From Chitinibacter bivalviorum (GTDB lineage Bacteria > Pseudomonadota > Gammaproteobacteria > Burkholderiales > Chitinibacteraceae), in contig NZ_CP058627.1 in NCBI RefSeq assembly GCF_013403565.1, forward strand, positions 2,232,001 to 2,296,000: a stretch of 64,000 nucleotides of DNA. The letters are read 5' to 3'. This document shows positions 1 through 64,000 of this stretch, piece by piece. The position numbers and the translations under genes were made by a program. The number at the start of each line of letters is the position of its first letter. The stretch's first letter is position 1. The notes below the pieces were generated by a model that saw nothing but the letters and a program-made list of their open reading frames with translations, was not told where the DNA came from and ran no database searches.

Positions 1-268
1 CTTCGGCCATTCTGGCTGCGATTTTGTCCATGTCGGCATTCTGATCTGCGATGATGTAGCGCAGCAGGCCACGATTGTTATAAATCGCCTGCATATTGGC
101 ATTAGCGACATCTTTAATGGGCACCAGATTGTTGTCGTACATGCTGTTGAGCATGTCATTGACTTGCGATGTGGCAGCGATGCCGCGCCAGCTAATAAAT
201 AAAGCGCTCGCTATCGCCAGAACAACTAAAGCTGCCAATTTGACCGAGTATTTGATATTGCTGAACAT
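1..268 (-). CDS. Methyl-accepting chemotaxis protein, N-terminal part (cut by window edge)
   Basis: The reading frame begins at an ATG (complement of 266-268) and runs off the left edge, giving 89 residues. They start MFSNIKYSVKLAALVVLA, a short basic stretch followed by one transmembrane helix, then a periplasmic helix with NLVPIKDVANANMQAIYNNR. This pattern is typical of the four-helix-bundle ligand-binding domain (4HB_MCP) of chemoreceptors: a helix bearing a conserved 'yNN.l.pi' segment. HAMP and signalling domains would lie outside the window. The gene is monocistronic as far as visible; about 200 bases separate it from the aldolase gene, which lies on the same strand and ends at 474. 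The ligand cannot be deduced. Confidence 0.8.
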   Translation of the reverse strand, partial: MFSNIKYSVKLAALVVLAIASALFISWRGIAATSQVNDMLNSMYDNNLVPIKDVANANMQAIYNNRGLLRYIIADQNADMDKIAARMAE

Positions 269-473
269 GATGTTTCATCCCAATAGATTCATCGAGGCGT
301 TATAAATCCATACTTCATATAGGGGTTTTAGTGCCTACACACACCTGAAATCAAATATTTATTCATTATTTTTCTTACATAGATCAGGGATACGTGGCGA
401 AAAAATGAGCAAAAAAAACCGCACCGGCATAAAGCACAGTGCGGCAGAGGATGGAGACGGTAATACCTGATCG

Positions 474-1535
474 CTAGGCGACCAAGGTCAAAATCGGGGG
501 TTTGTATTTTTGCTGCATTTTTTCGAGCGGCATCGGTTTGATTTTGTCGGCCATGCCTGAGCAGCCAAAATCAACATAGCGCGCACGGCAAACGGCACTC
601 ATTGCGCTAATGGCCGGCTTCAAATACTGGCGAGGGTCGAAATCGGCCGGGTTTTCGGCAAAATGTTTACGGATCGCCGCGGTCATCGCCAGGCGCAAGT
701 CAGTATCGATATTGATTTTGCGCACCCCCCAGCGAATAGCGCGCTGGATTTCCTCAATCGGCACGCCCCAAGTTGGCTTGAGATCACCGCCGTACTTGCG
801 GATCATATCGAGCAAATCTTGCGGCACGCTGGAGCTGCCATGCATCACCAGATGGGTATTGGGAATCGTGTCGTGAATGGCTTTCACGCGCTCGATGTCG
901 AGCACCGCGCCGGTCGGTGGTGCAGAAAATTTATACGCGCCATGGCTAGTGCCAATCGCGATGGCCAAGGCATCAACGTGCGTGGCTTCGACAAATTCTT
1001 TGGCTTGCCAAGGATCAGTGAGCATTTCTGCGTGGCTTAGTGTCCGATTTGCGCCAACGCCATCTTCAGCCTCGCCCATGCCAGTATCGAGCCGGCCCAG
1101 ACAGCCAATTTCACCTTCGACTGAAACACCACAAGCATGCGCCATGCGTACCACTTCTTGCGTGACCGCGATGTTGTATTCGTAGCTACTCGGGGTTTTG
1201 CCATCGTCGAGCAGCGAGCCATCCATCATGACGCTGCTAAAGCCATGCTTAATCGCCGTGAGGCACACCGAAGGGCTCGTGCCATGATCTTGGTGCATCA
1301 CAATCGGTAAATGCGGGAAACTGGCCAAAGCGCCTTCGATCAACTGCTTGAGAAACAGCTCGCCAGCATATTTGCGCGCACCTGCACTGGCCTGCAGGAT
1401 AACTGGGCTACGTGTGGCATCGGCGGCCTGCAAAATGGCCTGCACTTGCTCCAGATTATTGACGTTAAAGGCAGGAACGCCATAACCATGGTCGGCGGCG
1501 TGATCGAGAACTTGGCGAAGCGATACAAGTGGCAT
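474..1535 (-). CDS. fba: Class II fructose-1,6-bisphosphate aldolase
   Basis: This zinc-dependent glycolytic/gluconeogenic enzyme interconverts fructose-1,6-bisphosphate with dihydroxyacetone phosphate and glyceraldehyde-3-phosphate in the cytoplasm. The 353-residue product starts [20 protein letters not shown]. An upstream in-frame ATG exists, but the family aligns from MPLV and an AGGG-like ribosome site precedes it. Hallmarks visible are the zinc-site segment [24 protein letters not shown], a second zinc histidine in [16 protein letters not shown] and the phosphate-binding [11 protein letters not shown] near the C-terminus. Length matches the ~350-residue beta-proteobacterial (CbbA-like) type. 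It stands alone, with no other glycolytic genes adjacent. Confidence 0.97.
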
Positions 1536-1740
1536 GCGTTTTTCCCTTATGCTGCGTTGCGACATGACCCCACTGTAAACAGGGCTTAGCCGCAACTCAA
1601 ATAAGGGATTTCAGCATTGGTAAAACACCTGAAACCAATTGATTTTAATAAGTAATACCAATTATATTGTTCGCGCAGCATAGGTTGACGTTTGCTTGAT
1701 GCTCGCAGTGCAAACATCAACCCATTTCGGGCATCACGAT

Positions 1741-2667
1741 TTATTTCGGGAGTGCCGCTTTGATTAACAGCTCTAATTGCTCTGGCGACACATCGGGCGC
1801 AAAACCTGCGCCACCCATGCCATCCGCTTTAAATATAATCGGCACAGCAAATTGCTTGCCGCAGGCCTGACCGATCCAGATTTCCTGCCACTGACCGCGA
1901 ATCATTTTGTATTGCTTGGGTTTATCAAGCTGCAGCGTGAGATATTCGCCGCCCGTCACGGGCTTGCCGATTTTGAAATCGACAGGTTTGATGTTTTCAT
2001 CCAGACACGATGCTTTAACAGCCTGCTGCGCGAAGGCTTCACCAATCACGGGGTCGCGCAAAACATCACGGCGCAAATTGAGCGGTACTAGGCTTTGCCC
2101 CATTTCGCTGGCCTTGGCCCAACTTTCTTTATTGCATTTGCGATACCAGTTCGCCCGCTCAGTACCGCCGAATGCAATCACCGCATTATCCAAATCCATA
2201 CATACCGCCTCAACGGCGGGTTGGAAATTTTGCAAGGCAGCTTTGTAAACCAGCTCGGCTGCATAACGCTCGTTTTCACGCTCGCTCAGTGGGCGCTGCG
2301 CCAACTCCTTAAAGCGCACCAGATTGAGCTGGCCATCCGATGATTTCAGCCCAACAACGGCTTCGCTCTGCAACATCCCCGCCAGAATAAACTGCGCTTC
2401 GGGCATGTTTTTATTAACGAGGGGTTTGAGTATGTCGCGGGCCGCGTTGAGGTCTTTCTCCGTACCTTGACCATTGGCGTACATTTGGGCGAGCAAAAGA
2501 CGCTCGACATCGGTGGCTGTACCATCTTTGACATCCGCTTTGGCGGCGGCAAAAGCCAGCGTGTAATCTTTTTTATCGATAGCGCTTTGCACTAGCGCTT
2601 CACCCGCATGGGCAAAACCGGTACACAGCAGGCATAGGGCAAGCGTTTTATTGATCAGGCGATTCAC
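1741..2667 (-). CDS. Secreted Sel1/TPR-like repeat protein
   Basis: The protein has an N-terminal signal peptide (NRLINKTLALCLLCTGFAHA, cleavage after AHA) and then helical Sel1-like repeats such as LLLAQMYANGQGTEKDLNAA followed by MPEAQFILAGMLQ, which fit the SLR alpha-helical repeat pattern. The C-terminal half (residues ~150-308) is not recognised; it contains several cysteines and a segment with GQACGKQFAVPIIF. I prefer a GTG start at 2667, because a GGAG sits about six bases ahead of it. The in-frame ATG at 2679 would place four extra residues before the signal peptide. It is probably periplasmic and may mediate protein-protein contact; the precise role is unknown. Confidence 0.65.
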   Translation of the reverse strand: MNRLINKTLALCLLCTGFAHAGEALVQSAIDKKDYTLAFAAAKADVKDGTATDVERLLLAQMYANGQGTEKDLNAARDILKPLVNKNMPEAQFILAGMLQSEAVVGLKSSDGQLNLVRFKELAQRPLSERENERYAAELVYKAALQNFQPAVEAVCMDLDNAVIAFGGTERANWYRKCNKESWAKASEMGQSLVPLNLRRDVLRDPVIGEAFAQQAVKASCLDENIKPVDFKIGKPVTGGEYLTLQLDKPKQYKMIRGQWQEIWIGQACGKQFAVPIIFKADGMGGAGFAPDVSPEQLELLIKAALPK

Positions 2668-2846
2668 AGCAGTCTCCATCCAATGATTTGGCTTATTGTG
2701 CTGTGTATCTTACTGTAGTCGGGCTGATTCGACTACGGATCTGCTCACACCCCAATTGCAGCAAGTAGCGTGGTAATTTTTGCGTGGCTCTGTCAATTCC
2801 CTGCAAGACTGCATATCATTGCAAAATCAATCTTCAAGGCGATGTT

Positions 2847-4064
2847 ATGAGCCCGGCGCCCGCGCTTTTTCGCAATAAAAACTTTATTTTGCTCTGGCTG
2901 GCTTCCATTGTGGGCAATTTTGCGCTGGCGATCGCCATGCTGGCCGAAACTTGGTATGTAGTCAAAACGCTGGGCGCGAAAGAGCAGCTCGGCCTAGTGA
3001 TGATTGCAGGCTCGGTGCCACGGATTGCGCTAATGGCCGTGGGCGGCGTCTTAGCGGATCGTATGCGCCGCAGCCGGATTATTCTGGTTTCACTCGGTGC
3101 GCGGGTTGTCATGCTGTTTGCGCTGGTCGGCTTACTGGCGCTTGGCCGACTTGATATCTGGGCATTAACGATTTTTGCCTTTCTGTATGGCTCGAGCGAT
3201 GCTTTCTTTTGGCCCGCGCGCGATGCGCTGACACCTGCGATCGTGCCCGAGCACGATCTCACCCGCGCTAACTCGATCATGCTGACGACCAATCAAGTCG
3301 GATTGGTCTTTGGCCCAGTGCTCGGTGGTGTACTTCTCGCGACACTGAGTTATGAAGCTATTTTCAGCCTCACCGGCTTGATGCTGCTACTGGCGACGAT
3401 CTGTATTGGCTTTATTAATGAGCCACTGATCGTTGCGGCTAAAAAGGCAGGCAGCTCGATGCTGAGCGAGCTCAAAGAAGGCGTGCAATATGCGATCAAA
3501 ACGCCGGTATTGCGTGCGATGATGCTGATTTATGCCGCCGCTAATTTGCTGTTCATGGGGCCGCTGGGGCTGGGTATCCCGATTATTGTGACCGAAAATC
3601 TCAACGGCCAGCCAGCTACGCTGTCATTTTTGCAAAGCGCATTTGCTGCCGGCATGGTACTTGGCGGTGTATTGTTGACCTTGTACCCGCCAAGCAAAAA
3701 ACGCCTATTGATGATTACGGTGATTATCGCGCTCGAAGGCGTATTGCTTGCTTTGATTGCCCATACGCACTGGATCTGGCTGGCAGTTGGGATTCAGGCG
3801 CTGATTGGGCTGGGCGTAGCGGGCAATAATGTGCCGATGATGTCGATCATTCAGCAGTATTCTGATCGCGACAAAATTGGCCGGGTAATGAGTTTGAATA
3901 GCATGGCCTCGATGGGGCTCTCGCCCATTTCGTATGCGCTAGTCACTGGTTTATTGTCACTGCATATTTCGATTGGCGTGATTATGCCGATCTTCGGCCT
4001 GACCATGGCCGCGCTGATGGTGGTGCTCACACTGCAAATGCGGGTAATCCGCGAGGCTGATTGA
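2847..4064 (+). CDS. Major facilitator superfamily transporter
   Basis: This 405-residue inner-membrane protein has about 12 hydrophobic helices. The N-terminal segment FRNKNFILLWLASIVGNFAL and the motif-A-like loop GGVLADRMRRSRIILVS between helices 2 and 3 are typical of MFS drug or siderophore exporters (MFS_3/EntS-like). The start at 2847 (MSPAPALFRNKN) is chosen over the upstream ATG at 2784 because AAGGCG lies seven bases ahead and the family begins just before the first helix. The gene is transcribed alone, divergent from the preceding Sel1-like gene. The substrate cannot be deduced. Confidence 0.85.
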   Translation: MSPAPALFRNKNFILLWLASIVGNFALAIAMLAETWYVVKTLGAKEQLGLVMIAGSVPRIALMAVGGVLADRMRRSRIILVSLGARVVMLFALVGLLALGRLDIWALTIFAFLYGSSDAFFWPARDALTPAIVPEHDLTRANSIMLTTNQVGLVFGPVLGGVLLATLSYEAIFSLTGLMLLLATICIGFINEPLIVAAKKAGSSMLSELKEGVQYAIKTPVLRAMMLIYAAANLLFMGPLGLGIPIIVTENLNGQPATLSFLQSAFAAGMVLGGVLLTLYPPSKKRLLMITVIIALEGVLLALIAHTHWIWLAVGIQALIGLGVAGNNVPMMSIIQQYSDRDKIGRVMSLNSMASMGLSPISYALVTGLLSLHISIGVIMPIFGLTMAALMVVLTLQMRVIREAD

Positions 4065-4450
4065 CATGATCTTCGGCGGCACGACCTGCGCTTAATCGAG
4101 AGCGCCACGCAATTGAGCGAATACATTATTGGATCTAGATTGCAATGATCCAGCGTTGCTCGGCGAATAGGTGATACATGCAATGGCGTCCAAACCACAA
4201 CGCTATATGCGGGGAAGAATTCGAGCAAAAGTGAAACGACAGGCTTAACCCTGCGGCCTATTAAACAAGGCGATTGTCGCATTTTTTATGCAATATTCAT
4301 GAAAAGACAGCATTCTCAAAAGACAGCCAACACATTGATTTTATTTAACTATTCGATTAAAAATGCGACATTCGTGAAATCACGCTAGTTGCAAACACCT
4401 AATTGTCATCTGCGCAGGCATAGTGGACTCCGTGTTGAAGGAGTCTCACG
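4065..4450 (+). promoter_or_regulatory. Intergenic region with inverted and direct repeats upstream of the deacetylase cluster
   Basis: No gene is evident in these 386 bases. A perfect 12-base inverted repeat, TGTCGCATTTTT at 4275-4286 and its complement at 4359-4370, brackets the AT-rich centre. A 10-base direct repeat AAAAGACAGC occurs at 4302-4311 and 4318-4327 (period 16). A longer imperfect direct repeat (ATGC-A-ATTC-TGAAA pattern) lies at 4288-4308 and 4363-4383, exactly 75 bases apart. This density of repeats just ahead of the deacetylase genes suggests operator sites. The binding protein is unknown. Confidence 0.45.
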
Positions 4451-5521
4451 ATGAAAGCGCAAAACTTTGTACTGGCGGTATTAGCCTTTGCGGCGTTTGC
4501 CCTACTGGCATTCGTGCCGCTACTAGCCCACTCGGCCAGCATTGAGGTCAAAGTCTGGCAAGGCGGCGCCAAGGCCGCGCATACCATTGCCCATGATGAT
4601 TACTGCGGCTGGGGCACCACCGGCATTGAAGACACAGCCATCCCAATTTTGAATGCACGTGGGCTAAAAGCCAGCCTTGGCCTGATTGCGGGCAACTGTA
4701 AAGATGCGCAATGGGCAACGCTGAAAGAGCGCGTAAAACAAGGCCACGAACTCTTCAATCACACACTCACCCACGTTGGCATGCTCGAAGCGGGCACGCT
4801 TGCGCCCATCGGCGGCTGGGATAACGTCAAAGAAGTCGTCAACGCGCAGCAACTGGTGCAAAGCAAGCTAGGCTACACGATGCATTTTATTGCCTTCCCC
4901 AGCGATTTAGTCACGCCCGAAGCCAAAGCATTTGTCGAAGCGCAGCCCGATATTTTGGGCGCACGCGCCGCCAAAGATATTTACGACGGCAGCAATGCTG
5001 GCCTAAATGATCCGGAATGGTTTAAGCCAATGTTTGTGAAATGGGATGGCTATTGGCGCGATGGTAAGTGGTCACTCTACAAACCGAAAGACGGCAATAT
5101 CCTGATCCAGCACGTCGATGCCGCCCTGCAATACGGCGCGTGGAGCTATCGCACCATGCACGGCGTCGCTGATGCGTCTTGGGAATCCGTACCCGTCGAT
5201 CAATACACTGCCTACGCCGATTATCTCGCCGCCAAAGTCAAATCGGGCGAGCTATGGGTAGCTGGGCCGACCGACATTATTCGTTACATCGTCACCCGAG
5301 AGCACTGCAAACTCAAATTGGAAGGCAATGTGATTAAGCTAGTGCAATCCAATGATCTGTGTAAACGCTACGCCAGTGCCGTCACCGTGGATGTTGAGTT
5401 GGCTAATGGTCAGAAAGGCTTATTTAGCCAAAATTCAACACCATTAGCCGCGCAAAAACTCGAAAATGGTCATTATCGAATCAATATGAATCCGGCAGTT
5501 GGTGATGTGACTATTCGCTAA
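4451..5521 (+). CDS. Secreted polysaccharide deacetylase, single-domain paralogue
   Basis: The 356-residue protein has a signal peptide (MKAQNFVLAVLAFAAFALLA..., cut after AHS-A) and a NodB-like carbohydrate esterase 4 domain. Visible motifs are HDDY near residue 50 (the catalytic and metal aspartate pair of motif 1), the metal-binding NHTLTH (motif 2), a motif-3 position reading FPSD rather than the usual RxPY, and a late histidine in RTMHGV. A C-terminal ~70-residue beta-type tail carries two cysteines. A good AAGGAG ribosome site precedes the ATG. It is the first of three tandem paralogues and the only one without chitin-binding modules, so it could act on soluble oligosaccharides. Chitin or chitooligosaccharides are the likely substrate by context, but peptidoglycan or another N-acetylated glycan is possible. 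Confidence 0.8.
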   Translation: MKAQNFVLAVLAFAAFALLAFVPLLAHSASIEVKVWQGGAKAAHTIAHDDYCGWGTTGIEDTAIPILNARGLKASLGLIAGNCKDAQWATLKERVKQGHELFNHTLTHVGMLEAGTLAPIGGWDNVKEVVNAQQLVQSKLGYTMHFIAFPSDLVTPEAKAFVEAQPDILGARAAKDIYDGSNAGLNDPEWFKPMFVKWDGYWRDGKWSLYKPKDGNILIQHVDAALQYGAWSYRTMHGVADASWESVPVDQYTAYADYLAAKVKSGELWVAGPTDIIRYIVTREHCKLKLEGNVIKLVQSNDLCKRYASAVTVDVELANGQKGLFSQNSTPLAAQKLENGHYRINMNPAVGDVTIR

Positions 5522-5719
5522 TTTAGACACAGAACAAGCCATTTAATCATTAACTAAATATCGTTGTCGCACTACGAATGCCGACATCGATTTACTACCG
5601 AGCAATCGCCTCGATGTGCGCAAGGGAGTCATTAAAGCCAAGTATGGGGTGGCGATGACTCCAACAATACCCATGGCCAATGAGCAAATGGGAACAAAAA
5701 CAAAAAGGATGGAGATCTC

Positions 5720-7441
5720 ATGAAGTTTCATTTAAGCGCATTACCCGCAGCCATTGCGGTCATTTCTGCAAGTGCATTTGCAGCACCAGCATGGAACAGC
5801 ACCACCGTCTATTTGGGTGGTGAAGTCGTGACCTATGCCGGCAAAGACTACAAAGCGAAATGGTGGACTCAAAACAATATCCCTGGCGCTGAGCAATGGG
5901 GCCCGTGGGAATTACAAAATACAGTAGTCACACCAACTACCGCACCAACGGCTATTCCAACTATTGCACCGACTGCCGCACCGACTGCTGCACCAACTGC
6001 CGTTCCAACTGCTGCACCAACTGCTGCACCAACTGCTGCACCAACTGCTGCACCAACTGCTGCTCCGACTGCCGCACCGACTACCGTTCCAACTGTGGCC
6101 CCGACGATTGCTCCAACTGCCGCTCCGACGGCTACGCCCAACGTCAGCGCCACACCCGCACCAGCAGCGGATGCGTGGAATGCCAATATGACTTATACCG
6201 CAGGAAAACGCGTCAGCTACAATGGCCGCGCCTATGAAGCGAAGTGGTATACCGTCGGTGATGTACCATCCCAATCAGGTGCCTATGGTGTTTGGAAAGA
6301 TTTAGGTCCAATTGCCACGCCAGCCCCTACAGCCATACCAACTGCCACCCCGAGCAGCAAACCCGCTGTCAGCACGAGCATCAGTAGTATTCAAGCCAGT
6401 ACTTGGAAAAACGGCGCTAAAGCGGCGTATTCAATGATGCATGATGATTTATGTGCTTGGGTGACTGATGGTCAAATCGATTATGCCGCGCCAGCCCTCA
6501 AAGCACGTGGGCTCACCTCATCTTTCGGCATGATCACAGGCAGCTCTTGCGGCGCCAAGCACTGGGCGGCGGCGCAGCAATTTCTAAATGATGGCCATGA
6601 AATTTTCAGCCACACCCGCAACCATTCAGATGCCAATAGCGCACTGTGGGATACCGCAGGCGAAATCAGTGGCTCTAGCGATGACATCGCGGCGCATTTG
6701 AATGGCTACCGCCCGACATTCTTTGCTTGGCCATCTGGCGTGGCCGCAGATCTACCACTGGCTTACTTGCGCACCGCTCCGGGCTATATCGGTGGGCGTG
6801 CGGCAAATCGCGTCGATCCAAACGGCATGGTGATTTACGATGGCCATATTACGGGCATTAATACCCCAACCACACCTGATGCATATCAAATCCGTTCGGA
6901 AGTTTTCACCCTGAGTGCCCAATATTCAGAATACGAAACACAAGTCAAAGCGGGTGGCGACCTGCTTAATCTACATCTCGAAGCAGGTATCAATAAGCAG
7001 GGCTGGGCAGTGATGACTATGCACGGTGTGAATGACACCTCATGGAATAGCGTGCCATTACAACAATTCACCAATCACTTGGATGTGGTCAAAGCCAAGG
7101 TCGATGCCGGCCTACTTTGGGTCGCTGGCCCTAGCGAAGTATTGAAATACACTTATGCACGCGAAGCCTGCAAACCGGTACTCAATAACAATCAAAGCGC
7201 CCTTACATTTGATACCAGCTCACCCGATTGCGTGAAAAATGCAACGCCGCTGACTTTGAAAATCAGCAAACCCGCGACCGTTGGGCAATTCTATGTCGAA
7301 CAAGCCGGTCAAGCAGTGGCCATTAAACCGCTTGGCAATTATCCGATCTGGAGTGCCGGACAGGCTATCCCTGCGGTCAATTACGATTACCTGATTACCG
7401 TCAATCCATTAGGGGGTGCGGTCAGCTTTATGCTGAAATAA
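5720..7441 (+). CDS. Chitin-binding polysaccharide deacetylase (2x CBM5/12 + NodB domain)
   Basis: This 573-residue secreted protein has, in order: a signal peptide (residues 1-22); a CBM5/12 module (about 23-67; WNSTTVYLGGEVVTYAGKDY, KAKWWTQNNIPG, WGPWE); a long TAAP/TVAP repeat linker (70-145); a second CBM5/12 module (149-196; AYEAKWYT, GVWKDLG); a short linker; the NodB-like deacetylase domain (about 225-490); and a C-terminal beta-rich tail. Catalytic motifs are MHDDLC, SHTRNH, WPSG at motif 3 and MTMHGV. The Trp/Tyr pattern of the CBMs is that of type-3 chitin-binding modules, so the substrate is probably solid chitin or its fragments. The ribosome site AGGATGGAG precedes the ATG. It is homologous to both neighbours. 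Confidence 0.87.
   Translation: MKFHLSALPAAIAVISASAFAAPAWNSTTVYLGGEVVTYAGKDYKAKWWTQNNIPGAEQWGPWELQNTVVTPTTAPTAIPTIAPTAAPTAAPTAVPTAAPTAAPTAAPTAAPTAAPTAAPTTVPTVAPTIAPTAAPTATPNVSATPAPAADAWNANMTYTAGKRVSYNGRAYEAKWYTVGDVPSQSGAYGVWKDLGPIATPAPTAIPTATPSSKPAVSTSISSIQASTWKNGAKAAYSMMHDDLCAWVTDGQIDYAAPALKARGLTSSFGMITGSSCGAKHWAAAQQFLNDGHEIFSHTRNHSDANSALWDTAGEISGSSDDIAAHLNGYRPTFFAWPSGVAADLPLAYLRTAPGYIGGRAANRVDPNGMVIYDGHITGINTPTTPDAYQIRSEVFTLSAQYSEYETQVKAGGDLLNLHLEAGINKQGWAVMTMHGVNDTSWNSVPLQQFTNHLDVVKAKVDAGLLWVAGPSEVLKYTYAREACKPVLNNNQSALTFDTSSPDCVKNATPLTLKISKPATVGQFYVEQAGQAVAIKPLGNYPIWSAGQAIPAVNYDYLITVNPLGGAVSFMLK
5936..6140 (+). repeat. 12-base tandem repeats encoding the Thr-Ala-Ala-Pro linker
   Basis: Inside the deacetylase gene the linker is coded by about 17 degenerate 12-base units (ACTGCTGCACCA-type, Thr-Ala-Ala-Pro). 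Between 6007 and 6060 at least four consecutive units are identical. Such in-frame repeats tend to vary in copy number by slippage without breaking the frame. Confidence 0.85.
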
Positions 7442-7449
7442 ACAGTGAC

Positions 7450-7477
7450 GGCCAAGCGCTGTCGATTGGGCTTGGCC
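7450..7477 (+). terminator. Hairpin after the second deacetylase gene (weak terminator or processing stem)
   Basis: A perfect 8-base stem, GGCCAAGC at 7450-7457 with GCTTGGCC at 7470-7477, lies nine bases after the stop codon. No T run follows, so a classical Rho-independent terminator is doubtful. It may stabilise the mRNA end or partly terminate before the third deacetylase gene. Confidence 0.4.
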
Positions 7478-7492
7478 AAGCAAAAAAGCTGA

Positions 7493-7541
7493 ACGTATAT
7501 CAGCAAAGATCAATATTAATAAGACTTACCGGGCAATACCT
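7493..7541. repeat. Degraded copy of the 49-base palindromic-ended repeat
   Basis: This 49-base stretch ends in ACGTAT and ATACCT and shares the internal GCAAAGAtCAAT block with the copy at 9962-10010. It has the family's exact length but mutated tips. It lies in the leader region of the third deacetylase gene. Confidence 0.55.
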
Positions 7542-7622
7542 ATAAAAGCAAAACCATTCAGCCTTGATGCCGGAGCAAGCTGAATAACTGCAGTACTCAA
7601 ATAAAACAGGATGGAGAGACCT

Positions 7623-9362
7623 ATGCAACAACAATACCAAGGTGCGCAAAAAGCACTGATATTGAGCTTGGCCGCGACAGGTATGCTGTCGCTGGCCAGC
7701 GGTGCGTTTGCCGCGCCCACTTGCTCGCAAAGCATCTGGAGCGAAGGCAAAACCTACACCGTCAATACCGTGGTCGCCTACAGTGGCCACAACTACACCG
7801 CACTGACGACGCACACCGCCTACGTCGGCGCAAATTGGAATCCCGCCGCGACGCCCACATTGTGGAAAGACGCGGGGGTTTGCGATTTTAATGATGTCGC
7901 CCCTACCCCAACACCGGTGCCGACACCCGCCATCACCGCAAGTCCTACTCCAGTGGTCACAGCAAGCCCAACGCCGACCCCAGTTGTGACGGCCAGCCCT
8001 AGCCCTACGCCCGTGGTAACCGCGAGCCCAGCGCCAACAGCAATTCCATACTTGACACCAAACCCAACGCCGAGCGCCAACACGTGGGTTAGCTCAACGG
8101 CCTACACCGCAGGACAGCGCGTGGTGTATAACGGCCACCAGTTTGAAGCCAAATGGTGGACGCAAGGCCAAGCACCGTCGACGACCGATCAGTGGGGGCC
8201 GTGGAAAGATTTGGGCGTCATCGCGGCAATGACACCAACACCCGCACCTACAGCAACGCCAAAACCTACGCCAACACAGACCGATTGCGCTTGTGCAACC
8301 CCGACTCCAACCCCAAGTCCAACATCGAACAAGACCGCCGTCATTGGTGCGGTACAAACGACAACTTGGAAAAACGGTGCCAAAGGTGCGTATTCATTGG
8401 TGCACGATGACTATTGCTCAATGCCGATCGCGACAGACCCGTACATCAAAATCATTGATCCGGAGCTGAGCAAACGGGGCCTCACCGCTGGGTTTGGCAT
8501 GATTACCGGCAGCTGTTCTGAGCAACACTGGGCGGCAGCCAAAGACTTCATCGCCCACGGCCACGAGATTGTCAGCCATAGCCGTAATCACCCCGATCCA
8601 TACATCAGCGATGCAGCGCTTGAAGATCAACTCAATGGCTCAGCCGCGGATATTGCCGCCAAATTAAATGACTACAAAGCCAGCTATTTTGTGTGGCCGA
8701 GCGATGCAGCTTCGACGGTGGCCACCGATTTCCTGAAAAACAAAACCAATTACCTCGGCGGACGCGCTTCTCATCTGGTTGCCAACGGCACTGTGGATTA
8801 CACCACGATGCCAGCGGGCGTGAATGCGGCCAACTTTGACAATCCATTCCGCATCAAATGGGATCTATTTACTGTCGATGGTAAATGGTCACTCTACCCG
8901 ATGGGCAGCGAAATTCTGAATCTGCACATCGATGCCGCGATTAACCAAGGCGCTTGGACAACACGCACCATGCACAGCGTGGATACGGGCTACTGGGAAA
9001 CCGCACCATTGGCGCGCTATCAGGCTCACCTCGACTACGCCAAAGCGAAGGTCGATGCCGGCGAGTTGTGGATGGATACGCCCAGCAACGTGATCAAATA
9101 CCGCTATGCGCGTGAATTCTGCAAAGTGATGCTGCCGGCCGTCATAGGCAATAACACCATTGCATTCGACACCAGTGCAGCGGAATGCCAGAAATACGCG
9201 ACGCCCATTACCTTACAGGTTACGGCATTGCTGCAAGGCGGCGGTTTGACTGCGATTCAGGCGGGCAAAGCATTGCCAGTCAAAGCAGGCCCAAACAATA
9301 GCTACTTTGTCACGGCAGACCCACTGTCCGGCGCGGTGAGCTTCGCTTACTTTATGCCGTAA
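7623..9362 (+). CDS. Chitin-binding polysaccharide deacetylase (2x CBM5/12 + NodB domain), third paralogue
   Basis: The product has 579 residues if started at MQQQYQG; GGAGAGACCT just before 7623 is a good ribosome site, so the ATG at 7611 is disfavoured. A signal peptide ends near ASGAFA. A first CBM5/12-like module (about 34-88) contains IWSEGKTYTVNTVVAYSGHN and LWKDAG. A Pro-Thr linker with a three-fold PVVTASP repeat follows, then a second CBM5/12 (about 155-200; FEAKWWTQGQAP, WGPWKDLG), another Pro-Thr linker, and the NodB-like domain with VHDDYC, SHSRNH, WPSD and RTMHSV. It ends with the same cysteine-bearing tail as its paralogues. Linker sequence differs completely from the second paralogue, so only the catalytic and binding domains are conserved. 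A strong terminator follows. Confidence 0.87.
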   Translation: MQQQYQGAQKALILSLAATGMLSLASGAFAAPTCSQSIWSEGKTYTVNTVVAYSGHNYTALTTHTAYVGANWNPAATPTLWKDAGVCDFNDVAPTPTPVPTPAITASPTPVVTASPTPTPVVTASPSPTPVVTASPAPTAIPYLTPNPTPSANTWVSSTAYTAGQRVVYNGHQFEAKWWTQGQAPSTTDQWGPWKDLGVIAAMTPTPAPTATPKPTPTQTDCACATPTPTPSPTSNKTAVIGAVQTTTWKNGAKGAYSLVHDDYCSMPIATDPYIKIIDPELSKRGLTAGFGMITGSCSEQHWAAAKDFIAHGHEIVSHSRNHPDPYISDAALEDQLNGSAADIAAKLNDYKASYFVWPSDAASTVATDFLKNKTNYLGGRASHLVANGTVDYTTMPAGVNAANFDNPFRIKWDLFTVDGKWSLYPMGSEILNLHIDAAINQGAWTTRTMHSVDTGYWETAPLARYQAHLDYAKAKVDAGELWMDTPSNVIKYRYAREFCKVMLPAVIGNNTIAFDTSAAECQKYATPITLQVTALLQGGGLTAIQAGKALPVKAGPNNSYFVTADPLSGAVSFAYFMP

Positions 9363-9426
9363 AACCTTCCCCGCCCCGTTTTGGGAGCAAAATGGGGCAG
9401 CGCAAGCCTTCCGCTTGAGCTTTGAC

Positions 9427-9466
9427 TCCCCACCCGCCAGAGCCTTCTGACGCGTGGGGATTTTTT
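9427..9466 (+). terminator. Rho-independent terminator of the deacetylase cluster
   Basis: CCCCAC near 9428-9433 pairs with GTGGGG ending at 9459, with additional pairing through CCAGA/TTCTG. Six T residues follow at 9461-9466. It sits 65 bases after the last deacetylase stop codon. Confidence 0.8.
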
Positions 9467-9554
9467 CATTACCCAGAGCATGTTAAGCTGCCGCCCTTGT
9501 GAGATAAAAGCCATTGGGCGAAGTTTGCCGATTTAGGCTGGATTTAGAGGTTTT

Positions 9555-9962
9555 GTGGTTACCATTAAGAAACGCAACGTCATTACCGTCACCGATCTGG
9601 GCCGCACCGAAACTTGGGTGAAGTTTTATAACGGCCTGTGTGATGATTGTGTCGGCAGCTGCTGTACGATGCCAGTGGAAGTCAAGATTGTTGATTTGAT
9701 TCGCTTGGGGGTGGTCGATGAATTTGATGCGGTAGAGCCCGCGAAAAACATCGCCAAACGACTGATGAAAGCGCGCATCATCGAGCATTTTAATTTCAAA
9801 AACGAAATTTATACGCTCGCCCGCCGCAGTAATAATGACTGTATTTATCTGGACGCCAACACCCGCCGCTGTACCGTGTATGAAAACCGCCCCAATACCT
9901 GTCGCAAACATCCGCAAGTAGGCCCACGCCCCGGCTTTTGCGCCTACAACCAAAAAAGATAG
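9555..9962 (+). CDS. YkgJ-family cysteine-cluster protein
   Basis: The 135-residue cytoplasmic protein belongs to the CxxCxxxCC (YkgJ/UPF0153) family, thought to chelate zinc or iron. Visible ligands are CDDCVGSCC near residue 30, then CIYLDANTRRC, NTCRKHP and a terminal FCAYN, the usual eight-cysteine pattern. The start is a GTG at 9555 with GAGG a few bases ahead. It is preceded by the deacetylase terminator and is therefore its own transcript. Its biological role is unknown for the family. The first base of the following 49-base repeat is the last base of its stop codon. Confidence 0.82.
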   Translation: MVTIKKRNVITVTDLGRTETWVKFYNGLCDDCVGSCCTMPVEVKIVDLIRLGVVDEFDAVEPAKNIAKRLMKARIIEHFNFKNEIYTLARRSNNDCIYLDANTRRCTVYENRPNTCRKHPQVGPRPGFCAYNQKR

Positions 9963-10010
9963 GGTATAGCTGCAAAGACCAATTTATAATTAGCCTTTAT
10001 TGCTATACCC
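9962..10010. repeat. 49-base palindromic-ended intergenic repeat, copy A
   Basis: It begins GGGTATAGC (9962-9970) and ends GCTATACCC (10002-10010), a perfect 9-base inverted repeat at exactly 49 bases total. The AT-rich interior contains AAAGACCAATTTATAAT. It lies between the convergent cysteine-cluster gene and the small gene at 10018. Confidence 0.8.
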
Positions 10011-10017
10011 AACTAGT

Positions 10018-10263
10018 CTAGCCCTTCGCAGGAATTCCCCAGTCATCTTCTTTTTCAGCTTCTAGCTTTTCATTGGCCTGATTAGATTCGTAACGACGAT
10101 GGCTTGCTGACGCCAATGCAGCTTCAAATTGGGCGCGCTGCTCGTCTGACATATCCAGCTTGAGTACTTCCAATGTGCTCGCAGCCTGATATGAAGTCAG
10201 CGCATCTACACTTTGCAAAGCCTCCAATAATGGGTCCAGTTTGCTAGCACTAATCGTGGTCAT
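10018..10263 (-). CDS. Small acidic protein of unknown function
   Basis: I do not recognise this 81-residue protein. It is predicted to be helical, with LDPLLEALQSVDALTSYQAA and MSDEQRAQFEAALASA, and ends in a charged tail (EAEKEDDWGIPAKG). There is no signal peptide or membrane segment. A longer frame exists to 10383, but that extension is cysteine- and tryptophan-rich and overlaps the end of the upstream cyclase gene, so the internal ATG at 10263 is preferred. It lies about 100 bases downstream of the diguanylate cyclase gene on the same strand and could be cotranscribed with it. Confidence 0.55.
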   Translation of the reverse strand: MTTISASKLDPLLEALQSVDALTSYQAASTLEVLKLDMSDEQRAQFEAALASASHRRYESNQANEKLEAEKEDDWGIPAKG

Positions 10264-10360
10264 AAGCTTATCTTTTAAGAAGAAAACAGGACATCGGAAT
10301 GACGCCAACTTCGATCGTACCAAACCTTCCCAGTGATAAGCTCTATCGCGGCCAAGGTGA

Positions 10361-11401
10361 TTAAAACAACTCGTCAGAGCCACACTCTACTTGCGTTTGT
10401 GGCAAAGTATCAAAAAACACCATCTTGTTTCGCCCGCCTTCTTTAGCGGCATACAAAGCCTGGTCTGCACGCCCCAGCGTGATACTCAGCACTTCATAAG
10501 GGCGAATATCGGTAATACCGCCACTGATCGTGACCTGACCGATTTGTGGAAACTGATGCTGCTCGACTTTTTTCCGAAAACGCTCTAGCGCCAAGATTGC
10601 GCCCTCACGGGTTTGTGGCCCCAGAATGATGACAAACTCTTCACCACCAAATCGGAATAAACGGTCATTCGCGCGAAAACAACTCCGCATTAATTGCGCC
10701 ATGATCAGCAACACTTCATCGCCGTATAAATGGCCCAATTTATCGTTTATGCGTTTGAAATGGTCGATATCGAGTACTACGAGGAAATAATACGCCATAC
10801 CGTTTTCTTGGCGGCGGCCCGCTTGTAATGGCTGTACGCCGGGCAAATTTTGCAAAGCAGTTACAATTTTGAAGAATTGCCGCTCCAGCGTTTTACGATT
10901 GAGCAGGCCAGTCAAGGTATCCGTTTCGCCATAATCCAGCAGCGCGATATGATTCTCATAGATACGAGCCATGCCTTGCAGCATTCGAAAATCGGAGGGA
11001 ACGAGGCCTTTGCCCAAGTTCAAATCGAGCAGCGCATAAACTTCGTTTTGCCGATGCAAACCGAGAATGACTCGGTTGCCATTGGCTGCGACTTGTAATG
11101 AGCTTTCCGACACCAGAGCGCCATGCAATAAAGGGTCGATTTCGGGTGCGGTGCCATTTTGCTGGGCATTTAAGCCTTCAGCGGAATGCTGTCGAATCCC
11201 GTTTTCATCAAACTCGACCAAGAGCCCAAGCCGATGCTGCTTGCCCGTGGCAAGAGTGCGATAAAAACGCAGTGAAACGACGGGCAGCATTTCAAAAAAA
11301 GTCAGGCACAAACTCACCGCCAAATCGTCGCGATCAATCAGCCCAGTGAATTCCGCCAAGGAATGAACAAGGTCTTGTGGAGTTTTGGAATTAAGCGGCA
11401 T
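10361..11401 (-). CDS. Diguanylate cyclase (GGDEF domain)
   Basis: The 346-residue protein makes cyclic di-GMP from two GTP. The C-terminal GGDEF domain (about 165-330) has an intact active site, RFGGEEFVIIL, and an inhibitory I-site RAND five residues before it, so product inhibition is expected. It also has the LDIDHFKRINDKLGH metal/substrate segment. The N-terminal ~160 residues look like a GAF-type sensor domain (LRFYRTLATGKQHRLGLLVE, then ALLDLNLGKGLVPSDFRML). No transmembrane helix is visible, so it is probably a soluble sensor cyclase. It sits just downstream of the GH18-LytTR gene on the same strand, separated by about 85 bases. Confidence 0.9.
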   Translation of the reverse strand: MPLNSKTPQDLVHSLAEFTGLIDRDDLAVSLCLTFFEMLPVVSLRFYRTLATGKQHRLGLLVEFDENGIRQHSAEGLNAQQNGTAPEIDPLLHGALVSESSLQVAANGNRVILGLHRQNEVYALLDLNLGKGLVPSDFRMLQGMARIYENHIALLDYGETDTLTGLLNRKTLERQFFKIVTALQNLPGVQPLQAGRRQENGMAYYFLVVLDIDHFKRINDKLGHLYGDEVLLIMAQLMRSCFRANDRLFRFGGEEFVIILGPQTREGAILALERFRKKVEQHQFPQIGQVTISGGITDIRPYEVLSITLGRADQALYAAKEGGRNKMVFFDTLPQTQVECGSDELF

Positions 11402-11485
11402 GATGTGGAGACTTAGAATGCTGATGAGTTGTCAAATTAGTCAACCCAAACCCATGCTGCAACTTGAATCTTAAACTCTGGCTAT

Positions 11486-13789
11486 CTAAGCGGGTTCCGC
11501 CGCAGAAAACCATTGCGGATAGACCTGGCGTAAACGAGATAAATACTGCCGAGAAACCGGAATCATTTCCGAGCCAATTTGCAACTCCCAAGTATCGCGA
11601 GCACGTTTTTTTATACCCTGCACCTTTTTCGGATTCACCAGGTAGGAGCGATGCACTTGCAATAACACGCCCTCATCAAAATACAGGCGAATCGCCCGCA
11701 AACGCAGCGTGATATAGCTTGGCGCGACCAGGTCTTGCGCAAAAATGGCGCTATAGCCTTTATCGGCGCGGATAAACAGCAATTTATCGCGTCGTGAAGC
11801 GATCTCGTACAGCTCAGATAAAAGCTGCGGCTGCTTGCCCAGCTCATACAGCGACCGGCGCACGATGCGCACTTGCTCAATCACACTGCGGTAATACAGC
11901 TGATCATCTTCACTGAGCGCACCCTTAAACTGCAGATTGAGCTGGTAATCATCCAGCACGGCATGAAGCTGGCTGGCTGGCGCGATCGGTTCCGCCGAAA
12001 CTGGGCTCGCGGCCTCATCATCGTCCAGTTGCTGCACTTCAGCCTGGCGAATCAATGGATCGTCGGCCAGAAAGCCCAAAGTCACTTCCAACATTTTTTC
12101 CAGACTGCGCTGCTCAGATAAACGCTGCGTCAACATACTCAGCGCCGCAATGCGCTGCCCGCCAAGCTGGGCGGGTAGATTGGACAGTGGCGATGGCGTG
12201 CTTGATTCAGCACCATGCACAGGCAGGGGCTGCGTTGATTGAGGTAGTACTCCTACTTCATCATTGCTGGCAGCGATCCGCGCTGTAGTTGCTGCGGTTT
12301 GAGGCTGCAAAGGCTCGATCTGCCACGCAATGCGATCGGCCACTTCCGCCCATTGCGGCAGCGGCCACTGTTGCACGGCATTGCTGGCAGGCGCAGCCAA
12401 GCTCAATTGGCGCAACTGCCCTAATTGGCTTGGTAAATCATCGATGATGCCTTTAATGCAGCGCAATTGAGATAGCTCGATCTCTTGCTGCTGGCGGCGA
12501 CGATGGCGAATCAGCCCCCAGCTCACTAGCGCCAAGACGCTCAAACCGACGACAACCCCAGCCAAAAGCTCGACCCACACCGGATGATACCGCCACCACA
12601 GTCGCAAATCATTTTGATACGCGCGCAGTGGATTGGCGGCAATTTCGGTCTGTCGCAGCAAACTCTGCGCGCTGGCATCGCTGGTGATTTCCCACAAAGC
12701 CACGCCCAGCAAATGCCGCGCCCGGGCATAATTGAGTTTACTGGCCAAAGCACGCGGCGTTTCGACGCTGATAAATTGCTGCAAGCTGGGGCTGTAATAA
12801 GTGCTGGCCTGCGCTGCCTCATCCCAATGCTGGGCAAAACCATTGCCCAGCTGCAAAGCCGCGATTTCATCCTGACCAAAAATACCCGTCGCACCTGTTT
12901 GCTCGTTATCCCACGAGCCCATGCTCACACCATGGTGAATTTGACCCAAGCCATTTTGCTCGGAAGCCACACCATTAAAGCTCACACCCTGTGTTGGAAT
13001 CAACAAGGCTAATTTCGCCAATGGCAGACCATTTCTTTCTAGGGTATTGACTGCAGAATCAATGCTCAATTGGCCTTGATCGCTATACAGCGGAGATTTA
13101 TGCCCTGTCGCCTTACTCCACGCGCCAACAAAATCGGTCGCCAGCAACATCGCATAGTCGATTTTTGGCGCCAGCTCCGTCCAAGGCACGGCGGAAATCT
13201 GCTCGTTCAGGACGCCCGCCGTCACGCCAATAATCAGCTCAGGCTTAGCCGCGCGCAGCTCAGTGACAAAGCGCAACAAATTAGCGCCATCTTTCACGCT
13301 CGCCGCATTGCCCTCACGCCCGTGGCCGCCGGGATAACGCCAGTCGATCTCGATACCGTCAAAGCCATGTTGCTGCAAAAACAAAACGGTCGACTGCACG
13401 GCTTGAAGACGCAAAGCGGGGTCAGCAAAAATCGTTGAAAAATCAGCCGAATAATTCCAGCCACCGACGGCCAATACGGTTTTGAGCTGTGGATGCTGCG
13501 CTTTGAGTGATTTGAGCAGCGCATAATTACCGCGCAACATACTGCCATCAGGCTGAGTATAGGTTTTATTCAGATCTGCAAACACATCGCCCGCCAGCAA
13601 TTGGCCGTCGGGAGCAAAATGCGCAAAGGCGTAGGTGAGCTGATCGAGCCTAGAGAGCGGCAAATCAGCCATCGCTTTGGTTTGGCTATAGCTCACCCAG
13701 AATGGGTAATAGGCGATCACTGGTGATTTAGCCTGCGCCGACCCCGCCGACAGCAGCACCAGCGCGAGTAAACATAAGAACTTGCGCAT
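11486..13789 (-). CDS. GH18-like periplasmic domain fused through a membrane helix to a LytTR DNA-binding domain
   Basis: This 767-residue protein has a signal peptide (1-20), a GH18 chitinase fold (about 22-370), one strong transmembrane helix (about 407-429, ELLAGVVVGLSVLALVSWGL) followed by RHRRR, a long Gln/Pro/Ala-rich cytoplasmic linker with helical segments (430-660), and a C-terminal LytTR domain (about 665-760; QVHRSYLVNPKKV and IPVSRQYLSRLR). The GH18 catalytic motif DxxDxDxE reads D144-G-I-E147-I-D149-W-R151, so the proton-donor glutamate is arginine. The usual MxYD tyrosine segment reads LLATDF. The late tryptophan (ALWEI) is kept. Sugar binding without hydrolysis is therefore likely, making this a candidate one-component membrane regulator. 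Topology places GH18 outside and LytTR inside. Domain calls are firm; the sensing role is inferred. Confidence 0.88.
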   Translation of the reverse strand: MRKFLCLLALVLLSAGSAQAKSPVIAYYPFWVSYSQTKAMADLPLSRLDQLTYAFAHFAPDGQLLAGDVFADLNKTYTQPDGSMLRGNYALLKSLKAQHPQLKTVLAVGGWNYSADFSTIFADPALRLQAVQSTVLFLQQHGFDGIEIDWRYPGGHGREGNAASVKDGANLLRFVTELRAAKPELIIGVTAGVLNEQISAVPWTELAPKIDYAMLLATDFVGAWSKATGHKSPLYSDQGQLSIDSAVNTLERNGLPLAKLALLIPTQGVSFNGVASEQNGLGQIHHGVSMGSWDNEQTGATGIFGQDEIAALQLGNGFAQHWDEAAQASTYYSPSLQQFISVETPRALASKLNYARARHLLGVALWEITSDASAQSLLRQTEIAANPLRAYQNDLRLWWRYHPVWVELLAGVVVGLSVLALVSWGLIRHRRRQQQEIELSQLRCIKGIIDDLPSQLGQLRQLSLAAPASNAVQQWPLPQWAEVADRIAWQIEPLQPQTAATTARIAASNDEVGVLPQSTQPLPVHGAESSTPSPLSNLPAQLGGQRIAALSMLTQRLSEQRSLEKMLEVTLGFLADDPLIRQAEVQQLDDDEAASPVSAEPIAPASQLHAVLDDYQLNLQFKGALSEDDQLYYRSVIEQVRIVRRSLYELGKQPQLLSELYEIASRRDKLLFIRADKGYSAIFAQDLVAPSYITLRLRAIRLYFDEGVLLQVHRSYLVNPKKVQGIKKRARDTWELQIGSEMIPVSRQYLSRLRQVYPQWFSAAEPA

Positions 13790-13836
13790 TTCATTCCCCC
13801 AATCTGCGATCTAACGTCGCGATTTAAGTAATTAGA

Positions 13837-13935
13837 CAAAAGTTTTAGCCCGAGGCTACCTCGTCACGCGAGGCACACGCGACGCTCAGTACAAGTCGTA
13901 CGGCGAGGCGAAGTAACGAAGCGAGGGAACTTTTG
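13837..13935. repeat. 99-base intergenic inverted-repeat element
   Basis: CAAAAGTT at 13837-13844 is complementary to AACTTTTG at 13928-13935. Nested short repeats (CGAGGC, CGAGGCGAAG, GTAC...GTAC) fill the GC-rich interior, unlike the flanks. It lies between the PhyH-type gene and the GH18-LytTR gene. I saw no second copy in this window. Confidence 0.4.
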
Positions 13936-13965
13936 GTTTACTATTTTGGGGCTTAGCTTACAAGC

Positions 13966-14766
13966 TTATCCGTCCAGTCGCCATGAAATACCGTCTACGC
14001 TCGCCGAACGGGAGCCAGACTGTGGCAAATTGTCACTGGCATGATAACTAAACACCAGTGAGTACTTCGTTTGCGTCGTGCTATTGCGGCTGGCCGCGTG
14101 GAAAGTGCGCGCGTCAAACAGCACCACATCGCCCGCAGCAAGCGTCGGAAACTCAGCTTTGGCGACCCAAGGCGCGGCGGAGGGATGCTGGGGCAGCAGA
14201 AATTCGCGCTCATCAAACGCGGCATCGGGAAAACTCGCCAGATGCGAGCCAACAATAAAACCCAGCCCGCCATTGGCTGGCGATTCATCGCCCAGCGCCA
14301 GCCAGCTCGACACCAATTCTGGGCGCGCAAAACGCCAATAGCGCACATCGCGGTGCCACAGCGTATCGCTACTAAAACTCGGCTGTTTGGTCATCAGGCT
14401 ATTGTGATGCGCCTGCGTCAGCGTGATCTCGCGGCTGCCGAGCAATTGAGCGATCAATTGCAGCAACGATTGCTGCCCCGCCCATTCCATAAACACCGCA
14501 GCGCGCGTCGCCATCCCGCGCAAACGACGGATTGTTGCAGCGCCCTGCGCATCGCTCGATTTGGGTGCACCGGGGTAACCCAGCTCAGCTTCCAACTCCA
14601 GCGGCGGCAAACGTAATTCAAGCTGACGCATCGACTCAGCGCGTATCGCAGCGACTTGTTCAGCCGGCGCAAAGCTACGCAACACCACCACGCCATCGCG
14701 CGCAAACACCTGCGCAATCGCATTCACATCGCCAAAATCGGAAAAAGAAGTAATCGCCACAATCAT
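13966..14766 (-). CDS. Phytanoyl-CoA dioxygenase (PhyH) family protein
   Basis: This protein (266 residues from the chosen start) belongs to the Fe(II)/2-oxoglutarate-dependent PhyH family of hydroxylases. The iron ligands are visible as HRD in LWHRDVRYW (HxD motif) and the distal histidine in FDARTFHAASRNST; nearby S-K-Y-S could bind 2-oxoglutarate. The N-terminal FARDGVVVLRSF strand is typical. The start at 14766 (MIVAITSF) is preferred to 14817 because the extra 17 residues look unlike the family, but no strong ribosome site decides it. The substrate is unknown. It lies about 180 bases upstream of the GH18-LytTR gene on the same strand, with an inverted-repeat element between. Confidence 0.8.
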   Translation of the reverse strand: MIVAITSFSDFGDVNAIAQVFARDGVVVLRSFAPAEQVAAIRAESMRQLELRLPPLELEAELGYPGAPKSSDAQGAATIRRLRGMATRAAVFMEWAGQQSLLQLIAQLLGSREITLTQAHHNSLMTKQPSFSSDTLWHRDVRYWRFARPELVSSWLALGDESPANGGLGFIVGSHLASFPDAAFDEREFLLPQHPSAAPWVAKAEFPTLAAGDVVLFDARTFHAASRNSTTQTKYSLVFSYHASDNLPQSGSRSASVDGISWRLDG

Positions 14767-14883
14767 CAATCCACAAGTCAGAGGCTGATTGTACTGCAAT
14801 GACCCAATTAAGCCCATTCACGCCTATTTTCTGGCTTTGCACCATGCAGAAAAAGCATGCCGAACAAGGATTAGCTGATTTAG

Positions 14884-15633
14884 CTATGGCTGCTCAAAGT
14901 TTTTGGTGTGGCTCTCGGTGATTTTTTGCAAGCTACCATCATTGATGATGGCTGCTAAGGCTTGCTTCAACTGCGCAATACTACTTGGCGACGTAGTCTT
15001 GCTGCACCCTAAGTACAGATCTGCACTGTGGAACACAAAAATGGGTTTAATTTTCTCGGGATCTGCGCCAATCGACTTGGCAATAATTTTTGCGGTGTAA
15101 AGGCCACCCGCCATAATATCAATATGACCCGCATAGAGCTTTTTCATCGATTGCTCTTCTTCTGTAGCCAGATCGAGTTTAAACCCCAAATTTTCCAGAA
15201 ATTGAACCTTCCCATCTTTGCGCTGCCCACCAACTACATATTTTCGGGCCTCATCGAGGTTGGCCAGTTTGAGATTGCGTTCTCTGAGCGCAAACAGAGT
15301 CCATTTATTTTGAGCTAAAGGGCCGATCCAAATAAAGTCATCTTCACGAACCGGCAGCCGTGCCAAGCTAAATATGCAAGTGTCAGGCGTGGTTTGGGCT
15401 GAGCTCAAAGCACGCGCCCAAGGATATTGCACATAACTGTACCGTAATGGAGTGCGGCGCAGCAGCGCATCCACAATATCGACCACCATTCCAATCGGCT
15501 TACCATTTTCTAAATCGTTATAGGGAGGGTTATTGCCGACAAGTAGCGTTAATTCCGCGCTGTGTCCCACAGCGCTGACCCCAACCAGCACAGTCAGCAA
15601 CATTGCTTTTATTCGCAACGACAATCGCGACAT
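14884..15633 (-). CDS. Periplasmic solute-binding protein, amino-acid type (SBP_bac_3)
   Basis: The 249-residue product has a signal peptide (MSRLSLRIKAMLLTVLVGVSAVGHSA) and a type II periplasmic binding fold, with ELTLLVGNNPPYNDLENGKPIGMVVDIVDALLRR at the start of lobe 1 and a late ALAAIINDGSLQKI. No permease or ATPase gene is adjacent, so it is an orphan receptor-like protein. Similar orphans bind amino acids or related compounds, but the ligand is not deducible. The start codon is two bases from an 11-base G tract. A TTG start farther upstream would read through the tract, adding MSLGGGV, so tract length could affect expression either through initiation or frame. Confidence 0.8.
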   Translation of the reverse strand: MSRLSLRIKAMLLTVLVGVSAVGHSAELTLLVGNNPPYNDLENGKPIGMVVDIVDALLRRTPLRYSYVQYPWARALSSAQTTPDTCIFSLARLPVREDDFIWIGPLAQNKWTLFALRERNLKLANLDEARKYVVGGQRKDGKVQFLENLGFKLDLATEEEQSMKKLYAGHIDIMAGGLYTAKIIAKSIGADPEKIKPIFVFHSADLYLGCSKTTSPSSIAQLKQALAAIINDGSLQKITESHTKNFEQP

Positions 15634-15635
15634 CA

Positions 15636-15646
15636 CCCCCCCCCCC
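15636..15646 (-). repeat. Homopolymeric G tract (11 G on the coding strand) beside a start codon
   Basis: On the + strand this is 11 consecutive C; on the gene strand it is 11 G ending two bases before the ATG at 15633. Tracts of this length slip readily during replication and are established phase-variation switches in Neisseria. The tract also overlaps where the ribosome-binding site should be. Confidence 0.8.
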
Positions 15647-15916
15647 AGACTCAAGCGATATTCTTGTATTTTTTATAGCCAATCATGGCTTAATTACCGA
15701 AAGAATTTCGACGCCAACACACGCCAAATTGCCATTTTGCATCGCGATCACGAGATCAGTGACAGTGCGCGAGACAACGACCGAGACACCCCTCCCCTAA
15801 TCCAAAAACACTGCATCACGTATCGCCATGCCTCACAAATGACAGATCACCGCCATTTGCGCGAAGGAGTTGCAAACGGCGCGTCTCCACGGGCAATCCG
15901 TTCTAATGAATGACAG

Positions 15917-15965
15917 GGGTATATCAAGCAAGACCAATGAAATATTCAACTTCAGAGCAAAACCA
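15917..15965. repeat. Degraded copy of the 49-base repeat
   Basis: The left tip GGGTATATC is intact and the interior has AGCAAGACCAAT as in the copy at 9962. The right tip reads GCAAAACCA, two mismatches from GCAATACCC. It is exactly 49 bases. It lies in the otherwise gene-free stretch between the solute-binding gene and the HEAT-like gene; I see nothing else in 15655-15916. Confidence 0.5.
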
Positions 15966-15994
15966 AGGCAGGTATATATCGCGATGATTGGTCT

Positions 15995-16198
15995 GGGGCT
16001 TGAATTCCCGTGTAGAGAAAACCGCAGCGAGGAGGGAGACAAACAGTTTTATCGTTTGGCTCACGACGAAGCAAGGGCAGCGCGGAGCGCTTTTCGCCCG
16101 GGTCGCCTTTGGGGTGCAGGGGGCTTTGGCGAAGCAAAGCCCCCTGCCTGTCAGCGCGGCGGAACGCGCACCAAAAACATCGTGCCGTAGGCACTGAA
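15995..16198. repeat. ~200-base dispersed intergenic element, copy 1
   Basis: From GGGGCTT at 15995 to GTCGCCTT at 16102-16109 this is nearly identical to 25685-25798. The shared part includes GAGGAGGGAGACAAACAG and GCGGAGCGCTTTTCGCCCGG. It then carries a perfect 13-bp hairpin (16116-16128 with 16135-16147, loop GCGAAG) and ends in CGTGCCG-AGGCACTGAA, also shared. The hairpin sequence is unrelated to that of copy 2. No protein is believed to be coded. Confidence 0.75.
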
Positions 16199-16270
16199 AA
16201 TCATTACAATCTTTGAAATAAAATGGGCTGCAATCGGCCAGTAGCAGTCATAATCATACGGGTGAGCGCT

Positions 16271-16585
16271 ATGAGGCCAGTTAATGTTGATGAATGGTTA
16301 AATGAAATACTCTCTAGGGATGCAATGACGTTTGAGGAGGCATACTGGAGAGAAAGGCCACCAGCGAATGAAGCTGTGCCAAGAATACTTCAGGCACTAA
16401 CTGCCCCTTTAGACTCATATACAAGAGGTAAGCTCATAGAACTTCTGGGGGAGTGTGAAGATTTATCCGTGCTCCATGTTCTCGAAAAAGAGCTATTAAG
16501 CCCTGATGAATCCATGCAATTCTGGGCAAGCTTAAGTATCGATGCACTCAATAGTCTTGCCCCGTGGCAGAAAAGTTCAAAGTAA
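16271..16585 (+). CDS. Small HEAT-repeat-like protein
   Basis: The 104-residue protein, started at MRPVNVDEWLN, has paired helices resembling HEAT/ARM repeats: ALTAPLDSYTRGKLIELLGECEDLSVLHVLEKELL followed by SMQFWASLSIDALNSL. Small HEAT proteins of this kind occur as immunity or scaffold proteins, but no toxin partner is adjacent, so no function is assigned. An upstream frame extends to 16223, but that extension lacks family features. Composition is more AT-rich than the neighbouring genes and the gene lies between a dispersed repeat and an insertion sequence, which suggests horizontal acquisition. Confidence 0.55.
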   Translation: MRPVNVDEWLNEILSRDAMTFEEAYWRERPPANEAVPRILQALTAPLDSYTRGKLIELLGECEDLSVLHVLEKELLSPDESMQFWASLSIDALNSLAPWQKSSK

Positions 16586-16685
16586 CTATAGTCACCGAGT
16601 ATGTCATTCCGGCCAAGCCCTTCGGCGCAGATGAATTCGTAGGTTGGCGTCTACAATTCAAAACGGCCAACGACTGCTTTGGGTC

Positions 16686-18321
16686 CAGGCTGTGTAAAAA
16701 CACATAAACACTCGACCGGTATAATTCTTGGAACTCTCCGCCAAGGATGATTCTATGCCCAGATTCATTGTAGGTGAAAGCAGAACCCAAACATTGCTGC
16801 TGCCTGAATGCTTGGAAGATTATATCAGCGCGGACAACCCCGTCCGGGTCGTTGACCAGTTCGTTGAATACCTAGATTTAAAGGCACTCGGTTTCGATGG
16901 GGTTGAGCCAGAAGCCACTGGCCGCCCAGCCTACCATCCCAGCACGATGCTCAAGCTGTATATCTACGGTTACCTCAACAGAATCCAATCTAGCCGTCGC
17001 TTGGAACGTGAAGCCCACCGGAATCTAGAGCTGATTTGGCTCACCGGTCGCTTAATGCCCGACTTTAAAACCATCGCCAATTTCCGCAAAGATAATGGGC
17101 CAGCGATTTGCAAGGTTTGCGGGCAGTTTGTCCAGTTATGTCGGCAACTCAGTTTATTTAGCAACGCCATTGTGGCAATTGATGGCAGCAAGTTCAAAGC
17201 CGTTAATCATCGCGACCGCAACTACACCAGCAACAAACTCGCGAAGCAACGGGAGCAAATCGAAGCGAACATTGCAAGTTACCTGCGGGAGATGGAAATT
17301 GCAGACCGGCAACAGCCCGATATTGCAGAAGCCAAGGTCGCTCGCTTGCAGGACAAGTTGGCGCGACTGAAGTCGCAGATGGCCCGCCTGGATGAGGTCG
17401 AGGCTCAACTCGCCAAGACGCCAGACAAACAGATTTCACTCACCGACCCAGATGCCCGTTCCATGGCGACCAGCGGCCGTGGCAGTGGTGTTGTGGGTTA
17501 TAACGTGCAAACCGTTGTCGATGCCAAGCACCATTTAATTATTGCGCATCAGGTCACCAATCAAGGGCATGACCGTACGCAGCTGGCCAATATGGCCCAA
17601 CAAGCCAAAGCAGTCCTCGCACAAGAAACAATAGAGGTGGTCGTAGACCGAGGTTATTACAACGGTGATGAAATACTGGCGTGTGAACAGGCGGGCATTA
17701 CGGTTTTGGTGCCGAAACCGCAAACCTCAGGTGCTAAAGCAGATGGGCGCTTTGGCAAAGATGAATTCCACTATGACCCAGCTCGTGATGAATATGTCTG
17801 CCCAGGCAATAGCCGACTAATTCATCGTTTTGTGAGCTTGGAAGCTGGGCGCTATATGAGCCGGTATTGGAGTTCTGACTGCCCACGTTGCCCGCTCAAG
17901 ACCAGATGTACACCGAGTGATTACCGGCGCGTGAGTCGCTGGGAGCATGAGGCCGTACTGGAAAAAGCGCAGCAGCGATTGGAATTGCAACCAGATGCAA
18001 TGCGTGTTCGACGGCAGACCGTTGAACATCCCTTTGGGACGCTAAAAGCCTGGATGGGGGCAACGCATTTCCTAATGAAGACCTTGAAGCACGTCAGTAC
18101 AGAGATGAGTTTGCATATACTCGCGTATAACATGAAGCGAGTTATGAACATAATGGGAAATCAAGCAATGTTGGTGGCAATGAAGGGCTGAAAGGCCTTT
18201 TAATTGCTGTTTTTAGTGGTGTTATTCATGAAGTTTTACGTTTACTTCAAGCAACACGCGCGTGATTCAAATTGGTTAGGCAAAATAACCCACGTCGGTC
18301 TTGGCGTTTTTACACAGCCTG
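16686..18321 (+). mobile_element. IS1182-type insertion sequence, complete
   Basis: The 1636-base element is bounded by perfect 16-base terminal inverted repeats: CAGGCTGTGTAAAAAC at 16686-16701 and its complement at 18306-18321. The outer flanks carry a GGTC direct repeat (16682-16685 and 18322-18325), a plausible 4-base target duplication. It contains one intact transposase gene. Joining the flanks restores a short segment leading into the terminator at 18337. Confidence 0.85.
16755..18191 (+). CDS. IS1182 family transposase (DDE)
   Basis: The 478-residue transposase cuts and rejoins the element ends. The N-terminal DUF772-like region (FIVGESRTQTLLLPECLEDY; AYHPSTMLKLYIYGYLNRI; RRLEREAHRNLELIWLTG) is diagnostic of IS1182/IS1380-like DDE enzymes. 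Catalytic acids are likely in VAIDGSKFKAV, VVDRGYYNGDEI and TVEHPFGTLKAWMG. A coiled-coil insertion (residues ~150-225) follows the first Asp. A cysteine cluster (CPGNSR..., CPRCPLKTRC) sits in the C-terminal half. The start at 16755 is chosen because AAGGATGATTCT precedes it. The frame is intact, so the element may be active. Confidence 0.92.
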   Translation: MPRFIVGESRTQTLLLPECLEDYISADNPVRVVDQFVEYLDLKALGFDGVEPEATGRPAYHPSTMLKLYIYGYLNRIQSSRRLEREAHRNLELIWLTGRLMPDFKTIANFRKDNGPAICKVCGQFVQLCRQLSLFSNAIVAIDGSKFKAVNHRDRNYTSNKLAKQREQIEANIASYLREMEIADRQQPDIAEAKVARLQDKLARLKSQMARLDEVEAQLAKTPDKQISLTDPDARSMATSGRGSGVVGYNVQTVVDAKHHLIIAHQVTNQGHDRTQLANMAQQAKAVLAQETIEVVVDRGYYNGDEILACEQAGITVLVPKPQTSGAKADGRFGKDEFHYDPARDEYVCPGNSRLIHRFVSLEAGRYMSRYWSSDCPRCPLKTRCTPSDYRRVSRWEHEAVLEKAQQRLELQPDAMRVRRQTVEHPFGTLKAWMGATHFLMKTLKHVSTEMSLHILAYNMKRVMNIMGNQAMLVAMKG

Positions 18322-18336
18322 GGTCGAAACCCGCCA

Positions 18337-18368
18337 AAATTAAACCCCGCCTTCGCGGGGTTTAATTT
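18337..18368. terminator. Strong bidirectional terminator
   Basis: A perfect 14-base stem (18337-18350 with 18355-18368) with a CTTC loop has A-rich and T-rich shoulders on both sides. It can end the minus-strand two-component operon (last stop at 18400) as well as transcripts arriving from the insertion sequence side. Confidence 0.88.
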
Positions 18369-18399
18369 TTAAGCTCAACAGTTTCCCTTTTTATCACAT

Positions 18400-19986
18400 T
18401 CAATCCGCCGGCAACATAATCACCGCTTGCAGCCCGCCTTCATGATGATTATTCAGCACCAGCTCGCCGCCGTGGGCTTGGATGATGTTGCGGGCGATGC
18501 CGAGTCCAAGGCCGTGGCCGTGGCTATTGCTGTGGCGGCCGTGCTCAAGGCGCACATAGGGGTCAAACAGCGTTTCGAGCGCGTCGTCGGGGACGCCGGG
18601 GCCGTGATCGCGGATTACGATGACGCGCTTGCCGACGCCTTCAAACACGCTGATTTCGGCGCTGTGGCCGTAATACAGCGCATTATCGAGCAGATTACCA
18701 ATTGCGCGTTTGAGCGCCAGCGGCTTGCCGTGCACGCGCAGACCGCAGCGGGTGAAGGCGACTTCATGCCCGGCCAAGCGCGCGTCGCGCACCATGCGGC
18801 CGAGCATGGCATCCAGACTGATCGAGGTGTGATTTTCGTGGATGTCGCTGTCTTTCACACTTTGCAGCGCGCCCTTCACCATCATGTCGAGCTCGTCGAG
18901 GTCTTCGTGAAATTCGGCGCGCGCCGCATCGTCGTCGAGCATTTCGGTGCGTAGTTTGAGCCGCGTAATCGGCGTGCGCAAATCGTGGCTAATGGCGGTA
19001 AAGAGCTTTTCGCGGTCTTCCAGATAACGCACGATGCGCTCGCGCATCGCGGCAAAAGCTTGCGCGGTGCGCACAAATTCGACGCTGCCAGTTTCGGGCA
19101 GAATCGGCGACTCACCTTTACCAAAAGCCTCGGCGGCATTCGATAACGCGGCGAGCGGGCCGGTAATCCAGCGCGCGACCACCCAGCTCAACAGCAAGAC
19201 CGTCAGCAAAGTGGCAAATTGCAGCACCCAACGCTCCAGCGGCAGTGGGTTGCTGTTATCCAGAAAAAAAGGATCGGGCATTAGCGTGGCCAGATACAGC
19301 CATTGACCCTGCTCGATTTGCGCCTGTATCACCAGCACCGGCGCGGGGCGCGGCTGGATCAGCAGCGTGTCTTTGATCCAGTGATCGGGCAGCTCGGCGA
19401 TGCGCGTGCCGTCGTTGGCGACGGTCAGCTCCTCGGGCCACGAAAAATCAACTTTCAAATCGAGCAATTGCGGTAGCTGGGCACTTAATTGATGACGTAT
19501 CTGCTCTATCACCAAATTAGATAACGGCTTGGGAGCAATACTATGCAGATGTATTTCACTATCGTTGGTGCTAATAAAAAACCGCGTCCCGCCCATTTCA
19601 CGCATTTGCTCAATCACCAAATGGCGGAAATTGGGCGGCAAGGTTTGGAAATACTGAATGGCGCTGGCCGCCCCCGAGGCGACATGCGAGGAGGCCTGAC
19701 TGACTTCTTGCTCGGACTTACCCTTGAGGTATGAGGCCCAAATCAAGTTTCCGATTAGCTGTGAGGCCAATACCCCCAGCGTCATCACCAATAAAAAGCG
19801 TGCCAGCAAGCTAGCAGGCAGTAGCCGCTCAAACCAGTTCGGCGCCCGGCGCCCCGCCCAACGCCCCAAAAAACTATGCATCAGCGCGTTGCGCACGGGG
19901 GCCCAAGCACGTTGCCACACATTTGGCGCAGCCTGATTCAGCGGATCGGGCTCGTGCGGAATGGGGTAAAGCGAGGTATCAGGCAT
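18400..19986 (-). CDS. Sensor histidine kinase (EnvZ/GtrS-like)
   Basis: This 528-residue inner-membrane kinase has a first transmembrane helix at about 60-85 (LARFLLVMTLGVLASQLIGNLIWA), a ~165-residue periplasmic sensor region, a second helix (FATLLTVLLLSWVVARWI), a HAMP domain, the HisKA box with the phosphorylatable histidine in AISHDLRTPITRLKLR, and a HATPase domain with an N-box (NLLDNALYYG), DHGPGVP and GHGLGLGIA. It overlaps its response regulator gene by eight bases, and that regulator overlaps a periplasmic sugar-binding protein gene, so all three form one operon. The arrangement resembles the glucose-responsive GtrS/GltR system of Pseudomonas. The signal is likely a sugar, possibly presented by the binding protein. 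Confidence 0.92.
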   Translation of the reverse strand: MPDTSLYPIPHEPDPLNQAAPNVWQRAWAPVRNALMHSFLGRWAGRRAPNWFERLLPASLLARFLLVMTLGVLASQLIGNLIWASYLKGKSEQEVSQASSHVASGAASAIQYFQTLPPNFRHLVIEQMREMGGTRFFISTNDSEIHLHSIAPKPLSNLVIEQIRHQLSAQLPQLLDLKVDFSWPEELTVANDGTRIAELPDHWIKDTLLIQPRPAPVLVIQAQIEQGQWLYLATLMPDPFFLDNSNPLPLERWVLQFATLLTVLLLSWVVARWITGPLAALSNAAEAFGKGESPILPETGSVEFVRTAQAFAAMRERIVRYLEDREKLFTAISHDLRTPITRLKLRTEMLDDDAARAEFHEDLDELDMMVKGALQSVKDSDIHENHTSISLDAMLGRMVRDARLAGHEVAFTRCGLRVHGKPLALKRAIGNLLDNALYYGHSAEISVFEGVGKRVIVIRDHGPGVPDDALETLFDPYVRLEHGRHSNSHGHGLGLGIARNIIQAHGGELVLNNHHEGGLQAVIMLPAD

Positions 19987-20695
19987 TACTCAGGCTAACC
20001 TCAGCGGAGAGTACATAGCCCGCACCGCGCACGGTTTTGATCAAACTTGGCTGCTTGCCGTTATCCGACAGGCGCTGGCGCAAGCGGCTGACCTGCACAT
20101 CGAGCGAGCGATCGAGCGGGCCAATATCGCGGCCACGCGTTTCTTCGGCCAATTGGCTACGGTCGAGAATTTGCCCCGGATGCTCGAGGAAGAATTTCAG
20201 TAATTGAAAATCCAGCCCAGTCAGTTTGACCGAGTCGCCGCTGGGCGAATGCAAGGTGCGCTCGACGCTATCGAGCGTAAAGCCCACAAAACGGTAATAC
20301 CGCCCGCCAGTGTTGACGGTATCCAAGCCGGCACGGCGATGGATGGCCTTGATGCGCGCCAAGAGTTCGCGCGGATTGTAGGGTTTGGCGATGTAATCAT
20401 CGGCGCCCAGCTCCAGCCCCACAATGCGATCCGTATCATCGGAGCTGGCAGTCAGCATAATAATCGGCACATTGCATTGCTTACGTACGGTCTGGCACAG
20501 GATAAAGCCGTCGGTATCGGGCAGCATCACATCCAAAATCACCAGACTCAGCTCATCACGAAACCGCTCGAATTCCAGATTAAAGCTCTCGCCATCGTGC
20601 GCGAGCAGCACTTCATATTGATTACGCTCCAGATAGGCTTTCAGCAGCATGCGGGTTTTCTGGTCGTCATCAACAATCAATATTTTGCGGGTCAT
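19979..20695 (-). CDS. OmpR-family response regulator
   Basis: The 238-residue transcription factor has a receiver domain (1-120) with the acidic pair DDD near residue 10, the phosphoacceptor in VILDVMLPDTDG, the switch threonine in MLTASSD and the lysine in IAKPYNPREL. A C-terminal winged helix (LTGLDFQLLKFFLEHPGQILDRSQL; DVQVSRLRQRLSD; TVRGAGYVL) follows. It is cotranscribed with and phosphorylated by the overlapping histidine kinase. It is likely to control the divergent sugar ABC transporter genes, by analogy to GltR; that link is inferred from context. Confidence 0.94.
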   Translation of the reverse strand: MTRKILIVDDDQKTRMLLKAYLERNQYEVLLAHDGESFNLEFERFRDELSLVILDVMLPDTDGFILCQTVRKQCNVPIIMLTASSDDTDRIVGLELGADDYIAKPYNPRELLARIKAIHRRAGLDTVNTGGRYYRFVGFTLDSVERTLHSPSGDSVKLTGLDFQLLKFFLEHPGQILDRSQLAEETRGRDIGPLDRSLDVQVSRLRQRLSDNGKQPSLIKTVRGAGYVLSAEVSLSNA

Positions 20696-21963
20696 TCTGT
20701 AATTCCTTCTTGTACATTCAGTGCACGCACCATGGCCGACATGCGTTGCTGAGTGTCTTGCACCGACATGGTGTCGTCTAAATAAAATTTCTGAATCTGC
20801 GCCACGATCGCGTCTTTAAATTTCTCATCGGCCGCCATGCGGTGCACGAGGCTAGGCGCTTGAAACACCGCGCCGCGATTAAATGTTTGCCACGAATTGG
20901 CCGCGCAACGGTCGAGCGCCTTGACTGCATTCGCATCCAGATCGCGGCGCACCGGCACCGAGCCTTTAAGGCGGTTATAGCCTTGCTGCACCACAGGCGA
21001 AACCATCAATTGCGCCATTTTTTCTTGGGCATTTTGTTGCGAGTAGTCGCCAGTGAACATCACCAAGGTATCAATACTGTACAGGTGGAAACCCTCGGTA
21101 TTGGGGACTGTGGTACAGGCAAAATCGCTGTCGATTTTTTGCCCCATACTCAACAATTCACCCTTCATCCAGTCGCCCATCACCACCATGCCGACCTGAC
21201 CATTGGCCAATTGCTGCGCGATATCAGTCCACGACTGTTCACGTGGCGGCTTGCTGGTGTAAGCGCGCATTTGACGCAAACGCGTTAAGGCGCGCTCAAA
21301 ACGCGCATCGAGGTAGGCTTTGGCATTACGTGTTTCAAAGACTTCCCGATAAAACGTCGGCCCGCCTTCAGCCAGCAGCAGCGTTTCAAATAAAGTCGCC
21401 ACTTGCCACGCTTCGCTACTTTGCCCCAATGGCGTCACGCCCGCCGCCGCCAGACGCAAAGCCACACGCTTAAAGTCGTCCATGGTTTTGGGCTCGGATA
21501 AGCCCAGTTGGCGAAACAGCTTGGCGTTGTAATACAGATTATTAATCCGGTGCACGCCCAAGGGCGCAGCGACCGTGTGATTGCGATGCATCAGCAGGCG
21601 CGACACCGTCGGCGAGAGCTGCTTTTGCCAGTTGTTGTTTTTCGCCACGGTATCGAGCTCGAGAATCAGCCCGAGCTCAGCCCACTCCGCAATCGCCGGG
21701 CCGATCAATTGCGCCACGGCCGGCTGTTTGCCAGCCAGAACGCGGCTTTTCAAGACGCGCATCGCACCAATGCCACCGCCACCGGGGATCGCCGCATCGT
21801 GCCAATCAATGTTTTCTTCTAATAACTTGGTTTGCAAAAAACGTGCCGCACCGCGCTCGCTGGCGGAAGTCCACCAATGCAGAACGTCGATTGATTCGGC
21901 AGCCTGTACTCCCGCGCTCATCAGCATGGCAAGTAGTGCAATTTTTGCTTTGTATTCAAACAC
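20692..21963 (-). CDS. Periplasmic sugar-binding protein encoded with the two-component system
   Basis: The product is a type I extracellular solute-binding protein (SBP_bac_1), 423 residues from the GTG at 21963, which is preceded by GGTGGAG about ten bases ahead. A longer frame to 22074 would put 37 non-signal residues before the signal peptide FEYKAKIALLAMLMSAGVQA, so it is rejected. Typical features are IDVLHWWTSASERGAARFL at the N-terminus, NNLYYNAKLFRQLGLSEPKTMDDF, and GQVGMVVMGDWMKGEL. It overlaps the response regulator by four bases. Because a second binding protein serves the ABC transporter, this one may present sugar to the kinase's periplasmic domain rather than only to the transporter. 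Confidence 0.88.
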   Translation of the reverse strand: MFEYKAKIALLAMLMSAGVQAAESIDVLHWWTSASERGAARFLQTKLLEENIDWHDAAIPGGGGIGAMRVLKSRVLAGKQPAVAQLIGPAIAEWAELGLILELDTVAKNNNWQKQLSPTVSRLLMHRNHTVAAPLGVHRINNLYYNAKLFRQLGLSEPKTMDDFKRVALRLAAAGVTPLGQSSEAWQVATLFETLLLAEGGPTFYREVFETRNAKAYLDARFERALTRLRQMRAYTSKPPREQSWTDIAQQLANGQVGMVVMGDWMKGELLSMGQKIDSDFACTTVPNTEGFHLYSIDTLVMFTGDYSQQNAQEKMAQLMVSPVVQQGYNRLKGSVPVRRDLDANAVKALDRCAANSWQTFNRGAVFQAPSLVHRMAADEKFKDAIVAQIQKFYLDDTMSVQDTQQRMSAMVRALNVQEGITE

Positions 21964-22128
21964 CTGTTGTGAACTCCACCAAGACGGGCAACTATAACGT
22001 AAGCAAGCGGACAAAATTGTAATAAATGATTGCAGACTCTTGCTAAACCCTAACACAGCTTGCGGCTTTGCCAATTAGTAAAGTCCGCTATTTTTCTAGC
22101 TTGCGCCAGAGGCGCGCGAGCTCGCACG

Positions 22129-22226
22129 TTACATTATGTAATTGAGAAACAGAATCAACACCGACAAAAATTAACATCTAGTCATTTATTATCAAGTACT
22201 TAGCATTTGCAACGCGATTTAATCGC
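22129..22226. promoter_or_regulatory. Divergent promoter region with two 13-base palindromes
   Basis: The 376 bases between the minus-strand two-component operon and the plus-strand transporter contain no gene. Two odd palindromes stand out: TTACATTATGTAA at 22129-22141 and GCGATTTAATCGC at 22214-22226. They are candidate operators for the response regulator or a repressor. The surrounding sequence is AT-rich, as expected for promoters. Assignment is speculative. Confidence 0.35.
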
Positions 22227-22339
22227 ACAAAATAGTGTCACATATTGCAGCGTGATAATTTACTTGCACCGTAACGCAGAGTACGGCAACGACATGGCCA
22301 GACATCCATCGAGCTGGTCTTCACTGAGGATATTCGAGC

Positions 22340-23590
22340 ATGCAAGCATTTAAATTATCAGCGCGCGGCGCAGTTTTAGCCGCTTTACTTGTCGCAGGCG
22401 CAGCCCAAGCGGGCACTGTAACGATTGAATCTTGGCGCGTTGACGATAAAACGCTGTGGGAAGAAGTCTTGATCCCTGCGTTCCAAAAGAAAAACCCCGG
22501 CATTCAGGTTAAATTCGCGCCAACGGCACCGACAGAATACGATTCATCACTGACCGCGCGTTTAACTGGCGGCACTGCGGGTGATCTGATTACTTGCCGC
22601 CCATTTGATAAATCACTCGATTTATTCAAAAAAGGCCAGCTCGAAAAACTCGACGGCAAAGCGGGCATGGAAAACTTCCCTGCTTCTGCCAAAGTAGCTT
22701 GGCAAACCGATGATGGCAAAGACACTTACTGTATGCCAATGGCTTCGGTGATCCACGGTTTCTTCTACAACAAAAAGATTTTCAAAGATTTGAACCTGAA
22801 AGAGCCAAAAACTCAGGCTGAATTCTTTGCGGTATTGGAAGCATTGAAAAAAGGCGGCAAAACGCCAATCGCCTTGGGCACTGCTGATCAATGGGAATCG
22901 AATCAGATCGTTTTCACCAATATCGGCCCTAACTACTGGAAAGGCGAAGAAGGCCGCAAAGCTTTGATCGCGGGTAAAGCCAAATTTACCGATCCACAAT
23001 TTGTAGCGGCTTGGGATCAAATAAGCAAATGGACGCCTTATTTGAGCAAAGGCGCGTCAGCACAAACTTATGCTGATAGCCAAAACTTGTTCGCGATGGG
23101 CAAAGCCGGTATCTACCCAGCGGGCTCGTGGGATATCGCTTACTTTAACCAGCAAGGTTTGGATTTCGGCGCATTCCCACCACCCGTGGCCAAAGCGGGT
23201 GACAAATGCCAGATTTCGGATCACACCGACATCGGTATGGGCGTAAATCCAAAAGCGAAAAACAAAGCGGACGCGTATAAATTCCTGACTTGGTTGGGCT
23301 CACAAGAGTTTGCTGACCTCTACACCAACAAAGTGACCGGCTTCTTCTCACTCTCGAATCACCTGATCAGCGTAAAAGACCCAGTGGCCAAGCAAATGAT
23401 CGACTGGCGCAAAACCTGCGGTTCAACAATTCGCCTGAATGCGCAAATCATGAACCGTGGCGAGCCAGCGATGGAAAACGAGTTGTGGAATGTGAGCTCG
23501 CAGGTCTTGAACGGCAAAATGGCACCCAAAGACGCAGCAGCACAAATCCAGACTGGTTTTGCTAAATGGTACAAACCGCAGCAAAAATAA
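22340..23590 (+). CDS. Carbohydrate ABC transporter, substrate-binding protein
   Basis: This 416-residue periplasmic protein has a signal peptide ending GAAQA. The mature N-terminus GTVTIESWRVDDKTLWEEVLI fits SBP_bac_1 proteins of the CUT1 class. Other family segments are GFFYNKKIFKDLNLKEPKTQAEF, GKAGIYPAGSWDIAYF and MGVNPKAKNKADAYKFLTWL. It is the first gene of the transporter operon, followed by a terminator-like hairpin and then two permeases and an ATPase. CUT1 systems import mono- to oligosaccharides; with chitin genes nearby, GlcNAc or chitobiose is possible, but the ligand cannot be read from sequence. Confidence 0.9.
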   Translation: MQAFKLSARGAVLAALLVAGAAQAGTVTIESWRVDDKTLWEEVLIPAFQKKNPGIQVKFAPTAPTEYDSSLTARLTGGTAGDLITCRPFDKSLDLFKKGQLEKLDGKAGMENFPASAKVAWQTDDGKDTYCMPMASVIHGFFYNKKIFKDLNLKEPKTQAEFFAVLEALKKGGKTPIALGTADQWESNQIVFTNIGPNYWKGEEGRKALIAGKAKFTDPQFVAAWDQISKWTPYLSKGASAQTYADSQNLFAMGKAGIYPAGSWDIAYFNQQGLDFGAFPPPVAKAGDKCQISDHTDIGMGVNPKAKNKADAYKFLTWLGSQEFADLYTNKVTGFFSLSNHLISVKDPVAKQMIDWRKTCGSTIRLNAQIMNRGEPAMENELWNVSSQVLNGKMAPKDAAAQIQTGFAKWYKPQQK

Positions 23591-23625
23591 GACTCTGATT
23601 TAGTTCGCTACATCAGGTCTTACAT

Positions 23626-23674
23626 GGGTATTGCTTTGCAGATCATAAATCTGAATAAACACAAGGCAATACCC
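23626..23674. repeat. 49-base palindromic-ended intergenic repeat, copy B
   Basis: GGGTATTGC at the left and GCAATACCC at the right form a perfect inverted repeat, extended to 11 bases by flanking AT. Total length between the GGG and CCC tips is 49 bases. It lies 36 bases after the binding-protein stop codon. Confidence 0.8.
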
Positions 23675-23714
23675 ATTCTATTTCCTCCTCTCGCAATCGA
23701 CTGTTGTGAGCTTC

Positions 23715-23750
23715 GGTTGGCGGGGCGGCCCGCTTTCGCCAACCTTTTTT
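23715..23750 (+). terminator. Intra-operon terminator/attenuator between binding protein and permeases
   Basis: GGTTGGCG (23715-23722) pairs with CGCCAACC (23737-23744), followed by six T. Partial termination here would give more binding protein than permease, a known arrangement in ABC operons. A separate promoter downstream cannot be excluded. Confidence 0.75.
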
Positions 23751-23866
23751 ACACTTATCGCTGACGGCTTGCCGTCGGCCGATGCCTGAAATCCAGAGCT
23801 TGCCCACCCGCAAGTGGTTGGCGTGCGCGCCAAGCACTGGATTTGTTTTACTTGGGAGCGCCTGCG

Positions 23867-24778
23867 ATGAAACGCATGCCTTGGCATATCGCCGTCTTCT
23901 TAGCCCCTGCGGTGCTAATTTACTCTGTGTTTAGCGCGATGCCGCTACTCGACACCTTGCGACTTGGTTTTTTCACCACCAATGATGCAGGCCATTACTC
24001 GTTTGTCGGGCTGGCGAACTACAGCACCATCCTGACCGATCCGGCTTGGTCGGCTTCGTTCTGGAATGCAATGTGGAATAACTGCAAGTTTTTCGTGATC
24101 CATTTGCTGATTCAAAACCCGATTGGGCTGCTGCTGGCCACCTTGCTGTCGCTGAAAAATCTCAAAGGGGCGCGTCACTATCGCACGATGATTTTCCTGC
24201 CGACGCTGCTATCTGTGGTGATCATCGGCTTTATCTGGCAATTGATTCTGTCGCCGCTGTGGGGCGTGTCGGAAGGCCTGATGGGAAAAATCGGCTTGGC
24301 AGATTATTTCGCACCGTGGCTAGGGCAAGAAAGTAGCGCGCTGATTACGCTGGCGCTGATTTCGGTGTGGCAGTTTGTCGGTATCCCGATGATGCTGATT
24401 TACGCCGCCCTGCTGGCCGTGCCCGAAGACATCGTTGAAGCGGCGCACGTGGAAGGCGCATCGGCGTGGCGTATTTTCTGGGAAATCAAACTGCCGCTGA
24501 TTTTGCCTACTTTGGGCTTAGTCACGATTCTGACCTTCGTCGGCAACTTCAATGCCTTCGATTTGATTTACTCGGTCAAAGGCGCGATCGCGGGGCCAAA
24601 CTACAGCACCGATATTCTGGGCACGCTGTTTTACCGCACTTTCTTTGGCTACCAAAGCCAGATCGGCAGCCCAACCATGGGCGCGGCGGTCGCAACGCTG
24701 ATGTTCCTCGTCATCCTCGCCGGGGTCGGTACGTATTTCTATTTTGTTCAGCGCAAGCTAACGCGTTACGAGCTTTAA
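23867..24778 (+). CDS. Carbohydrate ABC transporter permease 1
   Basis: The 303-residue inner-membrane subunit of a CUT1 (MalF/UgpA-like) transporter has about six helices. The start MKRMPWHIAVFLAPAVLIY is preceded by GGGAGCGCC, so the ATG at 23843 is not used. The cytoplasmic EAA loop that contacts the ATPase reads EAAHVEGASAWRIFWEIKLPLILPT. It forms the channel with the next gene product. Spacing to the second permease is ten bases, so the two are translated from one message. Confidence 0.93.
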   Translation: MKRMPWHIAVFLAPAVLIYSVFSAMPLLDTLRLGFFTTNDAGHYSFVGLANYSTILTDPAWSASFWNAMWNNCKFFVIHLLIQNPIGLLLATLLSLKNLKGARHYRTMIFLPTLLSVVIIGFIWQLILSPLWGVSEGLMGKIGLADYFAPWLGQESSALITLALISVWQFVGIPMMLIYAALLAVPEDIVEAAHVEGASAWRIFWEIKLPLILPTLGLVTILTFVGNFNAFDLIYSVKGAIAGPNYSTDILGTLFYRTFFGYQSQIGSPTMGAAVATLMFLVILAGVGTYFYFVQRKLTRYEL

Positions 24779-24788
24779 GGAGCGCGCC

Positions 24789-25640
24789 ATGAGAAAACAT
24801 CAAAAACATAAAATCACCAAACCACTTTCAGCCGCGGGCGTGCACTTGATGCTCGGCGGCTACACGCTGATTGCGTTGTTTCCGATTATTCTGATTTTGA
24901 TTAACGCGCTGAAAAGCCGCTCAGGGATTTTTGACGACCCGCTGGCGCTACCGAATGCCGAAACCTTCTTTCTGGGCGGCTTCGAAAAGGTCATCGCCAA
25001 ATCGCATTTTCTGACTTATTTCGGCAATAGCCTCACCGTGACACTGGTGTCACTGGCGCTGATTTTGCTGTTTGGCGCGATGGCGGCTTGGGCGTTGGCC
25101 GAGTACAAATTCCGTGGCAATCGCCTGCTGGCGCTGTATATGGCGATCGGCATTATGGTGCCGATTCGCCTCGGCACGGTGTCGATTCTGGAGCTCGTCG
25201 TTAAACTTGACCTGATCAACACGCTGACCGCGCTGGTGCTCGTTTACACCGCGCAAGGCTTGCCGCTGGCGATCATGATTTTGAGCGAATTTATTGCGCA
25301 GATTCCGAAAGAGCTCAAAGAAGCGGCGCGCTGCGATGGCGTTGGCGAATTTAAGATTTTCTTCCAAATCATCTTGCCGCTGATTCGCCCCGCAGTGGCC
25401 ACCGTCGCGGTGTTTACGATGATTCCGGTTTGGAATGATCTGTGGTTCCCGCTGATCTTGGCGCCATCGGAAGAAACGCAAACCGTCACATTGGGCGTGC
25501 AGCAATTTATCGGTCAATACGTCACCGACTGGAATTCAGTTCTCGCCAGCCTAAGTCTGGCGGTGATTCCGGTGCTGATCATGTACACGATTTTCTCGCG
25601 GCAATTGATTCGAGGGCTGACTTCGGGCGCGGTGAAATAA
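24789..25640 (+). CDS. Carbohydrate ABC transporter permease 2
   Basis: The 283-residue MalG/UgpE-like subunit has six predicted helices. Its EAA loop reads EAARCDGVGEFKIFFQIILPLIRPA. AAGGAGCGCGCC just before the ATG is a strong ribosome site. It pairs with the preceding permease to form the transmembrane pore. A ~200-base dispersed element and a 49-base repeat then separate it from the ATPase gene. Confidence 0.93.
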   Translation: MRKHQKHKITKPLSAAGVHLMLGGYTLIALFPIILILINALKSRSGIFDDPLALPNAETFFLGGFEKVIAKSHFLTYFGNSLTVTLVSLALILLFGAMAAWALAEYKFRGNRLLALYMAIGIMVPIRLGTVSILELVVKLDLINTLTALVLVYTAQGLPLAIMILSEFIAQIPKELKEAARCDGVGEFKIFFQIILPLIRPAVATVAVFTMIPVWNDLWFPLILAPSEETQTVTLGVQQFIGQYVTDWNSVLASLSLAVIPVLIMYTIFSRQLIRGLTSGAVK

Positions 25641-25684
25641 AAATGGGCTTAATCCATTTTATCGCGAAGCACGCTGTTGGGGCT

Positions 25685-25884
25685 GGGGCTTAAACCCCGT
25701 GTTGCGAAAACCGCGGCGAGGAGGGAGACAAACAGTTTCATCGTTTGGCTCACGACGAAGCAAGGGCAGCGCGGAGCGCTTTTCGCCCGGGTCGCCTTCT
25801 CTTGCTTACTTCTCTTGGCTACGCAAGAGAAGTAAGTCCCCGTCGCGGATTGCGACTGTAAAACAGCGTGCCGAAGGCACTGAA
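25685..25884. repeat. ~200-base dispersed intergenic element, copy 2
   Basis: This is homologous to 15995-16198 at both flanks. After GTCGCCTT (25791-25798) and a 6-base spacer it has a perfect 13-bp hairpin (25805-25817 with 25824-25836, loop GCTACG). Stem sequence is wholly different from copy 1, but stem length, loop length and spacer are identical. It ends in CGTGCCG-AGGCACTGAA. It is inserted inside the sugar ABC operon. Confidence 0.75.
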
Positions 25885-25917
25885 CAGACAAATATGACAT
25901 GCAGGCAATACCAATAT

Positions 25918-25966
25918 GGGTATTGCCCTCAAGAACAAATAGAAATTGACCTATCTGGCTATACCC
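25918..25966. repeat. 49-base palindromic-ended intergenic repeat, copy C
   Basis: GGGTATTGC at 25918-25926 and GCTATACCC at 25958-25966 pair with one mismatch across a 31-base interior; total length is 49. Just left of it, GGCAATACC (25904-25912) with GGTATTGCC (25919-25927) makes a second, shorter palindrome. It lies 26 bases before the ATPase start codon. Confidence 0.8.
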
Positions 25967-25991
25967 AGAAGGACGCAAAAGGAGTACGCAC

Positions 25992-27134
25992 ATGGCAACG
26001 GTAAAACTCAATAACCTTTCCAAATCCTACGACGGCAAAGCCAAGGTTTTGGATGGCATCAATCTCGATATCAAACACGGCGAATTCGTGGTGCTGGTTG
26101 GCCCATCGGGCTGCGGCAAATCGACGCTCTTGCGCATGTTGTGCGGCTTGGAGTCGATCACCGGCGGCGAGCTGTCTATTGGCGATGCGGTCGTAAATGA
26201 CTTGCCACCAGCCGAGCGCGGCATTGCGATGGTGTTCCAAAGCTATGCGCTGTACCCGCATATGAGCGTGTATAAAAACATGGCTTTTGGCCTGAAAATC
26301 GCTGGTGAAGACAAAGCGCAAATTGATGTTCGCATCAAAAACGCCGCCAAAATTCTGAAAATCGACCATCTGCTCGAACGCCTGCCGCGCGAATTGTCGG
26401 GTGGCCAGCGTCAGCGGGTGGCGATTGGCCGTGCGATTGTGCGTGAACCGAAGTTATTCCTGTTTGACGAGCCATTGTCCAATCTGGATGCCGCTTTACG
26501 CGTACAGACGCGCCTTGAAATCGCCAAACTGCACCGCGATCTGAATGCGACGATGGTCTACGTGACGCACGATCAAGTCGAAGCGATGACTTTGGGCGAC
26601 AAGATCGTCGTGATGCACGACGGGCATATCCAGCAAGCAGGCACACCGCTGGAGCTTTACCAGCAGCCCGCCAATTTATTCGTCGCGACCTTTATCGGCT
26701 CGCCAAAAATGAATTTGCTCAAAGGCCGCGTCAGCGCAATCGATGCCGAAGGCGTGCATATTGTGCTCAAAGGTGGGCAGGAAATCCGCGCGACCGTCGA
26801 CAGCGGCAGCGTCCAAGTGAATGACGATGTCACCGTCGGCATCCGCGCCGAGCATTTGCTCGAAGGTCACGGCGGCAGCGAAAAGTTTAGCGGCAAGGTT
26901 AATCTGGTTGAACATCTGGGCGAGGCCAACTACCTGTATCTAACCTTGGCCGATGGCAGCGATATTGTCGTGCGCGGCGATGGCGAACGCGATGTGCCGC
27001 TTGGCAGCAGCATTGAAATTAGCGCCACCAGCCAAGCCTTTCACGTCTTTGATCAGAACGGACAAGCACTGCGCCGCCTGAAACCCGGCAATATGAAAAG
27101 CGCCAAACACGCGCAAACGAGCAACGCCGCGTAA
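25992..27134 (+). CDS. ugpC: Carbohydrate ABC transporter ATP-binding protein (UgpC/MalK type)
   Basis: The 380-residue ATPase drives sugar uptake through the two permeases. Visible motifs are Walker A GPSGCGKST, the Q-loop VFQSYALYPHMSV, the ABC signature LSGGQRQRVAIGRA, Walker B LFLFDEPLSNLDA and the switch histidine in VYVTHDQVEAM. The C-terminal ~140 residues form the OB-fold (TOBE) regulatory domain of MalK-like proteins, starting near FIGSPKMNLL. AAAAGGAG precedes the ATG. It is separated from the permeases by two intergenic repeats, so expression may not be tightly coupled to them. Confidence 0.95.
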   Translation: MATVKLNNLSKSYDGKAKVLDGINLDIKHGEFVVLVGPSGCGKSTLLRMLCGLESITGGELSIGDAVVNDLPPAERGIAMVFQSYALYPHMSVYKNMAFGLKIAGEDKAQIDVRIKNAAKILKIDHLLERLPRELSGGQRQRVAIGRAIVREPKLFLFDEPLSNLDAALRVQTRLEIAKLHRDLNATMVYVTHDQVEAMTLGDKIVVMHDGHIQQAGTPLELYQQPANLFVATFIGSPKMNLLKGRVSAIDAEGVHIVLKGGQEIRATVDSGSVQVNDDVTVGIRAEHLLEGHGGSEKFSGKVNLVEHLGEANYLYLTLADGSDIVVRGDGERDVPLGSSIEISATSQAFHVFDQNGQALRRLKPGNMKSAKHAQTSNAA

Positions 27135-27217
27135 TTGAGCAAGGGCGGACGTAATACGCCCTTTTTATCTGGGGAAAATGTGCCAAGCTGTAAATATCTG
27201 CTTGGCACATTTAAAAC

Positions 27218-29653
27218 ATGGACTACGCCCCTATTCCCGCTGCAATGGCATCTGTACTCGCTCAGATCGAAGCGATTCGTCATGAGCAGCCGACCCAAGC
27301 GCGCACCCTGTGTGAAGAGCTCATTGTCAGTGCCCGTGAGCTACGCGAGCCCTTGGCCCAAATCATCGCGACCGAAATTTACGGCCAACTCATGGATCAT
27401 GAGGGGCGCATTCTCGAAGCGCGCGATCTGCTGTTTGAAGCCACCCAGCAGGCGATGTCTTTTCATGATACCAGCCACGAAGCACGATTGCTCGAAACCA
27501 TTGCCCGTAGCTATTACAGTTGCGGCGACTATCGCCCCGCCCTGCAATACTGGGCGCGCTGCGTCGAACTCACCGAAAACGCCAATACCGAAGCCAAAAC
27601 CTGGATGCTGGCCAAAGTCGGCTTGGGGCAAATTTATGATGCCCTAGGCGATCCACAATCAGCCGTCACCCTGCACCAAGCCGCCGCTGAGCGGATTAAC
27701 GAAGATTACGACGCCTATCTGGATGCCAAAATTCTGATCAATCTGGGGGTGAATTTAATCAAATGCTTGCGCGCTGCAGACGCACGCGAAGTGCTCACCA
27801 AAGCACTCAATATCTGCCTTGAGCATCATTACAATGATTACGCAGCGGAAGCGCTACTGCGGCTAGCCGAAATCAATTTAAATCAGCAAGCCGCTCAAGC
27901 TGCACTCGCCCAACTCGAACAAGCCCTAGAGTTGGCCCGCGTAGTGCGTTATCGCTGGGGCGAGGCCAATATTTTAGGGGCTATGGCTGACGCCCACGCT
28001 CAAAATGGCGAATGGCAAAAAGCGCTCGATTTGGCGCATATTGGGCAAGATATTGCGCAGGAAAATGGCTTTTTGCATATATTGGCACGCCTTTACCTTG
28101 CCGCCGCCCGCTATGCCGAATCCGTCTACAACGCGCCGCTGGCCTTGGCCGAGCTGAAAGCGGGCTATGAATGCCAACAAAAAATACTCTCTAACGCGGC
28201 GCCAGAGCAAAAACAAGAGCTTGAGCAAAAAACCGGGCTGCGCCCGAGCCAGCATAAATTACTCATTGATTTATCCAACCAGCCTGAAATAGAACGCGGC
28301 AGACTCGACGATGCGCTCAATGCGATAACCCGCGAAGGTAGCCTGATTATTAGTTGTTCACGAGTGAGTTTTTGGCAACTCGATGAAAGCAAGCAAAAGC
28401 TGAGCTGCTTAAAGCTATTTGACACTGCGAGTGGTGAATATATCGCCGCCCCACCGCCCTTGAGCAGCCAAAATTATCCGGGCTTTTTCAATTGGCTACA
28501 GCAGGCCAACCCGCTGATTGCGCATGATGCAGTTCATCATTTCCAAGCGTGGGAGCTGAGTGAAGACTATCTCAAACCCAATAAAATTGTTTCTTTTATG
28601 GCTTTTCCGATCCGCTCCAGCGGCTTTATCAATGGCGTGCTGATGTTTGATCAACAATTTGCGCAACGCAACTGGACGCCAGATGATGTGCAACATGGCA
28701 GCCAAATTGGCGATATTACGACTCGCGCCATCGCCAATAATGAGCGCAGGGCATTTCAGCATGAAATCCATATGCTCAATGCCAAGCTACAGGAAAACAA
28801 TGACGATCTTGAAGAGCGCGTCGAACATCGCACTCGTGAATTAGCACGGCGTAATCAGGAATTGCAGGTCGCGATGGAAAAGCTCGTCCAATCAGAAAAA
28901 CTAGCGGCCTTGGGCAGCTTGGTGGCAGGCATCGCCCACGAGCTCAACACCCCATTGGGGGCTGCATTAACGTCGGCCTCCGTGCTATCGGGCAATAGCC
29001 AAGATTTACAAAATAAACTCGAAGCCAATAGCCTGAAAAAAACCGAGTTGCTGGATTTTATTCAAATTGCGATGTCGGCCAGCGGCTTAATCGAACGCAA
29101 TTTGCATCGCGCCAGCGATTTGGTGGGCCACTTTAAACAAGTCGCGGTCGATACCGCTAGCTCGCGGCGGCGTGAATTTGATTTGGCAGAGACAATCAAC
29201 GAAGTCGTGGTGATGTTGCAGCCCCAATTGAAAGTAACGCAACACCGCGTTGAACACCAGATACCGCCCAAGATATTGCTCGACAGCTATCCGGGGCCAC
29301 TGGAGCAAGTGCTGAGCAATCTAATCCTCAATAGTCTGCTACATGCTTTTGAGCATATTGAAGCGGGGCGCATGCAGCTGCGCTACGAGGCGATCGATGA
29401 GCGAATGATTCGGATTATTTATGAGGACAATGGGGCGGGCATGAGCGCCGAAGTGCAAAAACATGTTTTCGACCCATTTTTTACCACCAAATTAGGCAAA
29501 GGTGGCAGCGGGCTAGGCTTGTATATTGTGTATAACCTCGTCAACGGCGTATTGGGAGGCGATTTAAAACTGGAAAGCGTTCCCAATCAATACACCCGCT
29601 TTATTATTACCATCCCCAAAATTGCACCGATCAATGAAATGACTATGCTCTAG
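27218..29653 (+). CDS. TPR-GAF sensor histidine kinase
   Basis: This 811-residue protein has no obvious transmembrane helix. Residues ~10-330 are tandem TPR/MalT-like helical repeats (LLETIARSYYSCGDYRPALQYW; AEALLRLAEINLNQQAAQAAL). A GAF domain (about 350-510) follows, with ISCSRVSFWQLDE and VSFMAFPIRSSGFINGVLMF. A coiled coil (LEERVEHRTRELARRNQELQ) leads to the kinase core: the histidine in VAGIAHELNTPLG, an N-box NLILNSLLHAF, DNGAGM and GGSGLGLYIV. The N-box departs slightly from consensus. No response regulator is adjacent; the CheY-like gene at 30512 is the nearest candidate partner. It follows the ATPase gene by 83 bases. The signal is unknown. Confidence 0.88.
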   Translation: MDYAPIPAAMASVLAQIEAIRHEQPTQARTLCEELIVSARELREPLAQIIATEIYGQLMDHEGRILEARDLLFEATQQAMSFHDTSHEARLLETIARSYYSCGDYRPALQYWARCVELTENANTEAKTWMLAKVGLGQIYDALGDPQSAVTLHQAAAERINEDYDAYLDAKILINLGVNLIKCLRAADAREVLTKALNICLEHHYNDYAAEALLRLAEINLNQQAAQAALAQLEQALELARVVRYRWGEANILGAMADAHAQNGEWQKALDLAHIGQDIAQENGFLHILARLYLAAARYAESVYNAPLALAELKAGYECQQKILSNAAPEQKQELEQKTGLRPSQHKLLIDLSNQPEIERGRLDDALNAITREGSLIISCSRVSFWQLDESKQKLSCLKLFDTASGEYIAAPPPLSSQNYPGFFNWLQQANPLIAHDAVHHFQAWELSEDYLKPNKIVSFMAFPIRSSGFINGVLMFDQQFAQRNWTPDDVQHGSQIGDITTRAIANNERRAFQHEIHMLNAKLQENNDDLEERVEHRTRELARRNQELQVAMEKLVQSEKLAALGSLVAGIAHELNTPLGAALTSASVLSGNSQDLQNKLEANSLKKTELLDFIQIAMSASGLIERNLHRASDLVGHFKQVAVDTASSRRREFDLAETINEVVVMLQPQLKVTQHRVEHQIPPKILLDSYPGPLEQVLSNLILNSLLHAFEHIEAGRMQLRYEAIDERMIRIIYEDNGAGMSAEVQKHVFDPFFTTKLGKGGSGLGLYIVYNLVNGVLGGDLKLESVPNQYTRFIITIPKIAPINEMTML

Positions 29654-29680
29654 GGCGTGCTGACATTGGCGTGCTGACAT

Positions 29681-30400
29681 TTATTTGTACTGAAAACGGA
29701 CCGGCACTTCAACTTCGCTCTCGATACCCACTTTACCGCGCCGGGCAGGCTCGAAGGTCCATGACTCCAGAATTGTCGTGCAGGCGGCACGATCAAGCGC
29801 AGCAAAACCAGTGCTTTTGCTCATCTGGGCTTTCAGCGGTTTGCCTTGCGCGCTCACTTTCACCAGCACAATCCCGCTCCCCGCTTCGCCACGTTGCCGT
29901 GAAATCAGTGGCATCTCGATTTCAGGATTATGCAAATACGCAGCGCGAAAATTCGCACTCTGCACCGCCTCTTCATCGCCCGCCGCCTGAGTTTTGGCGC
30001 TAGATGGTGTGCTTGGCGACGATGCTTTACTCGAAATGCTGTTGAGCGGAGCTGGCTGGGGCTGAGCTAAAGACAAAATAGGTTCGGCATCGACTTGTTT
30101 ATGCGCCAGCACAGGCGTGGCCTGCTTTAGATTCGGGGCTAATTTCTGATCGGCGAGTTTCGGTGCGGGAGGCATTTTTGGCTTGGCCTGCGCTGGCATG
30201 ACTTTTTTGGCTGGATCTTGCGTGCGCGGATTCGCCGCCAGATGAACTGGCGCATTGGCCGTGGGCGGCGCGAGCACGACCGACAAATCTAGCGCAGGCG
30301 TCGCATTCCCCGAGCTTAAGCCGGAGCCAAACCATACCGCCATCACGTGCAGTACGATCGACAAAGCCAAAATACCCAGCCAACGCAACTTGCTATTCAT
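29681..30400 (-). CDS. tonB: TonB-family energy transducer
   Basis: The 239-residue protein links inner-membrane proton-motive force to outer-membrane receptors. It has one N-terminal membrane helix (LGILALSIVLHVMAVWFGSG), a proline/lysine/alanine-rich periplasmic span (30-150) and a C-terminal TonB domain (about 155-239; AGSGIVLVKVSAQGKPLKAQ, STGFAALDRAA, WTFEPARRG, EVPVRF). No exbB or exbD gene is adjacent, so it must use those encoded elsewhere. The TonB-dependent receptor at 32713-34815 is a plausible client. Its 3' end converges with the histidine kinase gene. Confidence 0.9.
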   Translation of the reverse strand: MNSKLRWLGILALSIVLHVMAVWFGSGLSSGNATPALDLSVVLAPPTANAPVHLAANPRTQDPAKKVMPAQAKPKMPPAPKLADQKLAPNLKQATPVLAHKQVDAEPILSLAQPQPAPLNSISSKASSPSTPSSAKTQAAGDEEAVQSANFRAAYLHNPEIEMPLISRQRGEAGSGIVLVKVSAQGKPLKAQMSKSTGFAALDRAACTTILESWTFEPARRGKVGIESEVEVPVRFQYK

Positions 30401-30511
30401 TGCTCAATCCAGCACCTCAATTTTTACAATCAAATTCAATTTCAGTCGTCCGCCTTACAGCAGAGTTTTTACAGCCTGCTACAGTGAATTAATTCATTAC
30501 GGGCTGAAACC

Positions 30512-30874
30512 ATGACCTACACCATGTTAATCGTCGATGATAGCCGCGTATCGCGCCTGATGATTCGCACCCTTGTCGCAACACAACGCCCGCACTGGCA
30601 CTTTCTCGAAGCCAGCAATACCCAAGAAGCCATTGACCATGCAATCCGTGAATCGATTCAACTCGCCGCAATGGATCTCAACACCAGCAGCATCGATGGT
30701 TTTGAAGCCGCCCGTCAACTGCATGCCCTGCAAGACGACACTAAAATTGTCTTACTCACGGCCAATGTTGAGCAAAGTGTCCGCGAACGAGCACAGCATG
30801 CGCAATTGCATTTCATCGGCAAACCTGTGACCGAACAAACCGTGGCCGATATGCTTGCGATTGCCGAAGGCTAG
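30512..30874 (+). CDS. Single-domain response regulator (CheY-like)
   Basis: The 120-residue receiver domain has no output domain. Conserved residues are present: the Asp pair in LIVDDSRVSRLM, the phosphoacceptor in AAMDLNTSSIDGF, the switch Thr in VLLTANV and the Lys in FIGKPVTE. It is followed two bases later by a frameshifted cheC-like remnant, so it probably once formed a regulator-phosphatase pair. It may receive phosphate from the TPR-GAF kinase encoded upstream at 27218. The output partner is unknown. Confidence 0.9.
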   Translation: MTYTMLIVDDSRVSRLMIRTLVATQRPHWHFLEASNTQEAIDHAIRESIQLAAMDLNTSSIDGFEAARQLHALQDDTKIVLLTANVEQSVRERAQHAQLHFIGKPVTEQTVADMLAIAEG

Positions 30875-30876
30875 TC

Positions 30877-31115
30877 TTGCTGCATTTTACCCCGCTCCAA
30901 CAAGATGCGATCGGCGAAATGCTCAACATCAACGTCGCTCAAGCAGGCGCAAGCATGAGCCAGATGTGAATGAGGGAGTGCGGCTGTCAGCCCCCGCCCT
31001 TCAGTTTTACGCCTTTGATCTCGTTTGCACACTGCAAACCCGGTGCAATGTCATGCGCCGACTCTATGATGTGATTGCCCTTTACGCACTAGCCGACTGC
31101 AAAGATACGGGCTAA
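30877..31115 (+). pseudogene. Frameshifted cheC-like phosphatase remnant
   Basis: From a TTG at 30877 the frame reads TPLQQDAIGEMLNINVAQAG and SMSQM, then stops at 30967-30969. The segment matches the N-terminal helix of CheC/CheX phosphatases (the DxxxEmxNI-like motif). The adjacent frame continues VNEGVRLSAPALQFYAFDLV, the expected next part of the same fold, so a single-base deletion near 30965 explains the break. Beyond about residue 50 similarity fades, the frame ends at 31115, and no remainder is recognisable before the next gene. It is likely decayed rather than only a sequencing error. Confidence 0.65.
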
Positions 31116-31228
31116 CGCTGTTCTTTGCCAAACAAAATGGCCGCAATCAAATCCGCGACAGCCTGAACCCAAGCAAACCGGGCATGAAGTAGCGCTAGCT
31201 CTCACGCCCGATTCAACGCCCCAACGCT

Positions 31229-32716
31229 TTATGGACGCAGCACTTTACGCCGCCGCAGCAAACACAAACCCATCACCGCCAGCACCACATTCAAGGCCGC
31301 AAAGCTGGCGAGGATCACATCGCGACTGGTTTTACCCAACCCGTCCAGCCAGTGCCATTTGTGTAAATTGGCAAAGAGATAGCCTTCAAAGCGATCTGCA
31401 TTTTCCACTCGGCTTGAAAATGCCCCCGTTGCAGCCTCGACATACCAGCTCGATTGCGCCGCATTGGCCAGATCAACTCGGTACACCGGCAAGCGTTTTT
31501 GGAAAAAACCATATTCGCCGCCAAACGTCGTGATCAGCGTCACCGACTTCACCGCCTCCGCCGTCAGCGCCAAGCCCGCCGTGGCACCTACCAATTGCAC
31601 CGCGTGTTTTTCGGCCACGCCCGGCTGCGCGATACCGTGCTCATTGACATACTCGGGCAGCGCAGACTTTGGCGTTGCGGCATGATGTTGATGCCCACCC
31701 GAGGTATTCGTCGTAGCATCTTTCCTAGCCTTATCTACTAGCCAATACCCAACACCATCAACATTAACCGCAGTGAGTGAACGCCACTGCCCTCCGATAT
31801 GATGCAAAGCGGGCAACTCGGCCAAGGGCGCTGGCGCCGCGACCTGAGGTACCGGCCTTTGTAGCCACAGATGGGTCAAACCCGATGCGGTAATCACGAT
31901 GCCAGCCACGCCAACGGTCACCCCCAATCCGCGATGCAGACGACGCAGCTTGGCTTGGCTCGCTTTCAAAGTTTGCTTGCGCCAGCGGATGACATACATC
32001 GCCAAGCCGCCGCCCATACTCAGCAAAGCGACGCCGAGCAGGGCCGTGATCCCAAACAATTTGACCGGCTCGCTCGCCCAGCTCCAGGTATGTAAGCTGG
32101 AAAACAGCGGCATCAAGGTGCGCTTGGTACGATCAGATAAGCTCGCCAAGCGCGCGCCTTCGGTGTCGACAAACGCCACCATGCCGTCATCCCGCGCAAA
32201 TTCAACACGCCAAACGGGCAGGATTTTATTGATCGACGGATAACTGCGGCTAAATGCCGTAACCAGCTCCATCCTGCGCAGCGCACTATGCTGATCACCA
32301 ACTAAAGCGCGCGCCAATCGCTCGGCCTCCAGCTGATCAGCCAGTGGCAAAGCAGCGCCCGTACGAGCATCAAACCAACGCCCTTGCGCTTCACCAACCA
32401 GCCCAATCCGCCACGCCGGCACGTTACCCAACATCCGCAAGCGGACTGATTGCAACTTGGCCTGCGGTAACGCCAATGTGTCAACGGGTACGGGCATGAG
32501 TCCGACGGGCAGCGCTGCCGGCGCAGGGAGTGGCTGCACCGCAGGCGTCAGCGCGGACATAATCGGATGCAATACGCCGGTGAGCCCCCAAAAAAGCACC
32601 GCAACCCCCGCCACCCACGCCAGCTTTTGATGCCAACGATTGAGCCAGCCCAGTACTGCGTTTGCATTGCGTTGAACAGGGCGCGATGCGGCAATGCTGA
32701 GATCTTCGCGCTTCAT
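31229..32716 (-). CDS. PepSY-associated transmembrane protein (PiuB-like)
   Basis: The 495-residue inner-membrane protein begins with a cytoplasmic stretch, then WHQKLAWVAGVAVLFWGLTGVLHPIM, a first helix with the typical His-containing start. Further helices lie near KLFGITALLGVALLSMGGGLAMYVI, LGVTVGVAGIVITASGLTHLW and VILASFAALNVVLAVMGLCLL. PepSY-like periplasmic segments occur between them (DARTGAALPL; VEAATGAFSSR). Such proteins often accompany TonB-dependent metal or siderophore receptors. Its ATG overlaps the stop codon of the receptor gene (ATGA), so the two are translationally coupled. It may reduce or handle the imported metal complex; this is inferred. Confidence 0.82.
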   Translation of the reverse strand: MKREDLSIAASRPVQRNANAVLGWLNRWHQKLAWVAGVAVLFWGLTGVLHPIMSALTPAVQPLPAPAALPVGLMPVPVDTLALPQAKLQSVRLRMLGNVPAWRIGLVGEAQGRWFDARTGAALPLADQLEAERLARALVGDQHSALRRMELVTAFSRSYPSINKILPVWRVEFARDDGMVAFVDTEGARLASLSDRTKRTLMPLFSSLHTWSWASEPVKLFGITALLGVALLSMGGGLAMYVIRWRKQTLKASQAKLRRLHRGLGVTVGVAGIVITASGLTHLWLQRPVPQVAAPAPLAELPALHHIGGQWRSLTAVNVDGVGYWLVDKARKDATTNTSGGHQHHAATPKSALPEYVNEHGIAQPGVAEKHAVQLVGATAGLALTAEAVKSVTLITTFGGEYGFFQKRLPVYRVDLANAAQSSWYVEAATGAFSSRVENADRFEGYLFANLHKWHWLDGLGKTSRDVILASFAALNVVLAVMGLCLLRRRKVLRP

Positions 32717-34815
32717 TTGGCTGCTCCTTTGCCATCAAAGGCATAGCTCATACCGAACACAAACGTACGCGGCGCGCCGACGCTGTAGCTATCTTGCGTA
32801 TTGCCATTGTGCAAGCCTTGCCCCTTATAGCTCGACGAAGCGATTTCGGCATAATGCGAATTCGCCAAATTGAGCACCTGAGCCCATAAAGTCCAGGCTT
32901 TGTATTGATACTCCCCTCGCAGATTAAATAGGGTATAGCCCTCATATTGAACAGTATTAGGGCTATCCATCCAATACGGCCCTAGGTATGCTGTTTCTAA
33001 TGCAATCCTCGCCCCCTGAATCGGCTGATAAGCGATTTCCAGCGTACCCTGCCAATTGGGCGCGGCGGGAATATCTTTACCGGCGTAATTTTCCAGCGGT
33101 GATGGCTGATATTGCACATAAGAGTGGCGGGCATATTGACCGGCTAGGCGCACACTCCAAGCAGTCGTTGCCTGCCAATTTGCGCCTAATTCCACACCTT
33201 CATGCAAAGTCTTACCTGCGTTACGCGGGAAAGACTTGCCCGGCTCGATGCTGTAATTGACCAATTCATCCTGACCATTCAGCCGATACACCGCCGCATT
33301 CAGATTCAAATCTTGATTTGGCTGCCAGCGCGTTCCGAATTCAAACTGATCAAATGTGGCCGATTTCAAATCAGGTACGACCGCGCTGCTATAGAGCGTA
33401 CTGATATCAGGTGGCGTAAAACCCTGGCTATAGCCGCCATACATAAATAACTCAGGGCTAGCTTGCCAGGTCAGATTGATTTTCGGCGAGGAACTCGCAA
33501 AGGTTTGCGTTTGTGACGGCGCACCGGTAATCAAAGATGGCTTCAAGTAATTGGTGTAGTCATATTTGACGCCGTCATAACGCAGCCCTGCGCTCAAACC
33601 CAAACCATGATCAAATTGGTAACTTGCATCCGCATACAGTGCCTGATTACTCAAATCAACATGGTAATCGCGGCGTACTGCGCCCGTTTTGTACGACAGA
33701 TATTTGCCCGTTTTGGGGTCACGCTTGATCAAGAGCGCCGTTTCACCCTGATCATTTGGGCTCTCTTCCAGCAAACCACCGACAAGCAATTTAAAATTGC
33801 CCCATTGTTGGCGATGAAATGCGCTCAATCCCAAAGAGGTAAAGCTGTTTTCTGTCGTTCGCCCCGCAGCGCTATCTGGGCCGAGATTGAATATCAGATA
33901 ACTCGGTAATTGGTTTGTGCTGTTATTTCGGTAATACACAGTCGCGCTAGTAAAACCACCGCGATTGAATTGCCCCTCTATCCCCGTACTGGCGCGCAAG
34001 GCCTCGACATCGCGATAGGTAAAGGTCTGATACGAAAAGCCGGGCCGGGTATTGAAATCAGTTTCATTGAGCGTACCGGGCATATCGGTATTGAGTTTGG
34101 AATACGTCAGCGTCGTTTTCCACAAGGCTGAATCAGAAAGCCAATGGTCAAGCCGTGCGGTCAGGCTGACTTTGTCCATTTCATTGTAGTCTTGCCAGCT
34201 CGCACCGCGATCCGCGTAATAGCCTGCAATACGTAAGCCCGTATCACCCCATGAATCTGATGCAGCAAGGTCTACACGTCGATACCCTTGATCACTCGCT
34301 TGGATTGACGTCGAGAAATACGGATTCGAACTCGGTGCGGCCGTTGTGAAATTCACCGCCCCGCCCACGGCATTACTGCCATACAAGCTCGAAGCCGGCC
34401 CTCGCACTACTTCAATGCCATTGTTACCCGCTAAATTAATTTCATACAGCGCATTGTGATTAAAAATACCTACCGGACGAATCGGGATACCATCTTCTAA
34501 ATATTGATACACCGCCGAATACGACATCGGCTGTCGGATCGACATATTGTGCTGTTCATTGCCCAGGTTCGTCATATGAACGCCTGGAATCTGATCTAAC
34601 ACTTGGCCAATAAAGGTTGGCCTGAGCTGATCAATCTGCTGCTCATTGACCTTGCCAATAGAGATGGGCGCTTGATTAAGCGGAGTCTCTTCTCGTGTCG
34701 CGGTGACAACGACCTCTTCAAGGCGAGTCACTTCGTTGGCGTACACGGGGGATGAAATTGCGGCGAGCACCGCGCAGACGAGCGGGCGCAACGTCCAATC
34801 TTGTATTGAATCCAT
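32713..34815 (-). CDS. TonB-dependent outer-membrane receptor
   Basis: The 700-residue receptor has a signal peptide (ending SPVYA), a TonB box-like LEEVVVTATR, a plug domain (about 45-160; QAPISIGKVNEQQIDQLRP, VLDQIPGVHM, IEVVRGPASSLYGSNAVGG) and a beta-barrel ending in the terminal aromatic segment FVFGMSYAFDGKG. The start at 34815 is preferred because AAGGA lies six bases ahead; the ATG at 34875 would add 20 residues before the signal peptide. It is followed by the overlapping PepSY-TM gene and preceded by a DUF2946 gene, a grouping seen with copper or siderophore uptake. The ligand is not determined. Confidence 0.92.
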   Translation of the reverse strand: MDSIQDWTLRPLVCAVLAAISSPVYANEVTRLEEVVVTATREETPLNQAPISIGKVNEQQIDQLRPTFIGQVLDQIPGVHMTNLGNEQHNMSIRQPMSYSAVYQYLEDGIPIRPVGIFNHNALYEINLAGNNGIEVVRGPASSLYGSNAVGGAVNFTTAAPSSNPYFSTSIQASDQGYRRVDLAASDSWGDTGLRIAGYYADRGASWQDYNEMDKVSLTARLDHWLSDSALWKTTLTYSKLNTDMPGTLNETDFNTRPGFSYQTFTYRDVEALRASTGIEGQFNRGGFTSATVYYRNNSTNQLPSYLIFNLGPDSAAGRTTENSFTSLGLSAFHRQQWGNFKLLVGGLLEESPNDQGETALLIKRDPKTGKYLSYKTGAVRRDYHVDLSNQALYADASYQFDHGLGLSAGLRYDGVKYDYTNYLKPSLITGAPSQTQTFASSSPKINLTWQASPELFMYGGYSQGFTPPDISTLYSSAVVPDLKSATFDQFEFGTRWQPNQDLNLNAAVYRLNGQDELVNYSIEPGKSFPRNAGKTLHEGVELGANWQATTAWSVRLAGQYARHSYVQYQPSPLENYAGKDIPAAPNWQGTLEIAYQPIQGARIALETAYLGPYWMDSPNTVQYEGYTLFNLRGEYQYKAWTLWAQVLNLANSHYAEIASSSYKGQGLHNGNTQDSYSVGAPRTFVFGMSYAFDGKGAAK

Positions 34816-34932
34816 TTTCTTTCCTTGACTACCCAGCAGGCGCAGCAACGCGCGCCATATCTCGGGCATAAACACGGCTCACCAAAGCAATCGTGGCGAG
34901 CAATCTAGCGCGGCATTACACCGCTGTAGCAA

Positions 34933-35313
34933 TCAAGAAAATAAAGGCGGCCCGCGCGGTGGCGGTGGAATGGCATACGAAAGCGGAGAAAAGTATTCCT
35001 GCCACTGTGGCATCAAGACATGGCTCAGCAATGCCGCAATTGGCAAAGCGATCAGTGCAGGTGGCGGAGCGATGGCCTGTAAACCCGCCACTGCACACAA
35101 GGAACACTTGACGATGATTTTGGCGTCACTACCGTCTTGCGCACCGGCTGGGGAAGCCTGCAATGGCGCCTTGCCTTTCCCACACCAAGCCAGTGATACA
35201 CCCGCATCCATCGCAGCCACATGCACAAATGGCAGCAATAGCTGTGCGAGCATCGCCAGCAAAGCTAGCCACACGGCAAATTTAGGCAAGGGGAAAGAAA
35301 AGGAGCGTAACAA
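34933..35313 (-). CDS. DUF2946-type membrane protein
   Basis: The 126-residue protein has an N-terminal helix (FAVWLALLAMLAQLLLPFVHV), a segment with CGKG and the pair CSLCAVAGLQAIAPPPALI leading into a second hydrophobic stretch. It ends in AIPPPPRGPP, a tail often seen in DUF2946 proteins. Such proteins usually lie just upstream of TonB-dependent receptors for copper or other metals, as here, where the receptor starts 117 bases away on the same strand. The CxxC-like pair could bind metal. Function is unproven. Confidence 0.7.
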   Translation of the reverse strand: MLRSFSFPLPKFAVWLALLAMLAQLLLPFVHVAAMDAGVSLAWCGKGKAPLQASPAGAQDGSDAKIIVKCSLCAVAGLQAIAPPPALIALPIAALLSHVLMPQWQEYFSPLSYAIPPPPRGPPLFS

Positions 35314-35463
35314 ACAAAAGGCACCGAGGAAAATTGGCGCCGATTATAACTGAAAAATCCCAAATGTCATGATAGACACAGACTAGGTATATCCCTAAGA
35401 ACCTTATAGGTTGTGAGCTAAATCGCAATACATGAATATTATTTCTGCGCGCATAGCGCAAAG

Positions 35464-35492
35464 CAAAAAGCCCAGCTCGATTGAGCTGGGCT
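35464..35492 (-). terminator. rRNA operon terminator
   Basis: A perfect 10-base stem (35469-35478 with 35483-35492, AGCCCAGCTC) with a GATT loop lies just downstream of 5S on the minus strand and is followed by a T-rich run (complement of 35462-35468). Confidence 0.9.
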
Positions 35493-35503
35493 TTCTTTAG
35501 GGG

Positions 35504-35620
35504 AGTCTGGCAATGACCTACTTTCACACGGGCTATCCGCACTATCATCGGCGCTGAGGCGTTTCACTGTCCTGTTCGGGATGGGAAGGAGTGGGACCAC
35601 CTCGCTATGGTCACCAGACA
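35504..35620 (-). rRNA. rrf: 5S ribosomal RNA
   Basis: Reading the minus strand, it begins GTCTGGTGACCATAGCGAGG and contains the conserved CCGAACAGGA(C)AGTGAAACG loop and a closing CAGAC complementary to the 5' end. Length is about 117 bases. It is the last gene of the rRNA operon. Ends are approximate to a few bases. Confidence 0.95.
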
Positions 35621-35772
35621 AAACTGGGTGAGTCACTGTTCTTTCAAACAATCACTCGAAATAGAAGAAGTCTTAACAATCAGTTGACTCGCTACACTCA
35701 TCAACTGATCTCATATCTCTTAACTTGTATTGGGTCGATTATACCATCAGCCGCTTAACGCGTCTCAGGTTA

Positions 35773-38662
<2,890 letters not shown>

Positions 38663-38849
38663 ATAACCTCAAACACGTTTTACCGTACTCTTGGTCAGAG
38701 TTTCGTATTTACGACTTGTTGAATAGTTTCTCACGCTATTCAACGGCTGACTTTTACATCAGCAGATACAATCAACCCAATTTATTACTGTAAAAACAAG
38801 TCACCCTGTTTTCACATTGTTTAATTAGGAGATATTACTTCTTCTATTT

Positions 38850-38862
38850 TGTTAAAGAACGA
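38850..38862 (-). promoter_or_regulatory. boxA-like antitermination site in the spacer before 23S
   Basis: The minus strand reads GTTCTTTAACAAA, close to the boxA consensus TGCTCTTTAACA used by the Nus antitermination complex. It lies about 190 bases upstream of 23S. The rest of the 350-base spacer (38663-39013) holds no gene that I can see. Confidence 0.6.
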
Positions 38863-39013
38863 TACAGATGTCTTTCGACATTCCGATTTAAGAAACCAGA
38901 ACAAAATCAACAACCCGAACCCAAACTACCGATCCGTCTATTGACTGAATTCTAAATTCTTGACAGTGACTTTTTTGCTGCGCCACTGCTTTCACAGTGC
39001 TCGCCGCAAGGCG

Positions 39014-39089
39014 TGGTGGAGGATGACGGGATCGAACCGACGACCCCCTGCTTGCAAAGCAGGTGCTCTCCCAACTGAGCTAATCCCCC
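39014..39089 (-). tRNA. tRNA-Ala (anticodon TGC)
   Basis: The 76-base cloverleaf starts GGGGGATTAGCTCAGTTGG, has the anticodon loop CTTTGCAAG (TGC) and the T-loop GGTTCGATCC, and ends CCA encoded. It is the second tRNA of the 16S-23S spacer. Confidence 0.97.
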
Positions 39090-39127
39090 AATCTGGCATT
39101 ACTAAGCTGTTTCCACTTACAGGTAAG

Positions 39128-39204
39128 TGGTGGGTCAAGCTGGAATCGAACCAGCGACCCCCGCCTTATCAAGACGGTGCTCTAACCGACTGAGCTACTG
39201 ACCC
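39128..39204 (-). tRNA. tRNA-Ile (anticodon GAT)
   Basis: The 77-base cloverleaf starts GGGTCAGTAGCTCAGTCGG, has the anticodon loop CTTGATAAG (GAT) and the T-loop GGTTCGATTCC, and ends with an encoded CCA. It is the first tRNA after 16S, the classic Ile-Ala spacer arrangement. Confidence 0.97.
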
Positions 39205-39397
39205 AGCTTTTGTCTTCACTAGATCAACCCTAACTTCGAGATTACCTTAGATAATCTACGCCGCCAGAGCGACTGACCCAGCTTCCAACCAAGTCCGTAA
39301 CCCTGAGATCAATTGCTTCATCTCGCAGTTACTTTCTCTGTATCTTCAAATTCTACAGCCGATGAGTGTGAGTACTTGACCCGCAGGTCTTTCTCTT

Positions 39398-40930
<1,533 letters not shown>

Positions 40931-41090
40931 TTAATCGCTATGCTATTTTTACTACTTGGCTTGTACTTCAATACTCAAAAGAACATCCGAGTTTGAACCG
41001 AAGTTCAGACTACAAATATTACTTTTTCAATTGAGTGCAAGCACTTGTTTCGACTTACGAATCAAGCACTCACACTCATCGGCTGTATAT

Positions 41091-41102
41091 TGTTAAAGAT
41101 CG
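41091..41102 (-). promoter_or_regulatory. boxA antitermination site in the rRNA leader
   Basis: The minus strand reads CGATCTTTAACA, matching the boxA core CTTTAACA, between the promoter and 16S. Confidence 0.65.
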
Positions 41103-41148
41103 TTGCTGGGATCGCTTCGTTTCGTTGCGTCATCAGCAGAGAGGCCGA

Positions 41149-41177
41149 ACTATACCCACCGACTCGAAACCCGTCAA
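41149..41177 (-). promoter_or_regulatory. rRNA operon promoter
   Basis: On the minus strand TTGACG (complement of 41172-41177) and TATAGT (complement of 41149-41154) are separated by exactly 17 bases, a near-consensus sigma-70 promoter. A GC-rich discriminator (TCGGCC) follows, as expected for a stringently controlled rRNA promoter. It lies about 220 bases ahead of 16S. The stretch 41178-41373 holds nothing I can assign. Confidence 0.85.
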
Positions 41178-41373
41178 CACCCATCGATAAAGAAAAGCGA
41201 AGAAAGGCGCTAAGTGGTTGATCTGAATAGGAACGAGATTTGAAACATTTTTGCCGCAAACGCAAAAAGCACGTTCGCAGCACCAGCGAATTCAGCCGAA
41301 AAGAGTGAAAAAGAAGCAAAGGCGCAGTAGAAAAAGCACAAAAAACATGAAAACAGCGAAATCAACACCCCGA

Positions 41374-41409
41374 AAAGCACACAGCCCGCTGGCGCGGGCT
41401 GTGTTTTTA
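41374..41409. terminator. Terminator downstream of the RlmL-like gene
   Basis: CACAGCCCGC (41380-41389) pairs perfectly with GCGGGCTGTG (41394-41403) over a 4-base loop, with T-rich shoulders on both strands. On the minus strand it ends the methyltransferase transcript before the rRNA promoter. Confidence 0.85.
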
Positions 41410-41435
41410 CTTAATTACATTCAAACTGAGCTTAA

Positions 41436-42596
41436 TTAGTCTTTAGCTGCCTTCTCTCGATTTCCACCAGCAATCATCTTGTACTCAAACAAACGACATT
41501 CGAGCGGGCCATTAAACAGGACCGTGCGCTTCGATGCTTTTAGCCGCATATGTTTGGGCATATCCAGATCAGCAGTGAGGAAGTAGGCATTCCAACCTGC
41601 GAAGCGTTGCTTTAATACAGTCGCCCATTGTGGATATAAGGTAGCCAAATGTTCTTTTTCATCCATCCGAGCGCCATATGGTGGATTGCACACCCAAACG
41701 CCCGACTCCGCAGGGGGTTTAGCATCGAGCACATTCAATTGTTTCAATTGAATCGCGCCCTCCAAACCTGCCGCCGCGATATTGGCTTTTGCATGAATCA
41801 ATACCGTACTTGATACATCCGAGCCTGAAATCAGATTATTGCTACTCAGCTCTTTTGCCTTGGCTTCAGTGCGGACTGCTTGCCAGAAATTATCGTCAAA
41901 CATCCGCATTTGTTGGAACGCGAACGAACGGCGAATGCCTGGTGCGATATTGCGCGCGATCATCGCCGCTTCAATCAAGAAAGTGCCCGAACCACACATT
42001 GGATCGTAAAAAGCCTGCTCTGGCGTCCAGCCGCTGAGCGACAAAATCCCTGCAGCCAGATTTTCACGCACTGGTGCATCGCCCGTTTCAACACGATAGC
42101 CGCGCTTAAACAGAGCCTCGCCCGAGGTGTCGAGATACAGCGTTGCCATTTTGTCGGATAAATACAGATGAATCCGCATATCCGGCTCTTTGGTGTCGAC
42201 ACTAGGGCGATTGCCGCACTTCAAGCGAAAACGATCGCAAACGCCGTCTTTCACCTTCAACGCAATGAAGTCAAGACTACGCAACGGTGAGCGCACCGCC
42301 GTTACCGTCACTTTAATCGTATTTTCAACTGCGAAAATATCAGCCCATTCGGTATCGCGCGCCATGCGGAAAATATCGTCTTCCGTGCGATATGGTTTTT
42401 CAACCAGCTTCCACAAAATACGGCTCGCTACGCGCGAATACAGATTCGCCTTATACATCACCGTCCACGGCCCTGCGAAGGCCACGCCACCGTCGGTGAC
42501 TTTGACCTTCTTAGCGCCCTGCGCCAACAATTCTTGTTCCAGAATCGGCTCTAAGCCACGCGGACATGGGGCGAAAAATTCAAATATTTGGAGCAC
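41436..42596 (-). CDS. rlmL: THUMP-domain 23S rRNA guanine-N2 methyltransferase (RlmL-like)
   Basis: The 386-residue enzyme uses S-adenosylmethionine to methylate a guanine in 23S rRNA. It has an N-terminal THUMP RNA-binding region (FAPCPRGLEPILEQELLAQGAKKV) and a class I methyltransferase domain with FYDPMCGSGTFLIEAA (motif I-like) and the catalytic NPPYG in WVCNPPYGARMDEKEH. It corresponds to the N-terminal half of E. coli RlmKL; the RlmK half is absent, as usual outside gamma-proteobacteria. The start is a GTG with a GAAG-rich leader. It follows the condensin operon by 19 bases and may be cotranscribed. Confidence 0.88.
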   Translation of the reverse strand: MLQIFEFFAPCPRGLEPILEQELLAQGAKKVKVTDGGVAFAGPWTVMYKANLYSRVASRILWKLVEKPYRTEDDIFRMARDTEWADIFAVENTIKVTVTAVRSPLRSLDFIALKVKDGVCDRFRLKCGNRPSVDTKEPDMRIHLYLSDKMATLYLDTSGEALFKRGYRVETGDAPVRENLAAGILSLSGWTPEQAFYDPMCGSGTFLIEAAMIARNIAPGIRRSFAFQQMRMFDDNFWQAVRTEAKAKELSSNNLISGSDVSSTVLIHAKANIAAAGLEGAIQLKQLNVLDAKPPAESGVWVCNPPYGARMDEKEHLATLYPQWATVLKQRFAGWNAYFLTADLDMPKHMRLKASKRTVLFNGPLECRLFEYKMIAGGNREKAAKD

Positions 42597-42615
42597 AGGC
42601 TTCTTCTTTTAAAAT

Positions 42616-45453
42616 CTAAACGGTTTCGATCACTTTACCCGCATCAAGCTGCTTTTGCTCGGTACGGCGACGGGTTTGCATGATCAATGGCGCCCAAGTT
42701 TCGCCCGGACGTTTTTTACGTGTCGTCAGCGTCAGCTCGGAAGGCCCATAAACATTGGTGTTGTGCGTTAATGGCGTCGTAATTAAATATTGCGCCTGCG
42801 TCGCCTTCAGGAAAGCGCCAACACGATCAATATTGAAAATATCCAAATGGGCAAATGGCTCATCGATGAATACAAAGCCCGATGGATTGCTATCGTCCAT
42901 CATCAAACCGATCAGCAAGATCAGCGACTTCATCACCTGCTGACCACCCGAAGCCTCGCCATCATTCAAGCCCATCATGCCTTTCTGGTCGAAATTGAAA
43001 CGCGCAGTCAGACCGGCTTGGGCCAATACGACGTCATCGTTTTCCAGATGCGGCATATCGAGCTCAACGTCGATCCCCGCCAAATCGCCGAGGCCTTTGA
43101 TATTGCGGCCATAAGCACGAACGGTAGCGCGCAGCTTATTGATGTAGGCGGCACGTGCTTCTTCGGTCAGCTGGCCAGTACGCTCGACTTCTTGGCGGTG
43201 ACCTTGTGATTCGTCTTCCAGCGCTTCGTAATCAGCGACCAATTTATCGCGACGCTGGATGATGGTTTCGTCTTTCTCCCAATGGGCTTGCGTTAATTGC
43301 TCTTGCTGGCGCTCGATGATGTGACGCACTTCGGTGACGCTACGATATTCCTCTTTGAGTTGCACCAATACATTCGGCAACAACCACGCCGGCAATGCTT
43401 TGTCTTTCAGCACGCGTATCGCACCGAGTTGGCGGCTAATTTCATTGCGTTGACGCGTAATTTGCGCCTGCAACTCGTCCACCGCACGACGGAATTGATC
43501 GCGTTCGATTTCGATTTTTTGCGCAGCAAGGCGTAAATCGGCACGACTTTCGCGCGAACCTTCCAGCGAGGCTTGCGCAGCGGCCAATTCAGCGCCCAAA
43601 CGTTGCACTTCGGCTTGCTCAGCCGGGAAGCGTTCGGCTGCAGCGACAAATTCAGCCTGACGCGAGGCCAGTTGCAGCACCGCCTGCATGCCCATCAACT
43701 GCACGGTAATCGATTGAATATCGCGCTGTACGCTGGCGAAATCGGTTTCCTGATCCAAAATCTGATCATTCAAGGCTTTCAAGCGCACCGCAATATCATT
43801 CAGACGCGAATGACGCGCAGCCTCACCAAAGGCATATTCACGGGTATCGACCCCAATGAAACGCGCACCGCGGCGTTCACGGTAATACCCCTCTTTGGTA
43901 ATCCAGTCACTACTGATACGGCTGCCAGCTTCGACCGATTTCACGCGCTGAATACCATTAAGCTGACGACTCAACCATGCTGGTACCGGCGCTTTGAAAT
44001 CGATGATTTCCAGAATCGAGCCCAAATTGGCGCGTGGCGCTGGCTCGCGTTCAGACACAATAAAGTGGCGATAACGCAAACGCTCGCCCACTTCCCAAGC
44101 ACGTTGTTTATCCGCTTCACGTTGCAGCAAAATCAAATGACGCGACGGTGCGAGCAAAGCCTCGACCGCATCCTGCCACGCCGGATCTTTCACTTCGCAA
44201 ATTTCGGTTAGCAGTTGATGCGGAATACCCGCCTCATCGAGCGCGGCGCGCATCTGGCGCACAAATTCTGGCGACGGCGCTTTACCGGCTTGTAGCGCAA
44301 ATTGCGCCTCGGACAATTGCTGGCGCTCGTCGCGCGCATTTTTCAGCGCGAGTTTTTTCTCGGTTTCGAGTACTTTCAGATCAGCCAGTTTATCGTTCAG
44401 GCCAATCGCGTCAGCGCCGTGCTCGCGCTCGGCAAGTTCACGCAGCTTTTCGCCTTCGCGGATCACACGCTCAGTATCACGGGCGGCGTCGCGCACTTCC
44501 TGAAACTTGGCAAACATCGCATCGTAATCGGCTTTGCTTTGTTGCTCGCCATTGAGTGTTTGATTCGCCGCCAGTTGCGCCACCGCTAAACGCTTATCGA
44601 GCTGAATCAAATCACTGCGTTTATGCCAGAGATTACGACGGTTTTGCTTAAATTGGCCAATGTAATTGCGCAGCGTGTCTTGCGCCTCGGCCACTTGCAG
44701 CGCGGGAATCACTTCATTTTCGAGGCGAACCGTATCCGTGCCGAGCGAGCACCATTCCAAATAGGAGCTGGCGCGCAGGCGGAAACGCTCGACATCCAAA
44801 CCCAATTGCGACAATTGCTGCTGCATTTTGTCGAGCTCGCCTTCGGCCTCGCGCAAACGCACTTTGGCTTCTTGGTAATGGTCGAGCACTTCCTTATCGC
44901 CAAAGACCTGAAACACCAGATCGAGCAATGCCTTGGGGGAGTATTCGCATAGCTTGTCGGTATCACCTTGCTCCAAGGCCAATACCTCGGCAATTGCTGG
45001 CGTCAAACCGGCTTGTTCAAGGCGACGACGATAATCGCCCACTCCGAGCCATTGCAAAGTCGTCTCAGTTTGACCATCGAGCTGCGCATCGCCTTCGGCA
45101 ATCGCGTACTGACGCACCCAGTCACCACCCTGCTTTTTTATCCGGCAAAACAGCGTAACCGTCTCAGAGGCAAGCGGGAAAAATAGATATGGAAAAAAAC
45201 CACCACCACTACGGCGTGGATTACTCACCACGGCGCGCAACCAAGCGATGTTTTCTTTGTTATTGCGCACATAGCGCTTGTAATCGCGACGACCCGAACA
45301 TTTGAGCGCCAGCATCGTACGCAAAGCATCGAGCAAAGTCGTTTTACCAGAGCCATTTGGCCCCACTACGGTCACAATCTGCGCATCGAGCGGAACTGAA
45401 ATCCGTTGCCAGAAATCCCAGTGCACCATTTCCAAAGTTTTAATCTGGAACAT
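42616..45453 (-). CDS. mksB: Condensin MksB (SMC-like ATPase)
   Basis: The 945-residue SMC-type protein compacts chromosomal DNA in complex with MksE and MksF. Visible features are Walker A GPNGSGKTTLLDAL near residue 35, long coiled-coil arms (about 190-400 and 560-760) around a hinge-like globular middle (around 400-540), the ABC signature GEASGGQQVMKSLILLIGLM and Walker B SGFVFIDEPFAHLDIF near the C-terminus. It is shorter than MukB (about 1480), as expected for MksB. Its start overlaps the MksE stop by one base (TAATG). No mksG/jetD gene is adjacent, which favours a chromosome-organising role over plasmid defence. Confidence 0.85.
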   Translation of the reverse strand: MFQIKTLEMVHWDFWQRISVPLDAQIVTVVGPNGSGKTTLLDALRTMLALKCSGRRDYKRYVRNNKENIAWLRAVVSNPRRSGGGFFPYLFFPLASETVTLFCRIKKQGGDWVRQYAIAEGDAQLDGQTETTLQWLGVGDYRRRLEQAGLTPAIAEVLALEQGDTDKLCEYSPKALLDLVFQVFGDKEVLDHYQEAKVRLREAEGELDKMQQQLSQLGLDVERFRLRASSYLEWCSLGTDTVRLENEVIPALQVAEAQDTLRNYIGQFKQNRRNLWHKRSDLIQLDKRLAVAQLAANQTLNGEQQSKADYDAMFAKFQEVRDAARDTERVIREGEKLRELAEREHGADAIGLNDKLADLKVLETEKKLALKNARDERQQLSEAQFALQAGKAPSPEFVRQMRAALDEAGIPHQLLTEICEVKDPAWQDAVEALLAPSRHLILLQREADKQRAWEVGERLRYRHFIVSEREPAPRANLGSILEIIDFKAPVPAWLSRQLNGIQRVKSVEAGSRISSDWITKEGYYRERRGARFIGVDTREYAFGEAARHSRLNDIAVRLKALNDQILDQETDFASVQRDIQSITVQLMGMQAVLQLASRQAEFVAAAERFPAEQAEVQRLGAELAAAQASLEGSRESRADLRLAAQKIEIERDQFRRAVDELQAQITRQRNEISRQLGAIRVLKDKALPAWLLPNVLVQLKEEYRSVTEVRHIIERQQEQLTQAHWEKDETIIQRRDKLVADYEALEDESQGHRQEVERTGQLTEEARAAYINKLRATVRAYGRNIKGLGDLAGIDVELDMPHLENDDVVLAQAGLTARFNFDQKGMMGLNDGEASGGQQVMKSLILLIGLMMDDSNPSGFVFIDEPFAHLDIFNIDRVGAFLKATQAQYLITTPLTHNTNVYGPSELTLTTRKKRPGETWAPLIMQTRRRTEQKQLDAGKVIETV

Positions 45454-46112
45454 TAGTTCACCTCCGCATCAGCCGCGATTTTGGTATCGGTCAATTTCAA
45501 AATATCCGCCAGCGCACCATTGATAATGCGCGGCGCGAGCTTGGCATAATCAATCATCAAATCGAGCATTGGGCCTTCATAAATCATCCGATTGCGGCGT
45601 ACGACAAAACCGAGCTTAGACAGCTGCCCCAGATTGGTCGTAAAACGCATTTTACCGCCGAGCACTTTGCCAAAATCAGCGTACAGTGCGTCTTCCGACA
45701 CCCCCAAAGCCACACCTTCTCCGTGCTCGATGGGTTTTTCCGCACCAAACAAATCGCCCTGCTCTTCATTGCCCGCTTCAACACGCGCAATCTGGCGTTC
45801 GCGTTTAGGCAAAATAATCAGCGCCCACACGACGACCAACAAGGCGATACCATCGCGCGGCAAGCCCATATTGTTCGACAGCCAATTTTCGCCCTCGCCA
45901 AACACCCATTCTTCCATATGCGGCTGCAGCGCCACGGCAATGTGTTCGGCGTAGGGGTTTTCCAGCAGTTGCAAACCACATTCGGCCAAGCGATGCTCAA
46001 GCGACTCGCGAAATGCTTCGTCAATCAAGGCGCGGCGCGCGAGTGGGTCTTTGCGTAACACAAAACGTTGCGCCAGCAGACGCGCAACCAAAATATTCAG
46101 GGCTTGATCCAT
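45453..46112 (-). CDS. mksE: Condensin subunit MksE
   Basis: The 219-residue winged-helix protein is the MksE/DUF4194-like KITE subunit that bridges MksB heads and MksF. Predicted features are an N-terminal helical region (NILVARLLAQRFVLRKDPLARRALI), the segment GIALLVVVWALIILPKRER and a C-terminal winged helix (QLSKLGFVVRRNRMIYEGPMLDLMI). It sits between mksF and mksB with near-zero spacing, as expected for stoichiometric subunits. Assignment rests on position and size as much as on sequence. Confidence 0.78.
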   Translation of the reverse strand: MDQALNILVARLLAQRFVLRKDPLARRALIDEAFRESLEHRLAECGLQLLENPYAEHIAVALQPHMEEWVFGEGENWLSNNMGLPRDGIALLVVVWALIILPKRERQIARVEAGNEEQGDLFGAEKPIEHGEGVALGVSEDALYADFGKVLGGKMRFTTNLGQLSKLGFVVRRNRMIYEGPMLDLMIDYAKLAPRIINGALADILKLTDTKIAADAEVN

Positions 46113-46123
46113 TTTCTATCAGC

Positions 46124-47392
46124 CTATTTTTTCAGTGGAGTAAGTCGGCCATGACTAATACTGGCGACTTCTGGATGATCGGGTTCAAACAATTCAGCAC
46201 TTGCTTCAAGGCGTAGCGGGATTTTAACAATATCGGCGACGACACTTTTTTCCAGCGCGGCTTCAGCGTCGCCCAACAAGGAGAGCAAAGAGAGGCGATA
46301 CGCAGTTTCGTTATACGTCGGCGCAATCACCGCTTCAGGCAGATCACCGCCAAGGCCATTGGCCACCAAGCGATTCAAATCGTCGAATAAAGACTCCGCC
46401 AGCATCAGACGCTCGGCTTCAACTTCGCCGACGACTTGCGCGGCAGCGCCAGCGGGCATCTCGCTGACAATATTGATCGGGCGCTCGCGCTCACAAATCT
46501 CATATTCAGCCACGTCGAGCAAAATATCTGACACGACAAAATGCGGCTCGGGATGGAACAAGATCAAGTCGCGACCAAGGCCGGCCAATTTTTCCTGCGT
46601 TTGCTGACGTAACCAATCGGCGACATTGGTCGTCGACAAGCCTGATTGCCCCAAATGCACGCGCTGCGAAGCCAGCTCGGAAAGCCGACGATGGAACACC
46701 GACGTTAGCCGCAACATACGCGCTTGTGCCAAAGCGATTGACTGCGCAATTTGATACACGCGCTGATCGGTCCCTTCATCGGTCAAGACGGTACGAATCA
46801 CATCCGTGCCTTTTTCGACCCATTGCCACACTTTTTCGAGCTTTTCACGTGCGGCACGGATTTGGAATTCAGATTGCGATTCCAGTGCGGCTTCAAAATC
46901 CGCGTACAGCTCGTTCAAGCGCGCCAGCAAATTGAGCATCACTTCATTGGAAACCTGGCCCAGCGATTGGCCCGCAGCGACCTGCGAAGTCAGATAACCG
47001 AGCTCAGCATCGCCCTCAGCAAACTGCATCATCGTGCCCATTGCCGCCAAGGCAACACGACCCGCCTCAGACATGGCATACAGCTGCTCGTCGCTATCCC
47101 AGACTAGCAAGCCGTTATCACGCAAGCGTTTCAATACCGTGTCGAGTTTCACCTGATTGATGTAGGCGAAATGCGATTGCAAATCGGCTGGCGCCCAGCG
47201 CGGCGCGTCGGCGCGCGCGCCAATTTCACGTAATACGATCAGACGCACAAAAACCTCGTCCTCACCGCCGCGAAACAAGGTGATAAACGCATCAATATAA
47301 GTACGCGCACGCAGCAATTGTGCCATTTGTGGCAATTCGTGCGGCACAAAACCGGGCTGAAAAAAATCGGAGAATAAGTTTTCGTCTTGCAT
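46124..47392 (-). CDS. mksF: Condensin subunit MksF (kleisin)
   Basis: The 422-residue protein is the kleisin-like first subunit of the mksFEB operon. It has an N-terminal winged-helix-like region (YIDAFITLFRGGEDEVFVRLIVLREI; LDTVLKRLRDNGLLVWDSDEQLYAMSEAG) followed by a mainly helical middle with coiled-coil character (AALESQSEFQIRAAREKLEKV) and a C-terminal domain. The order F-E-B and the sizes match Mks systems of Pseudomonas. No strong ribosome site precedes the ATG at 47392, and no other start is better. Confidence 0.78.
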   Translation of the reverse strand: MQDENLFSDFFQPGFVPHELPQMAQLLRARTYIDAFITLFRGGEDEVFVRLIVLREIGARADAPRWAPADLQSHFAYINQVKLDTVLKRLRDNGLLVWDSDEQLYAMSEAGRVALAAMGTMMQFAEGDAELGYLTSQVAAGQSLGQVSNEVMLNLLARLNELYADFEAALESQSEFQIRAAREKLEKVWQWVEKGTDVIRTVLTDEGTDQRVYQIAQSIALAQARMLRLTSVFHRRLSELASQRVHLGQSGLSTTNVADWLRQQTQEKLAGLGRDLILFHPEPHFVVSDILLDVAEYEICERERPINIVSEMPAGAAAQVVGEVEAERLMLAESLFDDLNRLVANGLGGDLPEAVIAPTYNETAYRLSLLSLLGDAEAALEKSVVADIVKIPLRLEASAELFEPDHPEVASISHGRLTPLKK

Positions 47393-47522
47393 GGAGATGA
47401 CAAAAATCAGGAAGCAGCAAGACTAAAGGCAAATGAGGCGAAAAACAATGCCTTTAGTAGGAAGTGGTACAAGCATACAATCGATGCAGCAGTACGCGCT
47501 AAAACGCAGCCACATCAACAAA

Positions 47523-47571
47523 GGGTATCTAGCCGAAATCCTTTCTATAAAAGGAAGACAGAAAGATACCC
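47523..47571. repeat. 49-base palindromic-ended intergenic repeat, copy D
   Basis: GGGTATCT (47523-47530) and AGATACCC (47564-47571) are perfectly complementary and the total length is 49 bases. It lies nine bases downstream of the obgE stop codon. A second inner stem (TCCTTT/AAAGGA) strengthens the hairpin, so here it could act as a transcript end. Confidence 0.75.
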
Positions 47572-47580
47572 ACCCATCAA

Positions 47581-48744
47581 TTACTCAATATCAGTGCCTG
47601 CAGCCAAAGCTGCTGCACGCGCAGCCAACAGAGCTTCTTGCTCCGCAGCCAAACGCGCCGCAGCATCTTCTTCCTGCTGCTTAGCCAATTTCTTTGCTTG
47701 CTCCAGATAATCGGCAATCGCATACGTCAAATCGCGACAACCTTCGCCGGTCAGACCTGCAATCACGAAATAACGTGGCTTAGCGGGATCGAATGCGGCG
47801 TATTCATCGTACTCGCCCGCTTCCCAACCGTAGGCTTTCAGGAAAGCCTGAACACGTTCTTCGCGCTCATCTTCTGGGATCATGTCAACTTTATTGAGCA
47901 CCAACCAGCGCGGCTTGTTGTACAACTCTTCGTCGTATTTGCGCAGCTCTTCAACAATCGCGTTGGCTTCCGCCACCGGATCAACACCTTCATCAAACGG
48001 CGCCAAATCAACGAGGTGCAATAAAATACCCGTGCGCTGTAAATGCTTCAGGAAACGATGGCCCAAACCAGCACCGTCTGCCGCACCTTCAATCAAACCC
48101 GGCACGTCGGCAATCACAAAACTGCGGTTTTCGTCGATCCGCACCACACCCAAATTCGGGTGCAAGGTCGTAAATGGATAATCCGCCACTTTTGGCTTGG
48201 CCGCAGAAACGGCGCGGATAAAGGTCGACTTGCCCGCGTTCGGCATACCGAGCAAGCCAATATCTGCCAATACTTTCAATTCCAACTTCAATTCACGACG
48301 CTCGCCTTCTGCGCCCGGCGTAGTTTGACGCGGTGCGCGGTTGGTCGATGATTTGAAATGCAAATTTCCAAAACCGCCTTGGCCGCCTTTGGCAATCGGC
48401 AAGCGCTCGCCGTTTTTGGTCAAGTCGGCAATCAGCTCACCGGTTTCAGCATCGGTAATGGTCGTGCCGATGGGCATGCGCAATTCAATATCATCGCCTC
48501 CTTTGCCGTAGCAATCCGCACCGCGACCGCCTTCCCCGTCTTTGGCTTTGTATTTGCGCACAAAACGGTAATCAACCAGCGTATTGATGTCTTCATCGGC
48601 AATCGCCCACACCGTACCGCCTTTACCGCCGTCGCCACCATCCGGGCCGCCGCGCGGTACGAATTTTTCACGGCGCATACTGGCCGAGCCATTACCGCCC
48701 TTGCCGCCGATTACTTCAATTTTTGCTTCATCAATAAATTTCAT
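47581..48744 (-). CDS. obgE: GTPase ObgE/CgtA
   Basis: The 387-residue essential GTPase acts in ribosome 50S assembly and stress control. The N-terminal Obg fold (1-158) has glycine-rich repeats ([32 protein letters not shown]). The G domain has G1 [12 protein letters not shown]2/G3 [11 protein letters not shown] and DVPGLIEGA, and G4 NKVDMIPED. The C-terminus is a short Ala/Glu-rich tail. The start at 48744 ([11 protein letters not shown]) is chosen because TAGGAGTGGAT precedes it; the longer frame to 48855 would read through the 49-base repeat at 48759. It is downstream of rplU-rpmA, the widespread order. Confidence 0.97.
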
Positions 48745-48758
48745 ATCCACTCCTACTT

Positions 48759-48807
48759 GGGTATCGCTATGGAAGCGAAGGGATTTACCGCATGGGTGGC
48801 AATACCC
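48759..48807. repeat. 49-base palindromic-ended intergenic repeat, copy E
   Basis: GGGTATCGC (48759-48767) and GCAATACCC (48799-48807) pair with one mismatch over a 31-base interior; total length is 49. It lies between the rpmA terminator and the obgE start, 14 bases ahead of the latter. Confidence 0.75.
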
Positions 48808-48857
48808 GCCATCAATGGGGTAAATCCTCTGGCCTGCAAACTGCAAAACCCACAAAG

Positions 48858-48889
48858 AAAAAAAGCCCCATCACTAGGATAGGGCTTTC
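48858..48889 (-). terminator. Terminator downstream of rpmA
   Basis: AAAGCCC (48862-48868) pairs with GGGCTTT (48882-48888). On the minus strand a T run follows the stem. It would reduce read-through from rplU-rpmA into obgE. Confidence 0.75.
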
Positions 48890-48909
48890 AAAGCAAACCG
48901 GAAAGAAGC

Positions 48910-49182
48910 TTAAGCTTCTTCGCCAGTGTAAGGCAGTACAGTTACAGTGCGACGCTTCAGAGCGCCTTTCACTGCGAATTGTACGTAGCCATCAACTTTA
49001 GCAAACAGAGTGTGATCTTTGCCCATACCAACATTGTCACCAGCGTGGAATTCAGTACCACGTTGACGAACAATGATAGAACCAGCAGGAATCAATTCAC
49101 CACCGTAAACTTTGATACCCAAGCGTTTGGCTTCTGAATCGCGACCGTTACGCGAACTACCACCAGCTTTCTTATGTGCCAT
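48910..49182 (-). CDS. rpmA: 50S ribosomal protein L27
   Basis: The 90-residue ribosomal protein begins [20 protein letters not shown], whose N-terminal tail reaches the peptidyl-transferase centre, and contains [20 protein letters not shown]. Length fits the family. It lies 15 bases after rplU in the conserved rplU-rpmA pair; no N-terminal cleavage extension like that of Firmicutes is present. Confidence 0.98.
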
Positions 49183-49197
49183 GGTTCAGCTCCTTAA

Positions 49198-49509
49198 TTA
49201 CTTAACGATTTCGTCAATGCGAATTTCAGTGTAGTTCTGGCGATGGCCAGCACGACGCATGTAGTGTTTACGGCGACGCATTTTGAAAATGCGAACCTTG
49301 TCACCACGACCTTGAGAAATAACAGTTGCCTTGATGGAAGCGCCGGCAACCACAGGGGCACCAATCACAACCGCATCACCGTCTGCCACCATCAATACTT
49401 CATTCAGTACGATTTGGCTGTCGATGTCTGCAGATATCTGTTCTACTTTAAGTTTTTCGCCGATAGCAACTTTGTACTGCTTGCCACCAGTTTTTACGAC
49501 TGCATACAT
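49198..49509 (-). CDS. rplU: 50S ribosomal protein L21
   Basis: The 103-residue protein begins [20 protein letters not shown] and ends with the RNA-binding [23 protein letters not shown]. Both are diagnostic. It is the first gene of the rplU-rpmA unit and is divergent from ispB across a 255-base gap that must hold both promoters. Confidence 0.98.
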
Positions 49510-49764
49510 AACAAGCTCCTAAGAGTTTGACCCAACGCGCCGCGGACTATTCACACCGGCACGTCTCCCCAAAATTGGGAATCGAGCATCTTAAGAGCTT
49601 GTGCGAATAAAGTCAAGGACTTACCACACCAAAGCCGCAAGAAAACCAGCCAAGATGGGCGAGTCGGCCGGTTTTCTGCTAATATCACGCGATTATTGTT
49701 TAACGGGCCGCCAAAGTTATTCACACGGCAGCCCTCAAACCCAAAGGGCAAACCCAGCGTGTCG

Positions 49765-50727
49765 ATGCAGTTTGTAAAGTCGGTCGTAGATGCCGACATG
49801 GCCATCATGGACAACGTCATTCGTGACCGCCTCTATTCCGATGTCGTTTTAGTGCGCCAAGTTGCCGAGTACATCGTCGCATCCGGCGGTAAACGTCTAC
49901 GCCCGATGATTACCCTCCTCTCGGCACAAGCCCTTGGCTATCAAGGCAAGCACCATCACGAGCTCGCTGCAGTGATCGAATTCATTCACACCGCAACACT
50001 GCTACACGATGATGTAGTCGATGAATCCAGCCTGCGCCGCGGCCGCGACACAGCCAACGCACTCTTTGGCAACGCAGCCAGTGTCTTGGTCGGCGACTTT
50101 CTATACAGCCGCGCCTTTCAAATGATGGTGAACTGCGGCTCGATGCGCATTATGGAAGTCCTCTCCGACGCCACTAACGTCATCGCCGAAGGCGAAGTAC
50201 TGCAACTCATGAACATCGGCAACATCGATATCGATGAAGCCGACTATCTCAAAGTCATTCGCTACAAAACCGCCAAGCTATTTGAAGCAGCATCCCGCCT
50301 CGGCGCCATCCTGGCTGAGCGCAACGCAGACACCGAAGACGCACTTGCGCGCTACGGCATGCATCTGGGCACAGCCTTCCAAATTATTGACGACGTACTC
50401 GACTACAGCGGCAAACAAGAAGAAATTGGCAAATCGCTCGGCGACGACCTTGCCGAAGGCAAACCAACCCTACCGCTGATTTACGTCATGCGCCACGGCC
50501 AAGCCGAGGCCGCAGCCACCGTCAAAGATGCACTCGAGCACGCCAAGCGTGAAAATTTTGACGCCGTACTCGCTGCCGTACAACAATCAGGCGCCCTAGA
50601 ATACGCGCGCGAAGTGGCCAAAAAAGAAGCGCAACTGGCAAAAGACTGCCTCAAGAACATCACCAACAACCCATACACCCAAGCGCTCGAAGCACTCGCA
50701 ACCCTCGCCATTGATCGCAACAGCTAA
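49765..50727 (+). CDS. ispB: Octaprenyl diphosphate synthase
   Basis: The 320-residue trans-prenyltransferase makes the side chain of ubiquinone. Both aspartate-rich motifs are visible: LLHDDVVDESSLRRG (first) and QIIDDVLDYSG (second), plus GGKRLRPMITLL near the N-terminus. The start MQFVKSVVDADMAIMDNV at 49765 fits the family; a GTG two codons upstream and a TTG at 49696 are alternatives. Position next to rplU-rpmA is the same as in many proteobacteria. A shared terminator separates it from the convergent rplS operon. Confidence 0.95.
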   Translation: MQFVKSVVDADMAIMDNVIRDRLYSDVVLVRQVAEYIVASGGKRLRPMITLLSAQALGYQGKHHHELAAVIEFIHTATLLHDDVVDESSLRRGRDTANALFGNAASVLVGDFLYSRAFQMMVNCGSMRIMEVLSDATNVIAEGEVLQLMNIGNIDIDEADYLKVIRYKTAKLFEAASRLGAILAERNADTEDALARYGMHLGTAFQIIDDVLDYSGKQEEIGKSLGDDLAEGKPTLPLIYVMRHGQAEAAATVKDALEHAKRENFDAVLAAVQQSGALEYAREVAKKEAQLAKDCLKNITNNPYTQALEALATLAIDRNS

Positions 50728-50750
50728 TCAAACAAAAATTCTACGCAATA

Positions 50751-50785
50751 AAAAACCCCAACTTCTCACGAAGGCGGGGTTTTTT
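50751..50785. terminator. Bidirectional terminator between ispB and rplS
   Basis: AAAAACCCC (50751-50759) pairs with GGGGTTTTT (50776-50784), with T runs on both strands. It serves the convergent ispB and rpsP-rplS transcripts. Confidence 0.85.
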
Positions 50786-50807
50786 ATTTCGGGCAATTGC
50801 CGCAAAA

Positions 50808-51188
50808 TTAAGCAGCTGGAGTAGCCACTTTGCGCGCCGGCAATTTTTCCTTGATACGTGCAGATTTACCTGAACGATCACGGAGGTAATACAGTTTAGC
50901 GCGACGAACGTCACCACGGCGTTTAACTTCAACAGAAGCAACCAGTGGAGAGTAAGTCTGGAATGTACGCTCAACGCCAGTACCAGAAGAAATTTTGCGA
51001 ACGATGAAGTTGCTGTTCAGACCACGGTTACGCTTAGAAATAACCACGCCTTCGTAAGCCTGCAGACGTTCACGTGTACCTTCCTTAACCTTTACCGATA
51101 CGACAACAGTGTCGCCTGGCGCAAAGTCAGGAATAGTTTTACCCAAACGGGCGATTTCTTCTTGCTCGAGTTGTTGAATCAAGTTCAT
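50808..51188 (-). CDS. rplS: 50S ribosomal protein L19
   Basis: The 126-residue protein begins [20 protein letters not shown] and contains [40 protein letters not shown] and [20 protein letters not shown], all hallmarks of L19. It is the last gene of the conserved rpsP-rimM-trmD-rplS operon. Confidence 0.98.
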
Positions 51189-51228
51189 TTTAATACTCCA
51201 TATGAGGCTTGTACCTTCTGCCGCGCAC

Positions 51229-52026
51229 CTAGGTTTGCGGTACCGCCGAATTTTCAGTTTTAAATTCAGCCAGAAGACGAGTCTCTTCTTTAGATAACTG
51301 ACGTTGCTGCAACAAATCAGGACGGCGTAACCAAGTACGACCGAGCGACTGCTTCAAGCGCCAGCGCCTTATTGCGGCATGGTTCCCCGAAAGCAAAACT
51401 TCCGGCACCGCCATGTCGCGATAAACTTCAGGACGGGTGTAATGCGGGCAATCCAACAACCCGTCCACAAACGAATCCTCTACCGCGCTCGCCGCCGTAT
51501 TTAACACCCCCGGCAACAAACGGGACACGGCATCAATGACGATCATTGCGGGCAGTTCACCACCCGACAACACATAATCACCCACCGAGATTTCTTCATC
51601 GACGTGCGAGGCAATCACTCGCTCGTCCACCCCCTCATAACGCCCACACAACAAAACCAGCGCCGACTTCTGCGCCAACTCTACTGCTTTTTGATGCGTC
51701 AACGGTGCACCCTGAGGGGACATATACACCGTATAAGGCTGCAAGCCAGACGCCAATTGGCGTTGCTTGCTATACCCAATAGCCGCATCCAGTGGTGCCG
51801 GCAACATCACCATCCCCGGGCCACCACCGAACGGCCTATCATCCACACGATGATAGTTATCGGTCGTAAAATCCCGCGGATTACAAGTTTCAACCCCAAT
51901 CAAGCCCAATTCAACTGCACGACGCGTTACGCCATGCGCCGTAATTGCGGCAAACATCTCGGGAAACAAGGTCACCACATCAAACTGCATGCCACTTTGA
52001 GATACATGGCTTTTAGGCTCAGACAT
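51229..52026 (-). CDS. trmD: tRNA (guanine-N1)-methyltransferase TrmD
   Basis: TrmD methylates G37 of tRNAs using S-adenosylmethionine and forms a trefoil knot. Motifs include [67 protein letters not shown] and the C-terminal HHxRP-like PHYTRPEVY. The start is uncertain: ATG at 52026 has AGG seven bases ahead (265 residues), while ATG at 51990 (MQFDVVTL) aligns best with the family (253 residues). It lies in the rpsP-rimM-trmD-rplS operon, 13 bases after rimM. Confidence 0.95.
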
Positions 52027-52039
52027 CAAATAGCCTGGA

Positions 52040-52588
52040 TTAAAAATCCAGCCCCCAATCCACACGCATTACACGCGCTTCAAGATCAACATCCAAAACC
52101 ACGTGCCCAACAAAAGGCACCAAACGCTCTTCGTCACCATCTTTAACGACAATTACATCGTTAGCGCCAGTTTCGAACAGCTTATCAATTACACCAAGGC
52201 GTTCACCCTGCGCATTCACCACTTCCAAACCGATCAAATCAGCCCAGTAGTATTCACCCTCTTCAGGCTCAGGCATTTCACTGCGCGGCACAGCGATCTC
52301 GCAACCTTTTAATGCAAAGGCCACATCCCGATCGTTCACCCCCTGCAGCTTAGCACCCAGCTTTTTCGGCTGAACATGTGCATCCGCAACCTGATACGAT
52401 TTCCACTGACCATTCTTACCTAACCACCATGTTTTGTAGTCAAGCAAACTATCCGCATAATGCGTATCAGCAATTAAACTAACCCACCCCTGAATGCCAA
52501 AAGCCCCGCTAATGTAGCCCATCACCACCAGATCTTCTGGCACCGTGTGTTGAGCATCCACCGACGAGGCTTTAAAATTTTTCACCAC
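52040..52588 (-). CDS. rimM: 16S rRNA-processing protein RimM
   Basis: The 182-residue factor matures the head of the 30S subunit by binding S19. The N-terminal RimM domain has [19 protein letters not shown], and the C-terminal PRC-barrel has [20 protein letters not shown] and [17 protein letters not shown]. The start is a GTG (two GTG codons in tandem, at 52588 and 52585). It sits seven bases after rpsP. Confidence 0.95.
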
Positions 52589-52595
52589 GGAAAAA

Positions 52596-52844
52596 TTAGG
52601 CCGCTACTTTTTGCTGTTTGATCAAACGAGCAACAGTATCAGAAGGCTGAGCACCAACACCCAACCAGTAGTTCAGGCGATCAGCAACAAAGCGCAATTC
52701 TTCAGCAGCACCAGAAGCTTGTGGATTGTAAAAACCAACGCGCTCGATGAAACGACCATCGCGGCGGTTGCGAGAATCAGTCACTACAACGTTGTAGAAC
52801 GGGCGATCTTTTGAGCCACCGCGAGCAAGACGAATCACGACCAT
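52596..52844 (-). CDS. rpsP: 30S ribosomal protein S16
   Basis: The 82-residue protein begins [20 protein letters not shown] and contains [19 protein letters not shown], both diagnostic of S16. The in-frame ATG at 52883 is rejected because the family starts at MVVIRL. It is the first gene of the rpsP-rimM-trmD-rplS operon. Confidence 0.98.
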
Positions 52845-52943
52845 AATAAAACCCAATATTGGTAAATAAAAATAAGCTCGCAATCATGCCAGAATTCCCC
52901 AGCCGCTGCAAGAAAAAATACAAACCCGTCGCACGAACGGCAA

Positions 52944-54287
52944 TTACATCCCTGGCATTAAGCCCTTGAGGCCACGCATCATTTTCATCATGCCGCCACC
53001 GGAAAACTGCTTCATCATCTTCTGCGTCTGCTCAAACTGCTTCAACAAGCGATTAACCTCTTGCACCGTAACACCAGCACCTGCAGCAATGCGGCGCTTG
53101 CGACTGGCCTTTAGCAATTCAGGCTTACGGCGCTCCAAGGGGGTCATTGAATTAATAATGCCTTCGATCCGCGTCACAGCCTTGTCGGTCACCTGACTAT
53201 CAGCCATCGCGCTCAACTGGCCCGGCAATTTATCCATTAACGCCGACATGCCACCCATTTTTTTCATTTGCTGAATCTGGGTTTTGAAGTCTTCCAAGTC
53301 AAAGCCCTTACCCGACTTGACCTTCTTCATCATTTTCAGGGCTTCGGCCTCATCAACCGTATTTTGCACATCCTCAATCAAGGACAGCACGTCACCCATA
53401 CCCAACACACGACTCGCCATCCGATCTGGATGGAACGGCTCTAGCCCTGTTAATTTCTCGCCCGTACCCAAGAATTTAATCGGCTTACCCGTTACATGAC
53501 GCACCGATAGCGCCGCACCGCCGCGCGAGTCGCCATCCATTTTGGTCAAAACAATACCCGTCAGTGGCAACGCTTCATTAAAAGCCTGGGCAGTATTGAC
53601 CGCATCCTGACCTTGCATCGCATCGACAACAAACAAAGTCTCAACAGGCTTCACCGAAGCGTGCAGGGATTTAATTTCCTGCATCATTGCCTCATCAATC
53701 GCCAAACGACCCGCCGTATCGACAATCAATACATCAAAGAAATGACGCTTAGCATGATCAATGGCTGCGTTCGCAATATCCACCGGCTTTTGCGTTACAT
53801 CCGATGGATACCACTCGACCTGTAGCTGCCCCGCCAACGTCTTCAGCTGCTCAATCGCAGCAGGCCGATAAACGTCAGTAGAGACTAGCAGTACTTTTTT
53901 CTTTTGTGACTCTTTGAGTAACTTAGCCAACTTACCCGAGGTCGTTGTTTTACCCGCCCCCTGCAAGCCCGCCATCAAAATCACAGCTGGCGGCTGGGCA
54001 GCCAAATTAAGCGCATCGTTTTGCGCGCCCATTAATTTGGTTAATTCTTCATACACAACCCCGATCACAGCCTGACCCGGCGTCAAACTACCCACAACCT
54101 CTTTACCTTCTGCACGCAACTTCACATCAGCAATAAATTGCTTCACCGCCGGCAATGCGACATCCGCCTCAAGGAGCGCCATACGCACTTCGCGCAACGC
54201 ATCTTTAATATTGTCTTCGGTAAGGCGCGAATGCCCCCGTAAAGTTTTAACGACACCACCTAAACGACCCGACAAATTTTCAAACAT
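52944..54287 (-). CDS. ffh: Signal recognition particle protein Ffh
   Basis: The 447-residue GTPase with 4.5S RNA targets membrane proteins cotranslationally. It has the N domain (about 1-90), G domain with GLQGAGKTTTSGKLA (G1), DTAGR (G3) and TKMDGDSRGG (G4), and a methionine-rich M domain (about 300-447) ending MMKQFSGGGMMKMMRGLKGL. Length matches the family. It lies upstream of rpsP and is divergent from the CcsA-like gene. Confidence 0.98.
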   Translation of the reverse strand: MFENLSGRLGGVVKTLRGHSRLTEDNIKDALREVRMALLEADVALPAVKQFIADVKLRAEGKEVVGSLTPGQAVIGVVYEELTKLMGAQNDALNLAAQPPAVILMAGLQGAGKTTTSGKLAKLLKESQKKKVLLVSTDVYRPAAIEQLKTLAGQLQVEWYPSDVTQKPVDIANAAIDHAKRHFFDVLIVDTAGRLAIDEAMMQEIKSLHASVKPVETLFVVDAMQGQDAVNTAQAFNEALPLTGIVLTKMDGDSRGGAALSVRHVTGKPIKFLGTGEKLTGLEPFHPDRMASRVLGMGDVLSLIEDVQNTVDEAEALKMMKKVKSGKGFDLEDFKTQIQQMKKMGGMSALMDKLPGQLSAMADSQVTDKAVTRIEGIINSMTPLERRKPELLKASRKRRIAAGAGVTVQEVNRLLKQFEQTQKMMKQFSGGGMMKMMRGLKGLMPGM

Positions 54288-54368
54288 GCAACGATTCCTT
54301 GAGCGAGAGCTGCCGCTGCAGCGACCACTCTGTTAGACTTAATTACTTTCTATTTTACCTCAATTGCC

Positions 54369-55175
54369 GTGCTGACTCTGCTTGCGCCGCTTTCTTTATT
54401 CATTTACCTGCTACTCGGCTGGCATTTTTGCCAAACACGACTCGCAGGCAAACGCGCGCTCCCAGAAAAAGCCAGCCGCCTCTTACTGGCAATCGGCATC
54501 ATTTGCCACGGCATCGCTATAACGCACGGCGCACTCCAAGCCAACCCCAACTTTGGCGCCGCCGAAGCACTCTCGCTTACCGCGTGGCTTGCCATCATGA
54601 TTTACTGCGTAGGCCAGCTCAAATTAAAGCTCGACGGATTAGAGCCACCGCTATTTGCCTTTGCCGCCAGCTTTGTTGCGCTATCGCTGATACTTCCAGC
54701 TGGCCACGCCATCACATACAGCCAAAACAGCTTAAGCAGAGCACATTTTTTACTTGCCATGCTCGCGCAAAGTTTTTTATTTGTAGCAGCGGGGATCGCC
54801 ATTTTAATGCGACTCACCGACAACACCCTGCACCACCATGCCGGCAAGCTACTCGCAAGAACACTCCCTCCTCTGCTCACGCTAGAGCGCCTACTTTTTA
54901 GCGCCATTGGGGTAGGGTTTCTACTCCTCACATTAGCTCTTACTGCGGGATCAATCCTCAATTGGCAACAGCACGGTCAGCTCGCCCAGTTGTCGCATAA
55001 AACAATTTTCGCATTATCCTCATGGCTACTATTTGCAAGCTTGCTTCTTGGTCACAAAATCAAGGGCTGGCGAGGGCGTTTTGCGGCCAACTGGACTCTA
55101 ACTGCATTTAGCATTCTATTTCTTGGCTACATCGGCTCACGTATTGTCCTTGAGGCCATATTAGGAAAGGCCTAG
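54369..55175 (+). CDS. CcsA-like cytochrome c assembly family protein (YpjD type)
   Basis: The 268-residue integral membrane protein has about eight hydrophobic helices and starts with GTG (LTLLAPLSLFIYLLLGW). It belongs to the CcsA/CcmC-related group commonly found divergent from ffh (YpjD/CorE in E. coli). Histidines visible in HGIAITHGALQ, SHKTIF and GHKIKG could ligate haem, but the full WWD haem motif is not seen, so a direct role in cytochrome c maturation is doubtful. The divergent position relative to ffh is conserved in many proteobacteria. Confidence 0.8.
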   Translation: MLTLLAPLSLFIYLLLGWHFCQTRLAGKRALPEKASRLLLAIGIICHGIAITHGALQANPNFGAAEALSLTAWLAIMIYCVGQLKLKLDGLEPPLFAFAASFVALSLILPAGHAITYSQNSLSRAHFLLAMLAQSFLFVAAGIAILMRLTDNTLHHHAGKLLARTLPPLLTLERLLFSAIGVGFLLLTLALTAGSILNWQQHGQLAQLSHKTIFALSSWLLFASLLLGHKIKGWRGRFAANWTLTAFSILFLGYIGSRIVLEAILGKA

Positions 55176-55394
55176 CAAGACATACCCCACAACACCCTAC
55201 CCCCACACCCTTCAAATCTATTAGCCAGAGGCGTGCAAGCAACATTTCACAGCAAATGAGCGCCCGCACACCGCGACTTTCCTCGACATCTGCTAGACTA
55301 GAAAAGATATTAAATTTTGATCACACGCACATCTAGGCAAACCCAAGCCTAATATTGCGTCAGGTCTGAGCCCAATTGGAGTGATTTTTTTGTT

Positions 55395-57101
55395 ATGAGC
55401 ACCCCGCAAATTTCTGGTCTCGCACGCTTACTCGTGCAGCATGGCCGACTGAGCGATGCAGATGCCGAAGCACTGCAAGCGAGCGCCAACACAAATAAAA
55501 CCACTTTTATTGAGCAATTAACTCAAAGCAAAAAGCTATCGGCACGGGATGTCGCAGAGTTCTCATCTCAAACGTTTGGCTACCCTCTGCTCGACATCGA
55601 TCGAATTGACTCCAGCTATTTGCCGCAAGGTGTAATCGACAATAACGTTATGCGCGCCCAGCGCATTGTTCCGCTATTCAAACGCGGTACAAAACTTTTC
55701 ATCGGCATTTCAGATATCACCAATCTGGAAGCAGTTGAAAAAGTTCGCTTCCAAACCAACGCGCAAGTCGAACCGATTATCGTTGAAGACAACAAGCTCA
55801 TCGTTCTCATCAATAGAACAATTGATGCCACAGGTGCCAACCTGAAAGAAATGGACCTCGAAGATGTGGAGCTTGCACTCGACGGCGGCGACCCCGAACC
55901 AACAGCGGCTGAAACTCAAATGGGGCAAGATATTGACGATGCCCCCATTGTTAAATATCTGCAAAAAATCTTGATGGATGCCATCAATGGCGGCGCATCC
56001 GACATTCACTTTGAGCCGTACGAAAAATTCTACCGGATTCGTTTTCGCATCGACGGGGTACTCCGCGAAATCGCCCAGCCGCCATTAGCAATCAAAGAGA
56101 AAATATCATCCCGCATCAAGGTCATTTCGAAGCTCGACATTTCAGAAAAGCGCATTCCACAAGATGGACGCATGAAATTAGTCCTGTCTAAATCGCGAGC
56201 TATTGATTTCCGGGTCTCCACCCTGCCGACCATGCATGGTGAAAAAATTGTAATGCGGATTTTGGATCCTTCATCCGCAACGCTCGGCATTGATGCTCTC
56301 GGCTACGATCCAGATCAAAAAGCCATTATCCTTGAAGCAATTCAGCGCCCGTATGGCATGGTCTTAGTGACAGGCCCGACCGGCTCAGGCAAAACCGTAT
56401 CGCTTTACACATGCCTTAATTTACTCAATAAGCCAGATATCAATATCGCAACGGCGGAAGACCCATGCGAGATTAACTTGCCGGGCATCAACCAGGTCAA
56501 TGTAAATGACAAAGCGGGGCTAACGTTCTCTGCCGCACTCAAGGCCTTCCTGCGTCAAGACCCCGACATCATTATGGTCGGCGAGATTCGCGACCTAGAA
56601 ACCGCCGATATCGCAATTAAAGCTGCGCAAACGGGCCACATGGTGTTTTCAACACTCCACACCAATGATGCCCCAACCACATTAACGCGAATGCTCAATA
56701 TGGGCATCCAGCCGTTCAATATTGCTTCATCGGTCATTCTAATTACCGCTCAGCGCCTAGCTCGCCGTCTATGCAGTTGCAAAAAACACATTGACCTTCC
56801 AAATCAGGCCTTAATCGACGCAGGCTTTACCCAAGAAGACTTGGATGGCACATGGCAGCCGTACGGCCCCGTCGGCTGCGAAATATGCAAAGACACTGGC
56901 TACAAAGGTCGTGTTGGTATTTACCAAGTTATGCCGATTACAGATGAAATCAACCGACTAATCATGAACCATGGCAATGCCATTGATATTGCTGATCAGG
57001 CTCGCAAAGAAGGCGTACTAAGCCTTCGTGAAGCAGGACTTCGAAAAGTTAAACAAGGCCTCACCTCACTTGAAGAAGTGATGGCCGTTACAAATGTATA
57101 A
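55395..57101 (+). CDS. pilB: Type IV pilus assembly ATPase PilB
   Basis: The 568-residue hexameric ATPase powers pilus extension. The N-terminal MshEN/GspE-like domain (about 1-150) includes VAEFSSQTFGYPLLDIDRID. The ATPase core has Walker A GPTGSGKTVSLY, the Asp box (DPDIIMVGEIRDLETADIA), the His box (GHMVFSTLHTNDAP) and a four-cysteine zinc site (RLCSCKKH; CEICKDTGYKGR). It is the first gene of a pilB-pilC-pilD cluster; spacing to pilC is 13 bases. Confidence 0.97.
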   Translation: MSTPQISGLARLLVQHGRLSDADAEALQASANTNKTTFIEQLTQSKKLSARDVAEFSSQTFGYPLLDIDRIDSSYLPQGVIDNNVMRAQRIVPLFKRGTKLFIGISDITNLEAVEKVRFQTNAQVEPIIVEDNKLIVLINRTIDATGANLKEMDLEDVELALDGGDPEPTAAETQMGQDIDDAPIVKYLQKILMDAINGGASDIHFEPYEKFYRIRFRIDGVLREIAQPPLAIKEKISSRIKVISKLDISEKRIPQDGRMKLVLSKSRAIDFRVSTLPTMHGEKIVMRILDPSSATLGIDALGYDPDQKAIILEAIQRPYGMVLVTGPTGSGKTVSLYTCLNLLNKPDINIATAEDPCEINLPGINQVNVNDKAGLTFSAALKAFLRQDPDIIMVGEIRDLETADIAIKAAQTGHMVFSTLHTNDAPTTLTRMLNMGIQPFNIASSVILITAQRLARRLCSCKKHIDLPNQALIDAGFTQEDLDGTWQPYGPVGCEICKDTGYKGRVGIYQVMPITDEINRLIMNHGNAIDIADQARKEGVLSLREAGLRKVKQGLTSLEEVMAVTNV

Positions 57102-57114
57102 GAGGGATTGAGCC

Positions 57115-58341
57115 ATGGCCGTAAAACCCAAAAGCCCCGCAGTAAAAGATTCAACTTTTCGCTGGGAAGGCAAAGACCGCACCGGCAAAGTAGTTAAAGG
57201 TGAAATGCGTGCTGTCAGCGAATCCATCGTAAAAAGCACTTTACGTCGCCAAGGGATCAACGTCACGAGCGTAAAAAAAGTACGTCTCGGTGCTGGCCGC
57301 AAGATCACAGAACTCGACATCACGATGTTTACTCGACAATTGGCCACTATGTTGAAGTCAGGCGTACCGCTCCTTACTGCATTCGATATCGTTGCAAAGG
57401 GGCACAGCAATCCTTCCGTCACAAAATTACTGATGGAAATAAAAACCGACATCGAAACAGGCTCTTCTTTAACCCAAGCCTTCAGAAAACATCCAAATCA
57501 ATTCGATAGCCTCTATTGCAACTTGGTACAAGCTGGTGAACAAGCGGGTATTTTGGACGCTTTGCTGGCTCGACTTGCCACCTACAAAGAAAAAATCTTA
57601 GCCGTTAAGAAAAAAATCAAATCGGCCATGTTTTACCCAACGGCCATTATTGTCGCTGCTTTCGTCATTACCGCCGTGATTATGATTTTTGTAATTCCAG
57701 CATTTAAGGAGCTCTTCTCGAGTTTTGGTGCCGATCTACCAGGGCCAACCTTATTAGTCATGAATATCTCCGATATTTTTGTAACTTACTGGTACATCAT
57801 TTTTGGCAGCATCTTCGGCGGCATCTATCTATTCATGAAAGCTTGGAAAAAGTCGGAAAAGATCCAATTTGCCATGGACCGATTAATCTTAAAATTACCA
57901 GTCCTTGGTGAGATTGTCCGCAACGCAACCATCGCACGCTGGAGTCGTACCTTATCAACAATGTTTGCAGCGGGGGTACCGTTAGTGGAGTCACTTGAAT
58001 CTGTTGGAGGCGCTGCCGGCAATATTGTTTACAAACAAGCAACACAACGGATTCAATCCGAAGTTAGCACGGGAACAAGCCTTACTGCCGCAATGCAAAA
58101 TGCCACCGTTTTCCCGAATATGGTATTGCAAATGGTATCCATCGGCGAAGAATCGGGCTCACTCGATGCCATGCTCAGCAAAGTAGCCGACTACTTTGAA
58201 GAAGAAGTAGATAACGCAGTCGAAGCCCTATCCAGCCTCATGGAACCCATTATTATGGTAGTATTGGGCACCTTAATTGGTGGTCTGGTTATTGCCATGT
58301 ACCTCCCCATTTTCAAAATGGGCGCAGCGGTGGGCGGCTAA
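57115..58341 (+). CDS. pilC: Type IV pilus inner-membrane platform protein PilC
   Basis: The 408-residue platform protein has two T2SSF domains (about 70-195 and 275-395) and three membrane helices (YPTAIIVAAFVITAVIMIFVIP; TYWYIIFGSIFGGIYLFM; IIMVVLGTLIGGLVIAMYLPIF). Typical segments are FTRQLATMLKSGVPLLTAFD and ARWSRTLSTMFAAGVPLVES. It connects PilB to the pilin pool. Only four bases separate it from pilD. Confidence 0.97.
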   Translation: MAVKPKSPAVKDSTFRWEGKDRTGKVVKGEMRAVSESIVKSTLRRQGINVTSVKKVRLGAGRKITELDITMFTRQLATMLKSGVPLLTAFDIVAKGHSNPSVTKLLMEIKTDIETGSSLTQAFRKHPNQFDSLYCNLVQAGEQAGILDALLARLATYKEKILAVKKKIKSAMFYPTAIIVAAFVITAVIMIFVIPAFKELFSSFGADLPGPTLLVMNISDIFVTYWYIIFGSIFGGIYLFMKAWKKSEKIQFAMDRLILKLPVLGEIVRNATIARWSRTLSTMFAAGVPLVESLESVGGAAGNIVYKQATQRIQSEVSTGTSLTAAMQNATVFPNMVLQMVSIGEESGSLDAMLSKVADYFEEEVDNAVEALSSLMEPIIMVVLGTLIGGLVIAMYLPIFKMGAAVGG

Positions 58342-58345
58342 ATAG

Positions 58346-59203
58346 ATGATTGAGGTTTTTAATTCCAATTACTTGTTAATTGGATTCACTGCGGTACTTG
58401 GCTTAATGATTGGTAGCTTTTTGAATGTCGTCATTCATCGGCTACCTCTCATGCTAGAAAAAGAATTTCGCTTAGAGTGTCAAACACTCTTAAATCCCGA
58501 ACTAGACGAAACGAATCGCCCTTCAACATACAATTTAGCGACACCTCGTTCGGCATGCCCTACCTGTGGGCATCAAATCAAAGCGATTGAAAACATCCCT
58601 ATACTAAGCTGGTTGGCATTGAAAGGGCGATGCAGTCAATGCCACAGCAAGATTAGTGCTCGTTACCCATGCGTCGAATTCGCAACGGCCGCCATATCCG
58701 CGGGGCTTGCCATCCATTTTGGGCCAAGCCTACAACTATTAGGCGCTTTGGCATTCGCATGGTGTCTCGTTGCACTAATCATGATTGATGCCGACACCTA
58801 CCTACTACCCGATAGCATTACATTACCTCTACTCTGGTTGGGCCTATTACTTAACACCCAAGGGATTTACACCTCACTACCTAGCGCAGTATATGGTGCA
58901 ACATTCGGATATCTCTCACTTTGGAGCATATACTGGCTATTCAAGCTAGCAACAGGCAAAGAAGGCATGGGGTATGGTGACTTTAAACTTTTAGCAGCCC
59001 TTGGTGCGTGGCTTGGTTTTGCCATGCTACCAATCATTATCCTACTGTCTTCATTAGCTGGCGCCATCTTAGGCATCATTATGGTGGCAGGTAGTCAACG
59101 CGGCTGGAATAAACCCATGCCTTTCGGCCCCTATCTTGGTATTGCAGGCATGATTGCAATGGTATGGGGCAAAGAAATCACATTGATGCTGTACGGATAT
59201 TGA
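58346..59203 (+). CDS. pilD: Prepilin peptidase PilD
   Basis: The 285-residue membrane protease cleaves and N-methylates prepilins. It has the N-terminal methylase-type segment GSFLNVVIHRLPLM, the four-cysteine zinc site (CPTCGHQIK and CSQCHSK), and the two catalytic aspartates, in MIDADTYLLPDS and GYGDFKLLAALGAW. About seven helices are predicted. Its stop codon overlaps the coaE start (TGATG), so the two are coupled. Confidence 0.97.
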   Translation: MIEVFNSNYLLIGFTAVLGLMIGSFLNVVIHRLPLMLEKEFRLECQTLLNPELDETNRPSTYNLATPRSACPTCGHQIKAIENIPILSWLALKGRCSQCHSKISARYPCVEFATAAISAGLAIHFGPSLQLLGALAFAWCLVALIMIDADTYLLPDSITLPLLWLGLLLNTQGIYTSLPSAVYGATFGYLSLWSIYWLFKLATGKEGMGYGDFKLLAALGAWLGFAMLPIIILLSSLAGAILGIIMVAGSQRGWNKPMPFGPYLGIAGMIAMVWGKEITLMLYGY

Positions 59204-59808
59204 TGACTATTGTTGGACTTACAGGTGGGATAGGCAGCGGAAAAAGCACCGTTGCGCAATATTTAAAAGAACTTGGCAGCACCATTATTGATGCGGATTT
59301 AATTGCGCATGAGTTAACTCGCAAAGATCAAAAAGCAACGGCAGAGATCGTCAAATTATTTGGAAATGGATGTTTGACAGAAGAAGGACATTTAGACCGC
59401 TCCTTTCTACGCAGACAGATCCACGAACATCCTGCTGATAAGCTTAAATTAGAATCGCTACTGCATCCGATGATTTTAAACGAGTGCAAACAGCAACTTA
59501 AGCACGCAAAATCGAAAACTCCGTACCATGTACTCATGGCCCCTTTATTGCTTGAAGTTCCAGACTTCAAAAATTTATGCCAAACGATTATTGTAGTATC
59601 AGTTGATCGTGAGAAACAAATCACACGCGTAATGAATCGCAACAACTTCAATGAAAATGAAGTGCTTGCCATCATGAAAAACCAACTGAGCGACGAAGAA
59701 CGTAAACAACAAGCTGACTACTTGATTTACAATAACGGCACATTAAACGAACTACATGAAGAAGTAGCAAAACTAGACCAGAAACTCAAAAGTGCACCAT
59801 TAAAATAA
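59203..59808 (+). CDS. coaE: Dephospho-CoA kinase
   Basis: The 201-residue enzyme performs the last step of coenzyme A synthesis. It begins MTIVGLTGGIGSGKSTVAQ (Walker A) and has IDADLIAHELTR and HPMILNECKQQL. The start overlaps the pilD stop; an upstream ATG at 59164 lies inside pilD and is not favoured. The pilD-coaE-zapD-yacG order is conserved in beta- and gamma-proteobacteria. Confidence 0.96.
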   Translation: MTIVGLTGGIGSGKSTVAQYLKELGSTIIDADLIAHELTRKDQKATAEIVKLFGNGCLTEEGHLDRSFLRRQIHEHPADKLKLESLLHPMILNECKQQLKHAKSKTPYHVLMAPLLLEVPDFKNLCQTIIVVSVDREKQITRVMNRNNFNENEVLAIMKNQLSDEERKQQADYLIYNNGTLNELHEEVAKLDQKLKSAPLK

Positions 59809-59870
59809 ACGAGTCGGATCTTTAGTTCTGCACTTTCTGCAAATTGCACTATTTTTTAGGTTTGAGCATT

Positions 59871-60629
59871 GTGATTAGTTACGAATTTCCAATCAACGAG
59901 CGCATTAGAACTCTACTCCGCCTTGAAGAGTTATATATACGCACTAGCAAGTTGGTGGCCCGTGATGATGCCTTAGATCATCACATGGCACTACTTGGGA
60001 TTTTTGAGATCATGGAAGTGGCTAGTCGTGCGGATTTAAAATCAGACCTACTTCAAGAACTTGAACGTCAACGACAAACCTTAGCCGCACTAAGGAACAA
60101 TCCGCACATCTCGGAAGATGCGCTCGATCTAGTGTTGAATGAAATCGAAAATACCCATACCAGTCTCCTCGACATGACAGGAAAATTTGGACAGTACTTA
60201 AGAGAAAACGAATGGCTGATGGCGATCAAACAGCGTATCTCGATTCCAGGTGGAGTGTGTGAATTTGACCTTCCCTCGTATCATTACTGGAGAAAGCAAG
60301 CAGCCGAACGCCGCAGACTCGATTTAGAACGGTGGCTAACGCCATTATTACCAATAAAAAATGGGTTAGATATTGTTCTTAAGTTATTGCGCGACTCAGC
60401 GAAAGCTAACAACTTCATAGCTAAACAAGGTAGTTTTCAACAAATGTCCGGTGGCAAAGTAGTACAGCTACTAAAAGTTACATTACCAAGCGATTTACCA
60501 GCCGTGCCAGAGTTATCAGCAAACAGATATGCAATTAACATCCGGTTTATAGTCCCTTCTACTAGCGGAGAGCGCGCTAAAGTAATCGAGTCAGATATCA
60601 ACTTTACGCTGAGCTATTGCAACCTATAA
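59871..60629 (+). CDS. zapD: Cell division protein ZapD
   Basis: The 252-residue protein crosslinks FtsZ filaments. It starts at GTG ([21 protein letters not shown], the family N-terminus) with AGGTTTGAG upstream; the ATG at 59844 would add nine unrelated residues. Other family features are [15 protein letters not shown] and the predominantly helical N-terminal domain followed by a beta C-terminal domain ending with [21 protein letters not shown]. Its stop overlaps the yacG start. Confidence 0.92.
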
Positions 60630-60820
60630 TGAGTGACACCTTAAAACAACAAGTGAAATGCCCTCAATGCGGGTGTTTGAACACTTATTCACCAACAAAC
60701 CCTTCACGCCCCTTCTGCTCTGAGCGATGCAAACTTATAGATTTAGGGCAATGGGCCAACGAAAACTACCGTATAGCAGAAGAAACTCAATCAATAGATA
60801 TAAATACACTGTCTCAGTAG
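60629..60820 (+). CDS. yacG: DNA gyrase inhibitor YacG
   Basis: The 63-residue zinc-finger protein has [10 protein letters not shown]...[19 protein letters not shown] with four cysteine ligands, the diagnostic YacG pattern; it binds GyrB and blocks DNA binding. The start at 60629 overlaps the zapD stop by one base. It is the last gene of the pilBCD-coaE-zapD-yacG run. Confidence 0.95.
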
Positions 60821-60917
60821 TCCACTAGCAAGAAGTAGCAATCTTATTTTCATATTTATTTCATAGCTCCGTCACATCGTGCAAGTAACTTAGGGAAATC
60901 GAACTGGAGGTTTCCAC

Positions 60918-61670
60918 ATGCACGAACACGTTTTGACGCACACAAATAGCAAATCAAATCACTCACTTTCAGTCTCAATCGCTAAAACCAAATCAGAAAT
61001 TAAAGCGGCACAAGCCTTGCGCTACAGAGTCTTTGCCGAAGAAATGGGCGCAAAATTAAGCACAAAGGAGCCCGGACTCGATCAAGACTTATTTGATAAG
61101 TATTGCGACCATCTGATTGCACAAGATAATTTGACAGGTGAAGTTATTGGTACCTATCGTATTTTGCCTCCACACAAAGCCAGAAAAGTTGGCAGCTACT
61201 ATTCTGATACTGAATTTGATTTGACCCGATTACAACACATCAGATCGCAGCTAGTAGAATTGGGACGTACATGCGTGCACCCAGATTATCGAACGGGCTC
61301 AACGATAGCATTGCTCTGGAGTGGTTTAACCCAGTATATGGTAAAAAATAATTACCAATATATGATGGGCTGCGCTTCAGTTTCTCTAAATGATGGTGGA
61401 CACACAGCTGCAAGTCTATATCGTAAAATAGCAAAAAAAGCTATGGCTCCTGTTGAATGGCGAGTATTTCCACGCTGCCCATTACCGATTTCAGCTTTAG
61501 ACGAAAAAATTGAAATCGAAACACCAGCACTAATTAAAGGTTATTTGCGTGCTGGAGCTTTAGTTTGCGGTGAGCCCGCGTGGGATCCAGACTTCAATAC
61601 TGCGGACTTCTTGATGTTACTGCCCACACAAAACATCAACAATCGTTACGCCAAACATTTCGCCCGGTAA
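60918..61670 (+). CDS. olsB: Ornithine-acyl-ACP N-acyltransferase (OlsB-like)
   Basis: The 250-residue GNAT-fold protein resembles OlsB, which puts the first, amide-linked acyl chain on ornithine to make lyso-ornithine lipid. Supporting segments are AAQALRYRVFAEEMGA, FDKYCDHLIAQD, VIGTYRILPP and VELGRTCVHPDYRTGSTIALLW. The size and the adjacent PlsC-like acyltransferase gene (27 bases downstream) fit an olsBA pair. GGAGGTTTCCAC precedes the ATG. Related N-acyl amino acid synthases are an alternative. Confidence 0.85.
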   Translation: MHEHVLTHTNSKSNHSLSVSIAKTKSEIKAAQALRYRVFAEEMGAKLSTKEPGLDQDLFDKYCDHLIAQDNLTGEVIGTYRILPPHKARKVGSYYSDTEFDLTRLQHIRSQLVELGRTCVHPDYRTGSTIALLWSGLTQYMVKNNYQYMMGCASVSLNDGGHTAASLYRKIAKKAMAPVEWRVFPRCPLPISALDEKIEIETPALIKGYLRAGALVCGEPAWDPDFNTADFLMLLPTQNINNRYAKHFAR

Positions 61671-61697
61671 AAAACCTTAAGTCAACCACTAAATCCT

Positions 61698-62549
61698 ATG
61701 AACATCAGACCAGCACTTACGGCTATCCAGCTTATTTTGCACATTGTAAAAGGACTACTGATCATAACCTTTGGTTTTCCAAACAAAAATTGCGAACAAA
61801 AAAACAAAGCCACACAGCTATGGTCAGAGCAGTTAGCTGCAATTTTGAAGATTAGAATATGCATATCGGGAGAATTACCAAACTACAGACCTAAGAATCA
61901 AATGATTGTGGCAAATCATATATCCTGGTTTGATATTTTTGGAATTAACACAATCCATGCCGCACGCTTTATTGCAAAATCCGATGTAGAAGAGTGGCCA
62001 ATCATTAATAGACTATGTAAAGCCGCAGGAACTTTTTTTATAAATCGAAACAAAATTAAAGATGCAAAACGAGTGAACATACAAATAACCAAGGCATTAT
62101 TAGCGGGTGATATTACTGCATTTTTTCCGGAAGGCACTACAACAAATGGCAAAGAGATTAATCCGTTTAAGTCATCACTTCTACAGCCAGCAATCTCAAG
62201 CAATGGTTCAATTCAACCAATTTATCTAAATTATACGGATAGGTACAATAAACATACTGACATTGCAGCATACACACAAGAAACCACACTAGTTGGCTCG
62301 ATATGGAAGATAATTAGAGCAGATGGAATAAAAATGCATATTGATATACTACCATCCATCAAAACTAACAACTTAAGTCGAACCGAACTATCCGAACTCA
62401 CTACAACTTCAGTACAAAATGCCCATGAGAACTTCAAATCTCAATACTTTGATATGTATGTGATGACTGTACCTGATAAATTTGCAGATCGGACAAACGA
62501 ACAGCAGACAATTGCCCACCCCACACAGCACCAGTGTCTAAACCAATAA
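61698..62549 (+). CDS. olsA: 1-acyl-glycerol-3-phosphate/lyso-ornithine-lipid O-acyltransferase (PlsC/OlsA-like)
   Basis: The 283-residue membrane-associated acyltransferase has an N-terminal hydrophobic helix and the HX4D catalytic motif in MIVANHISWFDIFG, plus FFPEGTTTNG (motif III). Next to olsB it most likely adds the second, ester-linked acyl chain to lyso-ornithine lipid (OlsA); a housekeeping PlsC role remains possible. Its last ~38 codons run antisense over the 3' end of apaH, a 116-base overlap. Composition is AT-rich relative to the 40-57 kb region. Confidence 0.82.
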   Translation: MNIRPALTAIQLILHIVKGLLIITFGFPNKNCEQKNKATQLWSEQLAAILKIRICISGELPNYRPKNQMIVANHISWFDIFGINTIHAARFIAKSDVEEWPIINRLCKAAGTFFINRNKIKDAKRVNIQITKALLAGDITAFFPEGTTTNGKEINPFKSSLLQPAISSNGSIQPIYLNYTDRYNKHTDIAAYTQETTLVGSIWKIIRADGIKMHIDILPSIKTNNLSRTELSELTTTSVQNAHENFKSQYFDMYVMTVPDKFADRTNEQQTIAHPTQHQCLNQ

Positions 62550-63252
62550 GATTAGACGCCTTATAAAGCCCTAATGCCGACCAATGCCCAAAAATAACAG
62601 TTGAATCGCAAGCCTTCCGTTTCAAACTGAACCACGGAGTCAAAGATTCAGGTGCCCCTATCAGCTCACCTTTATATTTAAAATCCAATCCTTCACTTGT
62701 ACAAAAGCGCATTCTCGTAAATGCATTAATAGTGAATCTAAAACTTTCAGCTTCATCAAGCTCATTAGACCAAGCAATCGGCTTATTACCGTACATTAAA
62801 GAGAACCAACTTTTCTTATCAGCACCAGAATATTTTATTCGCGCAGATTCTGCTAGTTTAAGGGCCTTCTTAATACCCCATCCCGGATACAACCCTGCAT
62901 GAACAATATAATTACCTTCAATTTCTAACATTAAAGGTTGCTGAGACAGCCAACATAATAAGACAGATGCGTCTGAAGATTGTAAAACTTCATTAATTGT
63001 ATCGCCATCTTTCAGGCTACTAATACCCAGCCAACAAGCTAACAAATGTAAATCATGGTTCCCTAGTACTGTCGATGCACAATGACGATTTTGGTATACC
63101 CACTGCAATACCCGCAAGGAAGCTGGTCCCCGATTCACTAAATCACCGACAAAAATAATTCGATCGCAGTCTGTATTAAAATTAATTACATCCATGAGTC
63201 GTGATAACTCATCAAAACATCCTTGCACATCACCAACCACATAAGTTGCCAT
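62434..63252 (-). CDS. apaH: Bis(5'-nucleosyl)-tetraphosphatase, symmetrical
   Basis: The 272-residue calcineurin-like phosphatase splits Ap4A into two ADP and removes NpnN caps from RNA. Metal-site motifs are GDVQGCFDEL, IFVGDLVNRGPAS, VLGNHDLHLLA and the late GHWSALG, GLDTGAVWGG. Full length for the family. Its 3' end overlaps the convergent acyltransferase gene by 116 bases. It follows the rplQ terminator on the same strand. Confidence 0.95.
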   Translation of the reverse strand: MATYVVGDVQGCFDELSRLMDVINFNTDCDRIIFVGDLVNRGPASLRVLQWVYQNRHCASTVLGNHDLHLLACWLGISSLKDGDTINEVLQSSDASVLLCWLSQQPLMLEIEGNYIVHAGLYPGWGIKKALKLAESARIKYSGADKKSWFSLMYGNKPIAWSNELDEAESFRFTINAFTRMRFCTSEGLDFKYKGELIGAPESLTPWFSLKRKACDSTVIFGHWSALGLYKASNLIGLDTGAVWGGQLSAVRLSDLQIYQVQSSHTYQSIEI

Positions 63253-63298
63253 TACAGAACCTAAAACATTTCAAATAATGATTAATAAAATGATGAAC

Positions 63299-63330
63299 AA
63301 AAAAAAACCGACTCTAGGTCGGTTTTTTTA
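63299..63330 (-). terminator. Terminator of the rpoA-rplQ operon
   Basis: ACCGAC (63307-63312) pairs with GTCGGT (63318-63323) between an A run and a T run, 16 bases after the rplQ stop. T-rich on both strands, so it may also serve in the other direction. Confidence 0.88.
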
Positions 63331-63345
63331 ATCATTCAACAGATA

Positions 63346-63732
63346 TTACTCTGCTGACTCAGCAACTACTTCTTCTGGGCGATCAACAAGTTCAACGTAT
63401 GCCATAGGAGCATTATCGCCAACTCGGAAACCGCACTTCAGAATACGCAAATAACCACCATTACGAGCAGTATAGCGTGGGCCAAGTACATCAAACAATT
63501 TAACTACAATGTCACGATCACGTGTACGAGAAAAAGCCAAACGGCGATTAGCCAGTGATGGTTTTTTACCCAAAGTAATCAATGGCTCTGCCACACGGCG
63601 TAATTCTTTAGCCTTTGGCAGGGTAGTTTTGATAACTTCATGCTTCAACAAGGCATTCGCCAAGTTACGAAGCATCGCAAGACGATGACTTGTCGTACGA
63701 TTTAATTTACGATTAGAAAGACGATGACGCAT
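63346..63732 (-). CDS. rplQ: 50S ribosomal protein L17
   Basis: The 128-residue protein begins [25 protein letters not shown], contains [27 protein letters not shown] and ends with a ~15-residue acidic tail. All are diagnostic of L17. It is the last gene of the alpha operon, 26 bases after rpoA. Confidence 0.98.
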
Positions 63733-63758
63733 TTGTCAATTCCTTTGCTAGTACCAGC

Positions 63759-64000
63759 TTATGGCTTGTCTAAGCCAGCTGGTGGCCAGTTTTCAAGGCG
63801 CATGCCAAGGCTAAGCCCTTTCGAAGCGAGCACTTCTTTGATCTCATTGAGTGATTTGCGACCTAAATTAGGAGCTTTTAACAACTCTGTTTCGGTACGC
63901 TGAATCAGATCACCAATATAATAGATGTTTTCCGCTTTTAGACAATTTGCAGAACGAACAGTCAACTCAAGATCATCTACCGGACGAAGCAGGATAGGAT
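63759..64000 (-). CDS. rpoA: RNA polymerase alpha subunit, C-terminal part (cut by window edge)
   Basis: The frame runs off the right edge; the visible 80 residues are the alpha C-terminal domain ([59 protein letters not shown]). This domain binds UP elements and activators. The arrangement rpoA-rplQ is the conserved end of the alpha ribosomal operon. Confidence 0.97.

What the first reader, a model, noticed from the sequence alone, without database searches (positions are those of the whole stretch)
11486..13789. GH18-like pseudoenzyme fused through the membrane to a LytTR transcription-factor domain
Seen: signal peptide, GH18 fold, one transmembrane helix, basic stop-transfer, cytoplasmic linker, C-terminal LytTR domain. 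The catalytic DxxDxDxE motif reads D144xxE147xD149xR151, so the proton-donor Glu is Arg, and the catalytic MxYD segment reads LLATDF. Known: GH18 proteins lacking the acid act as lectins, and LytTR domains bind DNA. Inference: this is a one-component, ToxR-like membrane regulator that senses chitin-derived or peptidoglycan-derived sugars directly through a dead chitinase. It lies a few kb from three secreted chitin-binding deacetylases and next to a diguanylate cyclase. I do not know of a described regulator with this domain order.
Basis: partly seen in the sequence, partly recalled or inferred. Interest (0 to 1): 0.88.

Follow-up and report, generated by a model that had tools for sequence, protein, structure and literature searches.

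The report
Dead-chitinase sensor wired to gene switch
Some chitin-eating bacteria carry a membrane protein whose outer half is a chitinase that has lost its cutting residue and whose inner half looks like a DNA-binding gene switch; a matching paired DNA box stands in front of chitin-modifying enzyme genes, so the dead enzyme probably serves as a sensor.

Summary
The gene (minus strand, 767 aa) encodes a signal peptide, a GH18 domain with catalytic Glu replaced by Arg, one transmembrane helix and a C-terminal LytTR domain. A reduced GAF-like domain probably precedes LytTR.

It belongs to a family in Chitinibacteraceae and some gammaproteobacteria. 79 of 80 members lack the catalytic Glu and none of 80 keeps the full catalytic set. 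The sensor domains form one group apart from 16 enzymes. Long members keep a decayed histidine kinase, so the family looks like a hybrid kinase that became a one-component regulator.

New: a probable operator. Deacetylase (CE4) genes beside the regulator share a promoter with two RTTSRTGAA boxes 73-76 bp apart, an IHF-like site between them and often CATAGT about 40 bp further on. In 43 family genomes, 15 of 18 exact box pairs precede CE4 genes and one a GH18 gene, some far from the regulator.

Best reading: a membrane one-component regulator that senses chitin fragments and switches on CE4 genes. Ligand and DNA binding are untested. New sensor and operator on a known kind of regulator.

The parts
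11486..13789 (-). GH18-TM-GAF-like-LytTR regulator gene, 767 aa
13730..13789 (-). signal peptide, residues 1-20 (ends AQA; judged by eye and hydropathy)
   Evidence: coordinates
12677..13720 (-). GH18 pseudo-chitinase domain, residues 24-371, outside the cytoplasm by predicted topology
13337..13360 (-). ruined catalytic motif D144xxE147xD149xR151 (Glu to Arg)
12524..12580 (-). single transmembrane helix, residues 404-422, followed by a basic stretch
   Evidence: the model has one long helix 403-465
11828..12184 (-). probable reduced GAF-like domain, residues 536-654
11525..11788 (-). LytTR DNA-binding domain, residues 668-755
4295..4303 (+). predicted operator box 1, ATTCATGAA
4328..4340 (-). 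IHF-consensus-like site, AATCAATGTGTTG (9 of 9 specified bases)
   Evidence: consensus WATCAANNNNTTR recalled
4370..4378 (+). predicted operator box 2, ATTCGTGAA, 75 bp after box 1
4419..4424 (+). -10-like CATAGT, 40 bp after box 2
4451..5521 (+). CE4 polysaccharide deacetylase, first gene behind the boxes (predicted target)
   Evidence: HDD and HTxxH motifs
5720..7441 (+). CE4 deacetylase with two CBM5/12 stretches; same strand, 198 bases on, possibly the same transcript
7611..9362 (+). CE4 deacetylase with two CBM5/12 stretches; same strand, 169 bases on, possibly the same transcript
10361..11401 (-). GGDEF protein downstream of the regulator; also near it in the five other loci of this genus examined

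Best explanation
It is a membrane-bound one-component regulator. The outer GH18 domain no longer cuts but probably still holds chitin oligomers in its groove (inferred). Binding would be passed through the single membrane helix and the long cytoplasmic helix to the GAF-like part and then to the LytTR domain (inferred). The LytTR domains would bind two RTTSRTGAA boxes standing 73-76 bp (about seven helical turns) apart; IHF would bend the DNA between them so that both boxes can be held together near the membrane, and with the second box about 40 bp upstream of a -10-like element this would activate CE4 chitin-deacetylase-type genes (inferred from anatomy and conservation). Shown here: domain order, predicted topology, near-universal loss of the catalytic acid, grouping of the sensor domains, linkage to CE4 genes, and the conserved promoter layout.
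For: Domains and topology. Loss of Glu: 42 of 42 in the first protein set, own included; 40 of 40 loci (3 of 43 dropped, see Tried and rejected); 29 of 29 family-genome copies with a GH18 domain, own included (1 of 30 has none); 79 of 80 in the largest set (these sets overlap). 25 of 25 non-regulator GH18 domains of the same genome or of the neighbourhoods keep D147, D149 and Y218; 21 align with Glu and the other 4 have a gap at that column. Groove residues mostly kept in the 80: W31 (aligned with CsChiL W50) 75, W111 75, W224 64. One group in the GH18 tree: 69 regulators against 16 enzymes, SH-aLRT 99; 74 against 16 likewise (L058 and L059 left out there). Linkage: a CE4 match within 2.5 kb of a regulator copy in 21 of 22 regulator-bearing family genomes (read by hand off; in the 8 genomes with two copies, of one of them); also CE4 beside the regulator in 4 Motilimonas loci and Marinifaba, GH18 genes beside it in other gamma loci. 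Boxes: 18 places of TTCAYGAA-N64..69-TTCAYGAA in 43 genomes; 15 precede CE4 genes and 1 a CBM5/12-GH18 gene, in the gene's orientation (the GH18 case is palindromic); 2 lie inside unrelated genes; the reversed control pattern gave 3 rows. Five of the 15 lie far from the regulator gene (G004:C17, G010:C7, G036:C17, G037 at 1.70 Mb, G038 at 2.13 Mb). Over 60 other gaps I count 34 places, 11 of them one homologous coding stretch, none within 2 kb of a CE4 match (by hand). IHF-like site best at the same spacer position in 23 of 27 promoters, ties included; mean 7.48 of 9 against 4.13 (sd 0.73) over all positions. All 12 family genomes with a pair before a CE4 or GH18 gene carry the regulator. The boxes resemble the AlgR (LytTR family) box CCGTTCGTC, two copies of which lie at -470 and -394 of algD, a promoter that also binds IHF (PMC4064291 passages). 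Family genomes with the regulator have a median of 14.5 GH18 matches (22 genomes, 5-27), those without 6 (21 genomes, 0-9) (the regulators' own GH18 included).
Against: No ligand or DNA binding is shown. LytTR sites are described as direct repeats 10-13 bp apart (PMC11347149 passage), not 65 bp. G019 has two CE4 genes and no regulator found at E 1e-25, yet both promoters keep the layout with one box decayed: recent loss, or the boxes serve another protein. Marinifaba L041 has regulator and CE4 but no such pair, and no convincing pair was found around the own genome's GH18 matches, so the regulon may be narrow. The 27 promoters were picked because they have the pair, so their spacing is descriptive; L116, with a weaker pair, and second fetches of the same promoters were left out. 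In 11 of the 27 no (C/T)ATAGT was found. Tyr at the MxYD position is kept in only 10 of 80 and W366 in 48 of 80, so the -1 site may no longer hold a sugar as in chitinases. P0053 keeps Glu and Tyr. Relatedness of the genomes inflates all counts.
Confidence: 0.72

Rival explanations
1. A membrane-bound chitin-binding lectin or anchor whose LytTR domain is a passive remnant; the paired boxes belong to another regulator of chitin genes.
For: Boxes persist in decayed form in G019, which has no detectable regulator; the box-regulator link is only correlative.
Against: LytTR keeps many invariant residues across 42 proteins; all 50 proteins of the second search keep both domains; all 12 family genomes with a box pair before a CE4 or GH18 gene carry the regulator; boxes resemble a LytTR-family site.
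Confidence: 0.12
2. The outer domain senses something other than chitin: peptidoglycan fragments, deacetylated chito-oligomers, or a partner such as a periplasmic chitin-binding protein, as reported for ChiS.
For: ChiS of Vibrio cholerae is activated by chitin-bound chitin-binding protein (PMC11856585 passages); Tyr and W366 are often lost; targets are deacetylases, so deacetylated oligomers are a plausible signal.
Against: W31, W111 and W224 are mostly kept and neighbours are chitin genes in several lineages.
Confidence: 0.2
3. It acts as a repressor, or needs a second signal inside the cell through the GAF-like part.
For: CoxC, a membrane LytTR regulator, is a repressor (PMC11347149 passages); a GAF-like fold is probable.
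Against: Where found, CATAGT starts 40-41 bp after box 2 (16 of 27), an upstream position usual for activators (recalled); the GAF-like part is small and has no Pfam match.
Confidence: 0.2
4. An ordinary cell-bound chitinase with an odd tail.
For: Sources name many members 'chitinase' or 'glycosyl hydrolase family 18 protein'.
Against: Catalytic Glu absent in 79 of 80 and the full catalytic set in 80 of 80; the 10 other own-genome GH18 domains that aligned keep Glu.
Confidence: 0.03

Closest known systems
CoxC and membrane-bound single-component LytTR regulators (PMC11347149, passages read)
   Same: LytTR output fused to a membrane-borne sensor in one protein; binds direct repeats
   Different: CoxC senses CO with a seven-helix MHYT domain and represses; here the sensor is a GH18 pseudoenzyme outside one helix, and the predicted boxes are about 75 bp apart
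ChiS and TfoS of Vibrio cholerae, chitin-responsive transmembrane regulators (PMC11856585 passages; PMC8092284 outline and section 10)
   Same: chitin response from the membrane; ChiS, a hybrid kinase by its domains, binds DNA directly, parallel to the decayed-kinase members here
   Different: ChiS is activated through a chitin-binding protein and has a cryptic HTH domain; whether TfoS senses chitin directly is stated to be unclear; neither is described there with a GH18 domain
RsgI anti-sigma factors of Clostridium thermocellum (PMC12203970, passages read)
   Same: a glycoside-hydrolase (GH10) or carbohydrate-binding domain outside, one membrane helix, a regulator part inside
   Different: the output is an anti-sigma domain released by proteolysis, not a DNA-binding domain; the GH family differs
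CHI3L1/YKL-40-type chitinase-like lectins
   Same: GH18 fold without catalytic acid, chitin-oligomer binding (both recalled); CHI3L1 entries are among the PDB relatives
   Different: animal secreted proteins without membrane or DNA-binding part (recalled)
AlgR of Pseudomonas aeruginosa (PMC4064291, passages read)
   Same: LytTR family; box CCGTTCGTC resembles RTTCGTGAA; two algD sites at -470 and -394 and IHF binding at that promoter
   Different: two-component response regulator
Cache-HAMP-PAS-HisKA-HATPase-REC-LytTR hybrid kinases (L062 and L064, Pfam-scanned)
   Same: share the LytTR end and, weakly, the stretch before it
   Different: kinase motifs and receiver kept, Cache sensor, no GH18

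Membership tests
GH18 family (fold) | GH18 profile match above the curated cut-off | tested here: met
   204 bits against 29.6
active GH18 chitinases | DxxDxDxE with catalytic Glu | tested here: not met
   Arg at 151
active GH18 chitinases | Tyr of the MxYD segment | tested here: not met
   Thr at 218
active GH18 chitinases | hydrolysis of chitin | not testable with these tools
   needs an assay
LytTR domain family | profile match and LytTR fold | tested here: met
transmembrane one-component transcription regulators (TTR) | DNA-binding domain and transmembrane helix in one polypeptide | tested here: met
   (predictions)
transmembrane one-component transcription regulators (TTR) | binds promoter DNA while in the membrane | not testable with these tools
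   only conserved boxes found
CoxC subfamily | MHYT seven-helix sensor | tested here: not met
   no MHYT match; one helix after the signal peptide
ToxR/CadC family | winged-helix Trans_reg_C domain (recalled) | tested here: not met
   no such match
hybrid histidine kinase | HisKA and HATPase_c in this protein | tested here: not met
   no match; long relatives have decayed versions
RsgI anti-sigma factors | RsgI N-terminal anti-sigma domain | tested here: not met
   no match
GAF domains | GAF fold | tested here: inconclusive

The most novel reading that the evidence does not exclude
A regulator family made by double enzyme decay: a hybrid histidine kinase first took a chitinase as its outer sensor, then lost both the chitinase's acid (R, Q, P, H, N and others in its place) and the kinase, leaving a one-component direct chitin receptor that works by clamping two boxes about seven turns apart across an IHF bend. 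P0053, placed at the base when rooted on enzymes, still has the Glu, the Tyr and (by eye) a His at the phospho-acceptor place and would be a surviving intermediate.
Probability: 0.5. Interest if true: 0.88.

Novelty: new variant of a known kind. Interest (0 to 1): 0.8.

Why it matters
If true, it is a direct chitin receptor in bacteria made from a dead chitinase, with a predicted target set and a promoter layout that gel-shift and reporter assays can test directly. It suggests how members of a chitinase-rich bacterial family sense chitin, shows a stepwise route from hybrid kinase to one-component regulator, and gives a possible natural case of DNA looping at the membrane. It also means that database entries of this family called 'chitinase' are probably regulators.

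Tried and rejected
Considered and rejected: frame artefact (homologues keep both domains in one frame); a LytTR site of the recalled consensus with 10-15 bp spacing (only Marinifaba L041 matched among 31 CE4 and 22 regulator upstream regions); a sigma-54 promoter (judged by eye only on the sequences); a known RNA element in 3500-16500 (no Rfam match); box pairs around the own genome's GH18 matches L001-L015 (none convincing); sequence search of the cytoplasmic part in the PDB (below 1e-3 only 3d6w at E 8.6e-4).

Counts with drops: of 53 loci (L019-L061) are relatives with GH18 and LytTR; L037 and L043 were dropped from the active-site count because my frame choice failed there (their contigs, by length, carry P0043 and P0026, which have Arg) and L055 because its frame is split. 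Of 15 own-genome GH18 matches, one is this gene, 10 aligned and have Glu, 4 (L011-L013, L015) did not reach my profile's threshold and were not examined. Of 12 long members, the phospho-acceptor place reads Q in 9, K in 1, R in 1 and H in 1 (L046). Of 15 box pairs before CE4 genes, in L131 and L135 the longest open frame runs through the boxes, so a downstream start is assumed. Phylum sample: 1 of 398 genomes (this one) at E 1e-12, with at most 5 candidates scored per genome.

Searches for prior description: 25 of 41 listed; 25 of 63 listed; 10 of 113 listed. Papers: PMC8802321, passages and section 10 (figures not held); PMC8092284, outline and section 10; PMC10269533, PMC11856585, PMC12203970, PMC4064291 and PMC11347149, passages only; all others, search listing only. 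The library holds open-licence PMC papers only.

Full report

Is the enzyme dead? The DxxDxDxE motif reads DxxExDxR and the MxYD segment LLATDF. In the largest set, 57 proteins from two searches plus 23 gammaproteobacterial loci, the catalytic position holds R 44, Q 14, P 6, H 5, N 3, L 2, F 2, K 1, I 1, T 1 and E 1. The single Glu is in P0053, a protein without organism name on a 3,173-base contig, whose motif is DxxExDxE. None of 80 has the set D147, D149, E151, Y218. In contrast all 25 other GH18 domains from the same genome or from the neighbourhoods have D147, D149 and Y218, and 21 of 25 align with Glu (4 gaps; those rows show an E a few columns on). The groove tryptophans W31, W111 and W224 are kept in 75, 75 and 64 of 80, W366 in 48; their roles as groove residues are recalled, except that W31 aligns with W50 of CsChiL, mutated in entry 6kxn.

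Origin. With 16 enzymes as the other side, the sensor domains form one group in two quick trees (SH-aLRT 99), with P0053 at the base in the second, rooted one (that fork is weakly supported); enzymes were sampled thinly, so one origin is favoured, not proved. LytTR relatives without GH18 include hybrid kinases (Cache, HAMP, in two of four also PAS, then HisKA, HATPase, REC, LytTR; L062, L064, L066, L067 scanned), some of which also match the stretch before LytTR weakly. The long (about 930 aa) gammaproteobacterial members carry between membrane and GAF-like part a stretch that matches such a kinase by profile comparison (probability 95.4, E 2e-8), with the phospho-acceptor His replaced in 11 of 12 and the ATP-binding boxes unrecognisable by eye. 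The short Chitinibacter form lacks this stretch. So a route from hybrid kinase to one-component regulator is visible.

Distribution. 22 of 43 genomes of the family (8 of 11 genera) carry it at E 1e-25, but no other genome in a phylum sample of 398 at E 1e-12. In the named species collection it also occurs in Motilimonas, Marinifaba, Colwellia, Thalassotalea, Psychromonas, Teredinibacter, a Saccharospirillaceae MAG and one Vibrio. Family genomes with it hold more GH18 matches (median 14.5 against 6).

Neighbourhood. Here three CE4 genes, two with CBM5/12, stand 2-7 kb away; all three have the HDD and H(S/T)xxH motifs (recalled as CE4 motifs). In the family a CE4 match lies within 2.5 kb of a regulator copy in 21 of 22 genomes (exception G010); second copies are not so linked. 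In Motilimonas a CE4 gene follows directly (L030, L031, L036, L057); other Motilimonas copies precede CBM-GH18-like genes (L042, L047, L048, L058); in Colwellia and Thalassotalea a TonB-receptor-like gene follows, with a GH18 gene further on where the locus reaches that far (the TonB reading is by eye).

Operator. Motif counting upstream of 31 CE4 genes led to a pair of boxes RTTSRTGAA. In 27 promoters that I picked for having the pair, start-to-start spacing is 74 (11), 75 (11), 73 (3) or 76 (2); an IHF-consensus match on the reverse strand sits at spacer position 23-24 as the best or joint best match in 23 of 27; (C/T)ATAGT starts 40 bp (14) or 41 bp (2) after box 2, and was not found in 11. 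The four Motilimonas promoters share the spacing, with boxes TTGGTGTA, TTGGTGCA or TTGGTGAA; two closely similar ones of the four have a 9 of 9 IHF match at the same place. As a freer test I scanned 43 genomes for the exact pair: 18 places at the six gaps 64-69, of which 15 precede CE4 genes, 1 (G004:C10) precedes a gene for a CBM5/12-GH18 protein and 2 lie inside unrelated genes. The same pair at 60 other gaps gave 34 places, 11 of them one homologous coding stretch, and none lies within 2 kb of a CE4 match (read by hand). Five CE4 promoters with the pair are unlinked to the regulator gene, including that of G010, the genome where the linkage is broken. This argues for action in trans.

Against. 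G019 has no regulator found but keeps two CE4 promoters of this layout with one box decayed in each. Marinifaba lacks the pair. The own genome's GH18 loci lack it. LytTR sites in print are spaced 10-13 bp, so 65 bp between boxes is unusual, although AlgR uses two sites at -470 and -394 of algD, and IHF acts there too. The regulon rests on sequence alone, and related genomes inflate the counts.

Known or new. Searches of the paper library for GH18 with LytTR (2 papers), LytTR with chitinase (7 papers) and related terms gave one relevant paper on this domain pair, PMC8802321, which lists LytTR in the legend of its figure of GH18 proteins and counts 4 of 25 secreted GH18 proteins without Glu; the passages I read do not treat them as regulators. 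CoxC is a described membrane single-component LytTR regulator, and ChiS and TfoS are described chitin-responsive membrane regulators. I therefore rate this a new variant of a known kind: known output and general plan, new sensor, new predicted operator, and a decay history.

Noticed in passing
window 7526-7540, and the same place in L109-L113: The gap before the third CE4 gene holds another conserved stretch, TTACCGG(G/C)CAATACC, also in the five other loci of this genus; no Rfam match.
   Followed up: partly
L117:4896-5711 (G030): A regulator copy reduced to its cytoplasmic part (294 aa open frame, no GH18 in frame) still beside a CE4 gene with a variant box pair.
   Followed up: partly
L055 (Psychromonas sp. 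Urea-02u-13): The regulator is split over two open frames; described only.
   Followed up: no
   Followed up: partly
L054, L060, L061 downstream of the regulator (about 11860 and 12219): ATTCATGAA-like pairs 73 bp apart near the next gene: possible further target.
   Followed up: no
G012:C2:96682-96755: A TTCAYGAA pair with a 58-base gap on the contig of the second regulator copy, probably near its 5' end: possible self-regulation.
   Followed up: no
L026, L027, L028, L032, L038: A second, paralogous regulator in several Chitinibacteraceae is not beside CE4 genes; its targets are unknown.
   Followed up: partly
window 16728-18191: DDE transposase between the regulator group and a histidine kinase/response regulator pair at 18400-20695 that recurs near the regulator in several relatives.
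   Followed up: no
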